A DNA stretch of 64,000 nt from positions 1 to 64,000 of the forward strand of contig VXTP01000022.1 of the NCBI GenBank assembly GCA_009837395.1. The letters run 5' to 3'. Below the pieces are notes generated by a model. That model searched no databases. It was given only the letters and a program-made list of their open reading frames with translations, and was not told where the DNA came from. Source of the DNA: Gemmatimonadota bacterium (GTDB lineage: Bacteria; JAAXHH01). A program made the translations under genes and the position numbers. Within the stretch, counting starts at the first letter, position 1. Each line of letters begins with the position of its first letter. Below, one piece after another: positions 1 to 64,000 of the stretch.

Positions 1-3
1 CCC

Positions 4-2940
4 GTGGGAGGATTCGAGTTGGATCTCTTGCGCGAGTTCCATGGCCCCAACGCCGGTTACGTGATCGCGTTGTATGAGCAATACCTCGAAGATCCCGAAT
101 CTGTCGACGCGGAAACCCGCGCGCTGTTCTCACGCCATGCAGCCGACCTCGACGGAGATCCCTCGGCCAGCATCGCCAGCGCCGACGGCACCGCCGGCGC
201 CGACGGTAGCGCCAGCATCGCCAGCGCCAGCATCGCCAGCGCCGACGGCACCGCCAGTCCGGCAAACATCGACCAGATCGTCTTCATCGCCAACCTCGCC
301 CAGAACGTCCGCGAGTACGGACATCTCGGCGCCCACCTGGACCCCCTGGCCGATCCCAGGTACTTTCCCTATTCCGTCTTCGCGACCGAGGACGACGCCG
401 CGCTGGGCGACCCCCTGACGGAACTGGAACTGGAGGCGCAGGGCGTGACCGAAGACTCGATGCGCCGGCTGCCCTCCTCCCTGATCGGCGGTCCGGTGGG
501 CCAGCAGTGCGGCAACGCGTCCGAGGCCCTCAAGAAACTCAAGCGCGTCTATTCCTCCACCACCGGTTACGACTACATGCACATCGAGGTCCCCGGAGAG
601 CGGGAATGGCTGCAGGAAGCCGCGGAAACGGGGCGGTTCAGACCCTCGGAAGATGACGAGAGTGCACTCGCCATCCTGGACCGTCTCACCGAGGTGGAAG
701 TCTTCGAGCAGTTTCTGCACCGGACCTTCCCCGGCAAGACCCGGTTCTCCATCGAAGGCCTGGACACCATGATCCTCGTCCTGGACGGGGTGATCGGCGA
801 GGCCGCGGAGAACAACACCTGCAACATCCTCATCGGCATGGCCCACCGGGGCCGGCTCAACGTGCTGGCCCACATCCTGCACAAACCCTACGAACACATC
901 CTGGCCGAATTCCGGGACCCGGTGCAGCGGGTCAACAAGACCGGCAACGACACGGGCTGGACCGGCGACGTGAAGTACCACAGCGGCGCCCAGCGCAGAT
1001 ACCAGGACCGGCAGGGCAAGGAAGTGGACCTGCATATCCACCTCGCACCGAACCCCAGCCACCTGGAAGCGGTCAATCCGGTGCTCGAGGGCATGGCCCG
1101 CGCCGCGGGGACGATCGTCAACCTGCCGGGGGACGTCCGGCCGCTGCCCGAGCGGAACCTGCCCATCCTGATCCATGGCGACGCGGCTTTTTCGGGACAG
1201 GGCGTCGTCGCGGAGACCTTCACGCTCTACCGCGTCCCTGGTTTCCGGACGGGCGGCACGATTCACCTTATCACCAATAACCAGCTCGGGTACACCACGC
1301 CGTCGGAACAGTCCCGCAGCACGCTCTATGCCAGCGACATCGCGCGGGGATTCGAAATCCCGATCATCCATGTGAATGCAGACGACCCGGCGGCCTGCCT
1401 GGAGGCCGCCCGCATCGCCTACGCCTACCGCGTCAAGTTCCGGAAAGACTTCCTGATCGACCTGATCGGATATCGCAGGCACGGCCACAACGAGGGAGAC
1501 GACCCTTCGCTCACCCATCCCAGTCTCTACCGGCGGATCGACGCCCATCCGACCGTAAGGAAGCTGTGGGCCGACCGGCTCGTGGCGGAGGGCCGGATCG
1601 AAGCGGGTAAGCCGGAGGAACTCGTCGCCGACCGCATGGGGGCCATGCAGACGATGCTGGATGAATTGAAACCGGAAGAAGTACTCGTGGAGCCCTACTA
1701 CAAGCCGCCGAGATCGGGAACCGCCCGGCGGACGCGTTCTTCCGTTTCCATGCGGCGCCTGAAGAACCTGAACAAGGCGTTGTGGACGTTCCCGGATCAA
1801 TTCAACCTGCATCCCCGGCTCAAGCGGGTGATCGAACGCCGGCGGCGAGCGCTGGACGACGTGGACGCCCGGAAGATCGACTGGGCCCAAGCCGAGACCC
1901 TGGCCTTCGCCACCATCATCGAGGACGGCGTGCCGGTCCGCCTCACGGGCCAGGACGTGGAGCGGGGGACCTTCAGCCAGCGGCACAACGTGCTGCACGA
2001 CTACGAGACCGACCGGGCATGGACGCCGCTGCGACGGCTGCCCCAGGCGAACGCCTCCTTCGAGACGCGGAACACGCCGCTGACCGAATACGCCGCGCTG
2101 GGATTCGAATACGGGTACAGCATACAGGCGCCGGAGCGATTCGTACTCTGGGAGGCCCAGTACGGCGACTTCGTGGACGGCGCCCAGATCATCATCGACG
2201 AATTCCTCGTTTCCGGCCGCGCCAAGTGGGGGCAGACCTCGTCCCTGACCATCCTGCTTCCGCACGGATTCGAAGGGCAGGGGCCGGATCACTCCAGCGG
2301 GCTGATGGAGCGATTCCTGTCCTTCGGCGCCGATTTCAACATACGCATCGCCAACTGCACCACGGCGGCCCAGTACTTCCATCTGCTGAGGCGGCAGTCG
2401 AGGCTTCTCGAATCCGACCCGCTGCCCCTCATCATCATGACGCCCAAGAGCCTGTTGCGTCATCCCGACGTGGCCTCTTCCGCCCGCGAGCTGGCCGAAG
2501 GGAAATGGATGCCGATTATCGAAGACGAGCGTGCGGAGGAACATCCGGAGAAGATCCGGAGACTGGTGTTCTGCAGCGGCAAGGTGTACGTCGACCTGAT
2601 GAACGACGAACAGTGGGAAAGCGCAACCCATGCCGCGGTCGTTCGCATTGAACAACTCTACCCGGTGGCGGAGGACCAGGTGGCCAGGATCATCGGGCAG
2701 TTCCCCGGGCTGGAGGAAGTCGTCTGGCTTCAGGAAGAACCGGAGAACATGGGCGCCTGGGACTACATCCGCAAGGTCCTGGAGACGGTCCTGGATGGAC
2801 GGTGCCCGATTTACCGCGTATCCCGCCCGCCGAGTGCGGTGCCCTCGGAAGGTTCGACGGCCATTCACAACCACAACCAGAAAAACCTCGTTGAAATGGC
2901 CTTTGCCATGGGCGCGTCGGGAAATATCGAGATGCATTGA
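4..2940 (+). CDS. sucA: 2-oxoglutarate dehydrogenase E1 component
   Basis: 978 aa ORF; E1 thiamine-diphosphate enzyme motifs (GMAHRGRLNVL, GDAAFSGQGVVAETF, IGYRRHGHNEGDDPSLTHP, LPHGFEGQGPDHSS). The start may lie upstream of the window. Confidence 0.95.
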   Translation: MGGFELDLLREFHGPNAGYVIALYEQYLEDPESVDAETRALFSRHAADLDGDPSASIASADGTAGADGSASIASASIASADGTASPANIDQIVFIANLAQNVREYGHLGAHLDPLADPRYFPYSVFATEDDAALGDPLTELELEAQGVTEDSMRRLPSSLIGGPVGQQCGNASEALKKLKRVYSSTTGYDYMHIEVPGEREWLQEAAETGRFRPSEDDESALAILDRLTEVEVFEQFLHRTFPGKTRFSIEGLDTMILVLDGVIGEAAENNTCNILIGMAHRGRLNVLAHILHKPYEHILAEFRDPVQRVNKTGNDTGWTGDVKYHSGAQRRYQDRQGKEVDLHIHLAPNPSHLEAVNPVLEGMARAAGTIVNLPGDVRPLPERNLPILIHGDAAFSGQGVVAETFTLYRVPGFRTGGTIHLITNNQLGYTTPSEQSRSTLYASDIARGFEIPIIHVNADDPAACLEAARIAYAYRVKFRKDFLIDLIGYRRHGHNEGDDPSLTHPSLYRRIDAHPTVRKLWADRLVAEGRIEAGKPEELVADRMGAMQTMLDELKPEEVLVEPYYKPPRSGTARRTRSSVSMRRLKNLNKALWTFPDQFNLHPRLKRVIERRRRALDDVDARKIDWAQAETLAFATIIEDGVPVRLTGQDVERGTFSQRHNVLHDYETDRAWTPLRRLPQANASFETRNTPLTEYAALGFEYGYSIQAPERFVLWEAQYGDFVDGAQIIIDEFLVSGRAKWGQTSSLTILLPHGFEGQGPDHSSGLMERFLSFGADFNIRIANCTTAAQYFHLLRRQSRLLESDPLPLIIMTPKSLLRHPDVASSARELAEGKWMPIIEDERAEEHPEKIRRLVFCSGKVYVDLMNDEQWESATHAAVVRIEQLYPVAEDQVARIIGQFPGLEEVVWLQEEPENMGAWDYIRKVLETVLDGRCPIYRVSRPPSAVPSEGSTAIHNHNQKNLVEMAFAMGASGNIEMH

Positions 2941-3112
2941 CAGATCGCTGCGTCCGGCGCATTTTGTACGATTCGGACCTGCGTCCGGAAACCGGAACTT
3001 GCTGGCTCGAGGCAGCCCCTTCAGTCTGGCCGAAGTGAGGCTGAATCGTGGTTGTCCTGATCCTCGTTTGAATTGAACTGCCGAAGACAGAGTGAAGACC
3101 CCGGGAGTTTGA

Positions 3113-4456
3113 ATGGCCATCGATATCACCGTACCGCAACTGGGTGAATCCATCGTAGAGGCAACCGTCGTCCAGTGGTTCAAACAGGAAGGCGACCAGG
3201 TTACGACCGGCGAAGCCCTCCTGGAGCTCGAGACGGAGAAAGTCACCCTCGAGGTGAATGCCAACGACAGCGGCGTACTTTCCCGTATCGAACGGGCCGC
3301 GGGCGAGGACGTCCGCATCGGTGACCTCCTCGGCGTACTGGACGAAAGCGGCGAAGCGGCAGGCGCGGACAGCGCGGACAGTGCGGGAAATACGGACAGC
3401 AAGGGCGCGTCAGCCGATGAACCCGCATCCGCGGATGAACCCGATTCCGCAGATGAATCCGGTTCCACCGATGAACCCCCCGAATCCGCCAGGGAAGCTT
3501 CAGGACCGCCCGAAGCGGTTACCGACGACCGGGTAACGCCCGTGGCGCGGCGCATGGCGGATGAAGCGGGGATTTCCCTGTCGGAAGTGGAAGGGACCGG
3601 GATGGGCGGCCGGATCCGCAGGGAGGACGTGGAACGGGCGGTGGCGGCGCGTGCGGCCGAACCCACAGCGCCCGACGCCGAACCAGCAGCGTGTGCGGCC
3701 GAACTCACAGCGCCCGATGCCGAACCCACGGCGCACGTGGCCGATCCGGCCGGTGACGACCGGGAAGAAATCGTGCCCATGTCCCGGCGCCGGCGCACCA
3801 TTGCCAGCAGGCTCGTGGAGGCGCAGCAGACCGCGGCGATGCTGACGACCTTCAATGAGATCGACATGAGCACGGTGATGACGATACGCCGCCGGAACCG
3901 GGAGGCCTTCGAGGAACGGCACGGCGTACGGTTGGGATTCATGTCCTTCTTCGTCAAGGCCGTGATCGGTGCGCTCAGGGATTTCCCCGAACTCAATGGC
4001 GAGATCCGAGGCGACGCGATCGTCAGGAAGCACTACTACGACATCGGGATCGCGGTGGGCGCCGAAGACGGACTCGTGGTTCCGGTACTGCGGGACGCGG
4101 ACCGCATGTCATTCGCCGAAATCGAAAGCAATATCAGACAGTACGCGGCAAAGGCGGGCGAGGGCAAACTGTCGCTGGAGGACCTGCGCGGCGGCACCTT
4201 CACGATCACGAACGGCGGGGTCTTCGGTTCGATGCTGAGTACACCCATCCTGAACCCGCCCCAGGTCGGCATACTGGGGCTGCACCGCATCGACGACCGG
4301 CCCGTAGCCGTCGACGGAGAGGTGGTGATCCGTCCCATGATGTACGTGGCGCTGAGCTACGACCACCGGATCATCGATGGCCGGGAAGCCGTGCAGTTCC
4401 TGGCCAGGGTCAAGTCCCTGATCGAGGTGCCCGCGGCCTTGCTGCTCGAAGTGTGA
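3113..4456 (+). CDS. sucB: dihydrolipoyllysine-residue succinyltransferase (2-oxoglutarate dehydrogenase E2)
   Basis: N-terminal lipoyl domain ([11 protein letters not shown]), E3-binding motif ([14 protein letters not shown]), catalytic [18 protein letters not shown]; directly downstream of sucA. Confidence 0.95.
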
Positions 4457-4494
4457 CGTTCTGACGGCGATTTACCTGATTCCGGGAGGGGACG

Positions 4495-4926
4495 ATGGCC
4501 TGGTGGGTCTGGATTGTTGGCGGTGTGTTGCTCTGCCTGGCCGAGATGGCTACGCCCGGCGCCTTCTACCTGCTGTTCTTCGGCGTCGCCGCGCTCGTGG
4601 TCGGCGTACTGGCCTGGGTGGGCCTGGTGGAAACGACCTGGGTTCAGTTTCTCCTGTTTTCGGTCGTTTCCATCGCCTCGCTCGTCCTGTTCCGCCGGAT
4701 GCTGACCGAAAGACTGAATCCTGATGAACCCGCCACGAAAATCAACACCCTGGAGGGCGAATCGGGCAAAGCCCTCGAGGACATCCCGGCCAATGGCACC
4801 GGCAAGGTGGAAGTGCGGGGCACGAGCTGGAACGCCGTGAACAAGGGAGACACGCTTATCGAAAAGGGACAGGCCTGCCTGGTCGAACGTGTTGAAGGCG
4901 TCTCACTCTGGGTAAGGAGCGCGTAA
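4495..4926 (+). CDS. NfeD-like membrane protein
   Basis: 143 aa, N-terminal TM helices and C-terminal OB-like segment (GKVEVRGTSWNA); followed by an SPFH gene, the usual NfeD-SPFH pairing. Confidence 0.8.
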   Translation: MAWWVWIVGGVLLCLAEMATPGAFYLLFFGVAALVVGVLAWVGLVETTWVQFLLFSVVSIASLVLFRRMLTERLNPDEPATKINTLEGESGKALEDIPANGTGKVEVRGTSWNAVNKGDTLIEKGQACLVERVEGVSLWVRSA

Positions 4927-4998
4927 ACTCAACCCGGATGGCGGCGAAGGATTCGTAAAAGTCTCGTCCGTCATTAATTACGCTGGAAGGAACCTGTA

Positions 4999-5943
4999 AT
5001 GGAAACCTTGATCGTAACTATCGTCGTCGCGATCGCCGCGATTATATTCCTGAGAAACCTGATCATCGTCGTGCCGCAGCAGGAAGCCCGCGTCATCGAA
5101 AGGCTGGGTAAGTACAGCAAGACGCTGAATGCCGGTTTCTACATCCTGCTGCCCTTCGTGGACCGGGTGGCCTACCGGCACACGCTGAAGGAACAGTCCA
5201 TCGACATCCCTGAACAGCTCTGCATCACGCGGGACAACGTCCAGGTCGGCGTGGACGGGGTACTCTACATGCAGGTGCTGGACGCGGAGCGGGCCTCCTA
5301 CGGCATAGCCGACTACGACCTGGCCATCACGCAACTCGCCCAGACGACCCTGAGAAGCGAGGTCGGCAAGATCGACCTGGACAAGACCTTCGAAGAGCGC
5401 GGCGCCATCAACTTTGCCGTCGTCAGCGAACTGGACAAGGCGTCCGATCCCTGGGGCGTCAAGGTCCTGCGTTACGAAATCAGCAACATCAGTCCGCCCC
5501 GGGACGTCCTGGAGGCCATGGAGAAGCAGATGCGGGCGGAACGGGAGAAACGTGCGGCCATCCTGAATTCCGAGGGGCTGCGCGACTCCAACATCAACCA
5601 GGCCGAGGGCGAGAAGCAGAAGGTCATCAAGGAATCCGAGGCCACGAAACAACAGCAGATCAACGAGGCCGAGGGCGAAGCCCAGGCCATCCTCACCGTC
5701 GCCAACGCCACGGCCGAGGGCGTCCGGGCCATAGCCGGCGCCATCAAGTCCGACGGAGGCGACGAGGCCGTGCAGCTGCGGGTGGCCGAGCAGTACATCG
5801 AAACCTTCGGCAACCTGGCCAAGTCCGGCAACAGCCTGATCATCCCCTCCAATCTCAGTGACGTCAGCTCCATCATCGCGTCGGCCATGTCCGTGATCAA
5901 GCACGACCGGAACGCGGACAACGGCGATCGGGGGCGCGTCTAG
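4999..5943 (+). CDS. SPFH/stomatin/band 7 family (paraslipin/QmcA-like) protein
   Basis: N-terminal TM, VPQQEARVIERLGKYSKTLNAGFYILLPFVDRV, coiled coil AEGEKQKVIKESEA. Confidence 0.93.
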   Translation: METLIVTIVVAIAAIIFLRNLIIVVPQQEARVIERLGKYSKTLNAGFYILLPFVDRVAYRHTLKEQSIDIPEQLCITRDNVQVGVDGVLYMQVLDAERASYGIADYDLAITQLAQTTLRSEVGKIDLDKTFEERGAINFAVVSELDKASDPWGVKVLRYEISNISPPRDVLEAMEKQMRAEREKRAAILNSEGLRDSNINQAEGEKQKVIKESEATKQQQINEAEGEAQAILTVANATAEGVRAIAGAIKSDGGDEAVQLRVAEQYIETFGNLAKSGNSLIIPSNLSDVSSIIASAMSVIKHDRNADNGDRGRV

Positions 5944-5952
5944 CTTACGACC

Positions 5953-7146
5953 ATGGCCACCCGACCGAAGATCGCCGCGATCACGACCATCTACCACCCC
6001 TACGCCCACACCCAGCATATCGTGGACCGATTCCTGGAGGGGTACGGCTGGGCCGGACGGCACCACCACCCGCCCATGGACCTGGTCTCCCTGTACGTGG
6101 ACCAGGTGCGGGAGAACGATCTCAGCCGGGACCGGGCCGCCCGGTTCCCCGGCATGAAGATCTATCCCACGGTCGCCGACGCCCTCACACTGGGCGGGGA
6201 TTCGCTGCAGGTGGACGGCGTCCTCCTGGTGGGCGAGCACGGCGAGTATCCGACCAACGAGAAGGGGCAGCGGCTCTATCCGCGCTATGAACTGTTCAGC
6301 GACATCGTGGAGGTCTACGAGGCCAGCGGCCGTTCCGCGCCGATCTTCAACGACAAGCATCTGTCGTGGAACTGGGAATGGGCCCGGGAGATGTACGATA
6401 CCTCGAGGCGCCTGGGGTTCGCCTTCATGGCGGGGTCCAGCCTGCCGGTCACCTGGCGGACGCCCTCGGTGGACATGCCGCTGCACGCCGACGTGGAAGA
6501 GGCCGTGTGCGTGTGCTACGGCGGGGTCGACAGCTACGACTTCCACGGCCTGGAGACCCTGCAGTGCATGGTCGAACGGCGCAGCGGCGGCGAGGCGGGC
6601 GTAGCCTGGCTCCACGCCCGGCGCGGCGAGGCCTTCTGGGAAGCCTACCACGACGAAGCGTGGTCCCGCGAACTCTTCGAAGCGGCGCTATGCCGCAGCC
6701 ATACGCTGAAACCCTCCCGCGACGGCTTCAACCATATCTTCCCGACCATCAACGAGATGAAGCGGATGGTGGAAGACCCCGTGGCCTATACCTATGAGCA
6801 CCGCGACGGGCTCCGGTGCACCATGATCCTCTTCAACGGACTGGTGGAGGACTTCAACTTCGCGGCGCGCCTCGCGGGGCGAAGCGAACCGCTGTCGACG
6901 CAGATGTACCTGCCCATGCCGCCTGCCCGCACCTCGCTAGCCAACTTTTTCTCGCCGCAGGTCAACAACGTGGAGCAGATGTTCCTCACCGGCGAGGCCG
7001 CCTATCCCGTGGAACGGACCCTGCTGACGACGGGCCTCACCGCGGCGGGCGTCGACAGCCTGCACGAGGGACAGGTGCGCCTCGAAACGCCCCATCTCGA
7101 CGTCGCCTACCCGGCGCCCGAGCGCTCCACGTTCTGGAGATATTGA
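5953..7146 (+). CDS. conserved hypothetical protein, copy 1 of a tandem pair
   Basis: 397 aa; strongly similar to the next ORF (SLYVDQ, GEHGEYPTNEKGQRLYPRYE, AGSSLPVTWR, ERRSGGEAGV). Confidence 0.85.
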   Translation: MATRPKIAAITTIYHPYAHTQHIVDRFLEGYGWAGRHHHPPMDLVSLYVDQVRENDLSRDRAARFPGMKIYPTVADALTLGGDSLQVDGVLLVGEHGEYPTNEKGQRLYPRYELFSDIVEVYEASGRSAPIFNDKHLSWNWEWAREMYDTSRRLGFAFMAGSSLPVTWRTPSVDMPLHADVEEAVCVCYGGVDSYDFHGLETLQCMVERRSGGEAGVAWLHARRGEAFWEAYHDEAWSRELFEAALCRSHTLKPSRDGFNHIFPTINEMKRMVEDPVAYTYEHRDGLRCTMILFNGLVEDFNFAARLAGRSEPLSTQMYLPMPPARTSLANFFSPQVNNVEQMFLTGEAAYPVERTLLTTGLTAAGVDSLHEGQVRLETPHLDVAYPAPERSTFWRY

Positions 7147-7167
7147 TGTTCTGGAGAATTTGAAACC

Positions 7168-8367
7168 ATGCCCAAACGGCTCGCCGTCATCAGTTCCATC
7201 TACACCTATCTGTCTCACTCGCAGCATTTCGCGGACCGGTTCCTCGTGGGCTATCCGCGGTCCGGCCGCTGGCACCGGCCGGACGTGGAAGTGGTGTCGC
7301 TCTACGTCGACCAGCGGCCCGAAGGCGACCAGAGTACCGGCCGCGCCCGCGAGTTCGGATTCGAGGTCTATCCCACCATCGCCGAAGCGCTTCGGTGCGG
7401 CGGGGATACGCTGGCGGTGGACGGGGTCCTGATCATCTGCGAACACGGCGATTATCCGGACAACGAAAAGGGACAGAAACTCTACCCGCGCTTCGAGATG
7501 TTCAAGGCCTGCGTCGAGGTGTTCGAGCAGGACGGCCGCTCGGTGCCGGTCTACAACGACAAGAACCTGTCCTACAGCTTCGACAGAGGCCTGGAGATGG
7601 TGGCCGATTCGAAGCGGCTCGGCTTCCCCGTGCTCGCGGGCTCGAGCCTGCCGGTCACCTGGCGGCTGCCCGACCTGGAACTCCCGCTGGAATGCGACAT
7701 CGAGGAAGCGTTGATGGTGGGCGTCGGCGGGTCGGACGCCATGGACTACCACGCCCTCGAAGCCATGCAGTGCATGATCGAGCGGCGCAGAGGCGGAGAG
7801 ACGGGGGTCAGGGCGGTGCAGATGGTCGTGGGCGACGCCGTGTGGGAGGCTGGCGAGCAGGGACGCTATTCGAATGAACTGCTGGAATCGGCGCTGTCCC
7901 GCTGCGACAGTCCCAAGGGGCTTACGGACGAGGACGGCCGAACCCAGGACCTGCTGGGTACGGGCGAGTTGCAACGGCTCGCTACCGAGCCGGCCGCCTA
8001 CTTCATCGAACACGTGGACGGACTGAAGACTACGCTGCTCATGCTCAACGGCGCCATCGGGGACTACTGCTTCGCCGCCCGCCTGAAAGACGAACCTGAG
8101 CCGAAGTCGACCCAGTTCTTCCTGCCGCCCACGCCTCCGGTCACCTATTCCGCCTGCCTGGTGTCGAAGATCGACGAGATGTTCGCGACTGGCGTTTCCC
8201 CGATCCCGGTGGAACGGACGCTCACCGTCTGCGGCATTCTCGACCACTGCCTCACGTCGAAGCAGCAGGGCGGTATTCGCCTGGAGACGCCCGATCACCG
8301 CGTGCAGTACCGGGCGCCGGTCCGGTCGCAACACTGCGGTCCCGCCCAGGACGGATACAGTTCCTGA
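7168..8367 (+). CDS. conserved hypothetical protein, copy 2 of a tandem pair
   Basis: 399 aa; GEHGDYPDNEKGQKLYPRFE-type motif, AGSSLPVTWR and ERRRGGETGV shared with the preceding ORF. Confidence 0.85.
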   Translation: MPKRLAVISSIYTYLSHSQHFADRFLVGYPRSGRWHRPDVEVVSLYVDQRPEGDQSTGRAREFGFEVYPTIAEALRCGGDTLAVDGVLIICEHGDYPDNEKGQKLYPRFEMFKACVEVFEQDGRSVPVYNDKNLSYSFDRGLEMVADSKRLGFPVLAGSSLPVTWRLPDLELPLECDIEEALMVGVGGSDAMDYHALEAMQCMIERRRGGETGVRAVQMVVGDAVWEAGEQGRYSNELLESALSRCDSPKGLTDEDGRTQDLLGTGELQRLATEPAAYFIEHVDGLKTTLLMLNGAIGDYCFAARLKDEPEPKSTQFFLPPTPPVTYSACLVSKIDEMFATGVSPIPVERTLTVCGILDHCLTSKQQGGIRLETPDHRVQYRAPVRSQHCGPAQDGYSS

Positions 8368-8401
8368 GCCGGTTACACTTCCTGAATACGATTTATAAAG
8401 A

Positions 8402-9847
8402 TTAGATGAACGAGCCTTTCCGGCTCGCGGTGGGCTCCGCTCAGCAGAACCAGGCCTCGGTCAGCCTGGGGACGCGCCGCCGTTTGAGCGGGATGTCGTG
8501 AAAAGGCTGCTCCGAAGGCGCCTCGACGCCCGCCGCTTCCGCCGCCAGGCACCGGATCCGGTGGAACACCCGCCGGTTGACCCTTTCCTCTCCCGAAGCG
8601 TCGGCTTCTTCCACGAGACGGGAAACCCGTTGATGCAGTCGGTCCATGCGCCCATCGTCATGGCGCCAGGCGTAGGTGAAGCTGGCTTCATCCAGCTCGC
8701 CGATCCACGACCGGGTATCCGCTTCGGCCAGCAGGGCCGACCCCGGTGGCACGAGCAGGCGGATGGTGTACTGCACCGGGTCGATGTGGTCGACCAGATC
8801 GTGGACTTCGACGAAATCCAGCAGATCAAGGTAGTCGTCCATGGTCGCCCAGGGCGTGAAGGCCACCAGCGAAGGCCGCATGGGCAGGTCCGCTTCGCGC
8901 AGGATGGCGAGGGCCCTGACGACGTCGTCGCGGGTGTGTCCTTTCCTGAGACGCTCCAGTACCAGGTCGCTGACCGACTCCACGGCCGATACGACGAAGA
9001 TGCCGCCCAGGTCCCGGGCTTCCGGGAAAAAGGACGGATGCCGGAGGATGTGTTCGATTTTAGTGGTGAAATCGAAGGTGAGACCGGGGTGGACGTCGCT
9101 CATCCTGCGCAAGATACGCAGGACGTGGGTGGGGCCGTTCAGGAAGTCCGGGTCCCCGAAGGTGATGTGCCGTGCGCCCATGCGCACCTGCTGTTCCACG
9201 TCGGCGAGCACCACGTCGGCGGGCACGGCGAAGAACCGCCCGTTGTACACCGGCGTGATCGGGCAGTGCAGACAGGTATGCAGGCAGCCGCGCGTGGTCT
9301 CGGTGTACCCGGCGGGAAGTGATTCGATGCCGTTGTCCAGCTGGGCGTACCGCTTCAGCCCGGGCAGTGTATCGCGGTTCGGGACCAGCCAGGACTGGCG
9401 GGTGAGATTCGGGGCGCCGTCCGCACCACCGGCCGATGTGGGATCCGCAATCGCCGCTGACGATTCGCCGTCGCACAGCTTCCCGACCAGGTCGCAAAGC
9501 GGTTGCTCAAACTCGCCGCCGATCACCGAGTCGGCCCCGTGGGACAGGAGATACTCGGCGTTCAGCGTGGCGTAGAGTCCGTAGAAGCAGAGATGCGCGC
9601 CGGGGTTGAGGATCCGGATGCGGCGCGACAGGTCCATCCCGACCCGCATGGCCGTGTGCATGGGCACCGAGATGCCGATGAAGCCGGCCCGGCGGACTAT
9701 ATCCTCCGGGACCGGTTCGATCGCGGCGTCGACGACAGAGACGTTATATCCTTCGGACTTCAGGCGTGCGGCGGGGGAGGCCAGGCTGAAGGGCTGATGG
9801 CCCAGTTCATAGCAGGAAATGAGCAGGATATCATCGTCACGCTTCAT
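8402..9847 (-). CDS. B12-binding/radical SAM selenoprotein (CUAEP-tail type), UGA at 8443..8441 read as Sec
   Basis: The ORF track ends at 8441 (...RLTEAWFC, then TGA). The reverse strand continues TGC TGA GCG GAG CCC ACC GCG AGC CGG AAA GGC TCG TTC ATC TAA = C-U-A-E-P-T-A-S-R-K-G-S-F-I-stop. Radical SAM CxxxCxxC motif (TRGCLHTCLHCPITPVYNGRF) and B12-binding-like N-terminus (ILLISCYELGHQPFSLASPAARLKSEGYNVSVVDA). Start set at MKRDDD (9847); upstream residues in the track are not protein-like. Confidence 0.87.
8413..8429 (-). promoter_or_regulatory. putative bacterial SECIS hairpin for the radical SAM UGA (8443..8441)
   Basis: Minus strand after the UGA: GCGGAGCCCACCG-CGAGCC-GGAAA-GGCTCG. 6 bp stem (plus a possible flanking G-U), 5-nt loop starting GG, 19 nt between UGA and loop. 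Confidence 0.7.
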
Positions 9848-9894
9848 GATGAAACCACGGGGCGGCGACGGCTGCGGTGACGGCGGCGGCCGGT

Positions 9895-10170
9895 TTATTT
9901 CGTCTGAGGGGGACGGTATCCCGGCGGCATTTCGGCGCCTTCTCCAAAGAAGAACTCTTCCAGGTGCCGGTCGTAGACTTCCTGGCCCTCGGTCGTGGCG
10001 AGATTCAGGCGGTACTCGTTGATCACCATGACCGAATAGTTGATCCACATCTGCCAGGCCTGTTTGGAAATGTTATCGTAGATGCGCTGACCGAGTTCGT
10101 TGGGGAAGGGGACGAAATCGAGTCCTTCGAGTTCCTCTTTGAGCTTGGCGCAGTGGACCATGCGGGCCAT
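9895..10170 (-). CDS. yggX: oxidative damage protection protein / Fe(2+)-trafficking protein
   Basis: 91 aa, MVHCAKLKEELEGLDFVPFPNELGQRIYDNISKQAWQMW...MVINEYRLNL. Confidence 0.93.
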   Translation of the reverse strand: MARMVHCAKLKEELEGLDFVPFPNELGQRIYDNISKQAWQMWINYSVMVINEYRLNLATTEGQEVYDRHLEEFFFGEGAEMPPGYRPPQTK

Positions 10171-10407
10171 GCCGGGCCTCCTCGTAACGGGCGTAGTCTT
10201 CGCTGATCAATGACCGGATAGTATCTCTTGCGTTACAACACAGGCTATATACCCGCCCGCCCCTGGTTTGTCAAGTTGACCGTGGCCGTTTCCCGGCATC
10301 GAAGCGGTGCGCCCAGCCTAGAAGCGCTGCGCCTCGTCTCGAAGCGCCTCGCCCGGACGTAAACCCGCCTTCTCGCCCGGATCCTCTGCGTTCCTGCAAT
10401 GGCCGCC

Positions 10408-11928
10408 TCAGTCCTTGATGTACTGCGACAGTACCGCGTCCATGGCGGCGTTGCCGCTGGGATAGCGACCTTCCGGAACGCCGAGGCCGTGGTCAAGCAG
10501 CAGGCCGAGTGCGGCGGGATACCCGCCGTTATCCCGATTCCACTGGCAGTGCATCACGGCGTGGATCGGGTCCTGGAAATACCCGCCGATGGGCTCGGTG
10601 GAAGCGCCCAGCCGGAGGAGGAAGTCGACCATTTCGGGATGACCCTTGCACAGGGCCCAGTACAGGGGCGTAGCCTCCATCCAGCCGCGAGCGTCTATCG
10701 GCCATCCCAGGTCCGCCATGAGACGGACCGCGGCCCAGTTGTCCACCTGGGCCACGTGGCTGATCAGGGTCCTGTCGTCGTCGTTTAATTGGTTCAGGTG
10801 ACGACCTTTAAGCCTTTGCACGCCTTCGAAATCCGTATTGGCGCACGCGACGACGAAGCGATCGTATTCGGACATGGGGGACGGCTCCGCGCCATGCTGC
10901 CTGAGGAGCGACGCGATCTCCCCGCGACCGAGCCGCAGGGCAAAGTCGAGCGGCGTCCGGCCGACGATCCCGAGCGCCGTGCTCTTCCCGGTTGAGGTAC
11001 GGGCATTGGGGTCCGCACCAGCGTCCAGGAGCGCGCCGATGACTTCGACCGTGTTGTTTCGCTTAACGGCCCAGTGCAGGGACGTTTCCCCGTCGGCGGG
11101 ATGGATGGCGTTGGGATCGGCGCCCTGGTCGAGAAACCACCGGATGCCTTCGGTCCAGTTCATGTCCATGACGTGCTTGATGCAGTAGGAAACCGCTTCC
11201 GCGTCCAGTCCGTTCGCCGCGACCGTATCCAGCAGTTCCAGGTTGAACTTCTCGCAGGCGTGGTACAGGGACTCGTTGTCGTTGGGGTCGGCGCCCGCGT
11301 CCACCAGCACCCGGGCCGCCGGCACGCAGTTGTTTTCCACGCATCCGTAGAGGGCCGACTCCTTCCAGTCGTCATCGTTCACCCAGTAGCTGTCCGGATC
11401 GGCGCCGTACCGCAGGAGCAGTTCCAGGATGCGGACCATGGCGTCGGCACGCTCGGAAAGAAAACAGGACCACGTCGCGTGGAGAATCGGGGTCCAGTCT
11501 CTCGGGCCGCCTTTTGTCGTGGCCGCGGCGGGATCGGTCGCCAGGATGCCCGTGACGGCATCCACGTCCCCGGCGGCGCAGGCGGCATGGATATCTCCCC
11601 GGACGAGTTCCGGCGCCGATGCGAGCACGGCCTCGGCGCGTTGCCGATCGCCCCAGAACCAGGCCGAGGACAGGAACATCTCCCGCTTTTCGTCCAGGTC
11701 CCGAGCGGCGACTTCGAGGTGGATCTTCAGGTGGGGCCAGGACCTGAATCCACGTTCCCGGGCGATGGCGTGATAGGCGTCCGACAGCACGACGCGGTCA
11801 CGCCGCGCTCCGGTGGCCGACCGAATCCTGTCGACGGCGTCTTCTTCGCCGCTGCGCGCGGACTTCAGCAGCGTTTTCGCCTGCAGTCTGAGATGGCGTA
11901 AATCGGGATGGGAAGGCAGAGACGGCAT
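10408..11928 (-). CDS. ankyrin-repeat protein with N-terminal HPDL/GFRSWP module
   Basis: Start at MPSLPSHPDLRHLRLQAKTLL (11928); repeats such as TSLHWAVKRNNTVEVIGALLDAGADPNAR. Confidence 0.88.
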   Translation of the reverse strand: MPSLPSHPDLRHLRLQAKTLLKSARSGEEDAVDRIRSATGARRDRVVLSDAYHAIARERGFRSWPHLKIHLEVAARDLDEKREMFLSSAWFWGDRQRAEAVLASAPELVRGDIHAACAAGDVDAVTGILATDPAAATTKGGPRDWTPILHATWSCFLSERADAMVRILELLLRYGADPDSYWVNDDDWKESALYGCVENNCVPAARVLVDAGADPNDNESLYHACEKFNLELLDTVAANGLDAEAVSYCIKHVMDMNWTEGIRWFLDQGADPNAIHPADGETSLHWAVKRNNTVEVIGALLDAGADPNARTSTGKSTALGIVGRTPLDFALRLGRGEIASLLRQHGAEPSPMSEYDRFVVACANTDFEGVQRLKGRHLNQLNDDDRTLISHVAQVDNWAAVRLMADLGWPIDARGWMEATPLYWALCKGHPEMVDFLLRLGASTEPIGGYFQDPIHAVMHCQWNRDNGGYPAALGLLLDHGLGVPEGRYPSGNAAMDAVLSQYIKD

Positions 11929-12164
11929 GGAACCTCCTTCGCGCGGCCATGAGACCGCCGGAACACCCGTGTGTCCGCCGTACGGGCAGGAAGAAGGTTG
12001 CCAGTACAGATGGGAACCAACGCAGGTGAACTTGTGTTCTTTCCGCGGACGGGCGGCGTCCTGCACACGCCGGTTATGAAATGGTAAAGGCGCCTCGCAG
12101 GTGCGTCAAGAAAAAGCGTCCGGCTTGACGCACGCACCTTTTCCCGTTACCTATCGCATCAGTC

Positions 12165-13043
12165 ATGATCTATCGAGAATTCGAAACGCACGCAGACCTC
12201 GCGCCTTACGTCCAACTCGTCTGGATGATGGAATCCGAGCACGAGGACGACCACGCGCCCAGGTCGCTCATCGTGCCGGACGGCATCGTGGAGATCGTCT
12301 TCCACTACGGCGATCCGTGGATCACGACCGTGGCGGGTGGAAATCGCATGGTCCAGCCGCGGAGTTTCGCGGTCTCCCAGATGCGAAAGTATATCGAAAT
12401 CGAATCCAACGGCCGGACCGGCTTCGTTTCGGTGCGCTTCTATCCGTGGGGCGCCTACCACTTCTTCGACAGGCCCGTCGACAGTCTTCTGGATGATACG
12501 GTGAGCACCGCGATGCTGTGGCCGGAGCATTACGACGATTTGATGGAGAAAATCCGTGCGGTAGCGAGCGGCATGGGTGGTGCGAGCAGCACAGGCGGTG
12601 CGAGCGGCACGGGCGGTGCAGGCGGCACGAGCGGTGCAGGCGGCTCGGGCCTCGCCTCTGTCGTGCAGGGGTTCCTGCTGGACCGGTTGAAGGAGCACTT
12701 CAAGGATGACGTAGCGCTCGACGAGTCGGTTAAGCTCATCCGGTCCACGGGCGGGCAACTGTCCGTCGAAGAGGTCGGTGAACGCGTCGGTCTCTCCAGG
12801 AAGCAGCTGGAAAGGAAGTTCGTGGCTACGGTCGGTACGACGCCAAAGACCTTTGCCCGCATCAGCCGGTTCCTGAACATCTGCCATCACCTGGACAGGT
12901 ACCGGGACAGTACGCTGACCCGGCTGGCCCACGAATGCGGGTATTTCGACCAGGCCCATTTCATCCGGGAATTCAGTGTTTTTACCGGGTTTACCCCGAA
13001 GGCATTCTTTGATAAAAACAACGTTAAATTCGCGGAACTCTAG
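12165..13043 (+). CDS. AraC-family transcriptional regulator
   Basis: C-terminal helix-turn-helix (LSVEEVGERVGLSRKQLERKFVATVGTTPKTFARISRFL...LTRLAHECGYFDQAHFIREFSVFTGFTPKAF). Confidence 0.9.
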   Translation: MIYREFETHADLAPYVQLVWMMESEHEDDHAPRSLIVPDGIVEIVFHYGDPWITTVAGGNRMVQPRSFAVSQMRKYIEIESNGRTGFVSVRFYPWGAYHFFDRPVDSLLDDTVSTAMLWPEHYDDLMEKIRAVASGMGGASSTGGASGTGGAGGTSGAGGSGLASVVQGFLLDRLKEHFKDDVALDESVKLIRSTGGQLSVEEVGERVGLSRKQLERKFVATVGTTPKTFARISRFLNICHHLDRYRDSTLTRLAHECGYFDQAHFIREFSVFTGFTPKAFFDKNNVKFAEL

Positions 13044-13117
13044 ACTTGTGTCTCATTTTTACAATTTTAACACACCACGCGTTGTATCTTTAGTCATGAA
13101 AGTGATCTGACATCGAC

Positions 13118-13172
13118 GAATCCGCCATCCGCGCGGTGGGTGACCAGGCGAATCCGTCACCCGCGCGGTGGC
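13118..13172. repeat. imperfect 23-bp direct repeat, 2 copies
   Basis: gaatccgccatccgcgcggtggg / gaatccgtcacccgcgcggtggc. Confidence 0.85.
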
Positions 13173-13192
13173 TTACCGTAAGGAGATTTATC

Positions 13193-13618
13193 GTGAAACT
13201 GGTACCCTATCTGGCATTCAACGGTCAATGCGAGGAGGCGCTCGAGTTTTACCGGGACTGTCTCGGTGGTTCAGTAGTGAACCTGAGTCACTACAGCAAA
13301 GACCAGGACATCGGCATGGAAATCCCCGACCACATGGTGGGAAAGGCCATGCACATGTCCATCCAGTTCGGCGAGAACATGCTCATGGGTTCCGACCATA
13401 TTGAAACGGTTCCTTCGGACACCAACATCTCGCTTTCGATCGACTTCGCGAGCGTGGATGAACAGGAGCAGGCATTCAGCGCCATGTCCGCAGGCGGCGA
13501 GGTGACCATGCCGCTGCAGGATACGTTCTGGGGCTCCCGTTTTGGAATGATCACGGACAAATTCGGCATTAACTGGATGTTCAACTGTCACCTGAACACA
13601 CCGGAGCAATCGTCATGA
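13193..13618 (+). CDS. VOC family (PhnB-like) protein
   Basis: VKLVPYLAFNGQCEEALEFYRDCLGG...; GTG start inferred. Confidence 0.88.
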   Translation: MKLVPYLAFNGQCEEALEFYRDCLGGSVVNLSHYSKDQDIGMEIPDHMVGKAMHMSIQFGENMLMGSDHIETVPSDTNISLSIDFASVDEQEQAFSAMSAGGEVTMPLQDTFWGSRFGMITDKFGINWMFNCHLNTPEQSS

Positions 13619-13941
13619 AGCGCGTACCATTGGGTTTGATCGCCGGCGCGGTGCTCGGTTTGCTGGACGGGCTGTCCGCCTTCCTGATTCCCGAAGCGCA
13701 GGGCATGATGACCGAAATCATCGTGTGGGGAACGGCGAAGGGCCTGGTCACGGGTCTGCTGGTCGGCATGATCGCGTGCAGGATCGAGGGGGTCGGCAAG
13801 AACGTGCTGGCCGGCGGCGCGGTGGGTGCGGTCCTTTCGCTGCTCGCGGCGGCCTCCACCGGCTCCTACGTCGAGATCGTGCCCACGGGGATCGTCATCG
13901 GGTTGCTGGCGGGCCTTGTCGTATCGAAATGGGGAAAGTGA
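13615..13941 (+). CDS. small hydrophobic membrane protein
   Basis: 108 aa, several hydrophobic helices; ATGA overlap with the preceding VOC gene. Confidence 0.7.
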   Translation: MKRVPLGLIAGAVLGLLDGLSAFLIPEAQGMMTEIIVWGTAKGLVTGLLVGMIACRIEGVGKNVLAGGAVGAVLSLLAAASTGSYVEIVPTGIVIGLLAGLVVSKWGK

Positions 13942-13965
13942 TCCCGGGAAACGGTTGAGGATACA

Positions 13966-15777
13966 TCAAGATGGGTCGTCGGCGTCTGTTTCCACGCCCC
14001 CGTATCCGCGCAGCAATTCGGCCAGGTCGTCTCTTCGACTCAATCCGTCGATAAGCTCCAGCCTGTCGAGCGGTGTCAGGCCCTCGTCGTTTCTGGCATT
14101 GACATCGGCTCCGTGCGCTACGAGCAGCCGGAGTATCTCCTCCGTATCTTCCATCCGGTTATCCACGTCGAGACCGTGCAGCGGCGTGTTCCCCGCGTCG
14201 TCCCGTTCGCGGGCGCAGTCGGGGTCATGCTCCAGCAGCTCCCGAACGCGGTCCAGCAGATCCGATTTTACGGCCCGGTGTATCCCGGCGAACGGTGCCA
14301 GGTATTCGACCACGTGGTCCTGCTGGTAGTGGCTGGCATGGCCGATCGCTTCGATGCCGTGTCCCCCGTCCCGTTGAGGCGCATCGACCCCCAGATCGAT
14401 CAGCAGCTTGATCATGTCCAGGTGGCCGTACCGGGCCGCTTCGTGCATTCCGCAGGCATTCAGGTCGAATCCCAACTCGGCCATCAGCCGGACCGCGTCC
14501 CTGTTGTCCGATCCAATGGCGTTCTCCATGAGCGCGTTACCACGTTCTCCGAGTTTTTCTATCAGTAATGGATTGCGGACTAGCAATGCACGGGCCCGGT
14601 TCCCGTCTCCAGCAATACACGCTCCCGAGAATCGGTCCCGGTCGTCCAGCGGGAACGTACGCGCGCCGCAAGCCGCCAGGTACTCGGCGATTGCCTCATT
14701 CCCGTGGTAGATGGCTTCGCCGTAAGGGGAGCGCGCATCAGGCCGGTTGGAAGGCCGGTTTACGTCTGCGCCGTTTTCGACCAGTAGTCGAACCCGATCC
14801 GGATAGTTCCAACGGGCAGCCCACTGCAGTTGATAGGCCAGCATGTCCGCCGGACTGCTCAGCCAGCCTTTCGATTGCTTGCCAAGCAACCGGTACCAGG
14901 GCCGTTTCCCTTCCTTTCCCAGTCCGTGGGCGAACAGGAACCGCAGGTGCTCGTCGTCGCGGCTGAACATCCGGTTGTAGAGGGTCTGCGCGTCGTTGGG
15001 ATCGGCGCCGGCCGCGATCAGGATCTCCGCCAGTTCGTAGCAGTTCCGGTGGGGCGGGCACCTTGCCGGACCGTTTTCCCCCTCGCCGAATACACCGGTA
15101 AGGACGGTGTAAGGACAGGGAAAGCCCGCCCATAGATAGCCCGCGTTCGGGTCGGCGCCATGGGCGAGCAGCAACCGAGCCAATTCGACGGTCACAGGTT
15201 CCGATTTCCCGGGATCCAGACGGGAAAACGCCACGTAGAGCAGCGGTTCCCAGTCATTGGGGCCGCCCTGAGTCTTCGCAAGTTCGGGGCTGGTTCTCAA
15301 AAAGGCGGCTACGGCAGAAACGTCACCGGCCACGGCCGCGGCATGAATACTCGTCCGGGAAAGTTCCGGCTGGGCATCCAGTATGCGCCGGGCCCTTGCC
15401 CACCTCGACGGGTGATCCTGGGCGCCCTGCGTCAGACAGGCGAGACGGATGAAATCGTCGGCGTATCCAGCGCCGTCACTCGGATTCGACGGTGTGGGTT
15501 CCACGTTGGGACTGCGCGAAAAGTCTTCGACCGTGCGGAAGTACCGTTCGACGCGGCTCCAGTCCGGGAATCCGTAGCTAAGGGCCAAGGCGTCGCGGGC
15601 GTCCTGCGGTGTGAGGGAGGACGGATCCGGTGCGGGATGGTCCCGGGCCGCCATGCCCGGCACTGCTTCCGCCCCGCCCCGGTGTGCCTCGAACAGCTCG
15701 CGGGCTTCGCCGGCGATATCGTCCAGGGCGACCGGATACGGCCATGGTTTTGAAGGGAGTGGATCCAATTCTGGCAT
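13966..15777 (-). CDS. ankyrin-repeat protein
   Basis: 603 aa; ARYGHLDMIKLLIDLGVDAPQRD, NTPLHGLDVDNRMEDTEEILRLLVAHGADVNARNDEGLTPLDRL. Confidence 0.88.
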   Translation of the reverse strand: MPELDPLPSKPWPYPVALDDIAGEARELFEAHRGGAEAVPGMAARDHPAPDPSSLTPQDARDALALSYGFPDWSRVERYFRTVEDFSRSPNVEPTPSNPSDGAGYADDFIRLACLTQGAQDHPSRWARARRILDAQPELSRTSIHAAAVAGDVSAVAAFLRTSPELAKTQGGPNDWEPLLYVAFSRLDPGKSEPVTVELARLLLAHGADPNAGYLWAGFPCPYTVLTGVFGEGENGPARCPPHRNCYELAEILIAAGADPNDAQTLYNRMFSRDDEHLRFLFAHGLGKEGKRPWYRLLGKQSKGWLSSPADMLAYQLQWAARWNYPDRVRLLVENGADVNRPSNRPDARSPYGEAIYHGNEAIAEYLAACGARTFPLDDRDRFSGACIAGDGNRARALLVRNPLLIEKLGERGNALMENAIGSDNRDAVRLMAELGFDLNACGMHEAARYGHLDMIKLLIDLGVDAPQRDGGHGIEAIGHASHYQQDHVVEYLAPFAGIHRAVKSDLLDRVRELLEHDPDCARERDDAGNTPLHGLDVDNRMEDTEEILRLLVAHGADVNARNDEGLTPLDRLELIDGLSRRDDLAELLRGYGGVETDADDPS

Positions 15778-15827
15778 GCTGCGTATTCTCGGGTTCGGAT
15801 CGGCCGCTCGCGGCCTGCGGGTTCGGT

Positions 15828-17051
15828 TCAGCCACCCGCCTCAGTGACGCGTCGAAGCGCGTCCTGGTTGACGAGATCAGGGTAGACAAATCTCCGGGCG
15901 TACTCGACCGCTGTGACATCCCTCCACGTGTATTCTCCGCCCTCCGGCGTCGGTTTGCGAAGGGACGCGCGCACCGCCGGGTCGGCGCCGTGTTCCAGAA
16001 GCAGATCGGCCATGTCCGTAAAGTTGCGTGGTACATGCAGAGAGGCCATGGCATGGAACAGCGGCGTCCAGCCCCCGTACCCCTCGTGATCGGTTCCAGC
16101 GGGCGCATTGACGTCGGCGCCTTGTTCAATCAGCCACCCGGCCATTTCCATGTCGCAGAACTCGACGGCCATGTGTAGCAGCGTTACGCCGCCGGTCAGG
16201 GGGGTCGCAAATGCGTACGGCGTGGGATGCTTGATCCCGAAGTCCGGCGGGAAGATCTCTTCCACGCTGAACGGTCTCGTGAGCAGGTGAGGGTCGCCGA
16301 CCAGGTGCCGCGCAAGACGGTCACTGTACCGGAGATGCAGGGCCATGGGCGGCGTGTCCGGTAACTCAACACCCGCTTCCGCCATGACGCGAAGGCAATC
16401 GGCCTTATTCCCGGGGTTTCGCTCGTTGGTCGCCAGGATCATGCCTGCGTTTTCCGGCAGCAGCCTGCCGCCCTTCGACGAGAGGTGGCGCAACATCCCC
16501 GACGCCAGCGTCATGCAGGGATAGTCGATTACCCGGTATGGTCGGCCGGACGGCGATACCGTCGTCGCATTCGGATCGGCGCCGTGGCGGAGAAGCAATT
16601 CCACGGCGTCCAGGTTCCGATCGAAGCACGCCGCGGCCCGCAACGCCTTTTCCTCCCCTTCGTGTACATCCGCTCCGGCATCGATCAAGGTCTTCATGAC
16701 CCCGGTCCTGCCGAAAAAGGCGGCATAGGCCAGGGGCCGGTAACCGTTGTGCCGGCGCCGCTTGACCCAGTGCCCTTCCCGGTGTATCAGTCCGGGATCG
16801 TCCCGCAGCAACCGCCTCACGCGATCGGCATCGTCCGCCTGGATCGCCCGTTCGAGTGCCCCGATGGTGCCGATCGATCCGACGTAGGCCTCGAGTTTTG
16901 GCCAATCGGGAAACCCGTACCGCGCGGCGATCCGTTGCCGTGCATCGGGCAGCGATGGGCAGGAACCTTCCTCGAGCAGGTCTTCAGCCTCCGCTTCCAG
17001 GTTTTCAAAATCGGGGTAGTCGGGTAGTTGTACAATGGCGGTGTCGGCCAT
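15828..17051 (-). CDS. ankyrin-repeat protein with N-terminal YPDF/GFPDWP module
   Basis: MADTAIVQLPDYPDFENLEAEAEDLLEE...IAARYGFPDWPKLEAYVG; TLLHMAVEFCDMEMAGWLIEQGADVNAPAG. Confidence 0.88.
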   Translation of the reverse strand: MADTAIVQLPDYPDFENLEAEAEDLLEEGSCPSLPDARQRIAARYGFPDWPKLEAYVGSIGTIGALERAIQADDADRVRRLLRDDPGLIHREGHWVKRRRHNGYRPLAYAAFFGRTGVMKTLIDAGADVHEGEEKALRAAACFDRNLDAVELLLRHGADPNATTVSPSGRPYRVIDYPCMTLASGMLRHLSSKGGRLLPENAGMILATNERNPGNKADCLRVMAEAGVELPDTPPMALHLRYSDRLARHLVGDPHLLTRPFSVEEIFPPDFGIKHPTPYAFATPLTGGVTLLHMAVEFCDMEMAGWLIEQGADVNAPAGTDHEGYGGWTPLFHAMASLHVPRNFTDMADLLLEHGADPAVRASLRKPTPEGGEYTWRDVTAVEYARRFVYPDLVNQDALRRVTEAGG

Positions 17052-17219
17052 GTTTCTCACCATCCTTGCGATCGTGCTTCCATTCCGACTTCAATCGGAC
17101 TAATGTCTATACAGCGGATTGTTCATCTTCCGGATACCTGCGCGGTAATGTCCCGAAATTGTTCGGTACTGTGCGGTACATAATGTAATACGATACCTCC
17201 GCCGAAGACAGGGGGCGTA

Positions 17220-18089
17220 ATGGGTTTGGATTTCTCGTTTCTACCTGATTTGCCCCAGGTGGAAACGCTCAAGCGAGTCGCACCTGAAATCTGGTCCAAC
17301 GAAGAGGTGCGGGCCTTTTGGATCGAAGGCAGCTTCGGTCAGGGGACCGCGGACCGGTACAGCGACGTTGATCTTCGATTGGCGGTTCCCGCCGCGCGAT
17401 TCCGGAAATGGGAAACTCCCGATTTTACGGCGCTTTTTAAGGGCCTGTGTATCGCGCACCAACGGCTTTTTCCGCAAGAAGAAGCGATCTTGCATCACGT
17501 TCTGCTCGAAACCGGCGAAATGTACGACCTCGGCATCCAGCAGATCGATCGGCTTGCCCTGCATGGCACCAGCCGCCTGCTTGGTTGCCGGGACCCCGCG
17601 CTGGCCGGGAGTTTCACGGAACCGGTCACAGTATCGGCCGCTGTATCGCCCGGATCGCTGGGCACGGATCCGGATCCCGGTACTGTTGGCCAGTTGATCG
17701 TCGATTTCTGGATTAACTCCAACAAACATCGCAAGGTGCTGTACCGCGGGCTCGATCCCATGGTCGTCGTGGGACTGCAGACCGAGCGCGCGATTCTGAT
17801 CAGGCTCTGGGCGATACACGCGTCCGGACGGGATACAGGCACGGGGACACCGACTATTCATACGCTGACGCCCCAGGTCCGGTCGATCGGGAAAACCGGG
17901 AGAAACGCGCTGGAAGTCCTCGGAGCGCCGGTGAGAAACCGCAGCGAGTTGAAGGCGCTGATCGAACGGCATCGGGATGAGGTCGCCCGCGTCGGGCGTG
18001 TGCTGGCTGAGCGGTATGCCTTCGCCTATCCCGAAGTCGTGGAAGAGACGGTCCGAGCCGGCTGGGACGAGTTTCTTTCCACGGTTTGA
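17220..18089 (+). CDS. nucleotidyltransferase-domain protein
   Basis: RAFWIEGSFGQGTADRYSDVDLRLAV matches the GS...DxD motif of pol-beta-like nucleotidyltransferases. Confidence 0.8.
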   Translation: MGLDFSFLPDLPQVETLKRVAPEIWSNEEVRAFWIEGSFGQGTADRYSDVDLRLAVPAARFRKWETPDFTALFKGLCIAHQRLFPQEEAILHHVLLETGEMYDLGIQQIDRLALHGTSRLLGCRDPALAGSFTEPVTVSAAVSPGSLGTDPDPGTVGQLIVDFWINSNKHRKVLYRGLDPMVVVGLQTERAILIRLWAIHASGRDTGTGTPTIHTLTPQVRSIGKTGRNALEVLGAPVRNRSELKALIERHRDEVARVGRVLAERYAFAYPEVVEETVRAGWDEFLSTV

Positions 18090-18100
18090 AGACCCGGCCG

Positions 18101-19798
18101 TTACGCCTCCTCAGTCCCCCACTCCCCAATCAATTCGATGATTTCATCTTCTCCTTTCTCCGCGGCAATCGAAAGCGGCCGGGTCCACGGCCAGTCCGCC
18201 AGACCAGGATCGGCGCCATGTTCCAGCAACAGGCAGACCATGCCGGTCTGGCCGTGCTCGACCGCGACGGCCAGGGGCGTGAGGCCTTCCTTCTCATCCA
18301 GCACGTTCACCAACGCGCCCCGTTCGATCAGGGACCTTGCGGTGGATGCCCAGCCATACCGGGCGCAGACGTGCAGGTAGGTCTGACCTTCGAAGGTACG
18401 GCGGTTCGGATCCAAGCCCGCTGCGACCAGATTGGTTGTGATCGCGGCGTTGTCGCCCCAGCCCGGCAGGTATTGAAGGTCTTCCAGGCGTCCAGGCGCA
18501 TCGGGATCGACGGCCAGCAGAGATTCGATCAACCGCTCGTCCTCCGAACCGATCACTTCAGCGGCCACGTAAGGATCCCGGACCCGCTGCGACTTGCTGT
18601 CCACCAGGTTCCGGAGCGTTTCCTGGTCCAGGCTCCAGGACGGCGGGTACACCGCGCCGTGACGTATGAGCAGGTCTCTAATCGCTTGATCGTCCGTGCC
18701 CGCGGCGCATCCGCAGGAGTCCAGTTCCACGTTGGGATTGGCGCCGTGATACAGTAGCAGAGCGGCCAGATCCGCCTGCTTGTGCCACACCGCCACGAAT
18801 AGCGCTTCGTCTACGAGGTGTCCCTCGGTGCCCGCTTCGAGCAGCAGCCGAACGATGGGTTCATGTCCTGCGCGTACCGCATAGGACAGGGGGGACCTCA
18901 GGGCGGCATCGCGGTGCTTTTCGGCGGGTTGCGCTTCGAGGATCGACGCGGCCCTTTCGAAGTCGCCCAGGTGACAGGCCGCCGTAATGGCATAATGCGC
19001 ACCCTTCCCCAACAGGTACTCCGTGAGACCGAGTTTCGGATCGGGCGGATCGAGTCCGACTCCGGCATCGAAGGACAGGGTCAGTGGGGTCTTGCCGTCC
19101 GCACGCCGGGTATCGACGGGCAGGCCGAGAGACAGAAAGAGCTCGATCACGTCTTTCCGGCCGGTCAGCACGCCCAGGTGTAGCCCGTTGTTTCCGTCTT
19201 CGTCCGCCCGTCCGGCCAATTCGGGCCGGTCGCGCAATACCGATGCAACACGCTCGAATGCAACGCCCTCGAAACCGCCTGCCTTTATGAGATCGGCGAT
19301 CTCCCTGAACGCGGGATCGTAGCCGAACCGGGCGTTCATCGCGTTTTCGAGAACTGCCGCTACGTCGTCAAAGCCGCGCTTCCGGGCGCCTTCGAGCAGG
19401 CTCCCCCAGGTCGAATTGAATATGTTGAGCCCGGGATCGGCGCCCCTATCGAGCAGCAATTGCACGGCATCGACATGGCCGTGGCGCGTGGCCATGTGCA
19501 CCGGCTGGGTGTACCAGTGCAAGGCGTTCACCATGCGCGGATCCTCGTCGAGAAGTTTCGCGATGGCCGTCAGATCTCCGGCAGCGCCTGCCTTGAACAG
19601 GGACCAGGCGGCTTCGCCGTCGATCCAGTCGGTCTCGTCGCCCCAACGGTCGTCGTAGTAGGACCGTCCGTAATCGGGGCCCAGGCCCGGACAGATCATG
19701 AATCCGGTCCGGCAGGCGTCCAGGTGCACCCGTCCACGGAACTTCCCGGGAAACGCCATGCGCGCGGCGCGGTCGGGGTACTTTCCGCTGATTTCCAC
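18101..19798 (-). CDS. ankyrin-repeat protein
   Basis: 565 aa; TQPVHMATRHGHVDAVQLLLDRGADPGLN, LTPLAVAVEHGQTGMVCLLLEHGADPGLAD. Confidence 0.88.
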   Translation of the reverse strand: MEISGKYPDRAARMAFPGKFRGRVHLDACRTGFMICPGLGPDYGRSYYDDRWGDETDWIDGEAAWSLFKAGAAGDLTAIAKLLDEDPRMVNALHWYTQPVHMATRHGHVDAVQLLLDRGADPGLNIFNSTWGSLLEGARKRGFDDVAAVLENAMNARFGYDPAFREIADLIKAGGFEGVAFERVASVLRDRPELAGRADEDGNNGLHLGVLTGRKDVIELFLSLGLPVDTRRADGKTPLTLSFDAGVGLDPPDPKLGLTEYLLGKGAHYAITAACHLGDFERAASILEAQPAEKHRDAALRSPLSYAVRAGHEPIVRLLLEAGTEGHLVDEALFVAVWHKQADLAALLLYHGANPNVELDSCGCAAGTDDQAIRDLLIRHGAVYPPSWSLDQETLRNLVDSKSQRVRDPYVAAEVIGSEDERLIESLLAVDPDAPGRLEDLQYLPGWGDNAAITTNLVAAGLDPNRRTFEGQTYLHVCARYGWASTARSLIERGALVNVLDEKEGLTPLAVAVEHGQTGMVCLLLEHGADPGLADWPWTRPLSIAAEKGEDEIIELIGEWGTEEA

Positions 19799-19894
19799 CG
19801 TGTTGCTCCGATCCGTTGACTGATCGACTCCGATCCGTTGGCTGATCGACGACGATCAGCTACCCGATCGACGCAGACTGGCCTAACCTCGTTT

Positions 19895-20776
19895 TCAACC
19901 GGTGTGAGCACCAAGTTCTACCAGCGCCTGGAACGCCGTCCGGCCCATCGCGGAAGCGGCACAGTCCAGCGGCGTTCTGCCTTCGTGGTCCCGCGCGTCC
20001 GTGTCGGCGCCGGCTTCGATCAAGGCACGAACCGTATCGGATCCCGTTCCTCTCGCGCAGACCAGGTGCAGTGCGGTACGGCCTTCACCATCCTGGAGAT
20101 TGGGATCGGCCCCGAGTTCCAGGAGCAGACGGACCCGCTTGCCATGGCCGTGATTGGCGTCGTGGTGCAGGAGGGTGCGGCCGCCCACCTGTTCGTTGAT
20201 GTCCCAACCGTGCCCGACCAGCAGCTCAAGCTTCTCGGCCATCGATGCGCTCGGTGTATGCTTGAGTCCGCCCAGGTTCGGTTCCGCGCCGTTTTCCAGC
20301 AGGAATCGCGCGCCTTCCACGGTGCCGAATCGCAGTTGCATCATGAGCGGTGTTTCCCCGGCGCACCCCACAGTGGTCAGGATGTTCACGTCTGCCCCGC
20401 CGTCCAGCAGCAGCCTTCCGACGGGGACGGACCGCCAGTGATGTATCGCCCGGGCGATCCCCCGCCCTCCGGTAAATTCGGCATGTACGAGTTCGGGATC
20501 TTCCGACAGCCCGGTCCGGACCGCTTCGATACGGTCCGCCATCACAGCATCCCTGCAGTCACGCACCCGTTCGGGAATCAGCAGGTCCGCGATCGCCCGA
20601 TGGGCCGGCTTATAGCAGTGGCCGCAGTTCCGGCTGACGAACTCCCGCAGCAGAGGATGCGCCGCGATCCCGTCGTAGCCTGCGAGCTGGGGACGGCCAT
20701 CGATAAAGGCGCGTGCGGCTTCCAGATCCCCCCGTTCGAACATCGCAAGGAGGGCTTCGTCAGATCCGGATTCCAT
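19895..20776 (-). CDS. ankyrin-repeat protein
   Basis: 293 aa; RTLLHHDANHGHGKRVRLLLELGADPNLQDGEGRTALHLV. Confidence 0.88.
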   Translation of the reverse strand: MESGSDEALLAMFERGDLEAARAFIDGRPQLAGYDGIAAHPLLREFVSRNCGHCYKPAHRAIADLLIPERVRDCRDAVMADRIEAVRTGLSEDPELVHAEFTGGRGIARAIHHWRSVPVGRLLLDGGADVNILTTVGCAGETPLMMQLRFGTVEGARFLLENGAEPNLGGLKHTPSASMAEKLELLVGHGWDINEQVGGRTLLHHDANHGHGKRVRLLLELGADPNLQDGEGRTALHLVCARGTGSDTVRALIEAGADTDARDHEGRTPLDCAASAMGRTAFQALVELGAHTG

Positions 20777-20836
20777 GCCTATACGACCATCCGGGCACGA
20801 CGTAACTCATTCCCTGGCCCCTCAATCCCTGGCGTC

Positions 20837-21247
20837 TCAATCCCTGGCCGCCAGCCGACCGCCGATCCAAGCCATGGGCAGATAGGCGCCGATCAGGTCC
20901 GCCGCGATGAACCAGCCCGGCACGGGCAGCATCATGGCGTTGGCGATGCCGCCGAGGAGGAACAGTGATCCGATGAGCATGGATAACTTCAGCCGGTGTC
21001 CAGACGCAATCTTCACGGCCAGGTACGCGGCCGCAAGAGTACCGGCCGCATGGGCCAGGAAGGGAAAGACGAAATGTCTGAACTGGAACAGGTGCATGGA
21101 CGACGCCAGGGACTCCATATCGGTTACGTCGACGCCGGGCGGCGGTGTTATGACCATGGGACCCAATAAAACCATGCCCATGTTGACCGCGCTACCGGCC
21201 GCCATGCCCAGCACCACCGCCAGGACGATTCTGATCGTTCTACCCAT
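20837..21247 (-). CDS. hypothetical membrane protein
   Basis: MGRTIRIVLAVVLGMAAGSAVNMGMVLLGP...; about four hydrophobic segments. Confidence 0.7.
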   Translation of the reverse strand: MGRTIRIVLAVVLGMAAGSAVNMGMVLLGPMVITPPPGVDVTDMESLASSMHLFQFRHFVFPFLAHAAGTLAAAYLAVKIASGHRLKLSMLIGSLFLLGGIANAMMLPVPGWFIAADLIGAYLPMAWIGGRLAARD

Positions 21248-21303
21248 AGTGTGCCCCTCCTGGATTGGCGTGGAATTCACCAACAACCCTTACTCCACAG
21301 TCG

Positions 21304-22419
21304 TCATATCGCGATCATGGGCATGGTCGCGGGTGTTTGCGGAAATAGGACATCCATGACCGGTTTAACGGAAACCGGCATCCGTACGTTTGGCGAACCT
21401 GCCACATCGTCGACCGTACGATAGCCCAGTACCAGCTGAAGCAGTGCGGCCTGCGGGATGGTAACTTCATGAGCGTCCGGGTGACGACGCTTGGACCGGC
21501 GTATCCTGCCGCGCTCGACCTGCAGTCCTGCCTCGCCGGTATCGGTGACGAACCAGAGACGGACGTTCGCAGTCTTCATCGCATTGCGCAGCCTGAACCC
21601 CCATTCCGATCGCAATTCCAGAAGGAAACGAGGTACATCGAGCACGCGCCCCATATCCTCCGCGTTTACGTGATACTGGATCTCCCACGCACATCCCAGC
21701 CGGCTGCAAAAGTTGCCGAATGGATGGTCAAGCGGCATCCTGAAGTGGACGCGCTCGAATCCGGCCCGGCGAGCCCGTGTACCGATCGCGTTAGCCAGCG
21801 ACTCGAATGCGACGTGTGAACGACCGTTCAGTTCCTGTACTAAATACCGGTCGCCTCGCGGCCTGCACAGTGCGTATCCAGTCACCCGTCCCCGCTGGTC
21901 CTCGGCGAGCAATAGTGTCCCGGGAGGCCGGCCATAGTTGACCAGTCTGTCGAAGCGCCAGTCTGCGGGACGGACCAGGGTTCCGGTACGATATCGATTG
22001 CACTGGTTGTAAAGCCTTACCAGCGCAGGCTGTTCATCAACGAGCGCCCGGCGCACGCCGTGTTGCCTTCGGGTCTGAAGCAGGTTGTCGGTTTCTACGA
22101 AGAGTCGATATACCGGAAACACCACGTCGTAACCGAAACGGTGGTAGAAGCCGGGAATAGCATTCATCAAGGCAATGGAACAGCCTTGTTCTCGCAGGAA
22201 ACGATGGGACGCCTCCATCAACCGGCGAGCATGTCCTTCCCTGCGTCGATCATGCGGTGTATGGAGTCCTGCCACTCCACCGGTTGTAATCAGTGCGCGT
22301 CCGATGCGCAGGCGCTCCCTGACCAGTTCGACCCGACAGAGTTCCTCTCCCCTTCGGTCCAGATGCAGCTTCCATCGATCTTCGGTCTTCGCAGTTATCT
22401 TTAAAACGTCTTTCTTCAT
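21304..22419 (-). CDS. GNAT-family acetyltransferase (Eis-like)
   Basis: GVAGLHTPHDRRREGHARRLMEASHRFLREQGCSIALMNAIPGFYHRFGYDVVFP; start at MKKDVLKITAK (22419). Confidence 0.8.
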   Translation of the reverse strand: MKKDVLKITAKTEDRWKLHLDRRGEELCRVELVRERLRIGRALITTGGVAGLHTPHDRRREGHARRLMEASHRFLREQGCSIALMNAIPGFYHRFGYDVVFPVYRLFVETDNLLQTRRQHGVRRALVDEQPALVRLYNQCNRYRTGTLVRPADWRFDRLVNYGRPPGTLLLAEDQRGRVTGYALCRPRGDRYLVQELNGRSHVAFESLANAIGTRARRAGFERVHFRMPLDHPFGNFCSRLGCAWEIQYHVNAEDMGRVLDVPRFLLELRSEWGFRLRNAMKTANVRLWFVTDTGEAGLQVERGRIRRSKRRHPDAHEVTIPQAALLQLVLGYRTVDDVAGSPNVRMPVSVKPVMDVLFPQTPATMPMIAI

Positions 22420-22611
22420 AAACCACCATTTCAGGTCAACCAGCCGTAATAAACCTACTTTCCCCTTGGTCCGCTGGCAAAGCAAATCAACGCCGGTTAT
22501 TGGGCTTGTCCGGCTTTCGTCCCGGAAGTACGTTGGTTTTCGTCGTCCGAATCCAGTCGGACCGCAGTGTACCATCAACATCACGCAGATGTAGCTTGCG
22601 AGGGAGCAGCC

Positions 22612-23694
22612 ATGGGAGTCTACGAGGAACTGGGCGTCCGTCCGTTTATCAACGCCGCGGACCACTACACGCGGTTCGGCGGGTCGATCATGTGGCCCTG
22701 CGCGGTGGAAGCCATGGTCGAGGCGTCCCGCCAGTACGTCAACCTGTACGAAATGCAGACCCGGGTCGGCGAGGCCATCGCCGAAATGACCGGGAACGAA
22801 GCCGCCTACGTGAGCTGCGGCGCCGCGGGTGGGATCGCGCTGGCTGTCGCGGCCTGCATGGCCGGAAAGGATCCCGACAGGATCGAACAACTGCCCGATA
22901 CGACGGGCATGAAGAACGAAGTCATCGTGCACCGGTGCGCGCGGTTTTACGAGGACATCGCCATCCAGGTCCCCGGTGCGACAGTCGTGGAGATGGGTGA
23001 CGAGCGTGGCGCCACGGAAGCACAGCTCGCCGCCTGCATCAACGAGCGCACGGCCGCCGTGCTGACCCTGTCGCCCTGGGGCCGCATGCTGCCCATCGAC
23101 CGGATCGTCCACATCGCCCACGTGCACGGCGTACCGGTGCTCGTGGACGCGGCGTTCAGCATACCGCCCAGGGCCAATTTCCGGTACTTCACCCGCGAAC
23201 TGGGCGTCGATGCCATCATCGCCAGTGGGGGCAAGGCGATCCGCGGCCCCCAGACCACAGGACTCGTCATCGGAAAGAAGTCCCTCGTGGAAGCATGCGC
23301 CGCCCACGGAAATCCCAACCGGGCCATCGGCCGTACCATGAAGGTCGGAAAGGAAGAGCTGGCCGGCATCTACGCGGCGGTGAAGTTCATCATGGAAAGG
23401 GACGAGGACGCGGTCAGCAGGGAAGTCAACCGGATGGGGCTGGAATTCCGAAAAGGTTTGTCCCCGTCATCCCTGGTGAAATCGGTCAAGCGCAGCGGCG
23501 ACGTGGTATCGATTGACATCGACCTCGCGCGGCCAGGCTGGTCGGACCAGGAGTTCGAACGGCTGCTGCTCGACGGCGATCCCTCTATCGTGACCTGGTG
23601 CAGAAACGGTCGCTTCCGGGTGAAACTCGGTACGCTGCAACCGGGCGAGGTGGACCGGGTGATCCGGCGGCTGCGGGAACTGTTATGCGATTGA
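22612..23694 (+). CDS. PLP-dependent aminotransferase-fold protein (SelA-like/DgaE-like family)
   Basis: LGVRPFINAADHYTRFGGS, EAAYVSCGAAGGIALAVAACMAG, ASGGKAIRGPQTTGLVIGKK (Schiff-base Lys region). Confidence 0.8.
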   Translation: MGVYEELGVRPFINAADHYTRFGGSIMWPCAVEAMVEASRQYVNLYEMQTRVGEAIAEMTGNEAAYVSCGAAGGIALAVAACMAGKDPDRIEQLPDTTGMKNEVIVHRCARFYEDIAIQVPGATVVEMGDERGATEAQLAACINERTAAVLTLSPWGRMLPIDRIVHIAHVHGVPVLVDAAFSIPPRANFRYFTRELGVDAIIASGGKAIRGPQTTGLVIGKKSLVEACAAHGNPNRAIGRTMKVGKEELAGIYAAVKFIMERDEDAVSREVNRMGLEFRKGLSPSSLVKSVKRSGDVVSIDIDLARPGWSDQEFERLLLDGDPSIVTWCRNGRFRVKLGTLQPGEVDRVIRRLRELLCD

Positions 23695-23709
23695 CCGCGC
23701 AGGATCGTC

Positions 23710-24828
23710 ATGCCATCTGAACCTTCGTACTACCCGTCTGTTACTTCCCTCTCCCTCGTCGAGGGGACGTATCTATCCCGGCCCAACCGATTCAGCGTTA
23801 CATGCCTGATCGACGGCATGGAGGAGTACGTCTTCATGCCGAATCCCGGCAGGATGAGAGAACTGCTTCTGCCGGGGGTACGGCTGATCCTGGCCGATCA
23901 CGGCCGGCAGGCAGACCGAAGGACGCGGTATACGGTGATGGCCGTGCACTACCGTCAACGCATCGTGTTCCTCCACACCCACCTGAACAACCTCGCGGCA
24001 CGCCGGCTGGTCGAAGACAGGGCGATCCCCGGACTGAAGCACTTCGCGGTCTCGGGAACGGAGGTGACTGTCGGTGACCACCGGTTCGACCTCCTCTTGC
24101 GGAACAACGCGGCGGACCTGTACCTGGAAGTCAAATCCTGTACCCTGTCCGCGAACGGGATCGCCATGTTTCCCGATGCAGTCACGGAACGGGGACGCAG
24201 GCATCTGCTGGCACTGGCGCAGATGAAGGCGGAGGGAATGCTGGGCGCCCTGATGTTCCTGATACACCACGGCAATGCCGGGGCTTTTCTCCCGGACTAT
24301 CACACGGATTTCGCATTCGCCAGGGCTTTCTGCGAAGTGGAGGACTGTCTGCCCGTCCTGGCGGTTGCGCTGGAGTGGACACCGGACCTGTGTTACCGAG
24401 TCTCGAATCCACGGATAATCATCCCGTGGGACACCATCCGTACAGAATGCGTGGACCGGGGGCACCTGGTCTGTGTAGATCGCGATGGGGCGGGATACCG
24501 GGTCTCGCTGACACGCTATTCGGACGAGTTGTCCAGGAGGGCGGGGGCGCGCGCCGGGCGCGCAGGTCGCACAGATCGCGCGAGCCACGCCGGTGGCGCA
24601 GATCGCGACGGCCGCACGGGCCACGCAAGCGCGGTATACCCCGTCCGGTCCTCCATCGACGGAGCGGAGGGTATGGCGGGCGTGCTTTCAGGGCTTTATG
24701 GAAATCCGTCAGAAGACGCCGACGGCTGGACGTTCAGGTGTGCAACCGACCCGGTATCTACGCCGGAGTTTCAAGAAGCGCTCCTGGACTTCCGCATGCC
24801 GTGCCGGCTGCGGCCGGGTTCGCACTGA
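23710..24828 (+). CDS. sfsA: SfsA family DNA-binding/nuclease-like protein with C-terminal extension
   Basis: RPNRFSVTCLIDGMEEYVFMPNPGRMRELLLPG, LYLEVKSCTLSANGIAMFPDAVTERGRRHL. The C-terminus includes a low-complexity Arg/Ala/Gly stretch. Confidence 0.85.
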   Translation: MPSEPSYYPSVTSLSLVEGTYLSRPNRFSVTCLIDGMEEYVFMPNPGRMRELLLPGVRLILADHGRQADRRTRYTVMAVHYRQRIVFLHTHLNNLAARRLVEDRAIPGLKHFAVSGTEVTVGDHRFDLLLRNNAADLYLEVKSCTLSANGIAMFPDAVTERGRRHLLALAQMKAEGMLGALMFLIHHGNAGAFLPDYHTDFAFARAFCEVEDCLPVLAVALEWTPDLCYRVSNPRIIIPWDTIRTECVDRGHLVCVDRDGAGYRVSLTRYSDELSRRAGARAGRAGRTDRASHAGGADRDGRTGHASAVYPVRSSIDGAEGMAGVLSGLYGNPSEDADGWTFRCATDPVSTPEFQEALLDFRMPCRLRPGSH

Positions 24829-24851
24829 AACGCCTTCATCGAATTTGCATC

Positions 24852-25463
24852 TTAACCGAACAACTGCAGCACGTCCGGCGACCGGCGGTTACGGACCGCG
24901 TAGTCCAGCGGAGTTTCTCCCCGGGAGGATTTCGCCGACTGGTCCGCGCCGTGGACCAAGAGCATTTCGATAATTTCCCGGTCGGCCCCTGCGGCGGCAA
25001 AATGCAGGGCTGTTTCACCGTATACGTGTCCAGGGTCGGTCGTCGGTGCGTCCTCGTGGCAGGCCTGGTCGACGTTGGCGCCGTTCTCGAGGAAGAAACG
25101 CACGACGTCCGGGAGGTTGTGCTGGACCGCCACGTGCAGTCCCGTGACGCCGTTCATGGGCTGGGCGAGATTGATGTCCGCCCCGGCATCCAGGTAGAGG
25201 CGCAGGTACCGCAGTTGGCCGCGGTAGGCGGAAAACGTCATGAGGATGCCCTCGTCGAACCCCGCGAAGTTCACGTCAGTGCCCACGGTAAAAAGGTATC
25301 TCATGATCTCGTGATGTTCATCGGTTTCCTGCTGAGGCGGAATGTGCGCGGGGGTAATGCAGGCCGGGTCGGCACCCAGCTCGATCGCCCTGTACACCTT
25401 CGCCGGGTCGCCATTCTCCACGGCGTCGATCAAGGTCGAGTTCAGGTCTGCATGTTCGGACAC
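24852..25463 (-). CDS. ankyrin-repeat protein
   Basis: GVTGLHVAVQHNLPDVVRFFLENGANVDQA, ETALHFAAAGADREIIEMLLVHGADQSAKSSRGETPLDYAV; GTG start inferred. Confidence 0.85.
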   Translation of the reverse strand: MSEHADLNSTLIDAVENGDPAKVYRAIELGADPACITPAHIPPQQETDEHHEIMRYLFTVGTDVNFAGFDEGILMTFSAYRGQLRYLRLYLDAGADINLAQPMNGVTGLHVAVQHNLPDVVRFFLENGANVDQACHEDAPTTDPGHVYGETALHFAAAGADREIIEMLLVHGADQSAKSSRGETPLDYAVRNRRSPDVLQLFG

Positions 25464-25612
25464 GGTTACCTCACTTCCTCCGGCCGACCGGTGAAAAGAC
25501 GCCCGGAACCTGCCGGTAAACAAAGCCCTTGTATGCCAGCCGTGCGTTTAGTTTAATTGGATGTATAGTATTCAGTCAACGCATTCACATCTACAGCGTT
25601 TTTACATCTGCC

Positions 25613-26782
25613 GTGAATCGCCCACGTACGATCCTGCACGCGGATATGGATGCCTTCTTCGCGGCCGTCGAGCAGCGGGACCGCCCCGAACTGCGCGGCA
25701 AACCGGTCATCGTCGGCGGCGATGGGCCGCGGTCCGTCGTGTCGACCTGTTCCTACGAGGCGCGCGAATACGGCGTCCATTCCGCCATGCCGGGCACGAC
25801 GGCCAGGAAGCTGTGTCCCCAGGGGATCTTCCTGCCCGTCAGATCGGAGGCCTACGGAGCGGTTTCAAGGCAGGTGCAGGAGGTCTTCCACCGTTACACG
25901 CCCCTCGTCGAGCCGTTGTCGCTCGACGAGGCGTTCCTGGACGTCACCGGTTCGTCGCAGCTGTTCGGCGACGGCGAAGCGATCGCCCGGTCGATCAAGT
26001 CGGACGTGCTGAAGGAAACGCGCCTCACCATATCCGTCGGCGTGTCGCCGTGCAAATTCGTGGCCAAAGTAGCCTCCGATCTGGACAAGCCCGATGGCCT
26101 GGTGATCGTTCTTCCGGACCGCGTACTGGATTTCCTGGCGCCGCTGCCCGTTTCCTGCCTGTGGGGCGCGGGCAGGGATATGCAGGAACGCATGGTCCGT
26201 CACGGACTCCGAACGATCGGGGATGTGCAGCAGCGATCATCGGAGGAACTGCAACGGTTGCTCGGTAACGCCGCCGGCGCCCATTTCGCGCGGATCTCCC
26301 GGGGACAGGACGACCGGCCCGTGGTGACCGGGCATCCCGCGAAGTCGGTCGGTCACGAAAACACGTTCGGCACAGACCTGTCTGACCGGGAGGAATGCCA
26401 CGGTGTGCTGGTGGACCAGAGCGACAAGGTGGGACGCCGGCTGAGGAAAGCGGGGCGGCTGGGCAGGACAGTCCGGGTCAAAGTCCGGTTCGGGGATTTC
26501 AGGACACTCACCCGGCAGGCGGCCGTGGCGCCGACAGACAACGATTTCGTCATCGGCAAGACGGCCCTGGAACTGTTCGACGGCGTATGGGACGGCAAGA
26601 CTGGCATTCGGCTGCTCGGCGTGGCTGTCGGCAACCTGGTCATGCCGGAGGAGCCCGTGCAAACGGATCTCTTCAGGGAAGGCGACGGGCAGTCGGATCG
26701 TCTCGTGCGCGCCCTCGACACCATCAGGGACCGCTACGGCCGCCGCGCCATACGGCACGGCGCATCCGCGATGAAAGCCTGA
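25613..26782 (+). CDS. dinB: DNA polymerase IV (Y-family)
   Basis: RPRTILHADMDAFFAAVEQRDRPELRGKPVIVGG, SLDEAFLDVTGS, ISVGVSPCKFVAKVASDLDKPDGL; GTG start inferred. Confidence 0.95.
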   Translation: MNRPRTILHADMDAFFAAVEQRDRPELRGKPVIVGGDGPRSVVSTCSYEAREYGVHSAMPGTTARKLCPQGIFLPVRSEAYGAVSRQVQEVFHRYTPLVEPLSLDEAFLDVTGSSQLFGDGEAIARSIKSDVLKETRLTISVGVSPCKFVAKVASDLDKPDGLVIVLPDRVLDFLAPLPVSCLWGAGRDMQERMVRHGLRTIGDVQQRSSEELQRLLGNAAGAHFARISRGQDDRPVVTGHPAKSVGHENTFGTDLSDREECHGVLVDQSDKVGRRLRKAGRLGRTVRVKVRFGDFRTLTRQAAVAPTDNDFVIGKTALELFDGVWDGKTGIRLLGVAVGNLVMPEEPVQTDLFREGDGQSDRLVRALDTIRDRYGRRAIRHGASAMKA

Positions 26783-26823
26783 TCCGCAATGAAAGCCTGA
26801 TTCGAGATGAAAGCCTGATCCGC
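26770..26823. repeat. 18-bp tandem repeat, 3 copies, spanning the dinB stop codon
   Basis: gatgaaagcctgatccgc / aatgaaagcctgattcga / gatgaaagcctgatccgc. Confidence 0.95.
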
Positions 26824-26857
26824 GTTCGAACCCGCGAATGACGGGGATGGGAGGATT

Positions 26858-27550
26858 ATGATAAAAAAACTGTTGCTGGTCTTTGTCGTCGCGGTCGTGG
26901 CCGGTGTGTCCGTGATGGGGTATTACCTGTGGAAGGGCCCCGACCTTTCCTCCTATGGCCATCTCGTCGAACCTGCGATTTCAACCATGCCGTCTCAGCG
27001 GATGATCGTGGTCGAGGTCAGGGGCGACCCGGACCACGTAGCATCCGAAGCTTACGAAATGCTGTACGATCTGTACTACGGTGTCGATGGCGTGGATTAC
27101 TGGCCCCTTCCGGCGCCCAGGGCTCGCTGGCCGATCTCGCCCGATCTCCCCAGGGAAGAGTGGATCGGAATCTATGGCATACCCGTTCCGGATTCGGTGG
27201 AGGAACTTCCGGAGTACGTCCACATACCCGGCATAACGGTTTCGATTTCGACCTGGGAATACGGAGAAGTCGTGGAACTGCTCTATATCGGTCCCTATGA
27301 AGACGAAACCCCCTCCATTGAACGACTGCGTAATTTCGCGGCGGAAAAAGGATATGCCTTCGCAGGTCCCCACGAGGAAGAATACCTGAAGGGACCCGGC
27401 ATGATTTTCAGGGGAAATCCCGAGGAATACGTCACCATCCTGCGGTACGTAATCAAGCCGATGATGGAATCTCCGGATGACGGAACCACATTGGAACCCA
27501 CCGGCGACACCGATAGCGAACCATTGGAAGGAACGGTTGTACCACAATAA
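26858..27550 (+). CDS. membrane-anchored GyrI-like small-molecule-binding domain protein
   Basis: N-terminal TM; VELLYIGPYEDETPSIERLRNFAAEKGYAFAGPHEEEYLKGP resembles the GyrI/BmrR effector-binding domain. Confidence 0.7.
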   Translation: MIKKLLLVFVVAVVAGVSVMGYYLWKGPDLSSYGHLVEPAISTMPSQRMIVVEVRGDPDHVASEAYEMLYDLYYGVDGVDYWPLPAPRARWPISPDLPREEWIGIYGIPVPDSVEELPEYVHIPGITVSISTWEYGEVVELLYIGPYEDETPSIERLRNFAAEKGYAFAGPHEEEYLKGPGMIFRGNPEEYVTILRYVIKPMMESPDDGTTLEPTGDTDSEPLEGTVVPQ

Positions 27551-27575
27551 ACCCCTGCTGAACCAAGGAGGCGTC

Positions 27576-27980
27576 ATGCTTGAGTTAACCGGACTGAACT
27601 GGCTGGCCATTCTCGTGGCAACGGTCGCTGGATTCGCACTGGGCGCGATCTGGTACGGCCCGATTTTCGGCGAAGCGTGGTTGTCCGCGCTGGGCAAGAC
27701 GGCGGACCAGATTCAACCGTCCGCCACCCCCTTCGTCATCAGTTTCTTTACCGCCCTGATTACGGCGGTCGTACTCGCGATGCTCATCAGCGCCTTGAAC
27801 ATAACGACGCTGGGGGGAGGTGTATCGATCGGGCTCCTCGTGGGCATCGGCTTCATCGCCACGGCGATGGCTTCGGACGCCGCCTTCGGCGACACGGGGC
27901 TGAAACTGTGGTTGATCCAGTCCGGATACCGCGTGCTCTACAGCGTGGTGATGGGCGCGATTCTCGCCATGTGGCGGTAG
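27576..27980 (+). CDS. DUF1761-like membrane protein
   Basis: LNWLAILVATVAGFALGAIWYGPIFGEAWLSALGK. Confidence 0.8.
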   Translation: MLELTGLNWLAILVATVAGFALGAIWYGPIFGEAWLSALGKTADQIQPSATPFVISFFTALITAVVLAMLISALNITTLGGGVSIGLLVGIGFIATAMASDAAFGDTGLKLWLIQSGYRVLYSVVMGAILAMWR

Positions 27981-28031
27981 GCGGACCGCACGGACAGCAC
28001 GGACCACACGGACAGCTCGGAAAGCACCCTC

Positions 28032-28670
28032 ATGGACCCGGACGCACTCCGCAGGGAATACGTATTCGGCAGTCTGGATGAACAGGATCTGAACGCAGAT
28101 CCGTTCAAGCAGTTCGACACCTGGTTTGCGAACGCCGTCGAGGCAGGAATCGAGATGGCGGACGTGATGACGGTCGCCACGGCCTCGCAGGCCGGCGTGC
28201 CTTCGGCCAGGATCGTCGTATTGCGGGGCGTCGACGAGCGGGGGTTCGTATTCTACACGGACTACCGCAGCGCGAAGAGCCGGGACCTGGACAAGAATCC
28301 AAGGGCCGCGCTGGTGTTCTACTGGAGGGAACTCGGACGCCAGGTCCGGATCGCGGGCGCGGTTCATCGGGTATCCGAGGAAGAATCCACCCGTTACTTC
28401 CGGTCCAGGCCCCTGGAAAGCCGCCTGGCGGCCCTGGCCTCGAGTCAGAGCGAGGTCATCGCCGATCGGAAGGTGCTGGAAGACCGCTACGAGGCGCTTA
28501 AGGCGGCGCACCCCTCAGGCGACGTACCCTGTCCCGACAGCTGGGGCGGTTACCGCGTTTCGCCCGACGAGTTCGAATTCTGGCAGGGACGGGAACTCCG
28601 CCTGCACGACCGTATACGTTACCGGCGCGGCGCAGACGGCCATTGGAAGATCGAACGGCTGTCGCCCTAG
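28032..28670 (+). CDS. pdxH: pyridoxamine 5'-phosphate oxidase
   Basis: ARIVVLRGVDERGFVFYTDYRSAKSRDLDKNPRAALVFYWRELGRQVRIAGAV, WGGYRVSPDEFEFWQGRELRLHDRIRY. Confidence 0.95.
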   Translation: MDPDALRREYVFGSLDEQDLNADPFKQFDTWFANAVEAGIEMADVMTVATASQAGVPSARIVVLRGVDERGFVFYTDYRSAKSRDLDKNPRAALVFYWRELGRQVRIAGAVHRVSEEESTRYFRSRPLESRLAALASSQSEVIADRKVLEDRYEALKAAHPSGDVPCPDSWGGYRVSPDEFEFWQGRELRLHDRIRYRRGADGHWKIERLSP

Positions 28671-28775
28671 ATCCCCCCGTCCCCTGATTCTCGACGTTCC
28701 CTGGATCCCGCCGTCCCCCTGTATCCCGCGGGTCCCCTACCTAGGCCCCGCCATCTCCAACACGGGAAACAAACG

Positions 28776-29837
28776 ATGACGAAAAACCACGCGATGGGTC
28801 AGAAGGACAAAGCGATTCGGTTTGGTGTAGTGGGCTGCGGAGGGGCGGGCCATGCCGCCATACGTTCGGCCTGCGCCAGCACGCTGCTCGACGTCGTGGC
28901 GATCAGCGATCTGCTCGAGGAGCGCCGGACCCGGGTGGGCCGCGAGGAGGGCATCCCCCGCCTGTACGGACCCTACCAGGATCTGCTGGCTGACAAGGAG
29001 GTGGAAGCCGTCCTTCTGGCGGTGAATCCCCCCGCCCGTTATCCCATGGTCCTCGACGCGATCGCCGCGGGCAAGCACGTGCTTGTGCAGAAACCGCACG
29101 CCACCCGCGCCGACCACATCCTGACGTTCAAGGAAGCGGCCGAGCGCGCCGGTGTAACGATGCAGTTCTGCTTCTTCATGCGTCACGATCCAGTGAACCG
29201 CAGGACGCGCGTCGCGTTAAGCCGCGGGCGCATCGGCGAACCGTACCATGCCCGCATCTTTCTGAAATACAACCACAGGGCGCCATTGGACAGTCCCGAA
29301 GGCTGGACCCACGTGTTCGGCCAGAAGGGCGGCGCTTTGGGCCAGCACGCGTCCCACGAGCTGGACCTGGCCTGGTGGTGGATGGGCTGTCCGGATCCCC
29401 AATGGGCCTTTGCCGCCAAGCATGTCGTCGAGGCATTGTACGACGGTCCGGAAGGGCCGGCCGAAGACTATTTATCGGGGATTGCAGGTTTCGAAGGAGG
29501 CAAGACGATCCAGATCGACTGCTCCCGCTGGGTGCACTGCGACACGCCCACCGTGGTGGAAGTGTACGGGAGTAAGGGCGCTTATTCCCACGGTCAACTG
29601 TGGCACATGGAAGACGGCGTTTTCACCTCCCGGGATATCGACGACGAATCCGACGTGCCCCATTCCGATCCACCGAAAGACGGCCTGCCTTTCTACCACG
29701 AAGTCGAACACTTCGCCCGGGCGGTCGCCGGCCGCGTAAAGCCCGATGTCGATGCGAAAGACGCCTACAGGTACATGAAACTGCTTGACGCGATGTACGA
29801 CAGCTCGAAGACCGGCGAAAAGGTACACATCGGCTGA
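28776..29837 (+). CDS. Gfo/Idh/MocA family oxidoreductase
   Basis: IRFGVVGCGGAGHAAIRSACAS, AAGKHVLVQKPHATRADHILTFKEAAERAGV. Confidence 0.9.
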   Translation: MTKNHAMGQKDKAIRFGVVGCGGAGHAAIRSACASTLLDVVAISDLLEERRTRVGREEGIPRLYGPYQDLLADKEVEAVLLAVNPPARYPMVLDAIAAGKHVLVQKPHATRADHILTFKEAAERAGVTMQFCFFMRHDPVNRRTRVALSRGRIGEPYHARIFLKYNHRAPLDSPEGWTHVFGQKGGALGQHASHELDLAWWWMGCPDPQWAFAAKHVVEALYDGPEGPAEDYLSGIAGFEGGKTIQIDCSRWVHCDTPTVVEVYGSKGAYSHGQLWHMEDGVFTSRDIDDESDVPHSDPPKDGLPFYHEVEHFARAVAGRVKPDVDAKDAYRYMKLLDAMYDSSKTGEKVHIG

Positions 29838-29870
29838 ACACGCGGGACGTTCGCCGCCTGTCAGAGGGGC

Positions 29871-30620
29871 TCAGCGCGCCGACCAGCCCCCGTCGACAGC
29901 CAGCGCGTGCCCCGTCGTGAAGGATGACCGGTCCGAACACAGCCAGAGAATAGCGTCCGCCACTTCCTCGCCCTTGCACCAGCGTCCCAGGGGGTGCCGG
30001 CCGTCGTCCGCCCTGGATTCGGTGAAGACGCGCGGGAAGCGAAGGGACGGTCGGGCCAGGCTGCCGGGGCATACCGCGTTGATACGGATGCCTTCCCGGG
30101 CGTATTCCAGCGCCGCGGATTTCGTCAGGCCGATCACGCCGTGCTTGCTGGCGGCGTAGCCGGACATGCCGCCTATGCCCACAAGGCCGGCGACGGACGA
30201 GACATTCACTATAGCCCCTCCACCCTGATCGAGCATGGCGGGAATCTCGTATTTCATGGAAAGCCAGACGCCCTTGAGGTTGACGTCGATCATGTCATCC
30301 CACCGGTCTTCTTTCCACTTGTGCGTCAGTGCCTCGTACCGGTAGACGCCCGCGTTGTTCACGGCGAAATCCAGGCGTCCGAAGCGTTTTCGGGTCTGCC
30401 GAACCGCTGCCCGGACCTGGGCGGCGTCGGTAACATCGGTGCGAATGAAATGCACCTTCTCGCTGCGTGTCCGGAATAGCTCCAGGCTGCGTGGACAGGG
30501 GGTCAGGTCCGTTGCGGTCACCGAAGCGCCGGCCTCCAGCATCGCTATCGTCGTGAATCGCCCGATTCCATTGCACGCACCGGTTACCAGGGCGGCTTTG
30601 CCGGTGAAGTCGTAAGCCAT
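29871..30620 (-). CDS. SDR family oxidoreductase
   Basis: GKAALVTGACNGIG, NNAGVYRYE, SGYAASKHGVIGLTKSAALEYAREGIRINAVCPG. Confidence 0.93.
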   Translation of the reverse strand: MAYDFTGKAALVTGACNGIGRFTTIAMLEAGASVTATDLTPCPRSLELFRTRSEKVHFIRTDVTDAAQVRAAVRQTRKRFGRLDFAVNNAGVYRYEALTHKWKEDRWDDMIDVNLKGVWLSMKYEIPAMLDQGGGAIVNVSSVAGLVGIGGMSGYAASKHGVIGLTKSAALEYAREGIRINAVCPGSLARPSLRFPRVFTESRADDGRHPLGRWCKGEEVADAILWLCSDRSSFTTGHALAVDGGWSAR

Positions 30621-30639
30621 GGCCTGTTTCCGTGTCGCC

Positions 30640-31434
30640 CTAGAGCAGACGGACGATGTCCTCGCCCCGTCCGACCCTGAGAGCTGTTTCGCGCGGCGTT
30701 TCATGGGCGACGTTGGCCTGGGACCGGCTGCAACCGGCGGCAATCAGCGCCTCAATCACTTCGGGCCGGTTCAACTGGGCGGCCATGTGCAGCGGCGAAT
30801 CGCCCTGGTAGACGGGGCCCCAGTCCGACTGAACGCCGACGCCTGCACGGCGGTTCGGATCCAGGCCGGCTTCCTTTAGAATGTGAATGGTCTCGAGGTG
30901 ATCGGCAACCAGTTCGTCGCCGGGCCTGACTTCCGCGGCGGAATGAAAGGCGGATGATCCGTTGTGGGGATTGATCTGGCCGGGATCTGCACCCAGCCCG
31001 ATGAGCATCTTCAAACGATCGGGATCGATCTGCCACACCGCGAAATACACCGGTGCGCCGCCGTTGTCGTGCCAACGGTTGACGTCGCCGCCATGATCGA
31101 TCAGGTATCGCGCCATGTCTTCGTCCCGACAAAGACAGAGTGGCCGGCCATGCACGTTTTCGATATTGGGGTCGGCGCCTGCTTCGACGAGCAGCTTTAC
31201 CATGTCGAAGTTCGTTCTGCGTTCCACCTGGCGCCAGTCGATCTGCTGTTGCGGAGGACCGCTGACGGCAAAGGACAGGGTATATACCGGGAAGCGGCCC
31301 TCCCGGAAAGGATCGTCGAAGGCTTCGTGGCTGAAATCGGCCAGAGACGGGTCTTCATCCAGCATTTCGGCCATGAGGACGAGGTCTTCGGCGTACACGG
31401 CGCCGATCCACTGTTTTTCCTTGTCAAATCTCAT
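30640..31434 (-). CDS. ankyrin-repeat protein
   Basis: SPLHMAAQLNRPEVIEALIAAGCSRSQANVAHETPRETALRVGRGEDIVRLL. Confidence 0.85.
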   Translation of the reverse strand: MRFDKEKQWIGAVYAEDLVLMAEMLDEDPSLADFSHEAFDDPFREGRFPVYTLSFAVSGPPQQQIDWRQVERRTNFDMVKLLVEAGADPNIENVHGRPLCLCRDEDMARYLIDHGGDVNRWHDNGGAPVYFAVWQIDPDRLKMLIGLGADPGQINPHNGSSAFHSAAEVRPGDELVADHLETIHILKEAGLDPNRRAGVGVQSDWGPVYQGDSPLHMAAQLNRPEVIEALIAAGCSRSQANVAHETPRETALRVGRGEDIVRLL

Positions 31435-31588
31435 CGACCGCTCCCATAATATCGACAAAACATGGTTAGTGCCGCCGGGCTGCACTGTCAATACAAACCT
31501 CGATATGCCCCGGCAGTGAGGAGGGTCGGCTGAAATCTTTTTTATTTGTAACGTCGACCGTTCTAACTGACACTAATACTATAGCGTA

Positions 31589-32107
31589 GTGATCACTATG
31601 GCGGAACCTCTGGCCAGGATAACGCCGGAATACTGTATCGACATCGTACGGGAGTACCCCTTTCCGGTCGCCCGTGTGTGGGCAGCCGTTACGACGGCGG
31701 AGGGGATCTCGGCCTGGATGAAGTACGAAGCCACGTTGGACCGCCGTCTGGGTGGCAGGATCTTCGTGGACTTCAAGTCGGAAGGCAACCTGGAAGGCAC
31801 GGTCTGCGAATGGGTCCCGGAACGAGTGTTTGCATACACCTGGGGGCTATCCGTGGTCCGGTGGGTGCTCGAGCCCGGTGAGGGCGGCACGCGACTGCAT
31901 TTCACGAATTCCCACGTCACCCCGGATATCCTGATGGGATTCGCCGCCGGCTGGCACGCCTTCATCGACCACCTTGGGCCTTATCTGGCCGGGACCACCG
32001 TGGAAGACCGGTATGACGATCTCATGGAGGTCTATGCGGATCGATACAGCCACCTGGTCGCGGACAACGTTGCGGACAACGACGACACCGAGGAGAAGCA
32101 GACATGA
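31589..32107 (+). CDS. SRPBCC (AHSA1-like) domain protein
   Basis: YPFPVARVWAAVTTAEGISAWMKYEATLDRRLGGRIFVDF; the stop overlaps the next ORF's start. The start may be 31598. Confidence 0.85.
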   Translation: MITMAEPLARITPEYCIDIVREYPFPVARVWAAVTTAEGISAWMKYEATLDRRLGGRIFVDFKSEGNLEGTVCEWVPERVFAYTWGLSVVRWVLEPGEGGTRLHFTNSHVTPDILMGFAAGWHAFIDHLGPYLAGTTVEDRYDDLMEVYADRYSHLVADNVADNDDTEEKQT

Positions 32108-33813
32108 CGAACGAGACAACCTCCGGCGCCTTCACCGTGGCCGAACTGTGTGAAGCGTCGGCCGATGGAGATTTGAAGCGCATCCATTCCATTCTGGCCG
32201 TAGCGCCCCACCTGGTGGGTGTGGACATGGCGTCCTACGACGAGCACCGCGCCCTGCACCACGCGGTGATGAACCGCCGGATCGACGCGGTTTCCGCCCT
32301 CATGGCCGCGGGGGCCGACCCGCACCAGGGCGTCTATCCCCACCGGGACGCATCCACGCCCCTGGTCATGGCCCGCGACCGTGGATTTGAAGACGTCATT
32401 GAAACGATCAACGAGGAAATGGAACGGCGGCGGGAAGCGAATCTCTGCCCGAATCTTACCGTTGCACCGGAGGTGGTGCTCCTCGCTGAGAAAGTCGCCG
32501 ATGGCGACGTGGCCGGCGCGATGCGGGAAATCCACGCCGCGCCCGAACTCGCGGAGGCCTGCGACGAAGACGGGAATACGGTCCTGCACCACGCGGCCAT
32601 CCACGGTCATCCCGGACTCGTTCAGGCGCTGCTTTCACTCAAGGCCGACACGGGAAAGACCAACCTCGAAGGCCGAACCCCCCTCGAACTGGCCGTAGAT
32701 CAAACGGCCGCAACGGACCGGCGGCAGTCGGAAGGCTGTTTCATGGCCGCCGGCATCCTCATGAGCGCGGGTGCCCCAAGAAGCCTGCGTACGAACGTGA
32801 TGCTGGGGGACGAGGAAGCCGTGCGACAGGTCGCGGCGAGCCACCCCGGTCTGTTCGAACCGGATGTGGATACCGAAACCCACTTGCTGGGGGACGCCGT
32901 CCGCCACAATCGGTACGAGATGGTGAAGCTGCTGCTCGATCTCGGCATGGATCCCAACCAGCGTTACCGCATCCAGTCCCTGGAGGAAGAGACGTACAAC
33001 TGGGGCGAACCGCTGTGGATCGCGGCAGGCGACGGCCAGCACGACATCGCGCGGTTGCTGCTGGAACGGGGCGCCGACGCCAACGCCGCCGTGTACGCCT
33101 CCGGCAATCCCATGAGCCGCGCCTACAATAACAGGGACGAGCGGATGAAACGGCTGCTTTACCGGTACGGAGGATCGATGACGCCGGACGGCGCGGCCCT
33201 GGAATGCGATACCTCCGCGGCAGTCATGGCGCTGAACCTGCAGCCCGACCTCGTGGAGCAGATCCTGTGGGGCGCCGCCTGCGGGGGCGATCCCAGCGTC
33301 GTCGGCGTGTGCCTGCGCAAGCTGGACTGGGCGCTGGACGATCCACGGTGGTACAGGCTCCTCATCCAGCCCATCGGCATCTGGCCCTGCGGTCCACATC
33401 GCAAGTACCGGGATTTCGATCGTTCCGTATTCCCGGAGATCCTCCGCATGTTCCTGGATCATGGGGTGGACCCGAACGTGAAGGGCCGGCGCGACACATC
33501 ACTTCCGCATTATATCGCCGCTACCGGGAAGGTCTGGGGTCAGCCGAATCTGAAAGAGGACGAACGGATCGAGTTCGCGCGCCTGCTCCTTGTATACGGC
33601 GCCTCGCTTGAAGGCAGGGATACGCTGCTTCATTCCACGCCCCTGGCCTGGGCGGCCCGCTGGGGCCGGGACGCACTGGTCAACCTCTATCTCGAGCACG
33701 GCGCCGATCCGCAGCCCGAAGGGGAATCCTGGACCACGCCGCTCGCCTGGGCCGAACGGTATAGGCATGCCGCCATCGCGGACCGTCTGAGGGAGGCCGG
33801 CGCCGTTTCCTAA
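32104..33813 (+). CDS. ankyrin-repeat protein
   Basis: 569 aa; NTVLHHAAIHGHPGLVQALLSLKADTGKTNLEGRTPLELAV; ATGA start/stop overlap with the SRPBCC gene. Confidence 0.9.
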   Translation: MTNETTSGAFTVAELCEASADGDLKRIHSILAVAPHLVGVDMASYDEHRALHHAVMNRRIDAVSALMAAGADPHQGVYPHRDASTPLVMARDRGFEDVIETINEEMERRREANLCPNLTVAPEVVLLAEKVADGDVAGAMREIHAAPELAEACDEDGNTVLHHAAIHGHPGLVQALLSLKADTGKTNLEGRTPLELAVDQTAATDRRQSEGCFMAAGILMSAGAPRSLRTNVMLGDEEAVRQVAASHPGLFEPDVDTETHLLGDAVRHNRYEMVKLLLDLGMDPNQRYRIQSLEEETYNWGEPLWIAAGDGQHDIARLLLERGADANAAVYASGNPMSRAYNNRDERMKRLLYRYGGSMTPDGAALECDTSAAVMALNLQPDLVEQILWGAACGGDPSVVGVCLRKLDWALDDPRWYRLLIQPIGIWPCGPHRKYRDFDRSVFPEILRMFLDHGVDPNVKGRRDTSLPHYIAATGKVWGQPNLKEDERIEFARLLLVYGASLEGRDTLLHSTPLAWAARWGRDALVNLYLEHGADPQPEGESWTTPLAWAERYRHAAIADRLREAGAVS

Positions 33814-33825
33814 AACGACTGTTGC

Positions 33826-34998
33826 TCACCCGTCTCGGGGGGCTGGTGGCCTGTCCCGGTCAGGATGCCAGCGGGTGGCGGCGACATGGGTGGTTTCATC
33901 TTCCGTCGTGATGTAATAGACGGTCAGGATGGTACCGTCATCCAATTCCGCCGAGATCGGATAGCCCACGTCCGCGCCGCCCATCCGGGGTCGCTTCTCC
34001 GGCGGCCACGCACTCGAAACACCCCCGCCGTCATCCCTGAGCACGTATTCGTGGTCCGTGTCCCACGTCCGTCCGCCGTCCTCGCTGATCAAGGCCCGAA
34101 TGCCCATCGGGGCGCGGCGGTAGCCGTAGGTACACAGAACGCGTCCGTCATGGAGTTTGAGCAGGTGGTTCGGATAGCCCTCGAACGACGTCTCAACCGG
34201 GCGGGTCCAGGTCTTGCCGCCGTCTTCGGACCAGACTTCCAGGGTGTAGAACCGGTCCCTGTGAAAGGTACGCTCAACGGTAGCCGGATCCCAATAACAC
34301 GTCGAGCGAATATGGCCCAGGATACGGTTCGGCTCCGTCTCCACCAGGGCCCATTCGCTGCCGATACGCGGCACGGCTTCATGGAGATGCCAGGTCTCTC
34401 CGTCGTCGACGGACCGGAACAGGAGGCAGTCGCTCTCGCCCCCGGCGCGCATCGCGTATATGGGCAACAACCACGTACCGTCTTCGAGAATGATACCGCG
34501 TGGAAATCCGACCGTGAATTGATAGCCAGGCACGTTCCAGGTGCGCCGGTCCCAGGTATTCCCCCCATCCTGGGACCTGATCACCGCCAGTCGATACCCC
34601 GTGATGATTAACTTTCCCGGAAAACGGGACGTGTACGTCTCATCCACTACGAACCGCAGGCCGCGAGCCTCGGCTTCTTCCCGGCGGTCCATTGTCCAGA
34701 ATTCATGCCCCACCGAGCCCACCGCCATCAGGGTTCCGTCGGGTAAAACGCCGGAAAGCCGGTCGTAGCGCTCCCGTGGCGATACTCCCGGCCAGTTGGG
34801 CGGTAGCAAGGGATCTTCCGACAGCGTCCAAGTTCGTCCGTCGTCGCGTGACTCAAACGTCAGCCAGCCGGAGAGACCGTAGTGATCCCCGAAAGGCGAA
34901 GAGATGCAGCCGATCGAAAGCCGCCCGTCCGGAAGTTGATTCAATACGGGAAACGCGTTGTAGCGTCCCTTTCCTTTTGTAACAATACAGTGTTGCAT
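33826..34998 (-). CDS. exo-alpha-sialidase-like BNR-repeat protein
   Basis: Asp-box-like repeats (SRDDGRTWTL, SQDGGNTWDRR, SVDDGETWHL, SEDGGKTWTRP, SEDGGRTWDT). Confidence 0.88.
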   Translation of the reverse strand: MQHCIVTKGKGRYNAFPVLNQLPDGRLSIGCISSPFGDHYGLSGWLTFESRDDGRTWTLSEDPLLPPNWPGVSPRERYDRLSGVLPDGTLMAVGSVGHEFWTMDRREEAEARGLRFVVDETYTSRFPGKLIITGYRLAVIRSQDGGNTWDRRTWNVPGYQFTVGFPRGIILEDGTWLLPIYAMRAGGESDCLLFRSVDDGETWHLHEAVPRIGSEWALVETEPNRILGHIRSTCYWDPATVERTFHRDRFYTLEVWSEDGGKTWTRPVETSFEGYPNHLLKLHDGRVLCTYGYRRAPMGIRALISEDGGRTWDTDHEYVLRDDGGGVSSAWPPEKRPRMGGADVGYPISAELDDGTILTVYYITTEDETTHVAATRWHPDRDRPPAPRDG

Positions 34999-35114
34999 GG
35001 TAATTCCTGGAGGTACCTGGTAATCCTTAGTGTTGCCTGGATGCTGCGGGAAATGCGCACGAAGCGAGGATGATTTACTGGCGTAAGGTCCGTTGTGTCA
35101 ATAAAATTACGTCC

Positions 35115-35810
35115 ATGGACCGCATTCCCATTCCCCACAGTCTCTCCATAACGCTGGACCGTATCAACGAACGGCACTTCCTCGGCGAATCGTTCGACCG
35201 GATCGAAGCGGAACACACCCTGGACTGGCTGGCCGGTCGTTTCGGCGCGGATTCCGCCTATGCCGGGACATTCGGCGTTACCGAACAGGACAGCCGATCC
35301 AAACTCTATACCTTCACGGGTGAGCGGCTTCAATCGGCGTCGCTGCGGCATATCCACGCCGAGGAAACCTGCCGGGCTATCATCCTGCTGAACCGCCGTG
35401 TCGGGCGCGACCGGCTTCCCGAACTCGAGGCGGCAACGTCCGAACTGCTCGGGTGTTTCGAGGCGGCGCACGCGAAGGGCAAACCGCGGGGTACGTTCTG
35501 CTGCGGTCCGTGCACCGTCTCGCTCTGGCGGCACATGGCCATTGGCGGTCTTGGTGACTACGCCCGTCACCTGGACGAAGGAATCGGCGTATTGGCGAGC
35601 CACGAAGACGGGGCGGGGACGTGGCGCCGGTTCCCCTTCTACTACACTTTGCTTGCCCTGTCCGAGGTAGACACGCCGAATGCCCGGCGCGCTGTGTCGT
35701 ACGCCTTTCCGGAATGCGAACGCCGCCTGAATACCATTAGGCGAAACACCCCGTTTGGCGTTCGAAGATACGGGTTGTTGTCCCGGATCCTTGAGAAAAA
35801 CGCTGCTTAA
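35115..35810 (+). CDS. hypothetical protein with CCGPC motif
   Basis: MDRIPIPHSLSITLDRINERHFLGESFDRIEAEHTLDWL...GTFCCGPCTVSLWRHMAIGGL. Confidence 0.7.
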   Translation: MDRIPIPHSLSITLDRINERHFLGESFDRIEAEHTLDWLAGRFGADSAYAGTFGVTEQDSRSKLYTFTGERLQSASLRHIHAEETCRAIILLNRRVGRDRLPELEAATSELLGCFEAAHAKGKPRGTFCCGPCTVSLWRHMAIGGLGDYARHLDEGIGVLASHEDGAGTWRRFPFYYTLLALSEVDTPNARRAVSYAFPECERRLNTIRRNTPFGVRRYGLLSRILEKNAA

Positions 35811-35998
35811 ATGGAATTTGGATGATGGGCTTGACGCGAAACGGACCAGGCGTTAGTTTGATGTCCGTTGCGCACCGGGGCGTATCCATTCCGCGGAAAA
35901 GGCCGAGCCTACCCGATCCATTTCGTAACTTAAGAATACGCGAATCTCTTTCTTCTCCGAAAATGCGGAATCGGAGTGCCATGGAAAGGAATTCGCCG

Positions 35999-37204
35999 AT
36001 GAAAGACCCTCGCACGCTTCCTCAGCATCCCGATCTGGATCAGCTCAAAACCCAGGCGCGGGAACTCCTCAAAGCATATCGCTCGGGTGATACCAAGGCG
36101 GCCCAGTCGTTCGCCGCGCATCCTCGCACGATTGATCCCACTGCGGTGAAACTCGCCGACGCTCAACTGGTTCTGGCCCGGGAATACGGGTTTTCGAGTT
36201 GGCCTGTCCTTCGCCGGGAAGTGTGCCGTCGCCGGTTGCGTGCCGCCATCTGGAGTGGTGACGCGGCGTCCGTCGAAGCCGTCCTGGAACTGGACAAGAA
36301 TATAGTCAACGATGCCGTGAACCACCCGCGCTGGGGAGGGCGCCCCGTGCCAATTCAAATTGCGGCGGAACGCGGGGACACGAAGGTCATCGAAATCCTG
36401 TTGCGCAACGGGGCGGATCCGAACGGCGGCACCGATTCCTACGGAGGCTGGACCGCCCTTCACCTCGCGGCTCACTGGGGACACAACGATGCGGCCGAAA
36501 CGTTGCGGTCACACGGAGCGAACGTGGATCTGCACGCCGCGTGCCTGCTGGATGATGTCAACGCCGTTCGGTCGTTATTGGCGGAAGATTCCGGCGCGGC
36601 ATCCCGTCCGGGTCTGGGTGGAGAACCGCCACTCCACGTGGTTGTGTCCGCGGAAACGGCCGGGCTCCTGCTGGATCACGGAGCGCCGCTGGATACGGTC
36701 GACGGCGATGGCAACACGCCGCTGGGCGCGGCGCTGTCCCGCGGCGAACGCTGTCGCCAGCTGGCGGAGTACCTGATCGACCGGGGCGCGCCGGTGGATC
36801 CCTGCCAGCTCGCCGTTCTCGGAAGGACAGACCAGCTCAGCCGGCTTTGCCGGACCGATGCAGGCGCGGTGGCCTACGAAGGGAAGATCGGGGTTCACGC
36901 GGTGGTGGGAACGCCCCTGCACGCCGCGGTGCAGCATAGACAGGAGGAAACGGTTCGGATGCTGCTGGGTTGCGGCGCGGATGCGAACGCTCGGGCGGAC
37001 TCCGGGCAGACGCCCCTGCATCTGTGCGGGGACGCCGGGATCGCGAAGATGCTCGTCGATGCCGGCGCCAACCCGGGTGCGACAGACGATGAACACGGCA
37101 CGACGCCGCTCGTATGGGCGGAAGTGGGGATTGAAATCCACGGCACGACGCCGAAGCGCGAGGCCCTGGTCTCGTATTTGAAGGATATCACGCCGGCACG
37201 GTAG
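35999..37204 (+). CDS. ankyrin-repeat protein with N-terminal HPDL/GFSSWP module
   Basis: LPQHPDLDQLKTQARELLKAYRSGD...LADAQLVLAREYGFSSWPVLRREV, then ankyrin repeats (GWTALHLAAHWGHNDAAETLRSHGANVD). Confidence 0.88.
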   Translation: MKDPRTLPQHPDLDQLKTQARELLKAYRSGDTKAAQSFAAHPRTIDPTAVKLADAQLVLAREYGFSSWPVLRREVCRRRLRAAIWSGDAASVEAVLELDKNIVNDAVNHPRWGGRPVPIQIAAERGDTKVIEILLRNGADPNGGTDSYGGWTALHLAAHWGHNDAAETLRSHGANVDLHAACLLDDVNAVRSLLAEDSGAASRPGLGGEPPLHVVVSAETAGLLLDHGAPLDTVDGDGNTPLGAALSRGERCRQLAEYLIDRGAPVDPCQLAVLGRTDQLSRLCRTDAGAVAYEGKIGVHAVVGTPLHAAVQHRQEETVRMLLGCGADANARADSGQTPLHLCGDAGIAKMLVDAGANPGATDDEHGTTPLVWAEVGIEIHGTTPKREALVSYLKDITPAR

Positions 37205-38756
37205 GACTGGCGGCTTCGAACATGGAGACGATGCGTTCCTTGTCGGAGCGCTTCATCCGGCGGGCGATCCCCAGGGGCGTTTTGCCCAGTCTGTCTTCAA
37301 GGGTCGGGTCCGCGCCGCGGACCAACAGCAGGGCCGCCGACTTCACCACGTCCGCCCGGGGACCCGCCTTCAGTGCGTAAAACAGGGGGGTCTCGCCCTT
37401 TTCACTTCGCCCGTCGACCGGGGCGCCGTTGTCCAGCAGCACCTCCATCACCCCGGTGAATCCGGCCTTGGCGGCAAAGTGCAGTGCGCCGGCGCCGCGC
37501 AGTACCGTGTCGATCCGGGCCCCCTTGTCCAGCAGGGCCTGCACGTACCGGGGATCGTCCCGCTGGCTGTTGTTTCCCGTGCAGGCCGTCCAGATCCAGT
37601 TTCCATCGGGATAGTTGACGTCGGCGCCGCGGGCAATCAGCAGGGCCGATTCTTCTTCGTCGAGTACCCATCTGCCACATCCGATCCGGGTGGCGTCCGC
37701 GCCCTGCTCCAACACCACCCGAAGCAGATCGGTTTGCCGTCGACCGGCGGCGTAACGGACCAGGGCCGTGCTGTTTACGCCGACTTTGGCGCCCTGGTCG
37801 AACAGCATCCTCGCGACCTCTTCGTGTCCGCCGTACACCGCATGATGTAGCGGTGTAACGGGCAGCAGGTCGCAGGCGGGATCCTGCGCGTCGACCAGTC
37901 CGGGTGCTGCATCCAGAAGTTCGGATACCCGGTCCAGGTCACCCAGAAAACAGGCGCTGAAGATATCATACACGGCACCCCGCTCCAGCAGGAACGCGGC
38001 CGTCTCGTCCTTCTTCTTGCTCAGCGCGGCACAGTGGGCGGTCATCATGATGTCGCTCGAATGGGCCGACGGAAGGTTTACGTCCACTCCCCGGTCGAGC
38101 AGCAGGGCCGCTACCCGAGTGTGGCCCCGCAACACCGCTTCCGCGAGGATGATCGCGCCGTGACGGGGATCGTCCAGCACCGCAGGATCCTCGTCCAGGC
38201 AGCGCTCGAGGGCTTCCGCCTGTCCCCTGGCCGCCAACCTGGCGGGCGTTCTCCATCGCTTTTCCCGGTGACACCTCATCTCCCAGCCGTGCCGGGCGGG
38301 TTTTTGCTCGTTGACGAGGCCGTGGGCAAGGGGCCGAAGCACGTACAGCACTTCGGCAACGAGCGTTTCGTCGTTGATGTGATTCCGCAGCGAAGCGGTC
38401 ATGTGGGACAGCCACCGGTCGGCGGATGCCCGGGTGATGTGAATGTGCTCGTGCCGGTTTTTTATTCCGCCGTAGGCGTGGTGCCGCGTATAGCCCGGTT
38501 CGCCGCCCATCCACTCCTCCATGAACGCCTTCTGCTTCATGCGTTCTGGAGCCAGCGTACGGGTGAACATGGGCCGTAGCTCGGCGTCCTTTTCGATCCG
38601 ATCATACAGGCCGTCTATGATGCCCGCGACCACGGATCGGCCGCCGATCCGTTCGAACAGGGTGGGATCCGGCCGCAACACGGTGGCGAGCCCGCCACGG
38701 TGGGCCAGCAGAGCCTGGATACGGGACGAATCGCCGGATGCTGGTGTTGCCGGCAT
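37188..38756 (-). CDS. truncated hemoglobin-ankyrin fusion protein
   Basis: N-terminus FERIGGRSVVAGIIDGLYDRIEKDAELRPMFTR...FMEEWMGGEPGYTRHHAYGGIKNRHEHIHITRASADRWLSHM resembles a truncated globin. C-terminus has ankyrin repeats (TPLHHAVYGGHEEVARMLFDQGAKVGVN). Confidence 0.85.
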   Translation of the reverse strand: MPATPASGDSSRIQALLAHRGGLATVLRPDPTLFERIGGRSVVAGIIDGLYDRIEKDAELRPMFTRTLAPERMKQKAFMEEWMGGEPGYTRHHAYGGIKNRHEHIHITRASADRWLSHMTASLRNHINDETLVAEVLYVLRPLAHGLVNEQKPARHGWEMRCHREKRWRTPARLAARGQAEALERCLDEDPAVLDDPRHGAIILAEAVLRGHTRVAALLLDRGVDVNLPSAHSSDIMMTAHCAALSKKKDETAAFLLERGAVYDIFSACFLGDLDRVSELLDAAPGLVDAQDPACDLLPVTPLHHAVYGGHEEVARMLFDQGAKVGVNSTALVRYAAGRRQTDLLRVVLEQGADATRIGCGRWVLDEEESALLIARGADVNYPDGNWIWTACTGNNSQRDDPRYVQALLDKGARIDTVLRGAGALHFAAKAGFTGVMEVLLDNGAPVDGRSEKGETPLFYALKAGPRADVVKSAALLLVRGADPTLEDRLGKTPLGIARRMKRSDKERIVSMFEAASPTVPA

Positions 38757-39020
38757 TGCACCATCCTCGGGCCATGGAGTCAGACGATACAGATCCGGAG
38801 ATTCCCGCAAGATCGGAATGCGGGACCTGGGACCTGGTACCTGGTGCAAAGTAGCCGCCGGCGGGCGTTGTTATCAAGGGGTTTCATCGCCTTGCCGCCC
38901 GTAATTGTGCGTTGACGCCGCCGCGGGCGCGTGTTATATAGAAACGGGCGCATCCACGGACCGGTCGCGGTTTTGCGGTATGCGCTTTATCCTTTTGGAT
39001 GCCTTTCCGGGGATCCCCCG

Positions 39021-39977
39021 ATGGATACCACGACCTCTACCGTTGAACAGAAATTCGAGTCGGCCCTCGCGTCTTTCGTGAGCAAGGCGCAGGAAGACCG
39101 GCACATCCTGGCGGCGATTCTCTTCGGCAGCCTCTCCGCCGACCGGGTATGGGAGAAATCCGATATCGACCTGATCGTCGTCACCCGGGACGACAAGGAC
39201 CTGTTCCGCCGGGACAGCAGGGATGACGACGAGGTATCCGAAGGCGCCGCGCTCCTGGAGAACGACGTGTATATCCACGTGTTCATGCAGCCGCGCTCCG
39301 CGTTCAGGAAGATGATCGAAGGCGGACTGCAAAGCTCGTTCATGCACTCGGCCCTGGCCAGAAGCCGCCTGCTCTTCACCCACGACGAGACGATCCGGGA
39401 ACTGTACGACGGCATCCAGGCGTTGCATTCGAGAGACCGCCAGGTCCAGCTCATGCACGCGGCATCGCACGTGATACCCACCCTGTACAAGGCAGAGAAG
39501 TGGTTTCACGTTCGGCGCGATCTGCACTACGCGTTTCTCTACATCATGTTGTGCGCGAGCAGCCTCGCGAAGATCGAGGTGTTCATGCACGGCCAGCTAG
39601 CCGGTCGCGAAGTCATCCAGCAGGCGCTGGAACTCAATCCGGGGTTTTTCAACAAAGTGTATACAGACCTGATCGACCAGCCGAAGACCGAGGCGCTGGT
39701 AGGTGAAGCGCTCGGGCTGATCGATACCTATCTCGAGAAACGCCTGCCGGACCTGTTCCAGCCCATTCTCGACTACCTCGAAGAAGAAGGATCGGCCAGG
39801 TCGGTCACGGAGATCGAGACCTGGTTCGATAACCAGATGAATCTGAAGGGTGTTACCACCGTGTGCGAATGGCTCGCGGACAAGGACGTCATTTCCCGGG
39901 TTTCCAGCCCGCTGCGTCTCACGTTGAAGAGCAACGTGGAGTACGAGGAACTCGGGTTCTATTACTACCGCGGGTGA
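39021..39977 (+). CDS. nucleotidyltransferase-domain protein
   Basis: ILAAILFGSLSADRVWEKSDIDLIVVTRDD (GS...DxD motif). Confidence 0.82.
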   Translation: MDTTTSTVEQKFESALASFVSKAQEDRHILAAILFGSLSADRVWEKSDIDLIVVTRDDKDLFRRDSRDDDEVSEGAALLENDVYIHVFMQPRSAFRKMIEGGLQSSFMHSALARSRLLFTHDETIRELYDGIQALHSRDRQVQLMHAASHVIPTLYKAEKWFHVRRDLHYAFLYIMLCASSLAKIEVFMHGQLAGREVIQQALELNPGFFNKVYTDLIDQPKTEALVGEALGLIDTYLEKRLPDLFQPILDYLEEEGSARSVTEIETWFDNQMNLKGVTTVCEWLADKDVISRVSSPLRLTLKSNVEYEELGFYYYRG

Positions 39978-40043
39978 TTCTGCTGCTGCCGTGGGCGATA
40001 CTACGGCTGCCGTGGGCGAACAGTCGCACGGAAATCCTGGAGC

Positions 40044-43001
40044 ATGGGCATGTCCGAAATCCCGGTCCGGTCGCGTACATCCGCTGATCGCGCATCCGCC
40101 GATCCCGCCTCGGCCGGTCCCCGCACGACGATCCTGGTACAGGGCGCCCGGGAGCATAACCTCAGGGACATCACCGTAGAACTGCCGCGCAACCGTCTGA
40201 TCGTGGTAACGGGGCTTTCCGGTTCGGGGAAATCTTCCCTGGCCTTCGATACCATCTACGCGGAAGGCCAGCGGCGATACATGGAGTCGCTCTCCTCCTA
40301 TGCCCGCCGGTTCATCCAGCAAGTGGGCAAGCCGGACGTGGACTATCTCTTCGGGCTTTCTCCCGTCATCTCCATCGAGCAGAAGACCGTTGCGCGCAAT
40401 CCACGCTCCACCGTGGGCACCATGACCGATGTCAGCAGTTACCTGAACCTGCTGTTCGCCACGATCAGCCGCGCCGGCTGTCCCTTTTGCGGCCGCGACC
40501 TTCCGATCAAGACCGCGGTGCAGATCCTCGATGAACTGCTGTCGCTGCCCAAAGGCACCGAAGTGGAACTGCGCGCGCCGGTTACCCGGATCTATGGCGA
40601 GGACCTCGACTTCCTCTTCGCGGAAATCCGGAAGAAGGGGTATCGCCGCATGGTGATCAACGAAAAGCCCGTGGACATCAGCGGCGAGGTCGATGTCGAC
40701 GAATCCGGTGACCTTCGCATGGAGGTGATCGTAGACCGGTTCGTGCTGAAACCAGGTGTCGAGAAACAACTGGTCAAGGGGATTCAGAACGCACTGATCG
40801 CCGGGGACCAGTACATCAGGATCCACGTGGCGGCCTGCCGCAAAAAAACCGCCGTCGAACGGTTCTACGCGTCCTTCGGCTGCCCTGAACACCATCTCGC
40901 GGTGGGCGACCTGGCGCCGGACTACTTCCAGTTCAACAATCCGTCCAGCGCGTGCCGGACCTGTCTCGGACTCGGTACGTACATGGTCGTGCACCGGGAC
41001 CTGTTGGTGCCGGACAAGTCGCTGAGCATCCGGGACGGCTGTTTCGTCAAGGACGCCTTCAACTACAAGCCGGATACCTGGTCCGGGCGGGTCATGTACA
41101 GCCTTTCGGTGCACATGGGGTTTAGCCTCGATACGCCTTTCCGTGCGTTACCTCCACATATCCAGGACGTGCTGTTCGACGGCACGCCGGACAAATTCCC
41201 CCTGTTGGCGCCGCCCGATGCGAAGGAACCCGATCACAAGCTGCTCGGCAAGCCATGGGGATTCGGCGGTATCGGCAAGGGGATCGAGCGGAACTACAAG
41301 CGGTATCGGCAGAAGCAGGTGGCCAGCTCGGGCATGGAAGCCTGGCTCGAAAAGGTCATGGTGGAGCGGGTGTGTCCCGATTGCAAGGGATCCCGGCTCA
41401 AGGAGTCCCGGCACCTGTTCCGGATCAACGGCCGCACGGTCCACGACTTCGGAGAGATCAATTTCGACGAACTCCGCGCCGAGCTGGAAGCCATCGAACC
41501 CGCGGGGCGCCAGGAACTGGCCGGCCGGCAGGTGATCCGGGAGATTATCGGCCGGCTCGATCTGCTGCTGGGCATCGGCCTGGACTACCTCAACTTCAAC
41601 CGCCGCGCCGGTACCCTCTCGGGCGGCGAAGCGCAGCGCATCCGGCTCTCCACGCAGATCGGATCTGGCCTGATGGGCATGCTGTACGTGCTGGACGAAC
41701 CGAGCATCGGTCTGCATCCCCGCGACAACGTGAAGATGATCCGCACGCTCAGGCAACTGCGCGATCTTGGCAATACGGTCATCGTGGTGGAGCACGACGA
41801 GGAGACCATCCGGGCGGCCGACCACATCGTGGAAATGGGGCCTGGACCGGGCGTGCACGGCGGGGAGGTGGTGGTGCAGGGCGATCTCGACGATATCCTG
41901 CACTGCGCCGCATCGCCGACCGGCCAGTATCTCTCGGGCGCACGGACCATCGAGACCCCGCAGATGCGGCGCGGGCCTACCGGAAAATCGCTGCGCATCC
42001 TGGGTGCGCGGGAGAACAACCTCAACGATATAGACGTCGAGATTCCCCTGGGACAGTTCGTCTGCGTGACCGGTGCATCCGGATCCGGGAAAAGTACGCT
42101 GATCAACGAAGTGCTGTTCAAGAAGCTGTACAACCAGCTGTACGACAGCCGCGTGCTCGCGGGAGACCACGACCGGCTCGAAGGCGTCGAGCACATCAAG
42201 CATGTCATCAACATCGACCAGTCGCCCATCGGCCGGAACGCCCGTTCGAACCCGGCCACCTACATCGGGTTCTACGACCAGATCAGGACGCTCTTTTCGA
42301 AGACGGACGAGGCGGTATCGCGCGGATACCGGCCCGGCCGGTTCAGCTTCAACGTGGCCGAGGGACGCTGCGCCGAATGCAACGGGGAGGGAACGATCAC
42401 CACCCAGCTTTACTTCATGCCGGATGTGGAGGTGCCATGCGAGGCTTGCAAGGGCGCCCGGTACAACCCGGAAACGCTGGAAGTGACCTACCGGGGCAAG
42501 ACCATCGCCGATGTGTTGAACATGTCCGTCGAAGAGGGGGTCACCTTCTTCGAAGAAAGGCCTTCAATCGCGAAGAAGATCGGGACGTTGGACCAACTGG
42601 GCCTGGGTTACCTCACACTGGGCCAGTCCGCCACCACCCTCTCCGGGGGCGAAGCCCAGCGCATCAAGCTGGCGAGCGAACTGGGCAAGCTGCGCCGGGG
42701 CAGCCATATCCTGTACATCCTGGACGAACCTACCACCGGGCTGCACCTGGCCGACATCGTCCATCTGCTGTCCAGCCTGAACCGGTTGATCGAAGCCGGT
42801 CACAGCGTCGTGGTGATCGAGCACCATCTCGACGTGATCAAAACGGCCGACCACATCATCGACCTGGGCCCCGAAGGCGGCCACAGCGGCGGTGAAGTCA
42901 TCGCCACCGGCACGCCCGAGGAGGTGGCGGCAATCGACGCGTCCTACACCGGCCGGTTTCTCCGAGACCACTTGAGCCATGTCCAACGCGCAACCGCATA
43001 A
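40044..43001 (+). CDS. uvrA: excinuclease ABC subunit A
   Basis: 985 aa; [88 protein letters not shown]. Confidence 0.97.
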
Positions 43002-45483
43002 AACCGCCGACGGAGCAGCATCCGCTCCCGGCGGAGCAGCATCCGCTCCCGGCGGGGAGGCCGCGGCGGAAGACGTGGGCTACCTGCTCCACGTGTTCCA
43101 TCGGGCGGAGAACGGCCGGGATGTGATCTGTGGGGTCGGGAAACTCAAGGACGGCCAGACCTTCCAGTTCACGGACGACCGGGTTTCACCCACACTCTAC
43201 GTCCGGGTCTCGGAACAACCTTTGCTCGACGCCCGGATCCGTTCCGACGGGATTTCCGCCCGGGTGGTCCCATCGGAATACACCACGATGGACGGTGAAC
43301 CCGTGGCAGGCATCCAGTTCGAGCGCGTGCGCGATCAGCGCAATCTGGTCAAGAGCCTGGAGGTCCAACATCCGCGGACTTACGAAGGCGATATCCCCTT
43401 CGCCAGGCAGTACCTGATCGGACGAGGCCTTCGGGGCGGGGTGAAGATCAGCGGCACCTGGACATCCGGAAGCCGGGTCGACCGGGTCTATACCAACCCC
43501 GAACTTCAACCGGAATACTGGGAACCCGCCTTCAGCGTGCTGGCCCTGGATATCGAAACGGACCCCGAAGCGACCACCATCTACGCCGTGGGCCTGGTGC
43601 TGTCGGGTCCGGACGGCGGGATAGACTCGGAAGAAATACACATGGTCGGCGAACCGGCCGACGGGGACCCACCGCACCTGGTCTGCTGGCCCGACGAGGC
43701 GTCGATGCTGCGCGCCCTGTCGACCCGCGTACTCGAAATGGATCCCGACCTGATCACGGGATGGAACCTGGTCGACTTCGACCTGCAGGTCCTGCAGCGA
43801 CGCTTCCGGGACCTGAACGTGCCGTTTCAACTCGGTCGGACCGATGACCAGTCCTGGTACCGGTCCGGGGAGGTCTGGGGCGGAAGCACCATGGTGATCC
43901 ACGGCCGGCAGATCCTGGACGCCCTGCACCTGCTTCGCGGCACGCTGCAGCGGTTCGAGGACTACCGGCTGGACACCGTGGCCAACGCCATACTGGGAAG
44001 GGGCAAGTTGCTGGAGGACGATGAGGGGAGCTCCCGGGCGGAGAAGATCACGGAGGTCTATCACGAGGACCGGGCAACCTTCTGCGCCTACTGTCTCGAG
44101 GACGCGAGGCTGGTACTCGACATCCTGGACGCGGAAGGACTGATCAACCTGACCCTGCGCAGGGGCCTGCTGACGGGCCTGCCGCTGGAACGGGCGTGGG
44201 TCAGCGTGGCCGCCTTCGATAACATCTACATCAACGCCCTGCACCAACGGGGCATGGTGGCGCCGACGACCGGCGTGGACCGCACCCCGGGCGCCGGCGC
44301 GCCCGGAGGGTTGATCATCCCCGCGAAAGCAGGACTCTACCGCAACGTCTTCGTCTTCGACTTCAAGAGTCTCTACCCGTCCATCATCCGCACCTTCAAC
44401 ATCGATCCCCTGGCACATATCGAGGGCCAGGAAGGGGAATCTCTCGAGGCCCCCAATGGCGCACGTTTTTCCCGTACCCCGGGCATACTGCCTTCCATGC
44501 TGGAACAGTTCTTCAAGCGCCGGGAAGAAGCCAGGACCACCGGGGACGAACTCGCCTCCTTTACCTACAAGATCGTCATGAATTCCTTTTACGGCGTACT
44601 GGCATCCGCTTCCTGCCGCTTCGCCGCGCCTCAACTGGCCGGTGCGATCACAGAATTCGGACACTATATTCTGAAGTGGTGCCGGGATGAGTTGGAGAAA
44701 GACGGTTACAAAGTGCTATACGGGGATACGGATTCGGTGTTCGTTGATCTCGACCCGGCGGACAGTCCGGAATCGGACCAGGCCACGGATATAGGGCGAG
44801 AGGTATGCGAACGGATCAATGCCCGTTTGGCCGCCCACGTGCGGGAACGGTACGGCGTGGCGTCTTTCCTCGAACTGGAACTCGAAAAGTGCTACCACCG
44901 GTTCCTGCTGCCTTCCATGCGGGGCGACGTAGAGCGCGGCAGGGCAAAGGGTTACGCGGGCCTGCGACGCGAGACCGATGGCGACCGCGTGGAAATCGTG
45001 GGCATGGAAGCCGTACGGCGGGACTGGACCGACCTGGCCCACCGGCTGCAGGGCGTGCTGCTCGACCGGGTATTTCACGACGTGCCCGGCGCCGAGATCG
45101 AAGAAGAGATCTACCACTGGGTCCAGGAGGTCCGCTCAGGCCGCCGGGACGAGTTGCTCGTCTACCGGAAGAACCTGCGCAAGCCCGTCGAATCCTACAC
45201 CCGTTCGGTGCCTCCCCACGTCAAGGCGGCAAGGCTCATGGATAACCCGACGGGTGTCATCCGTTACGTGGTTACCCTTGACGGTCCGCAACCGGAGGGC
45301 CGGATCACCGCCCCCATAGACTACGGGCATTACGTCGAGAAGCAGATCCGGCCCATCGTCACGACCGTCGCCCACGCGTACGAACTGGACGTGGAGGCCG
45401 CCCTGTCCGGCCGGCTCAGTCTCTTCGGAAACACCCTGGACACCCCGCACTACGAATCGGGACGGCCTGAAGTCTCGCCCTAG
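42979..45483 (+). CDS. family-B DNA polymerase (DNA polymerase II-like)
   Basis: [19 protein letters not shown] (exonuclease), [45 protein letters not shown]. Overlaps the uvrA 3' end by 23 bp. Confidence 0.93.
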
Positions 45484-45508
45484 GCCGGATTCATGGAAAG
45501 GATGGATC

Positions 45509-46102
45509 GTGCAACGGTATAAATCGGTCGAAGACTACCTGGATGGCCACGTGGAATGGCGCTCCCTGCTGGAAAGACTACGCAACATCATGAACGCATG
45601 CGAGGTCGAAGAAACCGTCAAGTGGGGTCAGCCTTGCTACACCCACGCAGGCAAGAACGTGGCGGGGATCGGAGCGTTCAAGGAGTTCGTGAGCGTCTGG
45701 TTCTTCCAGGGCGCGTTGCTGCGCGACGAACAGGGCGTCCTGGTCAATGCGCAGGAAGGCAAGACCAGGGCCATGCGTCAATGGCGGTTTCAGGCGGTCG
45801 AAGAGATCGAAGAACCACTGCTGCGCGCCTACGTGGCCGAGTCCATCGAAAACCAGCGGCAGGGCAAAGCGATCAAGGCGGAGACGAAAAAGCCGTTGGA
45901 GGTTCCGGATGAACTGGCCGTCGCGCTGGCGGAAGACGGTGTTGCCGGTAAGCAATTCAACGCGCTGACGCCGGGCAAGCAGCGCGAGTATACCGAGTAT
46001 ATCGCCGAGGCCAAACGGGCTGGAACCAGGACCAGGCGCCTGGAGAAGATCCTGCCCATGATCCGGACCAGCCAGGGACTCAATGACAGGTACAAGAAGT
46101 AG
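45509..46102 (+). CDS. YdeI/OmpD-associated (DUF1801-like) protein
   Basis: VEETVKWGQPCYTHAGKNVAGIGAFKEFVSVWFFQGALL...LTPGKQREYTEYIAEAKRAGTRTRRLEKILPMI; GTG start. Confidence 0.82.
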   Translation: MQRYKSVEDYLDGHVEWRSLLERLRNIMNACEVEETVKWGQPCYTHAGKNVAGIGAFKEFVSVWFFQGALLRDEQGVLVNAQEGKTRAMRQWRFQAVEEIEEPLLRAYVAESIENQRQGKAIKAETKKPLEVPDELAVALAEDGVAGKQFNALTPGKQREYTEYIAEAKRAGTRTRRLEKILPMIRTSQGLNDRYKK

Positions 46103-46160
46103 CTTGAACCACTAAGTCGCACGAACCGCAACAAACACCACAACCAGAGAGGAGCGCGCA

Positions 46161-46514
46161 ATGTCGAACCCCGTCATGCATTTCGAGATCGGATGCAAGA
46201 ACAGAGAAGAGACCCAGGCTTTCTACGCCGGCTTGTTCGGGTGGGACATGGAGTCCCATGAACACGCCTCCATGATCGACACCGGGGGAGACGAAGGGAT
46301 CAACGGGCATATTTCCGCCCTCGGTCACGAGCCGCACAACTACACGCTGGTCTATGTGCAGGTCGACGACCTGGACGCCTACGTCGCGAAGGCCGAGGAA
46401 CTGGGCGGCGCGTCCATCGTACCCCCAACCGAAGTCCCGGGCATGGGCCACTTCGCGTGGATTGCGGACAATGAGGGTACGTTCGTCGGATTGTGGAAAC
46501 CCCTGGAATCGTAA
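46161..46514 (+). CDS. VOC family protein
   Basis: VMHFEIGCKNREETQAFYAGLFGWDMES...MGHFAWIADNEGTFVGLW. Confidence 0.9.
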   Translation: MSNPVMHFEIGCKNREETQAFYAGLFGWDMESHEHASMIDTGGDEGINGHISALGHEPHNYTLVYVQVDDLDAYVAKAEELGGASIVPPTEVPGMGHFAWIADNEGTFVGLWKPLES

Positions 46515-47473
46515 CCGTGGCCTATACCGTGGCGGACCGCGGTACGATCATCGACTTCGAGGCCACACTCGACCGGTTCCAGCGGTACGGCACCGACCTT
46601 GCCAACCGGTTCAAAGCGGGTGTCTTCAGCAAGGTGGTCCGTACTGCCGGGGGACCGTGCCTTTTGTCCCTGTACCGCGTCGAAGACCGGATCGAATTAC
46701 GCCTGACGCCCGGGGACGGGGCTGGCCGGTCGGATTCGCCGGCGACCGGTGAGGTGCTCGACGCGACGGCTGGCGCGGCTGCCGACACGGCGCTCGACGA
46801 GGCGATCGCGGCAGCCGGGAAGATCCTGGGCCTGTCCTTTCCGTTGCAGGCCTTCTACGCGTTCGCGTCCGGGGACCCGGTCCTATCCGCCGCGGTCGAA
46901 AGACACCACGGCCTGCGTCCCAATCTGCAGGTCGACCCCTTCGAGATGATCGTGTCCTCGATCACGGCCCAGCAAATCAACCTGGGGTTTGCCTACACCG
47001 TGCGGAGCCGGCTCGTAGCCGAATACGGCGAACCTTACGTGTTCGGCGGCGAAACCCACTATGCCTTTCCGACGCCCGACCGGATGGCGGAAGCGGAGCC
47101 CGGCGATCTGTTGCCGCTTCAGTTCTCGAGACAGAAAGAACGGTACATCCTGAACCTGGCGCGGTCCATTCGGGAGGGTGATACTGACCTGGCCGGGCTC
47201 GCGGAGAAGGACGACGCGTCGGTTGAACGGGAATTGACGGCCCTGGTGGGGATCGGGCGGTGGACGGCGGACTGGTTCCGCGCGCGTTACCTGGGCCGGG
47301 GCAACGTCATAGCCGCCGGCGATCTCGCGGTCAAACGGTCCATCGAGCGGCACTACTTCGACGGAGAACGCGTTTCCGAGGAGCGGATCCGGGAATTCGC
47401 GGACCGGTGGGGCGAATACACGAACCTGGCCGTACAGTACCTCCTGGCCGATTACGGTTCCGGCGGGACGTGA
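46493..47473 (+). CDS. DNA-3-methyladenine glycosylase (AlkA-like)
   Basis: FEMIVSSITAQQINLGFAYTVRSRLV..., TALVGIGRWTADWFRARYLGRGNVIAAGDLAVKRSI (HhH-GPD-type). The start may be GTG 46517. Confidence 0.88.
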   Translation: METPGIVTVAYTVADRGTIIDFEATLDRFQRYGTDLANRFKAGVFSKVVRTAGGPCLLSLYRVEDRIELRLTPGDGAGRSDSPATGEVLDATAGAAADTALDEAIAAAGKILGLSFPLQAFYAFASGDPVLSAAVERHHGLRPNLQVDPFEMIVSSITAQQINLGFAYTVRSRLVAEYGEPYVFGGETHYAFPTPDRMAEAEPGDLLPLQFSRQKERYILNLARSIREGDTDLAGLAEKDDASVERELTALVGIGRWTADWFRARYLGRGNVIAAGDLAVKRSIERHYFDGERVSEERIREFADRWGEYTNLAVQYLLADYGSGGT

Positions 47474-47519
47474 TCATCCGTGAACAGAACGGTCAGTCCG
47501 GTCAGAACGGTCGGTCCGG

Positions 47520-47900
47520 TCAGTCCGAGCAGTCCGGATCCTGGGCGATGTGCCAGAGCACGCCGGCCGGATCGATCAGATTGATCTCGCGTAGTCCCCA
47601 GGGGTAGACTCTGGGCGCCGCGGCGCGGACGCCGTCGTACCGCGCTACGAGGTCCTTTTCCACGATGTGCTCCCACCAGGCGTCCAGGTCCGCCACTTTC
47701 AGATGCATCATGAAGTTGTCCGCCCACTCCTTCTGATAGTAATTCTGGAGGTAGAAGCTGAATCCCTCGATGCGCATCTCACTTACTCCGTGCCCCGTCC
47801 AGACGGTTTCAAACCCAAGGTCCTCGTAGAACCGGATCGAAACGTCGTGGTCTTTCGACGGGACGAAGACCCGGAGCGCGTTCACTTTCAGGTCATGCAT
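47520..47900 (-). CDS. VOC family protein
   Basis: NALRVFVPSKDHDVSIRFYEDLGFETVW...LREINLIDPAGVLWHIAQ. Confidence 0.88.
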   Translation of the reverse strand: MHDLKVNALRVFVPSKDHDVSIRFYEDLGFETVWTGHGVSEMRIEGFSFYLQNYYQKEWADNFMMHLKVADLDAWWEHIVEKDLVARYDGVRAAAPRVYPWGLREINLIDPAGVLWHIAQDPDCSD

Positions 47901-48043
47901 GGAGGGTCCTTCCTCTTGCGCGGAAATTCAAACGACATGGTAACACCTGACCCCTATGAATGACACTATGTTAATGGGGAATGGACGGAAGGCGCAAGGC
48001 GCAGGTTGGGGCAAGTAGCCGACTACCGCCATGATGGGCCGAT

Positions 48044-50290
48044 ATGACCAACGACCTCAAACAACACATTCGGGTTTCAGCCGACCGGTCTTTACCTCAT
48101 GCGGATCGAAGTACCGCATTCGGAGAGGTGGTGGCCAACTACCAGGACATGGCCTTCGGCTACGCGCTGGGACTTCTGGGTGAACGGCACCTGGCGGAAG
48201 ATGCCGCGCAGGAAGGATTCATCGCCGCCTGGCAGCAGATCGAATCGCTTCGCAAGCCGGATTCGTTTCCGGCCTGGCTGAGGCGGATCATAAAGTGGCA
48301 GTGTTTCCGGTTCAAGAGACGAAACAACCACCATTTCGTACCCATGGAGGACGACATCGAGGCGGCAGATGAAAGTCCCCTGGACCGGGCGGCGCGCAGG
48401 GACATGAGCGAGAAAGTCCGCGCCGCGGTGGAAGCATTGCCGGAAACACTGAGAGAAGTCACGGTACTTCGGTATATTGGAGACTATTCAGCGCCTGAAA
48501 TCGCACACTTCATGGGATTGAAAGCGGGAACGGTGCGCAAAAGGCTGTTCGAAGCGCGGAGCAAGTTGAAGCCGAGTCTGCTTCGCACTTTGTCAAGTGA
48601 ACTGAACGGTCACGCACCGTCTGCAAATGGTATCTTCGGAGACCGCATTATGCATTGGATACGACCCGATTTCACGAGCGAGCAAGGCCATTTCATGGAT
48701 GGCAGGCCGAACAAGGTCTGGGACATGCTGCTGGCCGCGGTGGAAGGGGATCTTGCCAGGATCAGGTCGCTGTTGCGGGAGGATCCCGGTCTGGCCAACT
48801 GCAACTGGGCGTACTATCAGCCCCTGCACTTCGCCGTCCGGGAAGGGCACACAGAGGCGGTCCGCCTGTTGCTCGAACACGGCGCGGACCCCTCGTCGGC
48901 ATCGGGACTGGATTATCACGTGCCGCCGCTCGAACGGGCCAGGGACCGCGGATACGACGAGATCGCCGGACTCCTGACGGACGCCATCGCGTCCAGGTAC
49001 AGCGCGCAGCCCGTGGGCGAACGTGCCTGCGAAGTGGTCCGGCGCGGCAACCTTGAAGAAGCCCGGGCGTTGTTCGAGGCTTCCCGCGAGTTGATAAACG
49101 CCTCGGACGAACGGGGCAACCGTCCCCTCCACGAGGCCGTGGCAGAACACAACCTGGAAATGACGGCCCTGCTGCTGGACATGGGGGCCGAACCGGATCC
49201 GGTCCGGTGGGATGGATGCAAACCGCTGCACGTGGCCGTGTTTCGCGCGCGAAAGTCCAGGGGAGGCCTGGATCCGCTGCTGACCGGATACCTGATCGCG
49301 AGAGGAGCGAACTACAGCATGACGGTCGCGTGCGCCCTGGGGGACGAACGGCGCGTGCGGAATCTCCTCGCCCGGGACCGAAACCTGGCCAACGACCAGG
49401 ATTCCTGCGGGCACTCCCCGCTGTTCAGCGCGGCGGGCCAGGGATACACCGACATCGTGCAGCTTCTGCTGGACCACGGCGCCGATCCCAACGCACCGGA
49501 ACACAACGCGCCCCGGGGACACGCGCTGTACGAAGCCGTGGCCGGCAATCACCTGGATACGGCGAAATTGCTGCTCAATCACGGCGCCGATCCCAACGCC
49601 CCGGTGGAATCCAGCGGCGTGCCCCTCTCACAGGCCCTGGGCCAGGGGAAGAACGAGGAGATGATCAACTTGCTGTACCGGCACGGGGCGACGGCCGACA
49701 TCAGCATGTACGTGCTGCTGGACGACATACCCGTGGTCGGCGAGCTCCTCGGCGCGGACCCCGACCTGGCCAATTATGGAGGCGATTACGGGGTACTCTG
49801 CATGGCGGCGGGCTTCGCGCGCAGAGAGATCATCGAAATGTTGATCCGGGCGGGGGCGGAACTGAACCGGCCCTGGTACGCCAACAACTACATGGGGTAC
49901 GCGTTCCGCCGGCGCAAGGGCTGGCACCTGGACGGACGCGCCTTGACCCCCAACGACGATATTCTCGACATGCTGAACCTGTTTTTCGACCATGGCGCCG
50001 ATCCAAACAACGCGAACTGGCACGGCGTCACCTACCTGCACAAACTGGCGGCGATCGGCGACGTGGCTAAATCCGCCCTGCTGCTCGACCGGGGCGCTTC
50101 CATCGAAGCCGTGGACGACGAGTGGCGCTCCACCCCGCTGGGATGGGCCGCGCGCTGGGGACACCGGGACCTTGCGGTGTTCCTGCTGGAGCGGGGCGCG
50201 GATCCCCGGGGCGGCGGCGCGGAATGGGCGACCCCGCTGGCGCGGGCGGAGAAGGCCGGGCACCCGGATATCGTCGAACTGTTGAAATAA
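48044..50290 (+). CDS. ECF-type sigma factor-ankyrin repeat fusion protein
   Basis: sigma2-like YQDMAFGYALGLLGERHLAEDAAQEGFIAAWQQIESL...FPAWLRRIIKWQCFRFKR; sigma4-like LPETLREVTVLRYIGDYSAPEIAHFMGLKAGTVRKRLFEARSKLK. About 550 aa of ankyrin repeats follow with no intervening stop. Confidence 0.9.
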   Translation: MTNDLKQHIRVSADRSLPHADRSTAFGEVVANYQDMAFGYALGLLGERHLAEDAAQEGFIAAWQQIESLRKPDSFPAWLRRIIKWQCFRFKRRNNHHFVPMEDDIEAADESPLDRAARRDMSEKVRAAVEALPETLREVTVLRYIGDYSAPEIAHFMGLKAGTVRKRLFEARSKLKPSLLRTLSSELNGHAPSANGIFGDRIMHWIRPDFTSEQGHFMDGRPNKVWDMLLAAVEGDLARIRSLLREDPGLANCNWAYYQPLHFAVREGHTEAVRLLLEHGADPSSASGLDYHVPPLERARDRGYDEIAGLLTDAIASRYSAQPVGERACEVVRRGNLEEARALFEASRELINASDERGNRPLHEAVAEHNLEMTALLLDMGAEPDPVRWDGCKPLHVAVFRARKSRGGLDPLLTGYLIARGANYSMTVACALGDERRVRNLLARDRNLANDQDSCGHSPLFSAAGQGYTDIVQLLLDHGADPNAPEHNAPRGHALYEAVAGNHLDTAKLLLNHGADPNAPVESSGVPLSQALGQGKNEEMINLLYRHGATADISMYVLLDDIPVVGELLGADPDLANYGGDYGVLCMAAGFARREIIEMLIRAGAELNRPWYANNYMGYAFRRRKGWHLDGRALTPNDDILDMLNLFFDHGADPNNANWHGVTYLHKLAAIGDVAKSALLLDRGASIEAVDDEWRSTPLGWAARWGHRDLAVFLLERGADPRGGGAEWATPLARAEKAGHPDIVELLK

Positions 50291-50319
50291 AACAGCATAC
50301 CCACGAAGTGTAATCGATC

Positions 50320-51294
50320 ATGCCGCAAACCGAATGCCTGGCCGGAGAACACGCCCTGGGCGAGGCCATCTTGCGCGACGACCAGCCCGTCTTCGAATCA
50401 GTGATGGCCGCCAGGCCCGATCTGGTGGAGACGCCCTGCAGGTGGATCGATCGCCGAGGCAGGGAGCGGCCGGTCAATCCCCTGGTGCTCGCCGACATGC
50501 TGGCGCGGGTTGAAATGACGAAGCGGCTGCTACAGGCCGGCGCCGACATCCATGCCCTGGACGCGTCGCTCTTCGGCTGCTGCGAGGGCCATGACCTGGC
50601 ACACCTGCGGCGGTTGCTGGCCGTCGGCGTCAACCCGAACGACGCGCGTAACGACGGGTGGGACTGCGACGTGCTGTACGGATTCCTGCAGACCTACACC
50701 CGGTCGACCCCCGATCATCACCACACCTGTATCAACCTGCTGATCGACCACGGCGCCGCCTTCGAAGACGGTCCGGTCATGGACATCCACCGGGGAGACC
50801 TGGATTCACTGGCTGCCCGCCTCGAAATGGACGCCGGCCTCGTTTCGGCGCGATTCGCGCTCGATTACGGCAATCATCTTACTCTGCGGGGGAGCATGCT
50901 GCTCCACGTGGCCGTGGAGTTTCACGAACTGGACGCGATTGACCTGCTGCTGGAACACGGGGCCGATCTGAATGCACGAGTCGCAGTGGGCAGGAACGGT
51001 GTGGGCGGCCAGACGCCCCTGTTTCATGCCATCGGCACGAACCAGGGAACGGGCTTTCACGTGTTCGAACACCTGCTGGAACTGAAGCCCGACCTGGCTG
51101 TGGAGGCTTTTATCCAGTCGAACCCGGACGACAACGGCCTGGTCATGGACTGCATCCATAAGGGGAAAGAACACTACTTCGACGAAGTTCTAAGGCTGAC
51201 GCCGCGGGGATACGCGGAGCGGTTCGCTGAAGGTCCGGAATGGCGGGAAACGAGCCGGGAGCTGGCGGTTTTGAAGGAACTCGGTGTGCCTTGA
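50320..51294 (+). CDS. ankyrin-repeat protein
   Basis: SMLLHVAVEFHELDAIDLLLEHGADLNARVAVGRNGVGGQTPLFHAI. Confidence 0.85.
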   Translation: MPQTECLAGEHALGEAILRDDQPVFESVMAARPDLVETPCRWIDRRGRERPVNPLVLADMLARVEMTKRLLQAGADIHALDASLFGCCEGHDLAHLRRLLAVGVNPNDARNDGWDCDVLYGFLQTYTRSTPDHHHTCINLLIDHGAAFEDGPVMDIHRGDLDSLAARLEMDAGLVSARFALDYGNHLTLRGSMLLHVAVEFHELDAIDLLLEHGADLNARVAVGRNGVGGQTPLFHAIGTNQGTGFHVFEHLLELKPDLAVEAFIQSNPDDNGLVMDCIHKGKEHYFDEVLRLTPRGYAERFAEGPEWRETSRELAVLKELGVP

Positions 51295-51299
51295 TGCCG

Positions 51300-51602
51300 C
51301 TATCCGCCGGCCACCGAACCGACGATACGATAGGGTTCCTTGCCTTGCGCAATGGTTTCAGGTACCGGCGCGTCGGGAGATTCGAGGGATAGGTCCCGTC
51401 CGCATCCGAAGAACCTGACGAGGGGCCGGCGGCAGCCCGATCCGTAGTCCCGGACCGTGCCGCCGAGCTGTGGAAAGCGCGCTTCCAGTGCGTCCAGGAT
51501 CTTGCGCTGGGTCACGACTCCGCCGGCGACCTGCAGGACGACTTCCTTGTCCCGGCAACCCGCCAGGTTCCGCAGGTGATAGGGCAGGACGACGCGTATC
51601 AT
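51300..51602 (-). CDS. MoaD/ThiS-like small sulfur-carrier protein
   Basis: 100 aa, [46 protein letters not shown]; overlaps the stop of the upstream BNR gene. Confidence 0.72.
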
Positions 51603-52714
51603 GGGAGGGTCTGGACTTCGACGGACATCACCGGCGGGAGATTCTCCACGATGGAGCGCCAGTGGTCGCCGCCGTCGGGGGATACGTAGACCGCGCCACC
51701 CGAAGTCCCGAAGTAGATCCCGCAGTCATCGAGCGTGTCCACATCCATGGCGTCCCGCAGGACGTTGACGTAGCAGTCTTTCTGCGGCAGCCCCGAGGAC
51801 AGCGGTTCCCATTCGTTCCCGCCGGTCCGGCTTCGGTAGACGCGCAGGTGGCCCTCGTCCGGGTAGTGCTCGGAGTCGCCCTTCATCGGGACGACGTAGA
51901 TCGTCTCGGGCTCGTGAGCGTGCACGCCGATCGGGAAGCCGAAGTCGCTGGGCAGATTACCGCTCACATTGACCCAGGAATCTCCCCCGTTGTCGCTGCG
52001 CATGATGTTTCGGTGGCTCTGCATGAACAGCGCGTCCGGATGGGAAGGATGCATGGCAATGCGATGTACGCAGTGGCCCACCTCGGCCTCGGGTTCGGGC
52101 ATGTAGTCGGAATGCAGGCCCTTGTTGATCGCCTGCCAGGATGCACCACCGTCCAGGGACCGGAATGCGCCGGCCACGGAAATGGCAACGATTATCCGGT
52201 TCGGGTCGCCCTTGTCCAGAAGGATGGTGTGCAGGCAGAGCCCGCCCGCGCCGGGATGCCAGCCCGAGCTCGAAGGGTGGTTCCTAAGGCCGGCCAGTTC
52301 GTGCCAGGACCGGCCCCCGTCTGTCGAACGAAAGAGCGCCGCGTCCTCGACGCCCGCATACACCGTTTCCGGATCGGAGAGCGATGGCTCAAGGTGCCAG
52401 ACCCTGTTGAACGCCCATGGACGCGGGTTGTCGTCGAAATCGAGGTGGGTGCCCACTTCGCCTTCGAAAGTGAATTCGTTGCTCACCGGATCCCAGCTTT
52501 TTCCACCGTCGTCCGATTTCTGCACCAGTTGCCCGAACCAGCCCGTGCCCTGTGCTGCATACAGGCGATCGGGATCGACGCTGGAGCCCTTGAGGTGGTA
52601 GACCTCCCAACCTCCGAAATGCGGTCCGTCGATGTCCCAGTCTTTTCGGGCGCCGTCCGATGACAGTATAAACGCCCCTTTTCGCGTGCCCACCAGCACC
52701 CTGACCGTTCCCAT
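51599..52714 (-). CDS. exo-alpha-sialidase/BNR-repeat propeller protein
   Basis: [31 protein letters not shown], repeats [34 protein letters not shown]. Confidence 0.9.
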
Positions 52715-53007
52715 AATCGCTCCTGTTCCTTGTCTGCATTCCACCTGGATTCCTGGCTTTTGACGCCTGCAATCCGACTGAATACCAGGTCCCGGTATAT
52801 GGTATGATAATGTAGGCGTGGGCCCGGTATGTGTCAACATCTCGCCCACCGGTTCGGTTAGCCGGTATCAGCCAAAATCTGTGGCGTCATACCCGGGCCA
52901 TTCGTAAATTTACCTGGGTTAAGGAACAGCATCCTATCCAACACGTGGACTTAAGTGCTCGCACGTACAAGGTATCACAAAATGATTCGGATCCATGGAG
53001 GAAGAAA

Positions 53008-53412
53008 ATGCGAATCGAAATGACGGGCGTGTTCGTGAACGATCCCATCGAGGCGCACGAGTTCTACACGAAGATCCTGGGCTTCAAGGAGATCATGTTC
53101 GTGCCCGAGGCCAGTCTCGCCATCGTAGCTTCTCCCGAGGAACCCGATGGCACGACCCTCCTGCTGGAACCGAAGGGTACCGAGTGGTCCCAGGTTTACC
53201 ACAAGGAACTCTATGAATCGGGGATGCCATCCATCGTGTTTTCCGTGGACGATATCGCTTCCGAATACGAACGGTTGAAGAAGCTGGGTGTCCGGTTCAG
53301 CGTGGACCCGACGAAACAGGACTTCGGCATCCAGGCCATTATCGACGATTCCTGCGGAAACTATATTGCGCTCGTGGAACTGAATGAAGGCGCGTGGCAG
53401 ACCACACCCTGA
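53008..53412 (+). CDS. VOC family protein
   Basis: MRIEMTGVFVNDPIEAHEFYTKILGFKEIMFVPEASLAIVASPEEPDGTTLLLEP. Confidence 0.9.
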   Translation: MRIEMTGVFVNDPIEAHEFYTKILGFKEIMFVPEASLAIVASPEEPDGTTLLLEPKGTEWSQVYHKELYESGMPSIVFSVDDIASEYERLKKLGVRFSVDPTKQDFGIQAIIDDSCGNYIALVELNEGAWQTTP

Positions 53413-53423
53413 AAGGATAAAAC

Positions 53424-53984
53424 ATGAACTGGACCGAAATACTGACTCGTGAACTGAAATACTCCTACCTGGCGGCAGACGGATTGATGGACCTCGTCGA
53501 GGACAAGGATCTCGACTGGAAACCGTCGTCGGGCGACAACTGGATGACGACGGGCCAGCTGCTTTTTCACGTGGGCGAAGCTTGCGGAATGGCGATCAAG
53601 GGATTCGTAACCGGCGACTTCGGTTTGCCCGAAGGCGTCAGCGCGGACGACATGGGATCCGGGGATATGCTGCCCCCGGCCGAAGCGATGGCCACGGTCG
53701 CCTCGGTGGCGGAAGCAAAGGAAAAACTCGCGGCGGACCGGGACCTGGCCTTCGAAATGCTCGAGCTTGCCGGTGAGGAAAGGATGCAGAACGAACCCGC
53801 ACCCGCGCCATGGGACCCTTCCACGCCCGTCCTTGGCCATCGCATGCTTGAGATGGTGCAGCACCTGGTTCAGCACAAGGGGCAGTTGTTCTACTACCTG
53901 AAACTACAGGGCAAGCCGGTCAACACCATGCACCTGTGGGGCGGGGAGCTCGCCGAGGACCGCGATGCGGAACGCGAGGAATAG
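53424..53984 (+). CDS. DinB-superfamily (metal-dependent) protein
   Basis: LMDLVEDKDLDWKPSSGDNWMTTGQLLFHVGEACG..., MLEMVQHLVQHKGQLFYYLKLQGKPVNTMHLWG. Confidence 0.82.
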   Translation: MNWTEILTRELKYSYLAADGLMDLVEDKDLDWKPSSGDNWMTTGQLLFHVGEACGMAIKGFVTGDFGLPEGVSADDMGSGDMLPPAEAMATVASVAEAKEKLAADRDLAFEMLELAGEERMQNEPAPAPWDPSTPVLGHRMLEMVQHLVQHKGQLFYYLKLQGKPVNTMHLWGGELAEDRDAEREE

Positions 53985-53995
53985 CGCGCCACCAG

Positions 53996-54748
53996 TTAGA
54001 GTTTGCCTTCCTTCTCCCATCGGGCAAAGAGTTCCTGGCGATAGCGTTCGGCCTTTTCTTCGTCCTTCCTTGCCCTGGCCGCGAAATACACCAGCCCAAG
54101 GGCGGCGCGGCGGCGGTCGGACCGGTTCGCGTCCGCCCGGTGAATGATCATGCTGTGATGGGCGAAGACATCGCCCGGGCTGGCGCGCATGGCCACTTCC
54201 CGTTCCCGGTCCTCGTCGGAGAAATCGGGTATCCCCTGTGAGAACCCGAGCACGTTGGACGTCCGGTGGGGACGCATGCCCCGCCGATGCGATCCCCGCA
54301 CGTACCGCATGCATCCGTTTTCCTCATCAATTTCATCCAGGGCGATCCAAAGGGTCACGGCCTCGTTTGGTTCCAGCATGAAATAGAAGCCGTCCTGGTG
54401 GGGCGGGGTTACGTCGCCCACCCTGGCCGGCTTGTTGAACCACTGGGGATTCCTGGGAAGCACGTCGTCCGCGAGCAGGTATCTCGCCAGTTCCGCAAAA
54501 CCGTAGGACCCGAAAAGCTCGTCGAAGTACGGGTCCAGTTCAGCCATGTTCTGCAGCCGCTTGATGGACGACGGATCTTCTTTGTCCTCGTAGAAGGCCG
54601 TCGTATCCGGCGCCCCCGGAAGCACCTCTTCGATGAACCGATCGATGTTGTTGTTGATCTCGGCCGCTTCCGCCGGTGCCAGATACCCCTTGAGCAGCAC
54701 GAAGCCGTCGCGGTCAAAATCCTGCTTTACCCGGTCGTTGAACTCCAT
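53996..54748 (-). CDS. phytanoyl-CoA dioxygenase family protein
   Basis: FDRDGFVLLKGYLAPAEAAEI, TPPHQDGFYFMLEPNEAVTLWIALDEIDEENGCMRYVRGSHRRG, AHHSMIIHRADANRS. Confidence 0.92.
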   Translation of the reverse strand: MEFNDRVKQDFDRDGFVLLKGYLAPAEAAEINNNIDRFIEEVLPGAPDTTAFYEDKEDPSSIKRLQNMAELDPYFDELFGSYGFAELARYLLADDVLPRNPQWFNKPARVGDVTPPHQDGFYFMLEPNEAVTLWIALDEIDEENGCMRYVRGSHRRGMRPHRTSNVLGFSQGIPDFSDEDREREVAMRASPGDVFAHHSMIIHRADANRSDRRRAALGLVYFAARARKDEEKAERYRQELFARWEKEGKL

Positions 54749-54818
54749 TTCCTGGTCTCCTGTGCTAAGGCCTTGGCCCCTGGCTTAAACCTATGGTACT
54801 CTTCCGCTTTTTGCCATC

Positions 54819-55589
54819 CTAAAACGTAACCGCCAGGCCATTTTCCAGCACCGTATCCAGCTTGCTGACGCCTTCCGGCGGCCGGCTGTCGTAGCGCGTG
54901 ACGAAATTCAGGGCCAGCACAAGCGGTCCGGCCAGGTCGATCTCCAGGTTGAGTTCGCCGAGGATGCGGGTATCGCCGATCTCGTTCCACAGCGGTTGGA
55001 AATACACCGTGCACGTGGACACGACGCGGTCATTGACGGCGATTCTTGACGACAGATAGTGGCTCCAGCGGACAACGGTCGCGTTGTCGGGGTGGTCATC
55101 CGTCGGCATCAATTCACTCAGCCGCTCGTGTTCCACGAAGGCGGAAGCGCCCTCCCACAGCTGGAACACCTCGGACTCGACCAGGTGGAATCGAAGCCCT
55201 CCGCCGGCCAGTGCACGGGCGTCGAGCCGATAGGTCGTATCATAGTTGTACTGGGTGAACGCCTCGATGCCGAACCGCCCATGCAAGGGGTAGTGCTGGC
55301 GGAGGTGGATCAGTCCTTCATCGGCGAAACGCTCGCCCTGTTCCCATCCGAAGTCGTTCCGAGCCAGCAAAAACGTATGCACCCTGGGGTGGTCAAAATC
55401 CAATCGCCCTTCCAGACCGATTTCCTTAAGGTCAGTATTCCCCGTATGCATCTCCAGGTTCAGGGCCAGGGCACCCGAGAAACCGGCGGCGTCCGTGTCT
55501 CCACGCAGCGCTTCGATGTTCACCTGGGCCGCCGAATGGCCTGAAGCCAAAGCCAGGGGCAGGAGAACGAGCAGGTAAAGGTATCTCAA
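54819..55589 (-). CDS. DUF481-like outer-membrane beta-barrel protein
   Basis: Signal peptide MRYLYLLVLLPLALASGHSAA; alternating beta-type sequence HTFLLARNDFGWEQGERFADEGLIHLRQHYPLHGRFGIEAFTQYNYD. Confidence 0.65.
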   Translation of the reverse strand: MRYLYLLVLLPLALASGHSAAQVNIEALRGDTDAAGFSGALALNLEMHTGNTDLKEIGLEGRLDFDHPRVHTFLLARNDFGWEQGERFADEGLIHLRQHYPLHGRFGIEAFTQYNYDTTYRLDARALAGGGLRFHLVESEVFQLWEGASAFVEHERLSELMPTDDHPDNATVVRWSHYLSSRIAVNDRVVSTCTVYFQPLWNEIGDTRILGELNLEIDLAGPLVLALNFVTRYDSRPPEGVSKLDTVLENGLAVTF

Positions 55590-55724
55590 GCCGGAGTCTC
55601 CATATTACTTAGTGCCAGAATACTTAGTGCTTGCCATACCGATCCACGGCGATTTTCATTGTCTTAATATACTTCGATTCCCGTCCGTAGTGAAACGATA
55701 AGTAATCCTTTGAAAGACGTATAA

Positions 55725-56729
55725 ATGACCAGCGTTCGCGTCGGCCTGATTGGATATGGAGGTTGGTCCAGGATAGCCTTCGTACCCGCCCTGCGGCAGC
55801 ACGACCGGGTAGTGATCGTTTCCGCCGCGGCGTTCAGCGAAGCGTCCCAGGATCGCATCCGTGAGGAACTGGGTCCGGATGTGCAGGTCTATGGCGATTT
55901 CGAGGAATTGCTGGACGGTCCCGAACTCGATGCCGTCATGATGGCCATACCCGACGGCCTCCACGAAGCGGCCATGAACGCCGTCCTCGACGCGGGGATC
56001 GCCGCCTACTACGAACCTCCGCTCGCGGACGATCCTGTTGGCATACGCAGGATGCTGAAGCGGCTGGTCACGGCCGACCAGGTCACCCACGGCGATCTTG
56101 AAATCGGCTACGCTTCGGTCATTCGCCGCGCCGCGGAACTGTTGCGGCAGGGCGCGATCGGCGTGCCGCAGACCGTCCACCTGAAACTGCGAAGCAACTG
56201 GGCGCAATTCGGCGGCCCGGACCTGTGCCTCGCTCACCACCTGGGGCCCTGGTACGTGGACGGGTTGAACAGCATCATCGGCCGTTCGCCGGACAAGGTG
56301 CTCGTCATGGACGGCCACGGGCAGCCGGGCCGGCGACAGTTCCACAGCCTGGTCCATTTCGACTACGGCGGTCTCTGGGGCACGATCCACCTGAACATCG
56401 ACTCGGTCGATACGCTGGAGACCACGATCGAGGTGACCGGCGACGAAGGCGACTTGCTCGTCGACTATTTTCGCAACACAATAAAACTGCGCAGCAAGTC
56501 CGGTCCCGAAGGCGAAACGATCCACGTGGAGCCCGCGATGCCGGTGGTCGGCGGTTGGCCCGGCGAGGCGGAAAGCGTCGCCGATTTCCTGGACGCCGTG
56601 GAAAAGGGCACGCCGAACCGCACCGACGCCAGGATGGCCGCGCGGCTGTACCTCACGGGACTGGCCATAGAGCAGTCGAAGGAAACCGGCAGCTGGGTCG
56701 AGATCGAAGAGGTGGCCGGACTGGGTTGA
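55725..56729 (+). CDS. Gfo/Idh/MocA family oxidoreductase
   Basis: VRVGLIGYGGWSRIAFVPALRQHDRVVIVSAAAFSEASQDRIREELG; 334 aa with typical second domain. Confidence 0.87.
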   Translation: MTSVRVGLIGYGGWSRIAFVPALRQHDRVVIVSAAAFSEASQDRIREELGPDVQVYGDFEELLDGPELDAVMMAIPDGLHEAAMNAVLDAGIAAYYEPPLADDPVGIRRMLKRLVTADQVTHGDLEIGYASVIRRAAELLRQGAIGVPQTVHLKLRSNWAQFGGPDLCLAHHLGPWYVDGLNSIIGRSPDKVLVMDGHGQPGRRQFHSLVHFDYGGLWGTIHLNIDSVDTLETTIEVTGDEGDLLVDYFRNTIKLRSKSGPEGETIHVEPAMPVVGGWPGEAESVADFLDAVEKGTPNRTDARMAARLYLTGLAIEQSKETGSWVEIEEVAGLG

Positions 56730-56827
56730 TATCCGGTCTGGCCTGGTTACTGTTCCGGCCTGATTTCCGGTCCGGCCTTGTGTCTGGCCCGGCCTGATTG
56801 CCGCCCCGGCCCGAAATCCTCGAGGCG

Positions 56828-56883
56828 GGAGTGCGACATGATGGGAAGGAGTGCGGCATGATGAGCGGGAGTGCAATATGAAG
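56828..56883. repeat. ~20-bp imperfect tandem repeat, 3 copies, upstream of and including the methyltransferase start
   Basis: ggagtgcgacatgatgggaa / ggagtgcggcatgatgagcg / ggagtgcaatatgaag. Confidence 0.85.
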
Positions 56884-57621
56884 GGCGTTCGAGTAGATCC
56901 GGAACGGCGGGAAACGCGGATACTCAGGCGGCACGTACCGTTTGCCGGCGCGCGCGTCCTCGACATTGGTTGCGGCGACGGCCGGTTGTCGAACCGGATC
57001 AGAGGATGGATCGAATCCATCGTCGGGGTCGACCAGGCCGGGGAAGACATAGGGCGCGCACATGCCCGGAAGCGGTTGGACGGCATCGCGTGCTTCGCCG
57101 TGGCCGATGCGTCCCGCCTGCCCTTTCAGGACCGGAGTTTCGACCTGGCCCTGTACTCGTGGTCTTTGTGATGAGTGCAACAAGAGGGCATGGGGCATGC
57201 CCTTCACGAATCGATTCGCGTACTGAAGCCCGGTGGCCGGGTCGTCGACATCCGTCCGTATTTCCCGGCAAGCCTTGGCAAACGTCGACACGCGAGGCAG
57301 CAGGTATACTGCCAGGTCGCCCATGAAGTGAACCTGGTGGCCACGCTGGCCCGTGAATACGTCGACTTTCATTTCGCGGACCGGGTGGTGGCCGAGGCGG
57401 TCGCCGGCCGAATGCTCGCGTCAAGTGCGCGCATCGATTTCGTATTTCGGCACTACTTCGACAGCCTGGAGCTGTTCGATCAGTGCAGGGCCCGGTGGTG
57501 GGACAAGGCGCATATTCCCGTCGCGGACCGGCGCCTCCTCGAACGAACCCTGAGGCGTCATCCCTCGGCGGTGATCCGTGTAGATACACCAGTACAACTT
57601 CAGGTACTGACAAAGGTATAG
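56878..57621 (+). CDS. class I SAM-dependent methyltransferase, candidate selenoprotein with tandem UGA-UGA (57169..57174) read as Sec-Sec
   Basis: Track ORFs 56851..57171 and 57175..57621 share a frame and are separated only by TGA TGA. Combined: MKGVRVDPE...ARVLDIGCGDGRLSNRI...FAVADASRLPFQDRSFDLALYSWSL-UU-VQQEGMGHALHESIRVLKPGGRVVDIRPYFP...; motif order for a class I methyltransferase is preserved across the junction. Ends TAG. Confidence 0.82.
57185..57203 (+). promoter_or_regulatory. putative bacterial SECIS hairpin for the tandem UGA
   Basis: AGGGCATG-GGG-CATGCCCT: perfect 8-bp stem (extendable by a G-U pair), GGG loop. Loop starts 18 nt after the second UGA and 21 nt after the first. 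Confidence 0.75.
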
Positions 57622-57653
57622 AAAATATAGAGGAAAGGAGCGAGCGTTCCGCC

Positions 57654-58379
57654 ATGGTCCAGCCCATTTCATTGAAACACCGCATTCGCAGCGGCGAAAT
57701 CGTGACCGGCCTGGGGGTATCCATGGATTCCGGCCGGGAGGACCTGGAACGGTTTCTACAGCAAGGCGAGATCGATTTCTTCAACGTGGACTGCCAGCAC
57801 GGCCCCCAGAGCGAGGACCGAATCGTCTCATTCTGCGCCTCAGCCGAGGCGTTGGGCGTACCGGTGATCCTGCGCATCAAGCATACCCGGCACACCTACC
57901 TGGTGGGGAACTACCTGGACCTGGGCCCCGCGGGCATCCTCGTTCCCGAAGTCAGGGAGGAAGTCACGGTGCGCGAGGCCGTCCATTTCTTCTACTATCC
58001 GCAGTTCGGAGGAAGAAGCTGGGGCGGAAGCGCGCGCCACGGTATTGCCGGGCGTGACGACCGCCTCGAGTACGCAGCCTGGTGGAACGACACGGGCGTC
58101 CTGTGGCTGCAGCTCGAGTCGGTCGACGCCGTCATCAACTGCCGGAAGCTGGCACTGGAGGGCGTGGACGTCCTCACCTTCGGTCCCAACGATCTCATGT
58201 ACGAAATCGAACGGTACCGGAACCCGCCATTTCGGACCGTTGACGACTGCGTTCAGCACGTCGTCCGGGAGATGGCAGGTACGCAGGTCGCCGTCAGCCT
58301 GGCGCTCCTGGACCTATCGGATCGGGAGAAGTATATCGACATGGGCCTCACCGTGCTCCAGACGCCCATGGTGGTCTGA
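57654..58379 (+). CDS. HpcH/HpaI aldolase family protein
   Basis: SLKHRIRSGEIVTGLGVSMDSG, DFFNVDCQHGPQSEDRIVSFC, LDLGPAGILVPEVREEVTVREAVHFFYYPQFGGRSWG. Confidence 0.87.
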   Translation: MVQPISLKHRIRSGEIVTGLGVSMDSGREDLERFLQQGEIDFFNVDCQHGPQSEDRIVSFCASAEALGVPVILRIKHTRHTYLVGNYLDLGPAGILVPEVREEVTVREAVHFFYYPQFGGRSWGGSARHGIAGRDDRLEYAAWWNDTGVLWLQLESVDAVINCRKLALEGVDVLTFGPNDLMYEIERYRNPPFRTVDDCVQHVVREMAGTQVAVSLALLDLSDREKYIDMGLTVLQTPMVV

Positions 58380-58420
58380 TCCGGACCTGTACGTCCATTT
58401 CAATCCCAAAGGAACCATCG

Positions 58421-59422
58421 ATGAATCGTCCGCCGGAAGCATACATCCATGTCGATGAAACATCCCTGCTGGCCTTCACGACGGCCTGTTTCGAGAAGGT
58501 GGGCCTGTCCGGCCACCATGCCTCGATCATCAGCCGGCTGCTGGTTAACTCCGACCTCAGAGGCGTTCGCAGCCACGGGGTCCGAGCGGCATCCGGCTAT
58601 ACGCGATCCTTCGCCGAAGGGCATCACAATCCACGGCCCAATGTACGGGTCATCGCCGAATCGCCTACTTCCGTCATCGTGGACGGCGACGGCACGCTCG
58701 GGTACTGGCCCATGGTGGAGGCGACGGAAGGCGCCATCGCAAAGGCCTGTGAAACCGGACTGGGCATGGGATTGGCCCGGCATATCGGGCACTATGGATC
58801 GGCGGGCCACTACTCCCGCATGTGCATGGAATCGGGCTGCATCGGATTCTCGGTCCAGGGCTACCGCAACATGGGGGATGCCCGCGGCTTGGATCCGAAA
58901 CCGCAGATCGGTTATTTCGGCAATCCGCCGCTCTGTTTCGGCATGCCGGCCGGCGACGAACCGCCCATCGTGCAGGACGTAGCCACGCGCATCCTGGCCG
59001 ACTATCAGCATTCGCCCGAATTCGACGATCTCCTGTCCCGCATACCGGCCGCCTTCTTCAAGAGCATCGGTTACGGGGCGGTCGCCACGGTCCTGGGATG
59101 CGCGCTGGCCGGCGCCGCGCTGCCGGAAGCCGATGAGGTACAGGCCCGTTGGCCGGGCGCAAATCACGGCGGCATGGTACTGGCCATTCACATCGAAACG
59201 GTGATTCCCGGGGGAGATTTCAGCAAGGAAGTCGATCGCTTCGTTAAGGACGTGCGGGAGACCTACGAGCCCATGCCGGGATATGACGAGGCCTTGTTAC
59301 CCGGTGCGATTGAAGAGGAACGAATGGCACTCCACCGGGAGCAGGGCATCCGGTTCGGCGAGATCGAACAGCGTACTGTACGGGAGATGGGTGAGCGACT
59401 GGACGTTCCGTTGCCGTTCTAG
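58421..59422 (+). CDS. malate/L-lactate dehydrogenase-type (Ldh family) oxidoreductase
   Basis: LVNSDLRGVRSHGVRAASGYTRSFAEGHHNPRPNVRVIAESPTSVIVDGDGTLGYWP. Confidence 0.9.
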   Translation: MNRPPEAYIHVDETSLLAFTTACFEKVGLSGHHASIISRLLVNSDLRGVRSHGVRAASGYTRSFAEGHHNPRPNVRVIAESPTSVIVDGDGTLGYWPMVEATEGAIAKACETGLGMGLARHIGHYGSAGHYSRMCMESGCIGFSVQGYRNMGDARGLDPKPQIGYFGNPPLCFGMPAGDEPPIVQDVATRILADYQHSPEFDDLLSRIPAAFFKSIGYGAVATVLGCALAGAALPEADEVQARWPGANHGGMVLAIHIETVIPGGDFSKEVDRFVKDVRETYEPMPGYDEALLPGAIEEERMALHREQGIRFGEIEQRTVREMGERLDVPLPF

Positions 59423-59472
59423 CGTAAACGCTCACAGCGCACAGTCGTCATTCAGTCGAGGAGGGAAACAGC

Positions 59473-60567
59473 GTGGCAAAGTACCGGGCAGGACTCATCG
59501 GTCTCGGGTGGATGGGCATGCTGTACGATCTCGCGCAAAGGACGGGCGTGTGGGACGTGGACGACATCGATCGTCCGACGCCCGATTTAAACATCCACCG
59601 GCGCTTCCACTACCACGAAAACCCGGGTACGGAGGGGCTGCCTTCCTCCTACGCCGAAGCGCTGTGGGATCGGCCGGAGATCGATCTGATCGCCGCCGCG
59701 GACAGAGATGTGAAACGGCTGCGAGCCTTCAGGGAAAGGTATGGCGTAGTCGCACTCTATGACGATGCCGGGGACATGCTGGCCATCGAACGACCGGATA
59801 TCGTATCCGTCGCGACGAACACCAAACATCGGGCCGATCTCACCTGTCTCGCCGTACATCACGGAGCGAAAGGGATATTCACCGAGAAACCCATGGCCCA
59901 TACCCTTGAGGAAGCGGACCGGATGGTACGGACCTGCGCGGAAGCGGGCGTGCCGTTGAGCTGCGGCGCGATCGCCACCACCCATCCATCTTTCGCCCGT
60001 GCCGGCGCCCTGGTGCGCGACGGCGGCATCGGAGAGTTGCTGTCGATCGAGGCCCCGGGGCCCTTCGCCCAGCATCAGAACTGGTCCTATTTCGTGGACA
60101 GCGAACCGGCCTGGGTGATCGGTACCGGCGATGAACCGCGGCGGGAATCGGGAAGCGACGAGTTCATGGGTCAGGGCATGATGGTGACCGATAGCGGCCT
60201 CGTGGTGCATTTTCGCAAGGGCGCGCCGGGCGTGCGCCTGCATGGCAGCAAAGGCGACCTGGCCTACGATTTCCCCACGGGCTGGCAGCGATGGGAGGAG
60301 ATGGAGGTTGAAGGCCGGCCCCACCGTGTGGAGGTGCCCTGGCCGGGTCCCCAGTTCGTGCCGCCCTATGGCGGGGTGTATTCGCTGAACGACGTGATGG
60401 ATTGCCTGGCGGGGAAGCTGGACGAACCCAAGAACTCGGGCCGCAGGGTCGCCATGGCGCTGGAAGTGGAGATCGCCCTGAAACTCTCCTCCGCGCGGGG
60501 CGGCGTGCGCGTTGACCTGCCCCTTGAAGACCGTTCGTTGGGTCTCAACTACGACTGGTTTCGGTAG
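59473..60567 (+). CDS. Gfo/Idh/MocA family oxidoreductase
   Basis: YRAGLIGLGWMGMLYD, GAKGIFTEKPMAHTLEEADRMVRTCAEAGVPLSCGAIATTHP. Confidence 0.88.
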   Translation: MAKYRAGLIGLGWMGMLYDLAQRTGVWDVDDIDRPTPDLNIHRRFHYHENPGTEGLPSSYAEALWDRPEIDLIAAADRDVKRLRAFRERYGVVALYDDAGDMLAIERPDIVSVATNTKHRADLTCLAVHHGAKGIFTEKPMAHTLEEADRMVRTCAEAGVPLSCGAIATTHPSFARAGALVRDGGIGELLSIEAPGPFAQHQNWSYFVDSEPAWVIGTGDEPRRESGSDEFMGQGMMVTDSGLVVHFRKGAPGVRLHGSKGDLAYDFPTGWQRWEEMEVEGRPHRVEVPWPGPQFVPPYGGVYSLNDVMDCLAGKLDEPKNSGRRVAMALEVEIALKLSSARGGVRVDLPLEDRSLGLNYDWFR

Positions 60568-60647
60568 GAGAGTCCTTTCAATTCAGTGCAATCTAAAGTA
60601 CTATATCACAGCAGTTCTATGTAAAGTTCAGCTGGGGAGAACAGACT

Positions 60648-61700
60648 ATGGTGCTTCTGCGTCCATTCATTCGTCGAGCCTATCGATCGACTGTACTTTA
60701 TTTGATCGCCTCGCTGGTTCTCTGCGTTAATCCATGCACTGTCCTTGCTCAAAATGGCGGAACCTCCGAGACCACACCAGACAAAGCGGATAATACTGAC
60801 ACAGACGATCTAAGATCGATCATAGAAAACTTAAAGACCTTTGACGATATTGATGACATGCTTGAGTTGGAAGACGCTGGCGACGGTCTATGGGTCGCAA
60901 CCTATAAGGAAGCCGAGAACTTTGAAAGATTGACCATTGAAATAGGGCTTATCACGGACGAATTTAACAGGAGCGTTGTTTGGATCCGCAGTCTACTAGC
61001 GGGATTCGACACCGAGCTGACTACGTTACAGCTTCGGGACATGCTGGAACTGAACTATGACCTGAATCTCGCCAAGGTTGTTATCGATGATGGTGATATC
61101 CTAACCATGGCCGAGGCTGAACTCCGCACTCTCGATTCCCTGGGTTTGCTTAGGATCGTATATGCGGTAGCCGATGCTGCAGACCGAGTAACGGTCGTTC
61201 TGGATCCTGCATTAAACCGAGCGGAAGCGCTTAGCAGGTCCGAGCACGACGAAGAATCTTCAATTGAACTTCTGAATGGGAATTTCGTCGTTCGTTACAA
61301 TCGTTCAGATTGGATTGAACGGCCAGAAGGCGCCGAAGCTAATGTAGATATCGACATGGTATACCAACATAGCTCAAGTGAGGTTTTTGTAGCAGTTGCA
61401 GCAAATCGTATGCAGATACCGATTGAGACCCTCCCAGATCTTGCACTGGACGACATTCGGTCTGTTTTCCCAGACGCCGAAATGACCAATCGTGGATTCC
61501 GGACTGTGAATGGATTAGAATCGGTTTACTGGGAACATACTTTAACAACTAGCGGTGTAAAGTTCAGTTATGTTAGTCATGCATATAGCAACTCAAACGG
61601 AACTCTACGGATCATTGGATGGACCACGCCAAATCTTATTGAGGTACATCGAAGCACTATTGAAAGTTTTGTTGCAGGTCTCGAGGTTATTATGCCATAA
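60648..61700 (+). CDS. hypothetical secreted protein, visibly lower GC than neighbours
   Basis: 350 aa, N-terminal signal-like RSTVLYLIASLVLCVNPCTVLAQ, acidic linker; no recognised family. Confidence 0.72.
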   Translation: MVLLRPFIRRAYRSTVLYLIASLVLCVNPCTVLAQNGGTSETTPDKADNTDTDDLRSIIENLKTFDDIDDMLELEDAGDGLWVATYKEAENFERLTIEIGLITDEFNRSVVWIRSLLAGFDTELTTLQLRDMLELNYDLNLAKVVIDDGDILTMAEAELRTLDSLGLLRIVYAVADAADRVTVVLDPALNRAEALSRSEHDEESSIELLNGNFVVRYNRSDWIERPEGAEANVDIDMVYQHSSSEVFVAVAANRMQIPIETLPDLALDDIRSVFPDAEMTNRGFRTVNGLESVYWEHTLTTSGVKFSYVSHAYSNSNGTLRIIGWTTPNLIEVHRSTIESFVAGLEVIMP

Positions 61701-61732
61701 TACCATATAACATAATAGCTTACAAAGTCCAG

Positions 61733-62893
61733 TTATTCATTCAATACCCTCCGGATCCCTCTCGTCAGCCGCTCCAGGTCCTCGTCCGAATTGAACACGT
61801 GGGTCGAGACACGGGTGCTTTCCGCCGCGAATTCGAGGGGGGAGACCAGCACTTTCTCGTGCTGCTGCAGGCTCTCCGACAGGGGGCCCGCCTCCAGGCC
61901 CGGCACGTGGAATGTGACGATGCCCGATGAATCGTCGTAGGACGAAGGCGTTTCCAGCACGAGTTCCGGAATCTCGAGCAAGGCGGCCTTCATCCGGTCC
62001 GTGTACGCCGCGATGCCGGCGAAAATCGCTTCCCAACCCAGCCCTTCCCAGATATCCAGAGACTTTCCGAAACCGGCCTGATCCGGCACGCTCCGCGTGG
62101 CGAACTCGAAACGCCGGGCTTCGTCGTGCAGGTCCATGTGGCCATCCTGGTCGAAGGATTTCTGCGAGTGCGACCCGATCCAGCTCGGTTTGAGCCAGTC
62201 GATCCGGTCCCTACGAATGAACAGGCCCCCGGTGCCCTGCGGCGCCATGGTATACTTGTGCCCGCAGAAGCTGTAGAAGTCGCAATCCAGCGCCCGCACG
62301 TCGATCGGTATGGCCCCGAAGGACTGCGCGCCGTCGAAGAGGACGGGCGTGTCTTTCCCGTGGGCCAGGTCGCAGACTTCCCGGCCCGGCAGGCGCAGTC
62401 CCGTGCGTCTCGAGACATGGCTGACGCTGACAAGCCTCGTGCGGCCGTCGATCAGGCGGTCCATCTCTTCGAGCGTTCTGCCGAGGTCGTTGTACATCGG
62501 CACGAACCGGAGTTCCACGTCGTACCGCCCGGTCAGGTTGTACCAGGTCAACCGGTTGCCCGGATGCTCGTGGTTGGTAAGCAGCACGTTGTCGCCCGGT
62601 TTCCAGTCGATGCCGTTGGCCACGATGTTGATGCCGATCGTGGTGTTTTCCGTCATGACGATTTCTTCCGGCGTGGCATTGACGGTACGGGCGACCTTGC
62701 CCCTGATGTCCCGCTTCAGTTCCTCGATCCGCCGGGTGACGAAAGGCAGGGCGGGGCCCCGGCTCTGGAACTTCAGCCAATGGACGACTTCATCGACGAC
62801 GGGGTTCAGTTTGGGAGAAAACCCGCTGGTCTGGAAATACGCGTATCCGTCCAGGTCGGGCAGCATGGCCTGCACGTCTGCGGTCAGTGACAT
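61733..62893 (-). CDS. class V aminotransferase (isopenicillin-N epimerase-like)
   Basis: TENTTIGINIVANGIDWKPGDNVLLTNHEHPGNRLTWYNL, VLFDGAQSFGAIPIDVRALDCDFYSFCGHKYTMAPQGTGGLFIRRD. Confidence 0.9.
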   Translation of the reverse strand: MSLTADVQAMLPDLDGYAYFQTSGFSPKLNPVVDEVVHWLKFQSRGPALPFVTRRIEELKRDIRGKVARTVNATPEEIVMTENTTIGINIVANGIDWKPGDNVLLTNHEHPGNRLTWYNLTGRYDVELRFVPMYNDLGRTLEEMDRLIDGRTRLVSVSHVSRRTGLRLPGREVCDLAHGKDTPVLFDGAQSFGAIPIDVRALDCDFYSFCGHKYTMAPQGTGGLFIRRDRIDWLKPSWIGSHSQKSFDQDGHMDLHDEARRFEFATRSVPDQAGFGKSLDIWEGLGWEAIFAGIAAYTDRMKAALLEIPELVLETPSSYDDSSGIVTFHVPGLEAGPLSESLQQHEKVLVSPLEFAAESTRVSTHVFNSDEDLERLTRGIRRVLNE

Positions 62894-63171
62894 GGACTGA
62901 GTTCCTTGTGGCTTCGGGTGGGCATGGGTGGTCCGGCCACATACTGGCCGGTATTATGCTGACCGGTCTGATCCTGGCCGGCCATTTCTTGGCCTGGATG
63001 CTGGCAGCACACAGCAGCGTCTAGTAGCAATCGTCGTGAAATGGTAGGGCTGCCCGAGGGACCTGTCAAATGAATTGGGCTTGACGCCTGCGTCCGTTGG
63101 GTTAATTTGCTCGCACCTCCTCGCTCCATCGTGATCCAGAGCCGGATAATCCTTGCCACGGAGTTCCCGAC

Positions 63172-64000
63172 GTGTTCAGACTCGAGGGCCACCGCATCGG
63201 CGACGCATGGTATTTTGCCGATGGTTCGACCGTCCATGCCTGGTTTCTCGCCATGCCCCTCGACCGGAAAACCGGCTGGAGAATCGACCACAGCGTTTCG
63301 GATGACCTGGTGCGCTGGGAATACCAGGGGACGGCGCTCGAACCGGGCCCACCGGACGCGTGGGACGGCAAGTCCCTGGCGACCGGCAGCGTCATCCGGC
63401 GGTACGGACGGTATTGGATGGTCTATACCGGCCACAAAATTGAATCCGCCTTTGTCCAGCGCACGGGCATGGCGGTGTCGGACGACCTGGCAACCTGGCG
63501 CAAACTCCCCGAAAACCCCACCTCGGTGGCCGACCCCGCACACTACGAGATCGAATCGACCGGTCAGCGGCAGCTCACGCACTGGCGGGATCCCTTCCTC
63601 CTGGACACCGGCGACCGGGTGCTTCAGTACGTCTGTGCCCGGCGCACCGAGGGGGACGTGGCCGAACGGGGCAGTATCGGCATCGCGCAGTCGACCGACA
63701 TGATCCACTGGGAGATTCTCCCGCCGCCGGAACACGACCGGATGACCGAGGAGATGGAGGTGCCCCAGGTGTACTTCATCGAAGGCCGGTGGTATCTCGT
63801 TTTCTGTACCCATGATTTCTGGCTGGCGCCCTCCTTCAGGGACCGGTTCCCCGGTCATGCCTTCAGAAGCACCGACTATGTCATGGTGGGCGATTCGCCG
63901 CTGGGTCCGTTCAGGATTCATGGCACGGGGGAGATCATGCCCGAAGCGCCGCCCGGCCGCTTCTATGCCAGCCAGCTCGTCGACCACCACGGCAGTTGGT
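63172..64000 (+). CDS. glycosyl hydrolase, beta-propeller (GH32/GH43-like), truncated by window end
   Basis: Absent from the ORF track because it runs off the end. The GTG frame at 63172 stays open to 64000: VFRLEGHRIGDAWYFADGSTVHAWFLAMPLDRKTGWRIDHSVSDDLVRWEYQGTALEPGPPDAWDGKSLATGSVIRRYGRYWMVYTGH...THWRDPFLLDTGDRVLQYVCARR. Confidence 0.8.
   Translation, partial: MFRLEGHRIGDAWYFADGSTVHAWFLAMPLDRKTGWRIDHSVSDDLVRWEYQGTALEPGPPDAWDGKSLATGSVIRRYGRYWMVYTGHKIESAFVQRTGMAVSDDLATWRKLPENPTSVADPAHYEIESTGQRQLTHWRDPFLLDTGDRVLQYVCARRTEGDVAERGSIGIAQSTDMIHWEILPPPEHDRMTEEMEVPQVYFIEGRWYLVFCTHDFWLAPSFRDRFPGHAFRSTDYVMVGDSPLGPFRIHGTGEIMPEAPPGRFYASQLVDHHGSW

Follow-up and report, generated by a model that had tools for sequence, protein, structure and literature searches.

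The question raised by this locus was whether one reading frame, lying in a 64,000-nucleotide stretch of Gemmatimonadota contig VXTP01000022.1 (hereafter the window), joins a heme-competent truncated hemoglobin to ankyrin repeats, and what such a protein could do. Truncated hemoglobins (TrHbs) are common and their function is mostly unsettled. A conserved fusion to a protein-interaction module offers a handle on it, as the ankyrin partner would tell the purpose of the globin.

Gene structure and domain organization

The original prediction described a truncated globin in the first ~130 aa and an ankyrin array following in the same ORF, and both its content and its coordinates (37188-38756) proved correct, the globin being further refined to group II (TrHbII). 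PF01152 (Bac_globin) matched aa 32-146 with 63.9 bits (E 2.1e-17; Pfam curated cut-off of 21 bits), in agreement with truncated hemoglobins from the PDB, and Ank_2 matched the same protein (E 4.5e-28, array at aa ~174-516) together with several further ankyrin models above cut-off. The Pfam search of the 522 aa displayed no reductase or other catalytic domain. The protein was divided as follows:

37188..38756, minus strand: TrHbII-ankyrin fusion gene, 522 aa, stop included (ORF translation, Pfam, orthologs)
38664..38756, minus strand: N-terminal extension, aa 1-31, with an 'HRG' motif (H19 R20 G21) and a predicted helix at 8-20
38307..38663, minus strand: group II truncated hemoglobin domain, aa 32-150, assigned from PF01152, PDB matches and predicted helices
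38238..38306, minus strand: conserved linker, aa 151-173 ('MRCHREKRWR')
37209..38237, minus strand: ankyrin-repeat core, aa 174-516 (Pfam Ank, Foldseek, invariant columns)

The 522 aa were obtained from the ATG at 38756, an in-frame TTG upstream (38849) giving 31 aa extra; aligned orthologs started with GTG or ATG at or near the 38756 position. An artefact of contig assembly or a frameshift was excluded by orthologs 90-92% identical in several independent assemblies, one of them on a 2.87 Mb contig. H19 and R20 of the N-terminal extension were invariant in a 10-sequence alignment, and no signal peptide was apparent by eye at this N-terminus. In the linker, R161, C162, R164, W168 and R169 were invariant among fusions of the contig's phylum. 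The ankyrin core carried family-specific motifs, namely DPACD (292-296), GxGxWV (359-364), W387 and CTGN (392-395). Median dN/dS within the genus was 0.16 for the globin, 0.16 for the ankyrin part and 0.15 for the linker, the N-terminal extension being the least constrained part of the protein (0.30). These ratios point to purifying selection acting on the reading frame in both the globin and the ankyrin halves.

Two other sets of matches of the repeats were rejected as generic. Models of Dot/Icm ankyrin effectors (NCBIfam AnkY, AnkG and others) reached at most 46.7 bits for cut-offs of 500-1400, which corresponds to generic ankyrin similarity, and the PADLOC ankyrin matches MzaA and PDC-M72A were of the same generic repeat kind.

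Globin group and heme site

The closest solved structures were the truncated hemoglobins 2bkm (3.3e-16), 5d1v and 1ux8 (YjbI of B. subtilis), all of group II; structures of group I scored lower. A tryptophan at G8 is typical of group II truncated hemoglobins. Since this residue (W115) was invariant and the top PDB matches were group II, the fusion globin was assigned by sequence comparison to group II (TrHbII, TrHbO-like). Gap-free alignment to 1ux8 and 2bkm assigned the following heme-site positions:

38604..38606, minus strand: Y51, TyrB10, distal; Y in 23/23 fused and 20/20 standalone globins
38565..38567, minus strand: F64, PheCD1; F in 23/23 fused globins
38544..38546, minus strand: E71, GluE7, family-specific distal residue; E in 20/23 fused globins
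38532..38534, minus strand: Q75, GlnE11; Q in 19/23 fused globins
38451..38453, minus strand: H102, proximal His F8; H in 23/23 fused and 20/20 standalone globins
38412..38414, minus strand: W115, TrpG8; W in 23/23 fused globins

F78 (PheE14) was also invariant in the 23 fused globins. H102, the histidine of 'RH' in 'KNRHEHIHIT', falls at the conserved 'RH' of 1ux8 and 2bkm in the alignment. The candidate proximal histidine proposed earlier was retained as this residue, which is kept in all fused and standalone globins; neither a lack of globin matches nor a loss of the proximal histidine, each of which had been named as grounds for dropping the prediction, was found.

A small residue at E7 is common among group II TrHbs, where it is not taken as defining. 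The fused family departs from this habit, with Glu in 20 of 23 sequences, whereas the 20 standalone relatives harbored G, A, T, S or P and none had Glu. GluE7 was read as variation inside group II, and not as a ground for exclusion from it.

The full-length AlphaFold model, built with 20 aligned relatives, had both domains modelled confidently (mean pLDDT 90.7, pTM 0.85). Predicted globin helices (33-37, 40-56, 69-82, 98-101, 109-126 and 130-146) matched a 2-over-2 globin, as judged from the helix pattern of this model, and were followed by an ankyrin solenoid. Foldseek with the full model retrieved ankyrin-repeat proteins and DARPins, with solely ankyrin-type structures among the best 50 matches listed. 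A single-sequence model of the N-terminus alone (pLDDT 46) was left out of the analysis. With all residues needed for heme present, the heme site is intact and the domain is predicted to be heme-competent.

Distribution of the fusion

The fusion was encoded in 14 of the 16 genomes examined of the contig's phylum (absent from G012 and G014), comprising all 12 genomes of the contig's genus together with members of two more genera of the same order. NCBI record names of these carriers designate Candidatus Latescibacterota or Gemmatimonadetes MAGs. Beyond the phylum, searches that included a scan of 85,462 species genomes, with MAG taxonomy accepted as given, detected it in a second phylum-level group (G058, G059, G519 and G520; frameshifted in G488) and in Chloroflexota (G060, G062, G063, G315 and G357). 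The fusion has been kept in distantly related bacteria and is no product of assembly or local peculiarity.

Some copies were interrupted. The G011 fusion was split at contig ends and that of G008 showed a late frame change. Copies in L035 (labelled Actinomycetota) and G488:C23 lose frame, and L038 (8001-8660) has, within one frame, a deletion of the globin's second half and of the first ankyrins; the broken copies of L035, L038 and G488 could be pseudogenes or MAG errors. Together with the variation of E7 and E11 in some lineages, these broken or deleted copies would suit a vestigial globin that has lost heme binding and merely stabilizes the ankyrins. However, all 23 sequences keep TyrB10, PheCD1, PheE14, HisF8 and TrpG8, and the globin has a dN/dS of 0.16, so that this explanation is the least probable of those considered.

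Origin of the two-domain protein

Fused globins formed one clade in a maximum-likelihood tree of 43 globins (support 99/96), with two standalone TrHbIIs (L074 and L075) as sister branch; the standalone globins, collected with a fusion-trained model, are not a neutral sample. The ankyrin core was also found alone, as a conserved and mostly single-copy protein of ~340-390 aa (hereafter Ank-only; L127-L146, from the G053 phylum and the G058 group). A ~390-aa form was carried by 60 of the 85 genomes of a further phylum, that of G053 (partial copies counted), and a ~340-aa form in many genomes of the group of G058. C242, D264 and W387 were common to the ankyrin core of the fusion and its Ank-only homologs. 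The Ank-only genes of the G053 phylum often have neighbors of the PhyH-like dioxygenase type (identified by eye).

In the ankyrin tree, Ank-only proteins formed one clade (98/95), with L070/L071 nearest to it, then L089, then the remaining fusions, some of these branches being weakly supported. The branching order among fusions in the globin tree matched that of the ankyrin tree rooted on the Ank-only clade, a pattern compatible with a single fusion followed by joint descent of both domains. Because of the distance of its outgroup the ankyrin tree is unrooted, and one loss of the globin, rather than a gain, is possible.

Searches for PF01152 in 23 Ank-only genomes gave no match in 22, the exception being G505 (35.8 bits), and a Rosetta-stone search displayed no separate globin beside Ank-only genes. 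Since the ankyrin core is conserved without a truncated hemoglobin in most of these genomes, it must have a role of its own. The globin contributes on top of this role, and resembles an input or catalytic domain added onto an ankyrin module. Comparing the naturally occurring proteins that have the globin with those that lack it would directly test its contribution.

Genomic context

The fusion gene stands by itself, with an ankyrin gene transcribed towards it on one side and a nucleotidyltransferase gene transcribed away from it on the other; no conserved regulatory or output gene was found among its neighbors, which vary between lineages. For these reasons an operon clue to its function was rejected. 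The convergent ankyrin gene (35822-37204, plus strand) lies tail to tail with the fusion, their ends overlapping by 17 bases. An ORF of 246 aa (35070-35810, plus strand), also found near the fusion in L025, had no Pfam, NCBIfam or PADLOC match. The nucleotidyltransferase gene adjoins an apparent uvrA near the fusion both in the window (38931-43001) and in the distant L033 (12352-16198), possibly as a remnant of shared gene order.

Most of the Ank_2 matches of the 3.8 Mb genome (31 of 39) fall in the 64-kb window, in 12 genes between ~10.6 and 51.1 kb. The region 10400-51300 forms an ankyrin gene cluster, and several ankyrin matches surround the fusion in other members of the genus too. The fusion is independent of this cluster because G013, L033 and others have different neighbors. 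Location within a cluster of 12 ankyrin genes, and carrier record names that in some cases suggest sponge metagenomes, would be expected of a secreted eukaryotic-like symbiosis effector whose ankyrins act on host (sponge) proteins. Ankyrin proteins are listed among the eukaryotic-like proteins of sponge-associated Latescibacterota (PMC12993501). The fusion is nevertheless also present in genomes named for groundwater, lake or open-ocean samples, and its ankyrin surface is conserved across phyla, unlike that of diversifying effectors. The lack of an apparent signal peptide (by eye) and the conservation of this surface across habitats make a secreted effector very unlikely.

In the contig's genome, Globin PF00042 gave no match and the only other PF01152 match (21.5 bits) was a secreted protein without recognisable proximal His, which leaves the fusion protein as the sole globin found there that is predicted to be heme-competent. 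L002 (G000:C42:154560-154865), L055 and L059 share an apparent signal peptide and a weak truncated hemoglobin match without recognisable proximal His, L002 and L059 having in addition a low-complexity acidic tail; they possibly represent a heme-less exported 2/2-globin-like family.

Proposed function

We tentatively favor a reading in which the protein is a cytoplasmic ankyrin adaptor controlled by a heme-based gas/redox switch. The fusion gene would yield a soluble, cytoplasmic two-part protein, the N-terminal TrHbII of which would bind heme b through H102. O2, NO or a change in heme redox state would be received at the polar distal pocket, made of TyrB10, GlnE11, TrpG8 and the unusual GluE7. 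The conserved linker would join the globin to the ankyrin array, which would dock a conserved cellular partner, and a ligand or redox change in the globin would alter the binding of ankyrins and partner. The ankyrin adaptor would be the older part, to which the globin supplies a heme-based input. Because the protein has no reductase or catalytic domain and its linker is conserved, a heme-based input that changes ankyrin docking appears to be the most economical reading.

The sensing of O2, NO or redox state coupled to protein-protein interaction, as originally predicted, fits the evolutionary pattern of a standalone ankyrin module joined once by a heme-competent globin, but a docked heme enzyme is also possible, and the ligand, the output and the partner are putative. 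The polar TyrB10/GlnE11/TrpG8 combination is just as characteristic of TrHbs suggested to carry out redox or NO chemistry and, to our knowledge, standalone TrHbIIs are not established as sensors. In this main rival explanation, which is possible if doubtful, the globin would be an NO dioxygenase, a peroxidase or a peroxynitrite scavenger, held by the ankyrins near a reductase or a protected protein. Being the only heme-competent globin of the contig's genome would suit such an enzyme, GluE7 could serve as acid/base in the distal pocket, and the raphidophyte nitrate reductase-TrHb fusion has been termed an NO-detoxifying enzyme (PMC3820574). Conversely, neither a reductase domain in the protein nor a conserved reductase neighbor was found, and 22 of the 23 Ank-only genomes searched lack a truncated hemoglobin, so that serving one was not what the ankyrin module evolved for.

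Heme handling, in which the fusion would carry heme and insert it into another hemoprotein, has a precedent in bacterial ankyrin proteins: Cj1386 of Campylobacter jejuni, which contains ankyrins, binds heme via Tyr57 and passes it to the catalase KatA (PMC11442138). The invariant F8 His and the full 2/2 globin fold instead suggest a tight and stable heme rather than a transfer site, and no catalase or heme gene was found among the conserved neighbors, which makes heme handling unlikely.

Extending the favored switch, and more tentatively than the switch itself, these proteins may form an undescribed family of heme-gas-controlled ankyrin adaptors, in which a truncated hemoglobin acquired, in a single event, an ancient bacterial ankyrin module with its conserved partner. 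They would constitute a 2/2-globin sensor with a protein-docking output, with GluE7 setting the ligand chemistry.

Comparison with known systems

No description of a TrHb-ankyrin fusion was found in the open-access papers searched. The group II TrHbs 1ux8 (Bacillus subtilis YjbI/trHb) and 2bkm (Geobacillus stearothermophilus) share with the fusion the fold, TyrB10, PheCD1, GlnE11, HisF8, TrpG8 and the GG..Y..RH pattern; they are single-domain proteins of ~130 aa, to which the fusion adds the N-terminal HRG helix, GluE7 and the C-terminal ankyrin array. The Ank-only family (~340-390 aa, e.g., L127 and L137) has a homologous ankyrin core without the globin.

Globin-coupled sensors combine a 3-over-3 sensor globin with signalling outputs. 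The fusion resembles them in how it would work, with an N-terminal globin input and a different C-terminal module, but it is built from a 2-over-2 TrHbII and ankyrins: PF01152 was the only globin family matched in the protein, and the globin was followed solely by ankyrin repeats, with no known signalling output domain. Cj1386 is likewise a bacterial ankyrin protein linked to heme, for which no globin domain is reported. The raphidophyte nitrate reductase-2/2Hb also has a truncated globin inside a larger protein (PMC3820574), its partner being a redox enzyme while that of the fusion is a protein-binding repeat. Chimeric globins as such are thus already known.

Follow-up and report, generated by a model that had tools for sequence, protein, structure and literature searches.

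An ECF sigma factor fused to a long ankyrin-repeat array in a Gemmatimonadota genome: a candidate autoregulated one-protein signalling system

The window analyzed here is a stretch of 64,000 nucleotides from contig VXTP01000022.1 of a Gemmatimonadota bacterium (assembly GCA_009837395.1). It contains an uninterrupted open reading frame in which an ECF sigma factor is followed by a long ankyrin-repeat array (Table 1). This architecture had been proposed in the initial annotation, and Pfam agrees with it by placing Sigma70_r2, Sigma70_r4_2 and Ank_2 in one protein. The ankyrin part comprises ~520 residues, compared to the ~550 originally estimated. Pfam detects sigma2 and sigma4 only, and neither sigma1.1 nor sigma3, which is the composition of an ECF (group 4) sigma factor. 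A phmmer search of solved structures in the PDB with residues 1–200 retrieved ECF sigma factors; SigW is the best match (2.8e-15), and SigE and SigH are also among the top matches.

Table 1. Features of the fusion locus and of the predicted target operon (positions refer to the window).
Feature	Position	Strand	Details and basis
ECF sigma–ankyrin fusion CDS	48044..50290	+	ATG start, 748 aa, no internal stop
Sigma region 2, ~residues 25–95	48116..48328	+	Pfam Sigma70_r2 30–95, 1.9e-14
Sigma region 4, helix-turn-helix, ~residues 121–180	48404..48583	+	Pfam Sigma70_r4_2 123–175, 9.1e-12
Post-sigma4 helix and P-S linker, residues 181–206	48584..48661	+	Alignment of fusions and other-tailed relatives
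Ankyrin-repeat array, residues 222–748	48707..50287	+	Pfam Ank_2, several stretches, 6.6e-48; AlphaFold2; Foldseek
ECF-type promoter-like element, GTAACACC-N14-GACACTA	47940..47968	+	75 nt before the fusion ATG
Second site, GTAACGTCGACCGTTCTAACTGACACTA, 1 mismatch	31548..31575	+	Before the AHSA1 and ankyrin operon
AHSA1/SRPBCC-family gene, first of the predicted target operon	31589..32107	+	Pfam AHSA1 1e-15
Stand-alone ankyrin paralogue of 569 aa, behind the AHSA1 gene in the predicted target operon	32104..33813	+	Tree and Pfam
Downstream ankyrin gene, 324 aa	50320..51294	+	6 of 10 syntenic congeneric loci have it, 4 lack it

An AlphaFold2 model based on an alignment of 27 fusions has a mean pLDDT of 83.8 and a pTM of 0.71. 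Paired helices extend all along residues 222–747, and judged from these pairs the array has ~15–16 repeats. Confidence is low solely in the linker between sigma2 and sigma4 (residues 95–110), in the hinge preceding the ankyrin array (208–216) and at residues 625–634. Foldseek matches of the model are ankyrin arrays and DARPins. The predicted structure supports two folded parts, not their docking on each other. In the linker behind sigma4, Pro192 is present in all 27 aligned full-length fusions and Ser193 in at least 90% of them. Matches to the T4SS effectors AnkH/AnkY and to PADLOC ankyrin entries reflect generic ankyrin similarity and lie far under the cut-off where one exists.

The fusion is intact in 11 of the 12 congeneric genomes, the window's own included. 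Ten orthologues align over residues 1–748 with 78–94% identity and contain no stop codons; in the remaining genome the gene is split over contigs and present as two contig-end pieces. Gene order around the fusion is kept in the ten syntenic loci compared. Within the genus, sigma2 has a median dN/dS of 0.14, sigma4 one of 0.08 (the lowest of the protein) and the ankyrin part one of 0.13. These low values indicate purifying selection, and thus both halves of the fusion are maintained. The core sigma2 and sigma4 residues are invariant. Within the genus the sigma half is more variable (69–93% identity) than the ankyrin half (81–94%).

Homologues of the fusion were found in all 16 genomes examined of the window's phylum. 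The window's own genome encodes a second fusion (~40% identical) and at least eight further ECF-like genes. Scores above 208 bits against a full-length profile occur solely in genomes of this phylum, the next being 165–179 bits (384 genomes), and no full fusion was detected at E≤1e-18 in 368 genomes outside the phylum (top two candidates per genome scored). Plasmids yielded nothing but ordinary ECF sigma factors (32–34% identity). A scan of GTDB contigs with two peptide patterns, which biases the search towards relatives, gave 80 loci. The sigma and ankyrin parts form one ORF in ~50 of them, hence the homologues are not always two separate genes. The nearest of these relatives come from MAGs labelled Ca. 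Latescibacterota, Gemmatimonadetes and Poribacteria. One-ORF versions are also present in Chloroflexota, Acidobacteriota, one Verrucomicrobiota MAG and cyanobacteria, including the named strains Scytonema sp. NIES-4073 (L105) and Kouleothrix aurantiaca COM-B (L107). The sigma–ankyrin proteins of two MAGs from the same series (YX3bin19 and YX2bin22, loci L108 and L110) appear identical, and these MAGs are assigned to different phyla (a cyanobacterium and Abditibacterium). This is probably binning contamination, so single MAG assignments should not be trusted.

Two genes wrongly joined in one MAG could mimic such a fusion, and the relatives are indeed mostly MAGs. Some of them (L092, L094, L096, L099 and L118) carry apparently separate sigma and ankyrin genes. 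Inspection of these loci showed frame breaks or stops inside sigma or at the linker at varying positions, as expected of frame errors. The same junction recurs in the ten other congeneric genomes, in distant homologues and in both named strains, and neither the ORF of the window nor the full-length orthologues have a frameshift or stop between the domains. The conserved junction contradicts a joining artefact, which can practically be dismissed.

The ankyrin gene that directly follows the fusion was pointed out in the initial annotation. It exists, but its inclusion in the system is not supported: four of the ten syntenic loci lack it (L049, L051, L052 and L053), with ~15–50 bases between the fusion and the next conserved gene. 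A role as obligate partner is therefore rejected. Among the neighbors scanned, the canonical pairing of an ECF sigma factor with an anti-sigma gene is not seen, the next gene being this ankyrin gene where present. No anti-sigma gene is evident among the Pfam-annotated conserved neighbors in the ten congeneric loci (HhH-GPD, glyoxalase, PolB, UvrA-like). Small genes near the fusion (window positions 45509–46514, 47520–47900 and 52831–53984) look like members of the DUF1801, VOC/glyoxalase and DinB families. The glyoxalase at 47520 is assigned by Pfam, the DUF1801 and DinB likenesses by eye. We take these genes to resemble the gene neighbors of ECF41 and ECF42.

An AAC-type –35 element before the own gene is common, though not universal, among ECF sigma factors. 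The element upstream of the fusion and the second site are the sole ones in the window at ≤1 mismatch. The pattern upstream of the fusion orthologues in the genus is GTAACRCC-N13/14-GRYACTA. Each of the 11 congeneric genomes in which the region upstream of the fusion is available has it there (ten exact, one mismatch in G010). A search of 11 congeneric genomes with the exact pattern gave 14 matches versus one for the reversed pattern; ten of these lie upstream of the fusion, the other four upstream of the AHSA1–ankyrin operon. The operon carries the element in 12 of 12 congeneric genomes with 0–2 mismatches. The suggestion that ankyrin genes have a shared upstream promoter motif is thus borne out at this one operon and not as a wider regulon: genome-wide matches with two mismatches are fewer in the genus than those of the reversed control, and hence we do not postulate a larger regulon. 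In two congeneric genomes (G001:C9:19475, L176; G006:C1:471557, L174), one and the same variant of the element, with one mismatch, precedes an ORF that by eye resembles NUDIX genes. This ORF is a possible third target.

Most likely, with a probability of roughly 60%, the fusion is an autoregulated one-protein signalling system in which the ankyrin array acts as a sensor or partner-binding domain. The N-terminal ECF sigma domain would bind RNA polymerase and would recognize a GTAAC...TGR..CTA promoter at its own gene and at the AHSA1–ankyrin operon. The ankyrin array may stand in for a separate anti-sigma factor by binding a putative partner, which is most likely a protein; through the P-S linker, binding would turn the sigma factor on or off. 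Once switched on, the sigma factor would raise its own level, presumably as positive feedback, together with that of the ankyrin paralogue. The role of the ankyrin domain as a sensor is suggested by analogy to the TPR extension of ECF42 and the WD40 extension of ECF57. Ankyrin arrays can also serve as plain scaffolds.

In a tree of the ankyrin parts, stand-alone genes are found at four points among the fusions, and well-supported branches force this arrangement. Gene counts in this tree cannot distinguish gain from loss of the sigma part. Two relics fit loss: a linker-like remnant, recognized by eye, precedes the stand-alone ankyrin gene of G331, and in G013 a frame-broken sigma part lies directly upstream of an ankyrin gene close to the paralogue at 32104–33813. 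The tree and these relics make it probable that this paralogue descends from a sigma–ankyrin fusion. Apart from the predicted target operon, more ankyrin genes are clustered in the window (10408–20776 and 32104–38849), e.g. 18101–19798 with 19895–20776 upstream of it, both on the reverse strand.

The stand-alone ankyrin gene lies inside the fusion clade, its close homologue in G013 follows a broken sigma part and its operon has the promoter element in common with the fusion throughout the genus. These observations are consistent with a feedback pair. The paralogue, a former fusion without its sigma part, would compete for the partner or dock on the fusion and thereby turn the response off, as a decoy or surrogate anti-sigma factor. 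However, the two ankyrin parts are just ~35% identical, the AHSA1 gene is located between promoter and ankyrin gene and may be the real target, and no such operon is apparent in the examined flanks of other fusions. This arrangement is considered unlikely.

The sigma module of the fusion is not restricted to ankyrin proteins. Up to residue ~205 it is common to many phyla at ~40% identity, and the tails differ beyond this point. Polbeta nucleotidyltransferase tails are present in L126, L132, L144 and L146. GNAT tails were found in L127 and, under the cut-off, in L139; those of L130, L131, L134 and L141 were assigned by similarity and length. Further tails are a PheS-like core (L136:9974–11272), a Rho RNA-binding domain (L137:8259–9704), ATP-synthase alpha/beta-like (F1-ATPase-like) domains (L148:9947–11539 and L143:9950–12058, in the latter behind ankyrin), GspF (L152:9347–12560, two tandem genes) and a weak TPR match (L153). 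The partners of the sigma module in L136, L137, L143, L148 and L152 are fragments of proteins of the housekeeping type. In L146 the nucleotidyltransferase is followed by a UvrA part, which may be read-through into a neighbor and was left out of the tails.

The post-sigma4 helix and a P-S...F linker are present in nearly all of these proteins and absent from the other ECF sigma factors of the set. We define the P-S-linker ECF family in this analysis by a sigma2/sigma4 module of ~40% identity followed by the post-sigma4 P-S linker, and the protein of the window has both. Two DUF1835-tailed sigma factors (L065 and L066) are close to the family but lack the linker. In a quick tree of 164 columns nearly all P-S-linker sigma factors group together (SH-aLRT 81–88%), which is no more than suggestive of a single clade; the DUF1835-tailed ones fall inside this group. 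The wider sigma family, with its varied C-terminal domains and common self-promoter, was missed by the initial annotation.

A second kind of tailed ECF sigma factor is encoded in the window's genome (L005:168–2054, contig C22), with a tail of ~440 residues without a Pfam match. It is present in most congeneric genomes, some of which have two nearby copies (G001, G004 and G010). In three Poribacteria MAGs, the fusion is directly followed by one or two other ECF-like genes of 440–500 aa (L090:2539 and 4270, L093:12421, L104:12448 and 14080), which are nearly alike among themselves.

An unsupervised two-block search was carried out on 42 upstream regions, chosen so that their sigma modules are <65% identical to each other. 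It returned the motif ggtAACC-N14-TGGgtCTt (GTAAC…N14…TGG..CTT) with a log-likelihood of 157, versus 54–69 in 11 dinucleotide-shuffled sets (30 restarts for the real set, 12 for shuffled sets). An initial four-fold cross-validation gave just 3 of 42 held-out regions at p<0.01, because family genes were among the controls and, with too few restarts, part of the folds failed to converge. After removal of the family genes from the controls and with more restarts, 23 of 42 held-out regions reached p<0.01 and 32 of 42 reached p<0.05 against 926 control upstreams. The regions with p<0.05 span ankyrin, nucleotidyltransferase, GNAT, ATPase-like, PheS-like and GspF tails. The window's own site matches the family consensus less well (held-out p 0.023), since ACTA replaces CTT in this genus. 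The motif is unconvincing upstream of the paralogue L002 in the same genome (p 0.06).

A scan of 384 genomes with the exact pattern gave six matches, about equal to the reversed control and thus, as a number, no more than expected by chance. One of the six lies ~70 nt before the DUF1835-tailed sigma factor L066, which is absent from the training set, and by eye the same element is present upstream of L065. Elsewhere in the 22-kb loci, PWM matches are not above the shuffled background and fall below block-shuffled counts. Accordingly, the case for targets beyond the sigma gene itself comes from one operon in one genus.

The element could also be read by another ECF sigma factor of the genome, the sigma domain of the fusion being vestigial and the protein mainly an ankyrin scaffold. 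The greater variability of the sigma half, the other ECF-like genes and the probable repeated loss of sigma from the ankyrin family agree with this explanation. On the other hand, sigma4 is the most constrained region of the protein and the core sigma residues do not vary. Furthermore, the upstream motif tracks the P-S-linker sigma family across phyla, a pattern not easily reconciled with reading by another sigma factor. A vestigial sigma domain is considered unlikely.

The self-regulation proposed for the fusion may extend to the whole family. One ECF sigma module with one promoter specificity would repeatedly have acquired C-terminal domains unrelated to each other (ankyrin, nucleotidyltransferase, GNAT, F1-ATPase-like, PheS-like, GspF-like, TPR and DUF1835 are counted here). 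Each protein would be mainly a self-inducing switch on its own gene with an exchangeable sensor. The ankyrin branch would have shed the sigma part several times, leaving stand-alone genes of which at least one is still under the promoter of the sigma factor. The chances for and against this broader scheme appear evenly balanced.

Known ECF sigma factors that carry a C-terminal extension fall into groups, and every group has its own typical extension. ECF42 has a TPR extension of ~200 residues and no anti-sigma factor; control by a protein partner has been proposed, and a YCII-type partner gene is described (PMC8999054). Like the fusion, it combines an ECF sigma factor with a C-terminal repeat protein in the absence of an anti-sigma factor, whereas the extension of the fusion is ~520 residues long and is ankyrin by Pfam and predicted structure (TPR_12 has just E 0.36, below the cut-off). 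A YCII-type gene was not seen among the annotated neighbors of the fusion. Some members of ECF57 have a WD40 extension, and paired cysteines are described (PMC8999054). Both ECF57 and the fusion carry a large C-terminal repeat domain, which is WD40 in the former and ankyrin in the latter; Pfam gave no WD40-like match in the window protein. By analogy, the fusion may work like ECF42 and ECF57. In ECF41 and the CorE-type ECF238, a C-terminal extension controls the sigma factor in cis (PMC8999054). These extensions are small SnoaL-like or cysteine-rich domains, in contrast to the ankyrin array, and the SnoaL-like domain of ECF41 and ECF56 had no Pfam match in the window protein.

MzaA of the MZA anti-phage system (NCBIfam NF041931) also appears to join ankyrin-like sequence and sigma-70 in its model. 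There the ankyrin-like part is N-terminal (profile positions 19–88), the reverse order to the fusion, and profile positions ~224–716 match housekeeping-size sigma factors, not ECF ones, in nearly all genomes. The window protein scores 75.8 bits against this model (cut-off 800), with the best stretch in the ankyrin part. For Gemmataceae, fusions of ECF sigma domains with eukaryote-like repeats, WD40 among them, are mentioned (PMC11032199); this is another phylum, and the passage names no ankyrin version. The literature searched yielded no description of an ECF sigma–ankyrin fusion, the numbered ECF groups being compared by name only (PMC8999054). Some numbered groups (ECF237, ECF264 and others) have unstudied extensions, so the P-S-linker family may already bear a group number (PMC8999054).

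Compared to groups with one characteristic extension each, the sigma module described here keeps its promoter while the tail is swapped among unrelated domains. The varied tails offer a natural collection in which to study how sigma factors are controlled by their tails, and the common promoter makes promoter prediction possible in uncultured lineages. Additionally, the promoter is a ready reporter for what the ankyrin tails respond to, with relatives available in the Scytonema and Kouleothrix strains.
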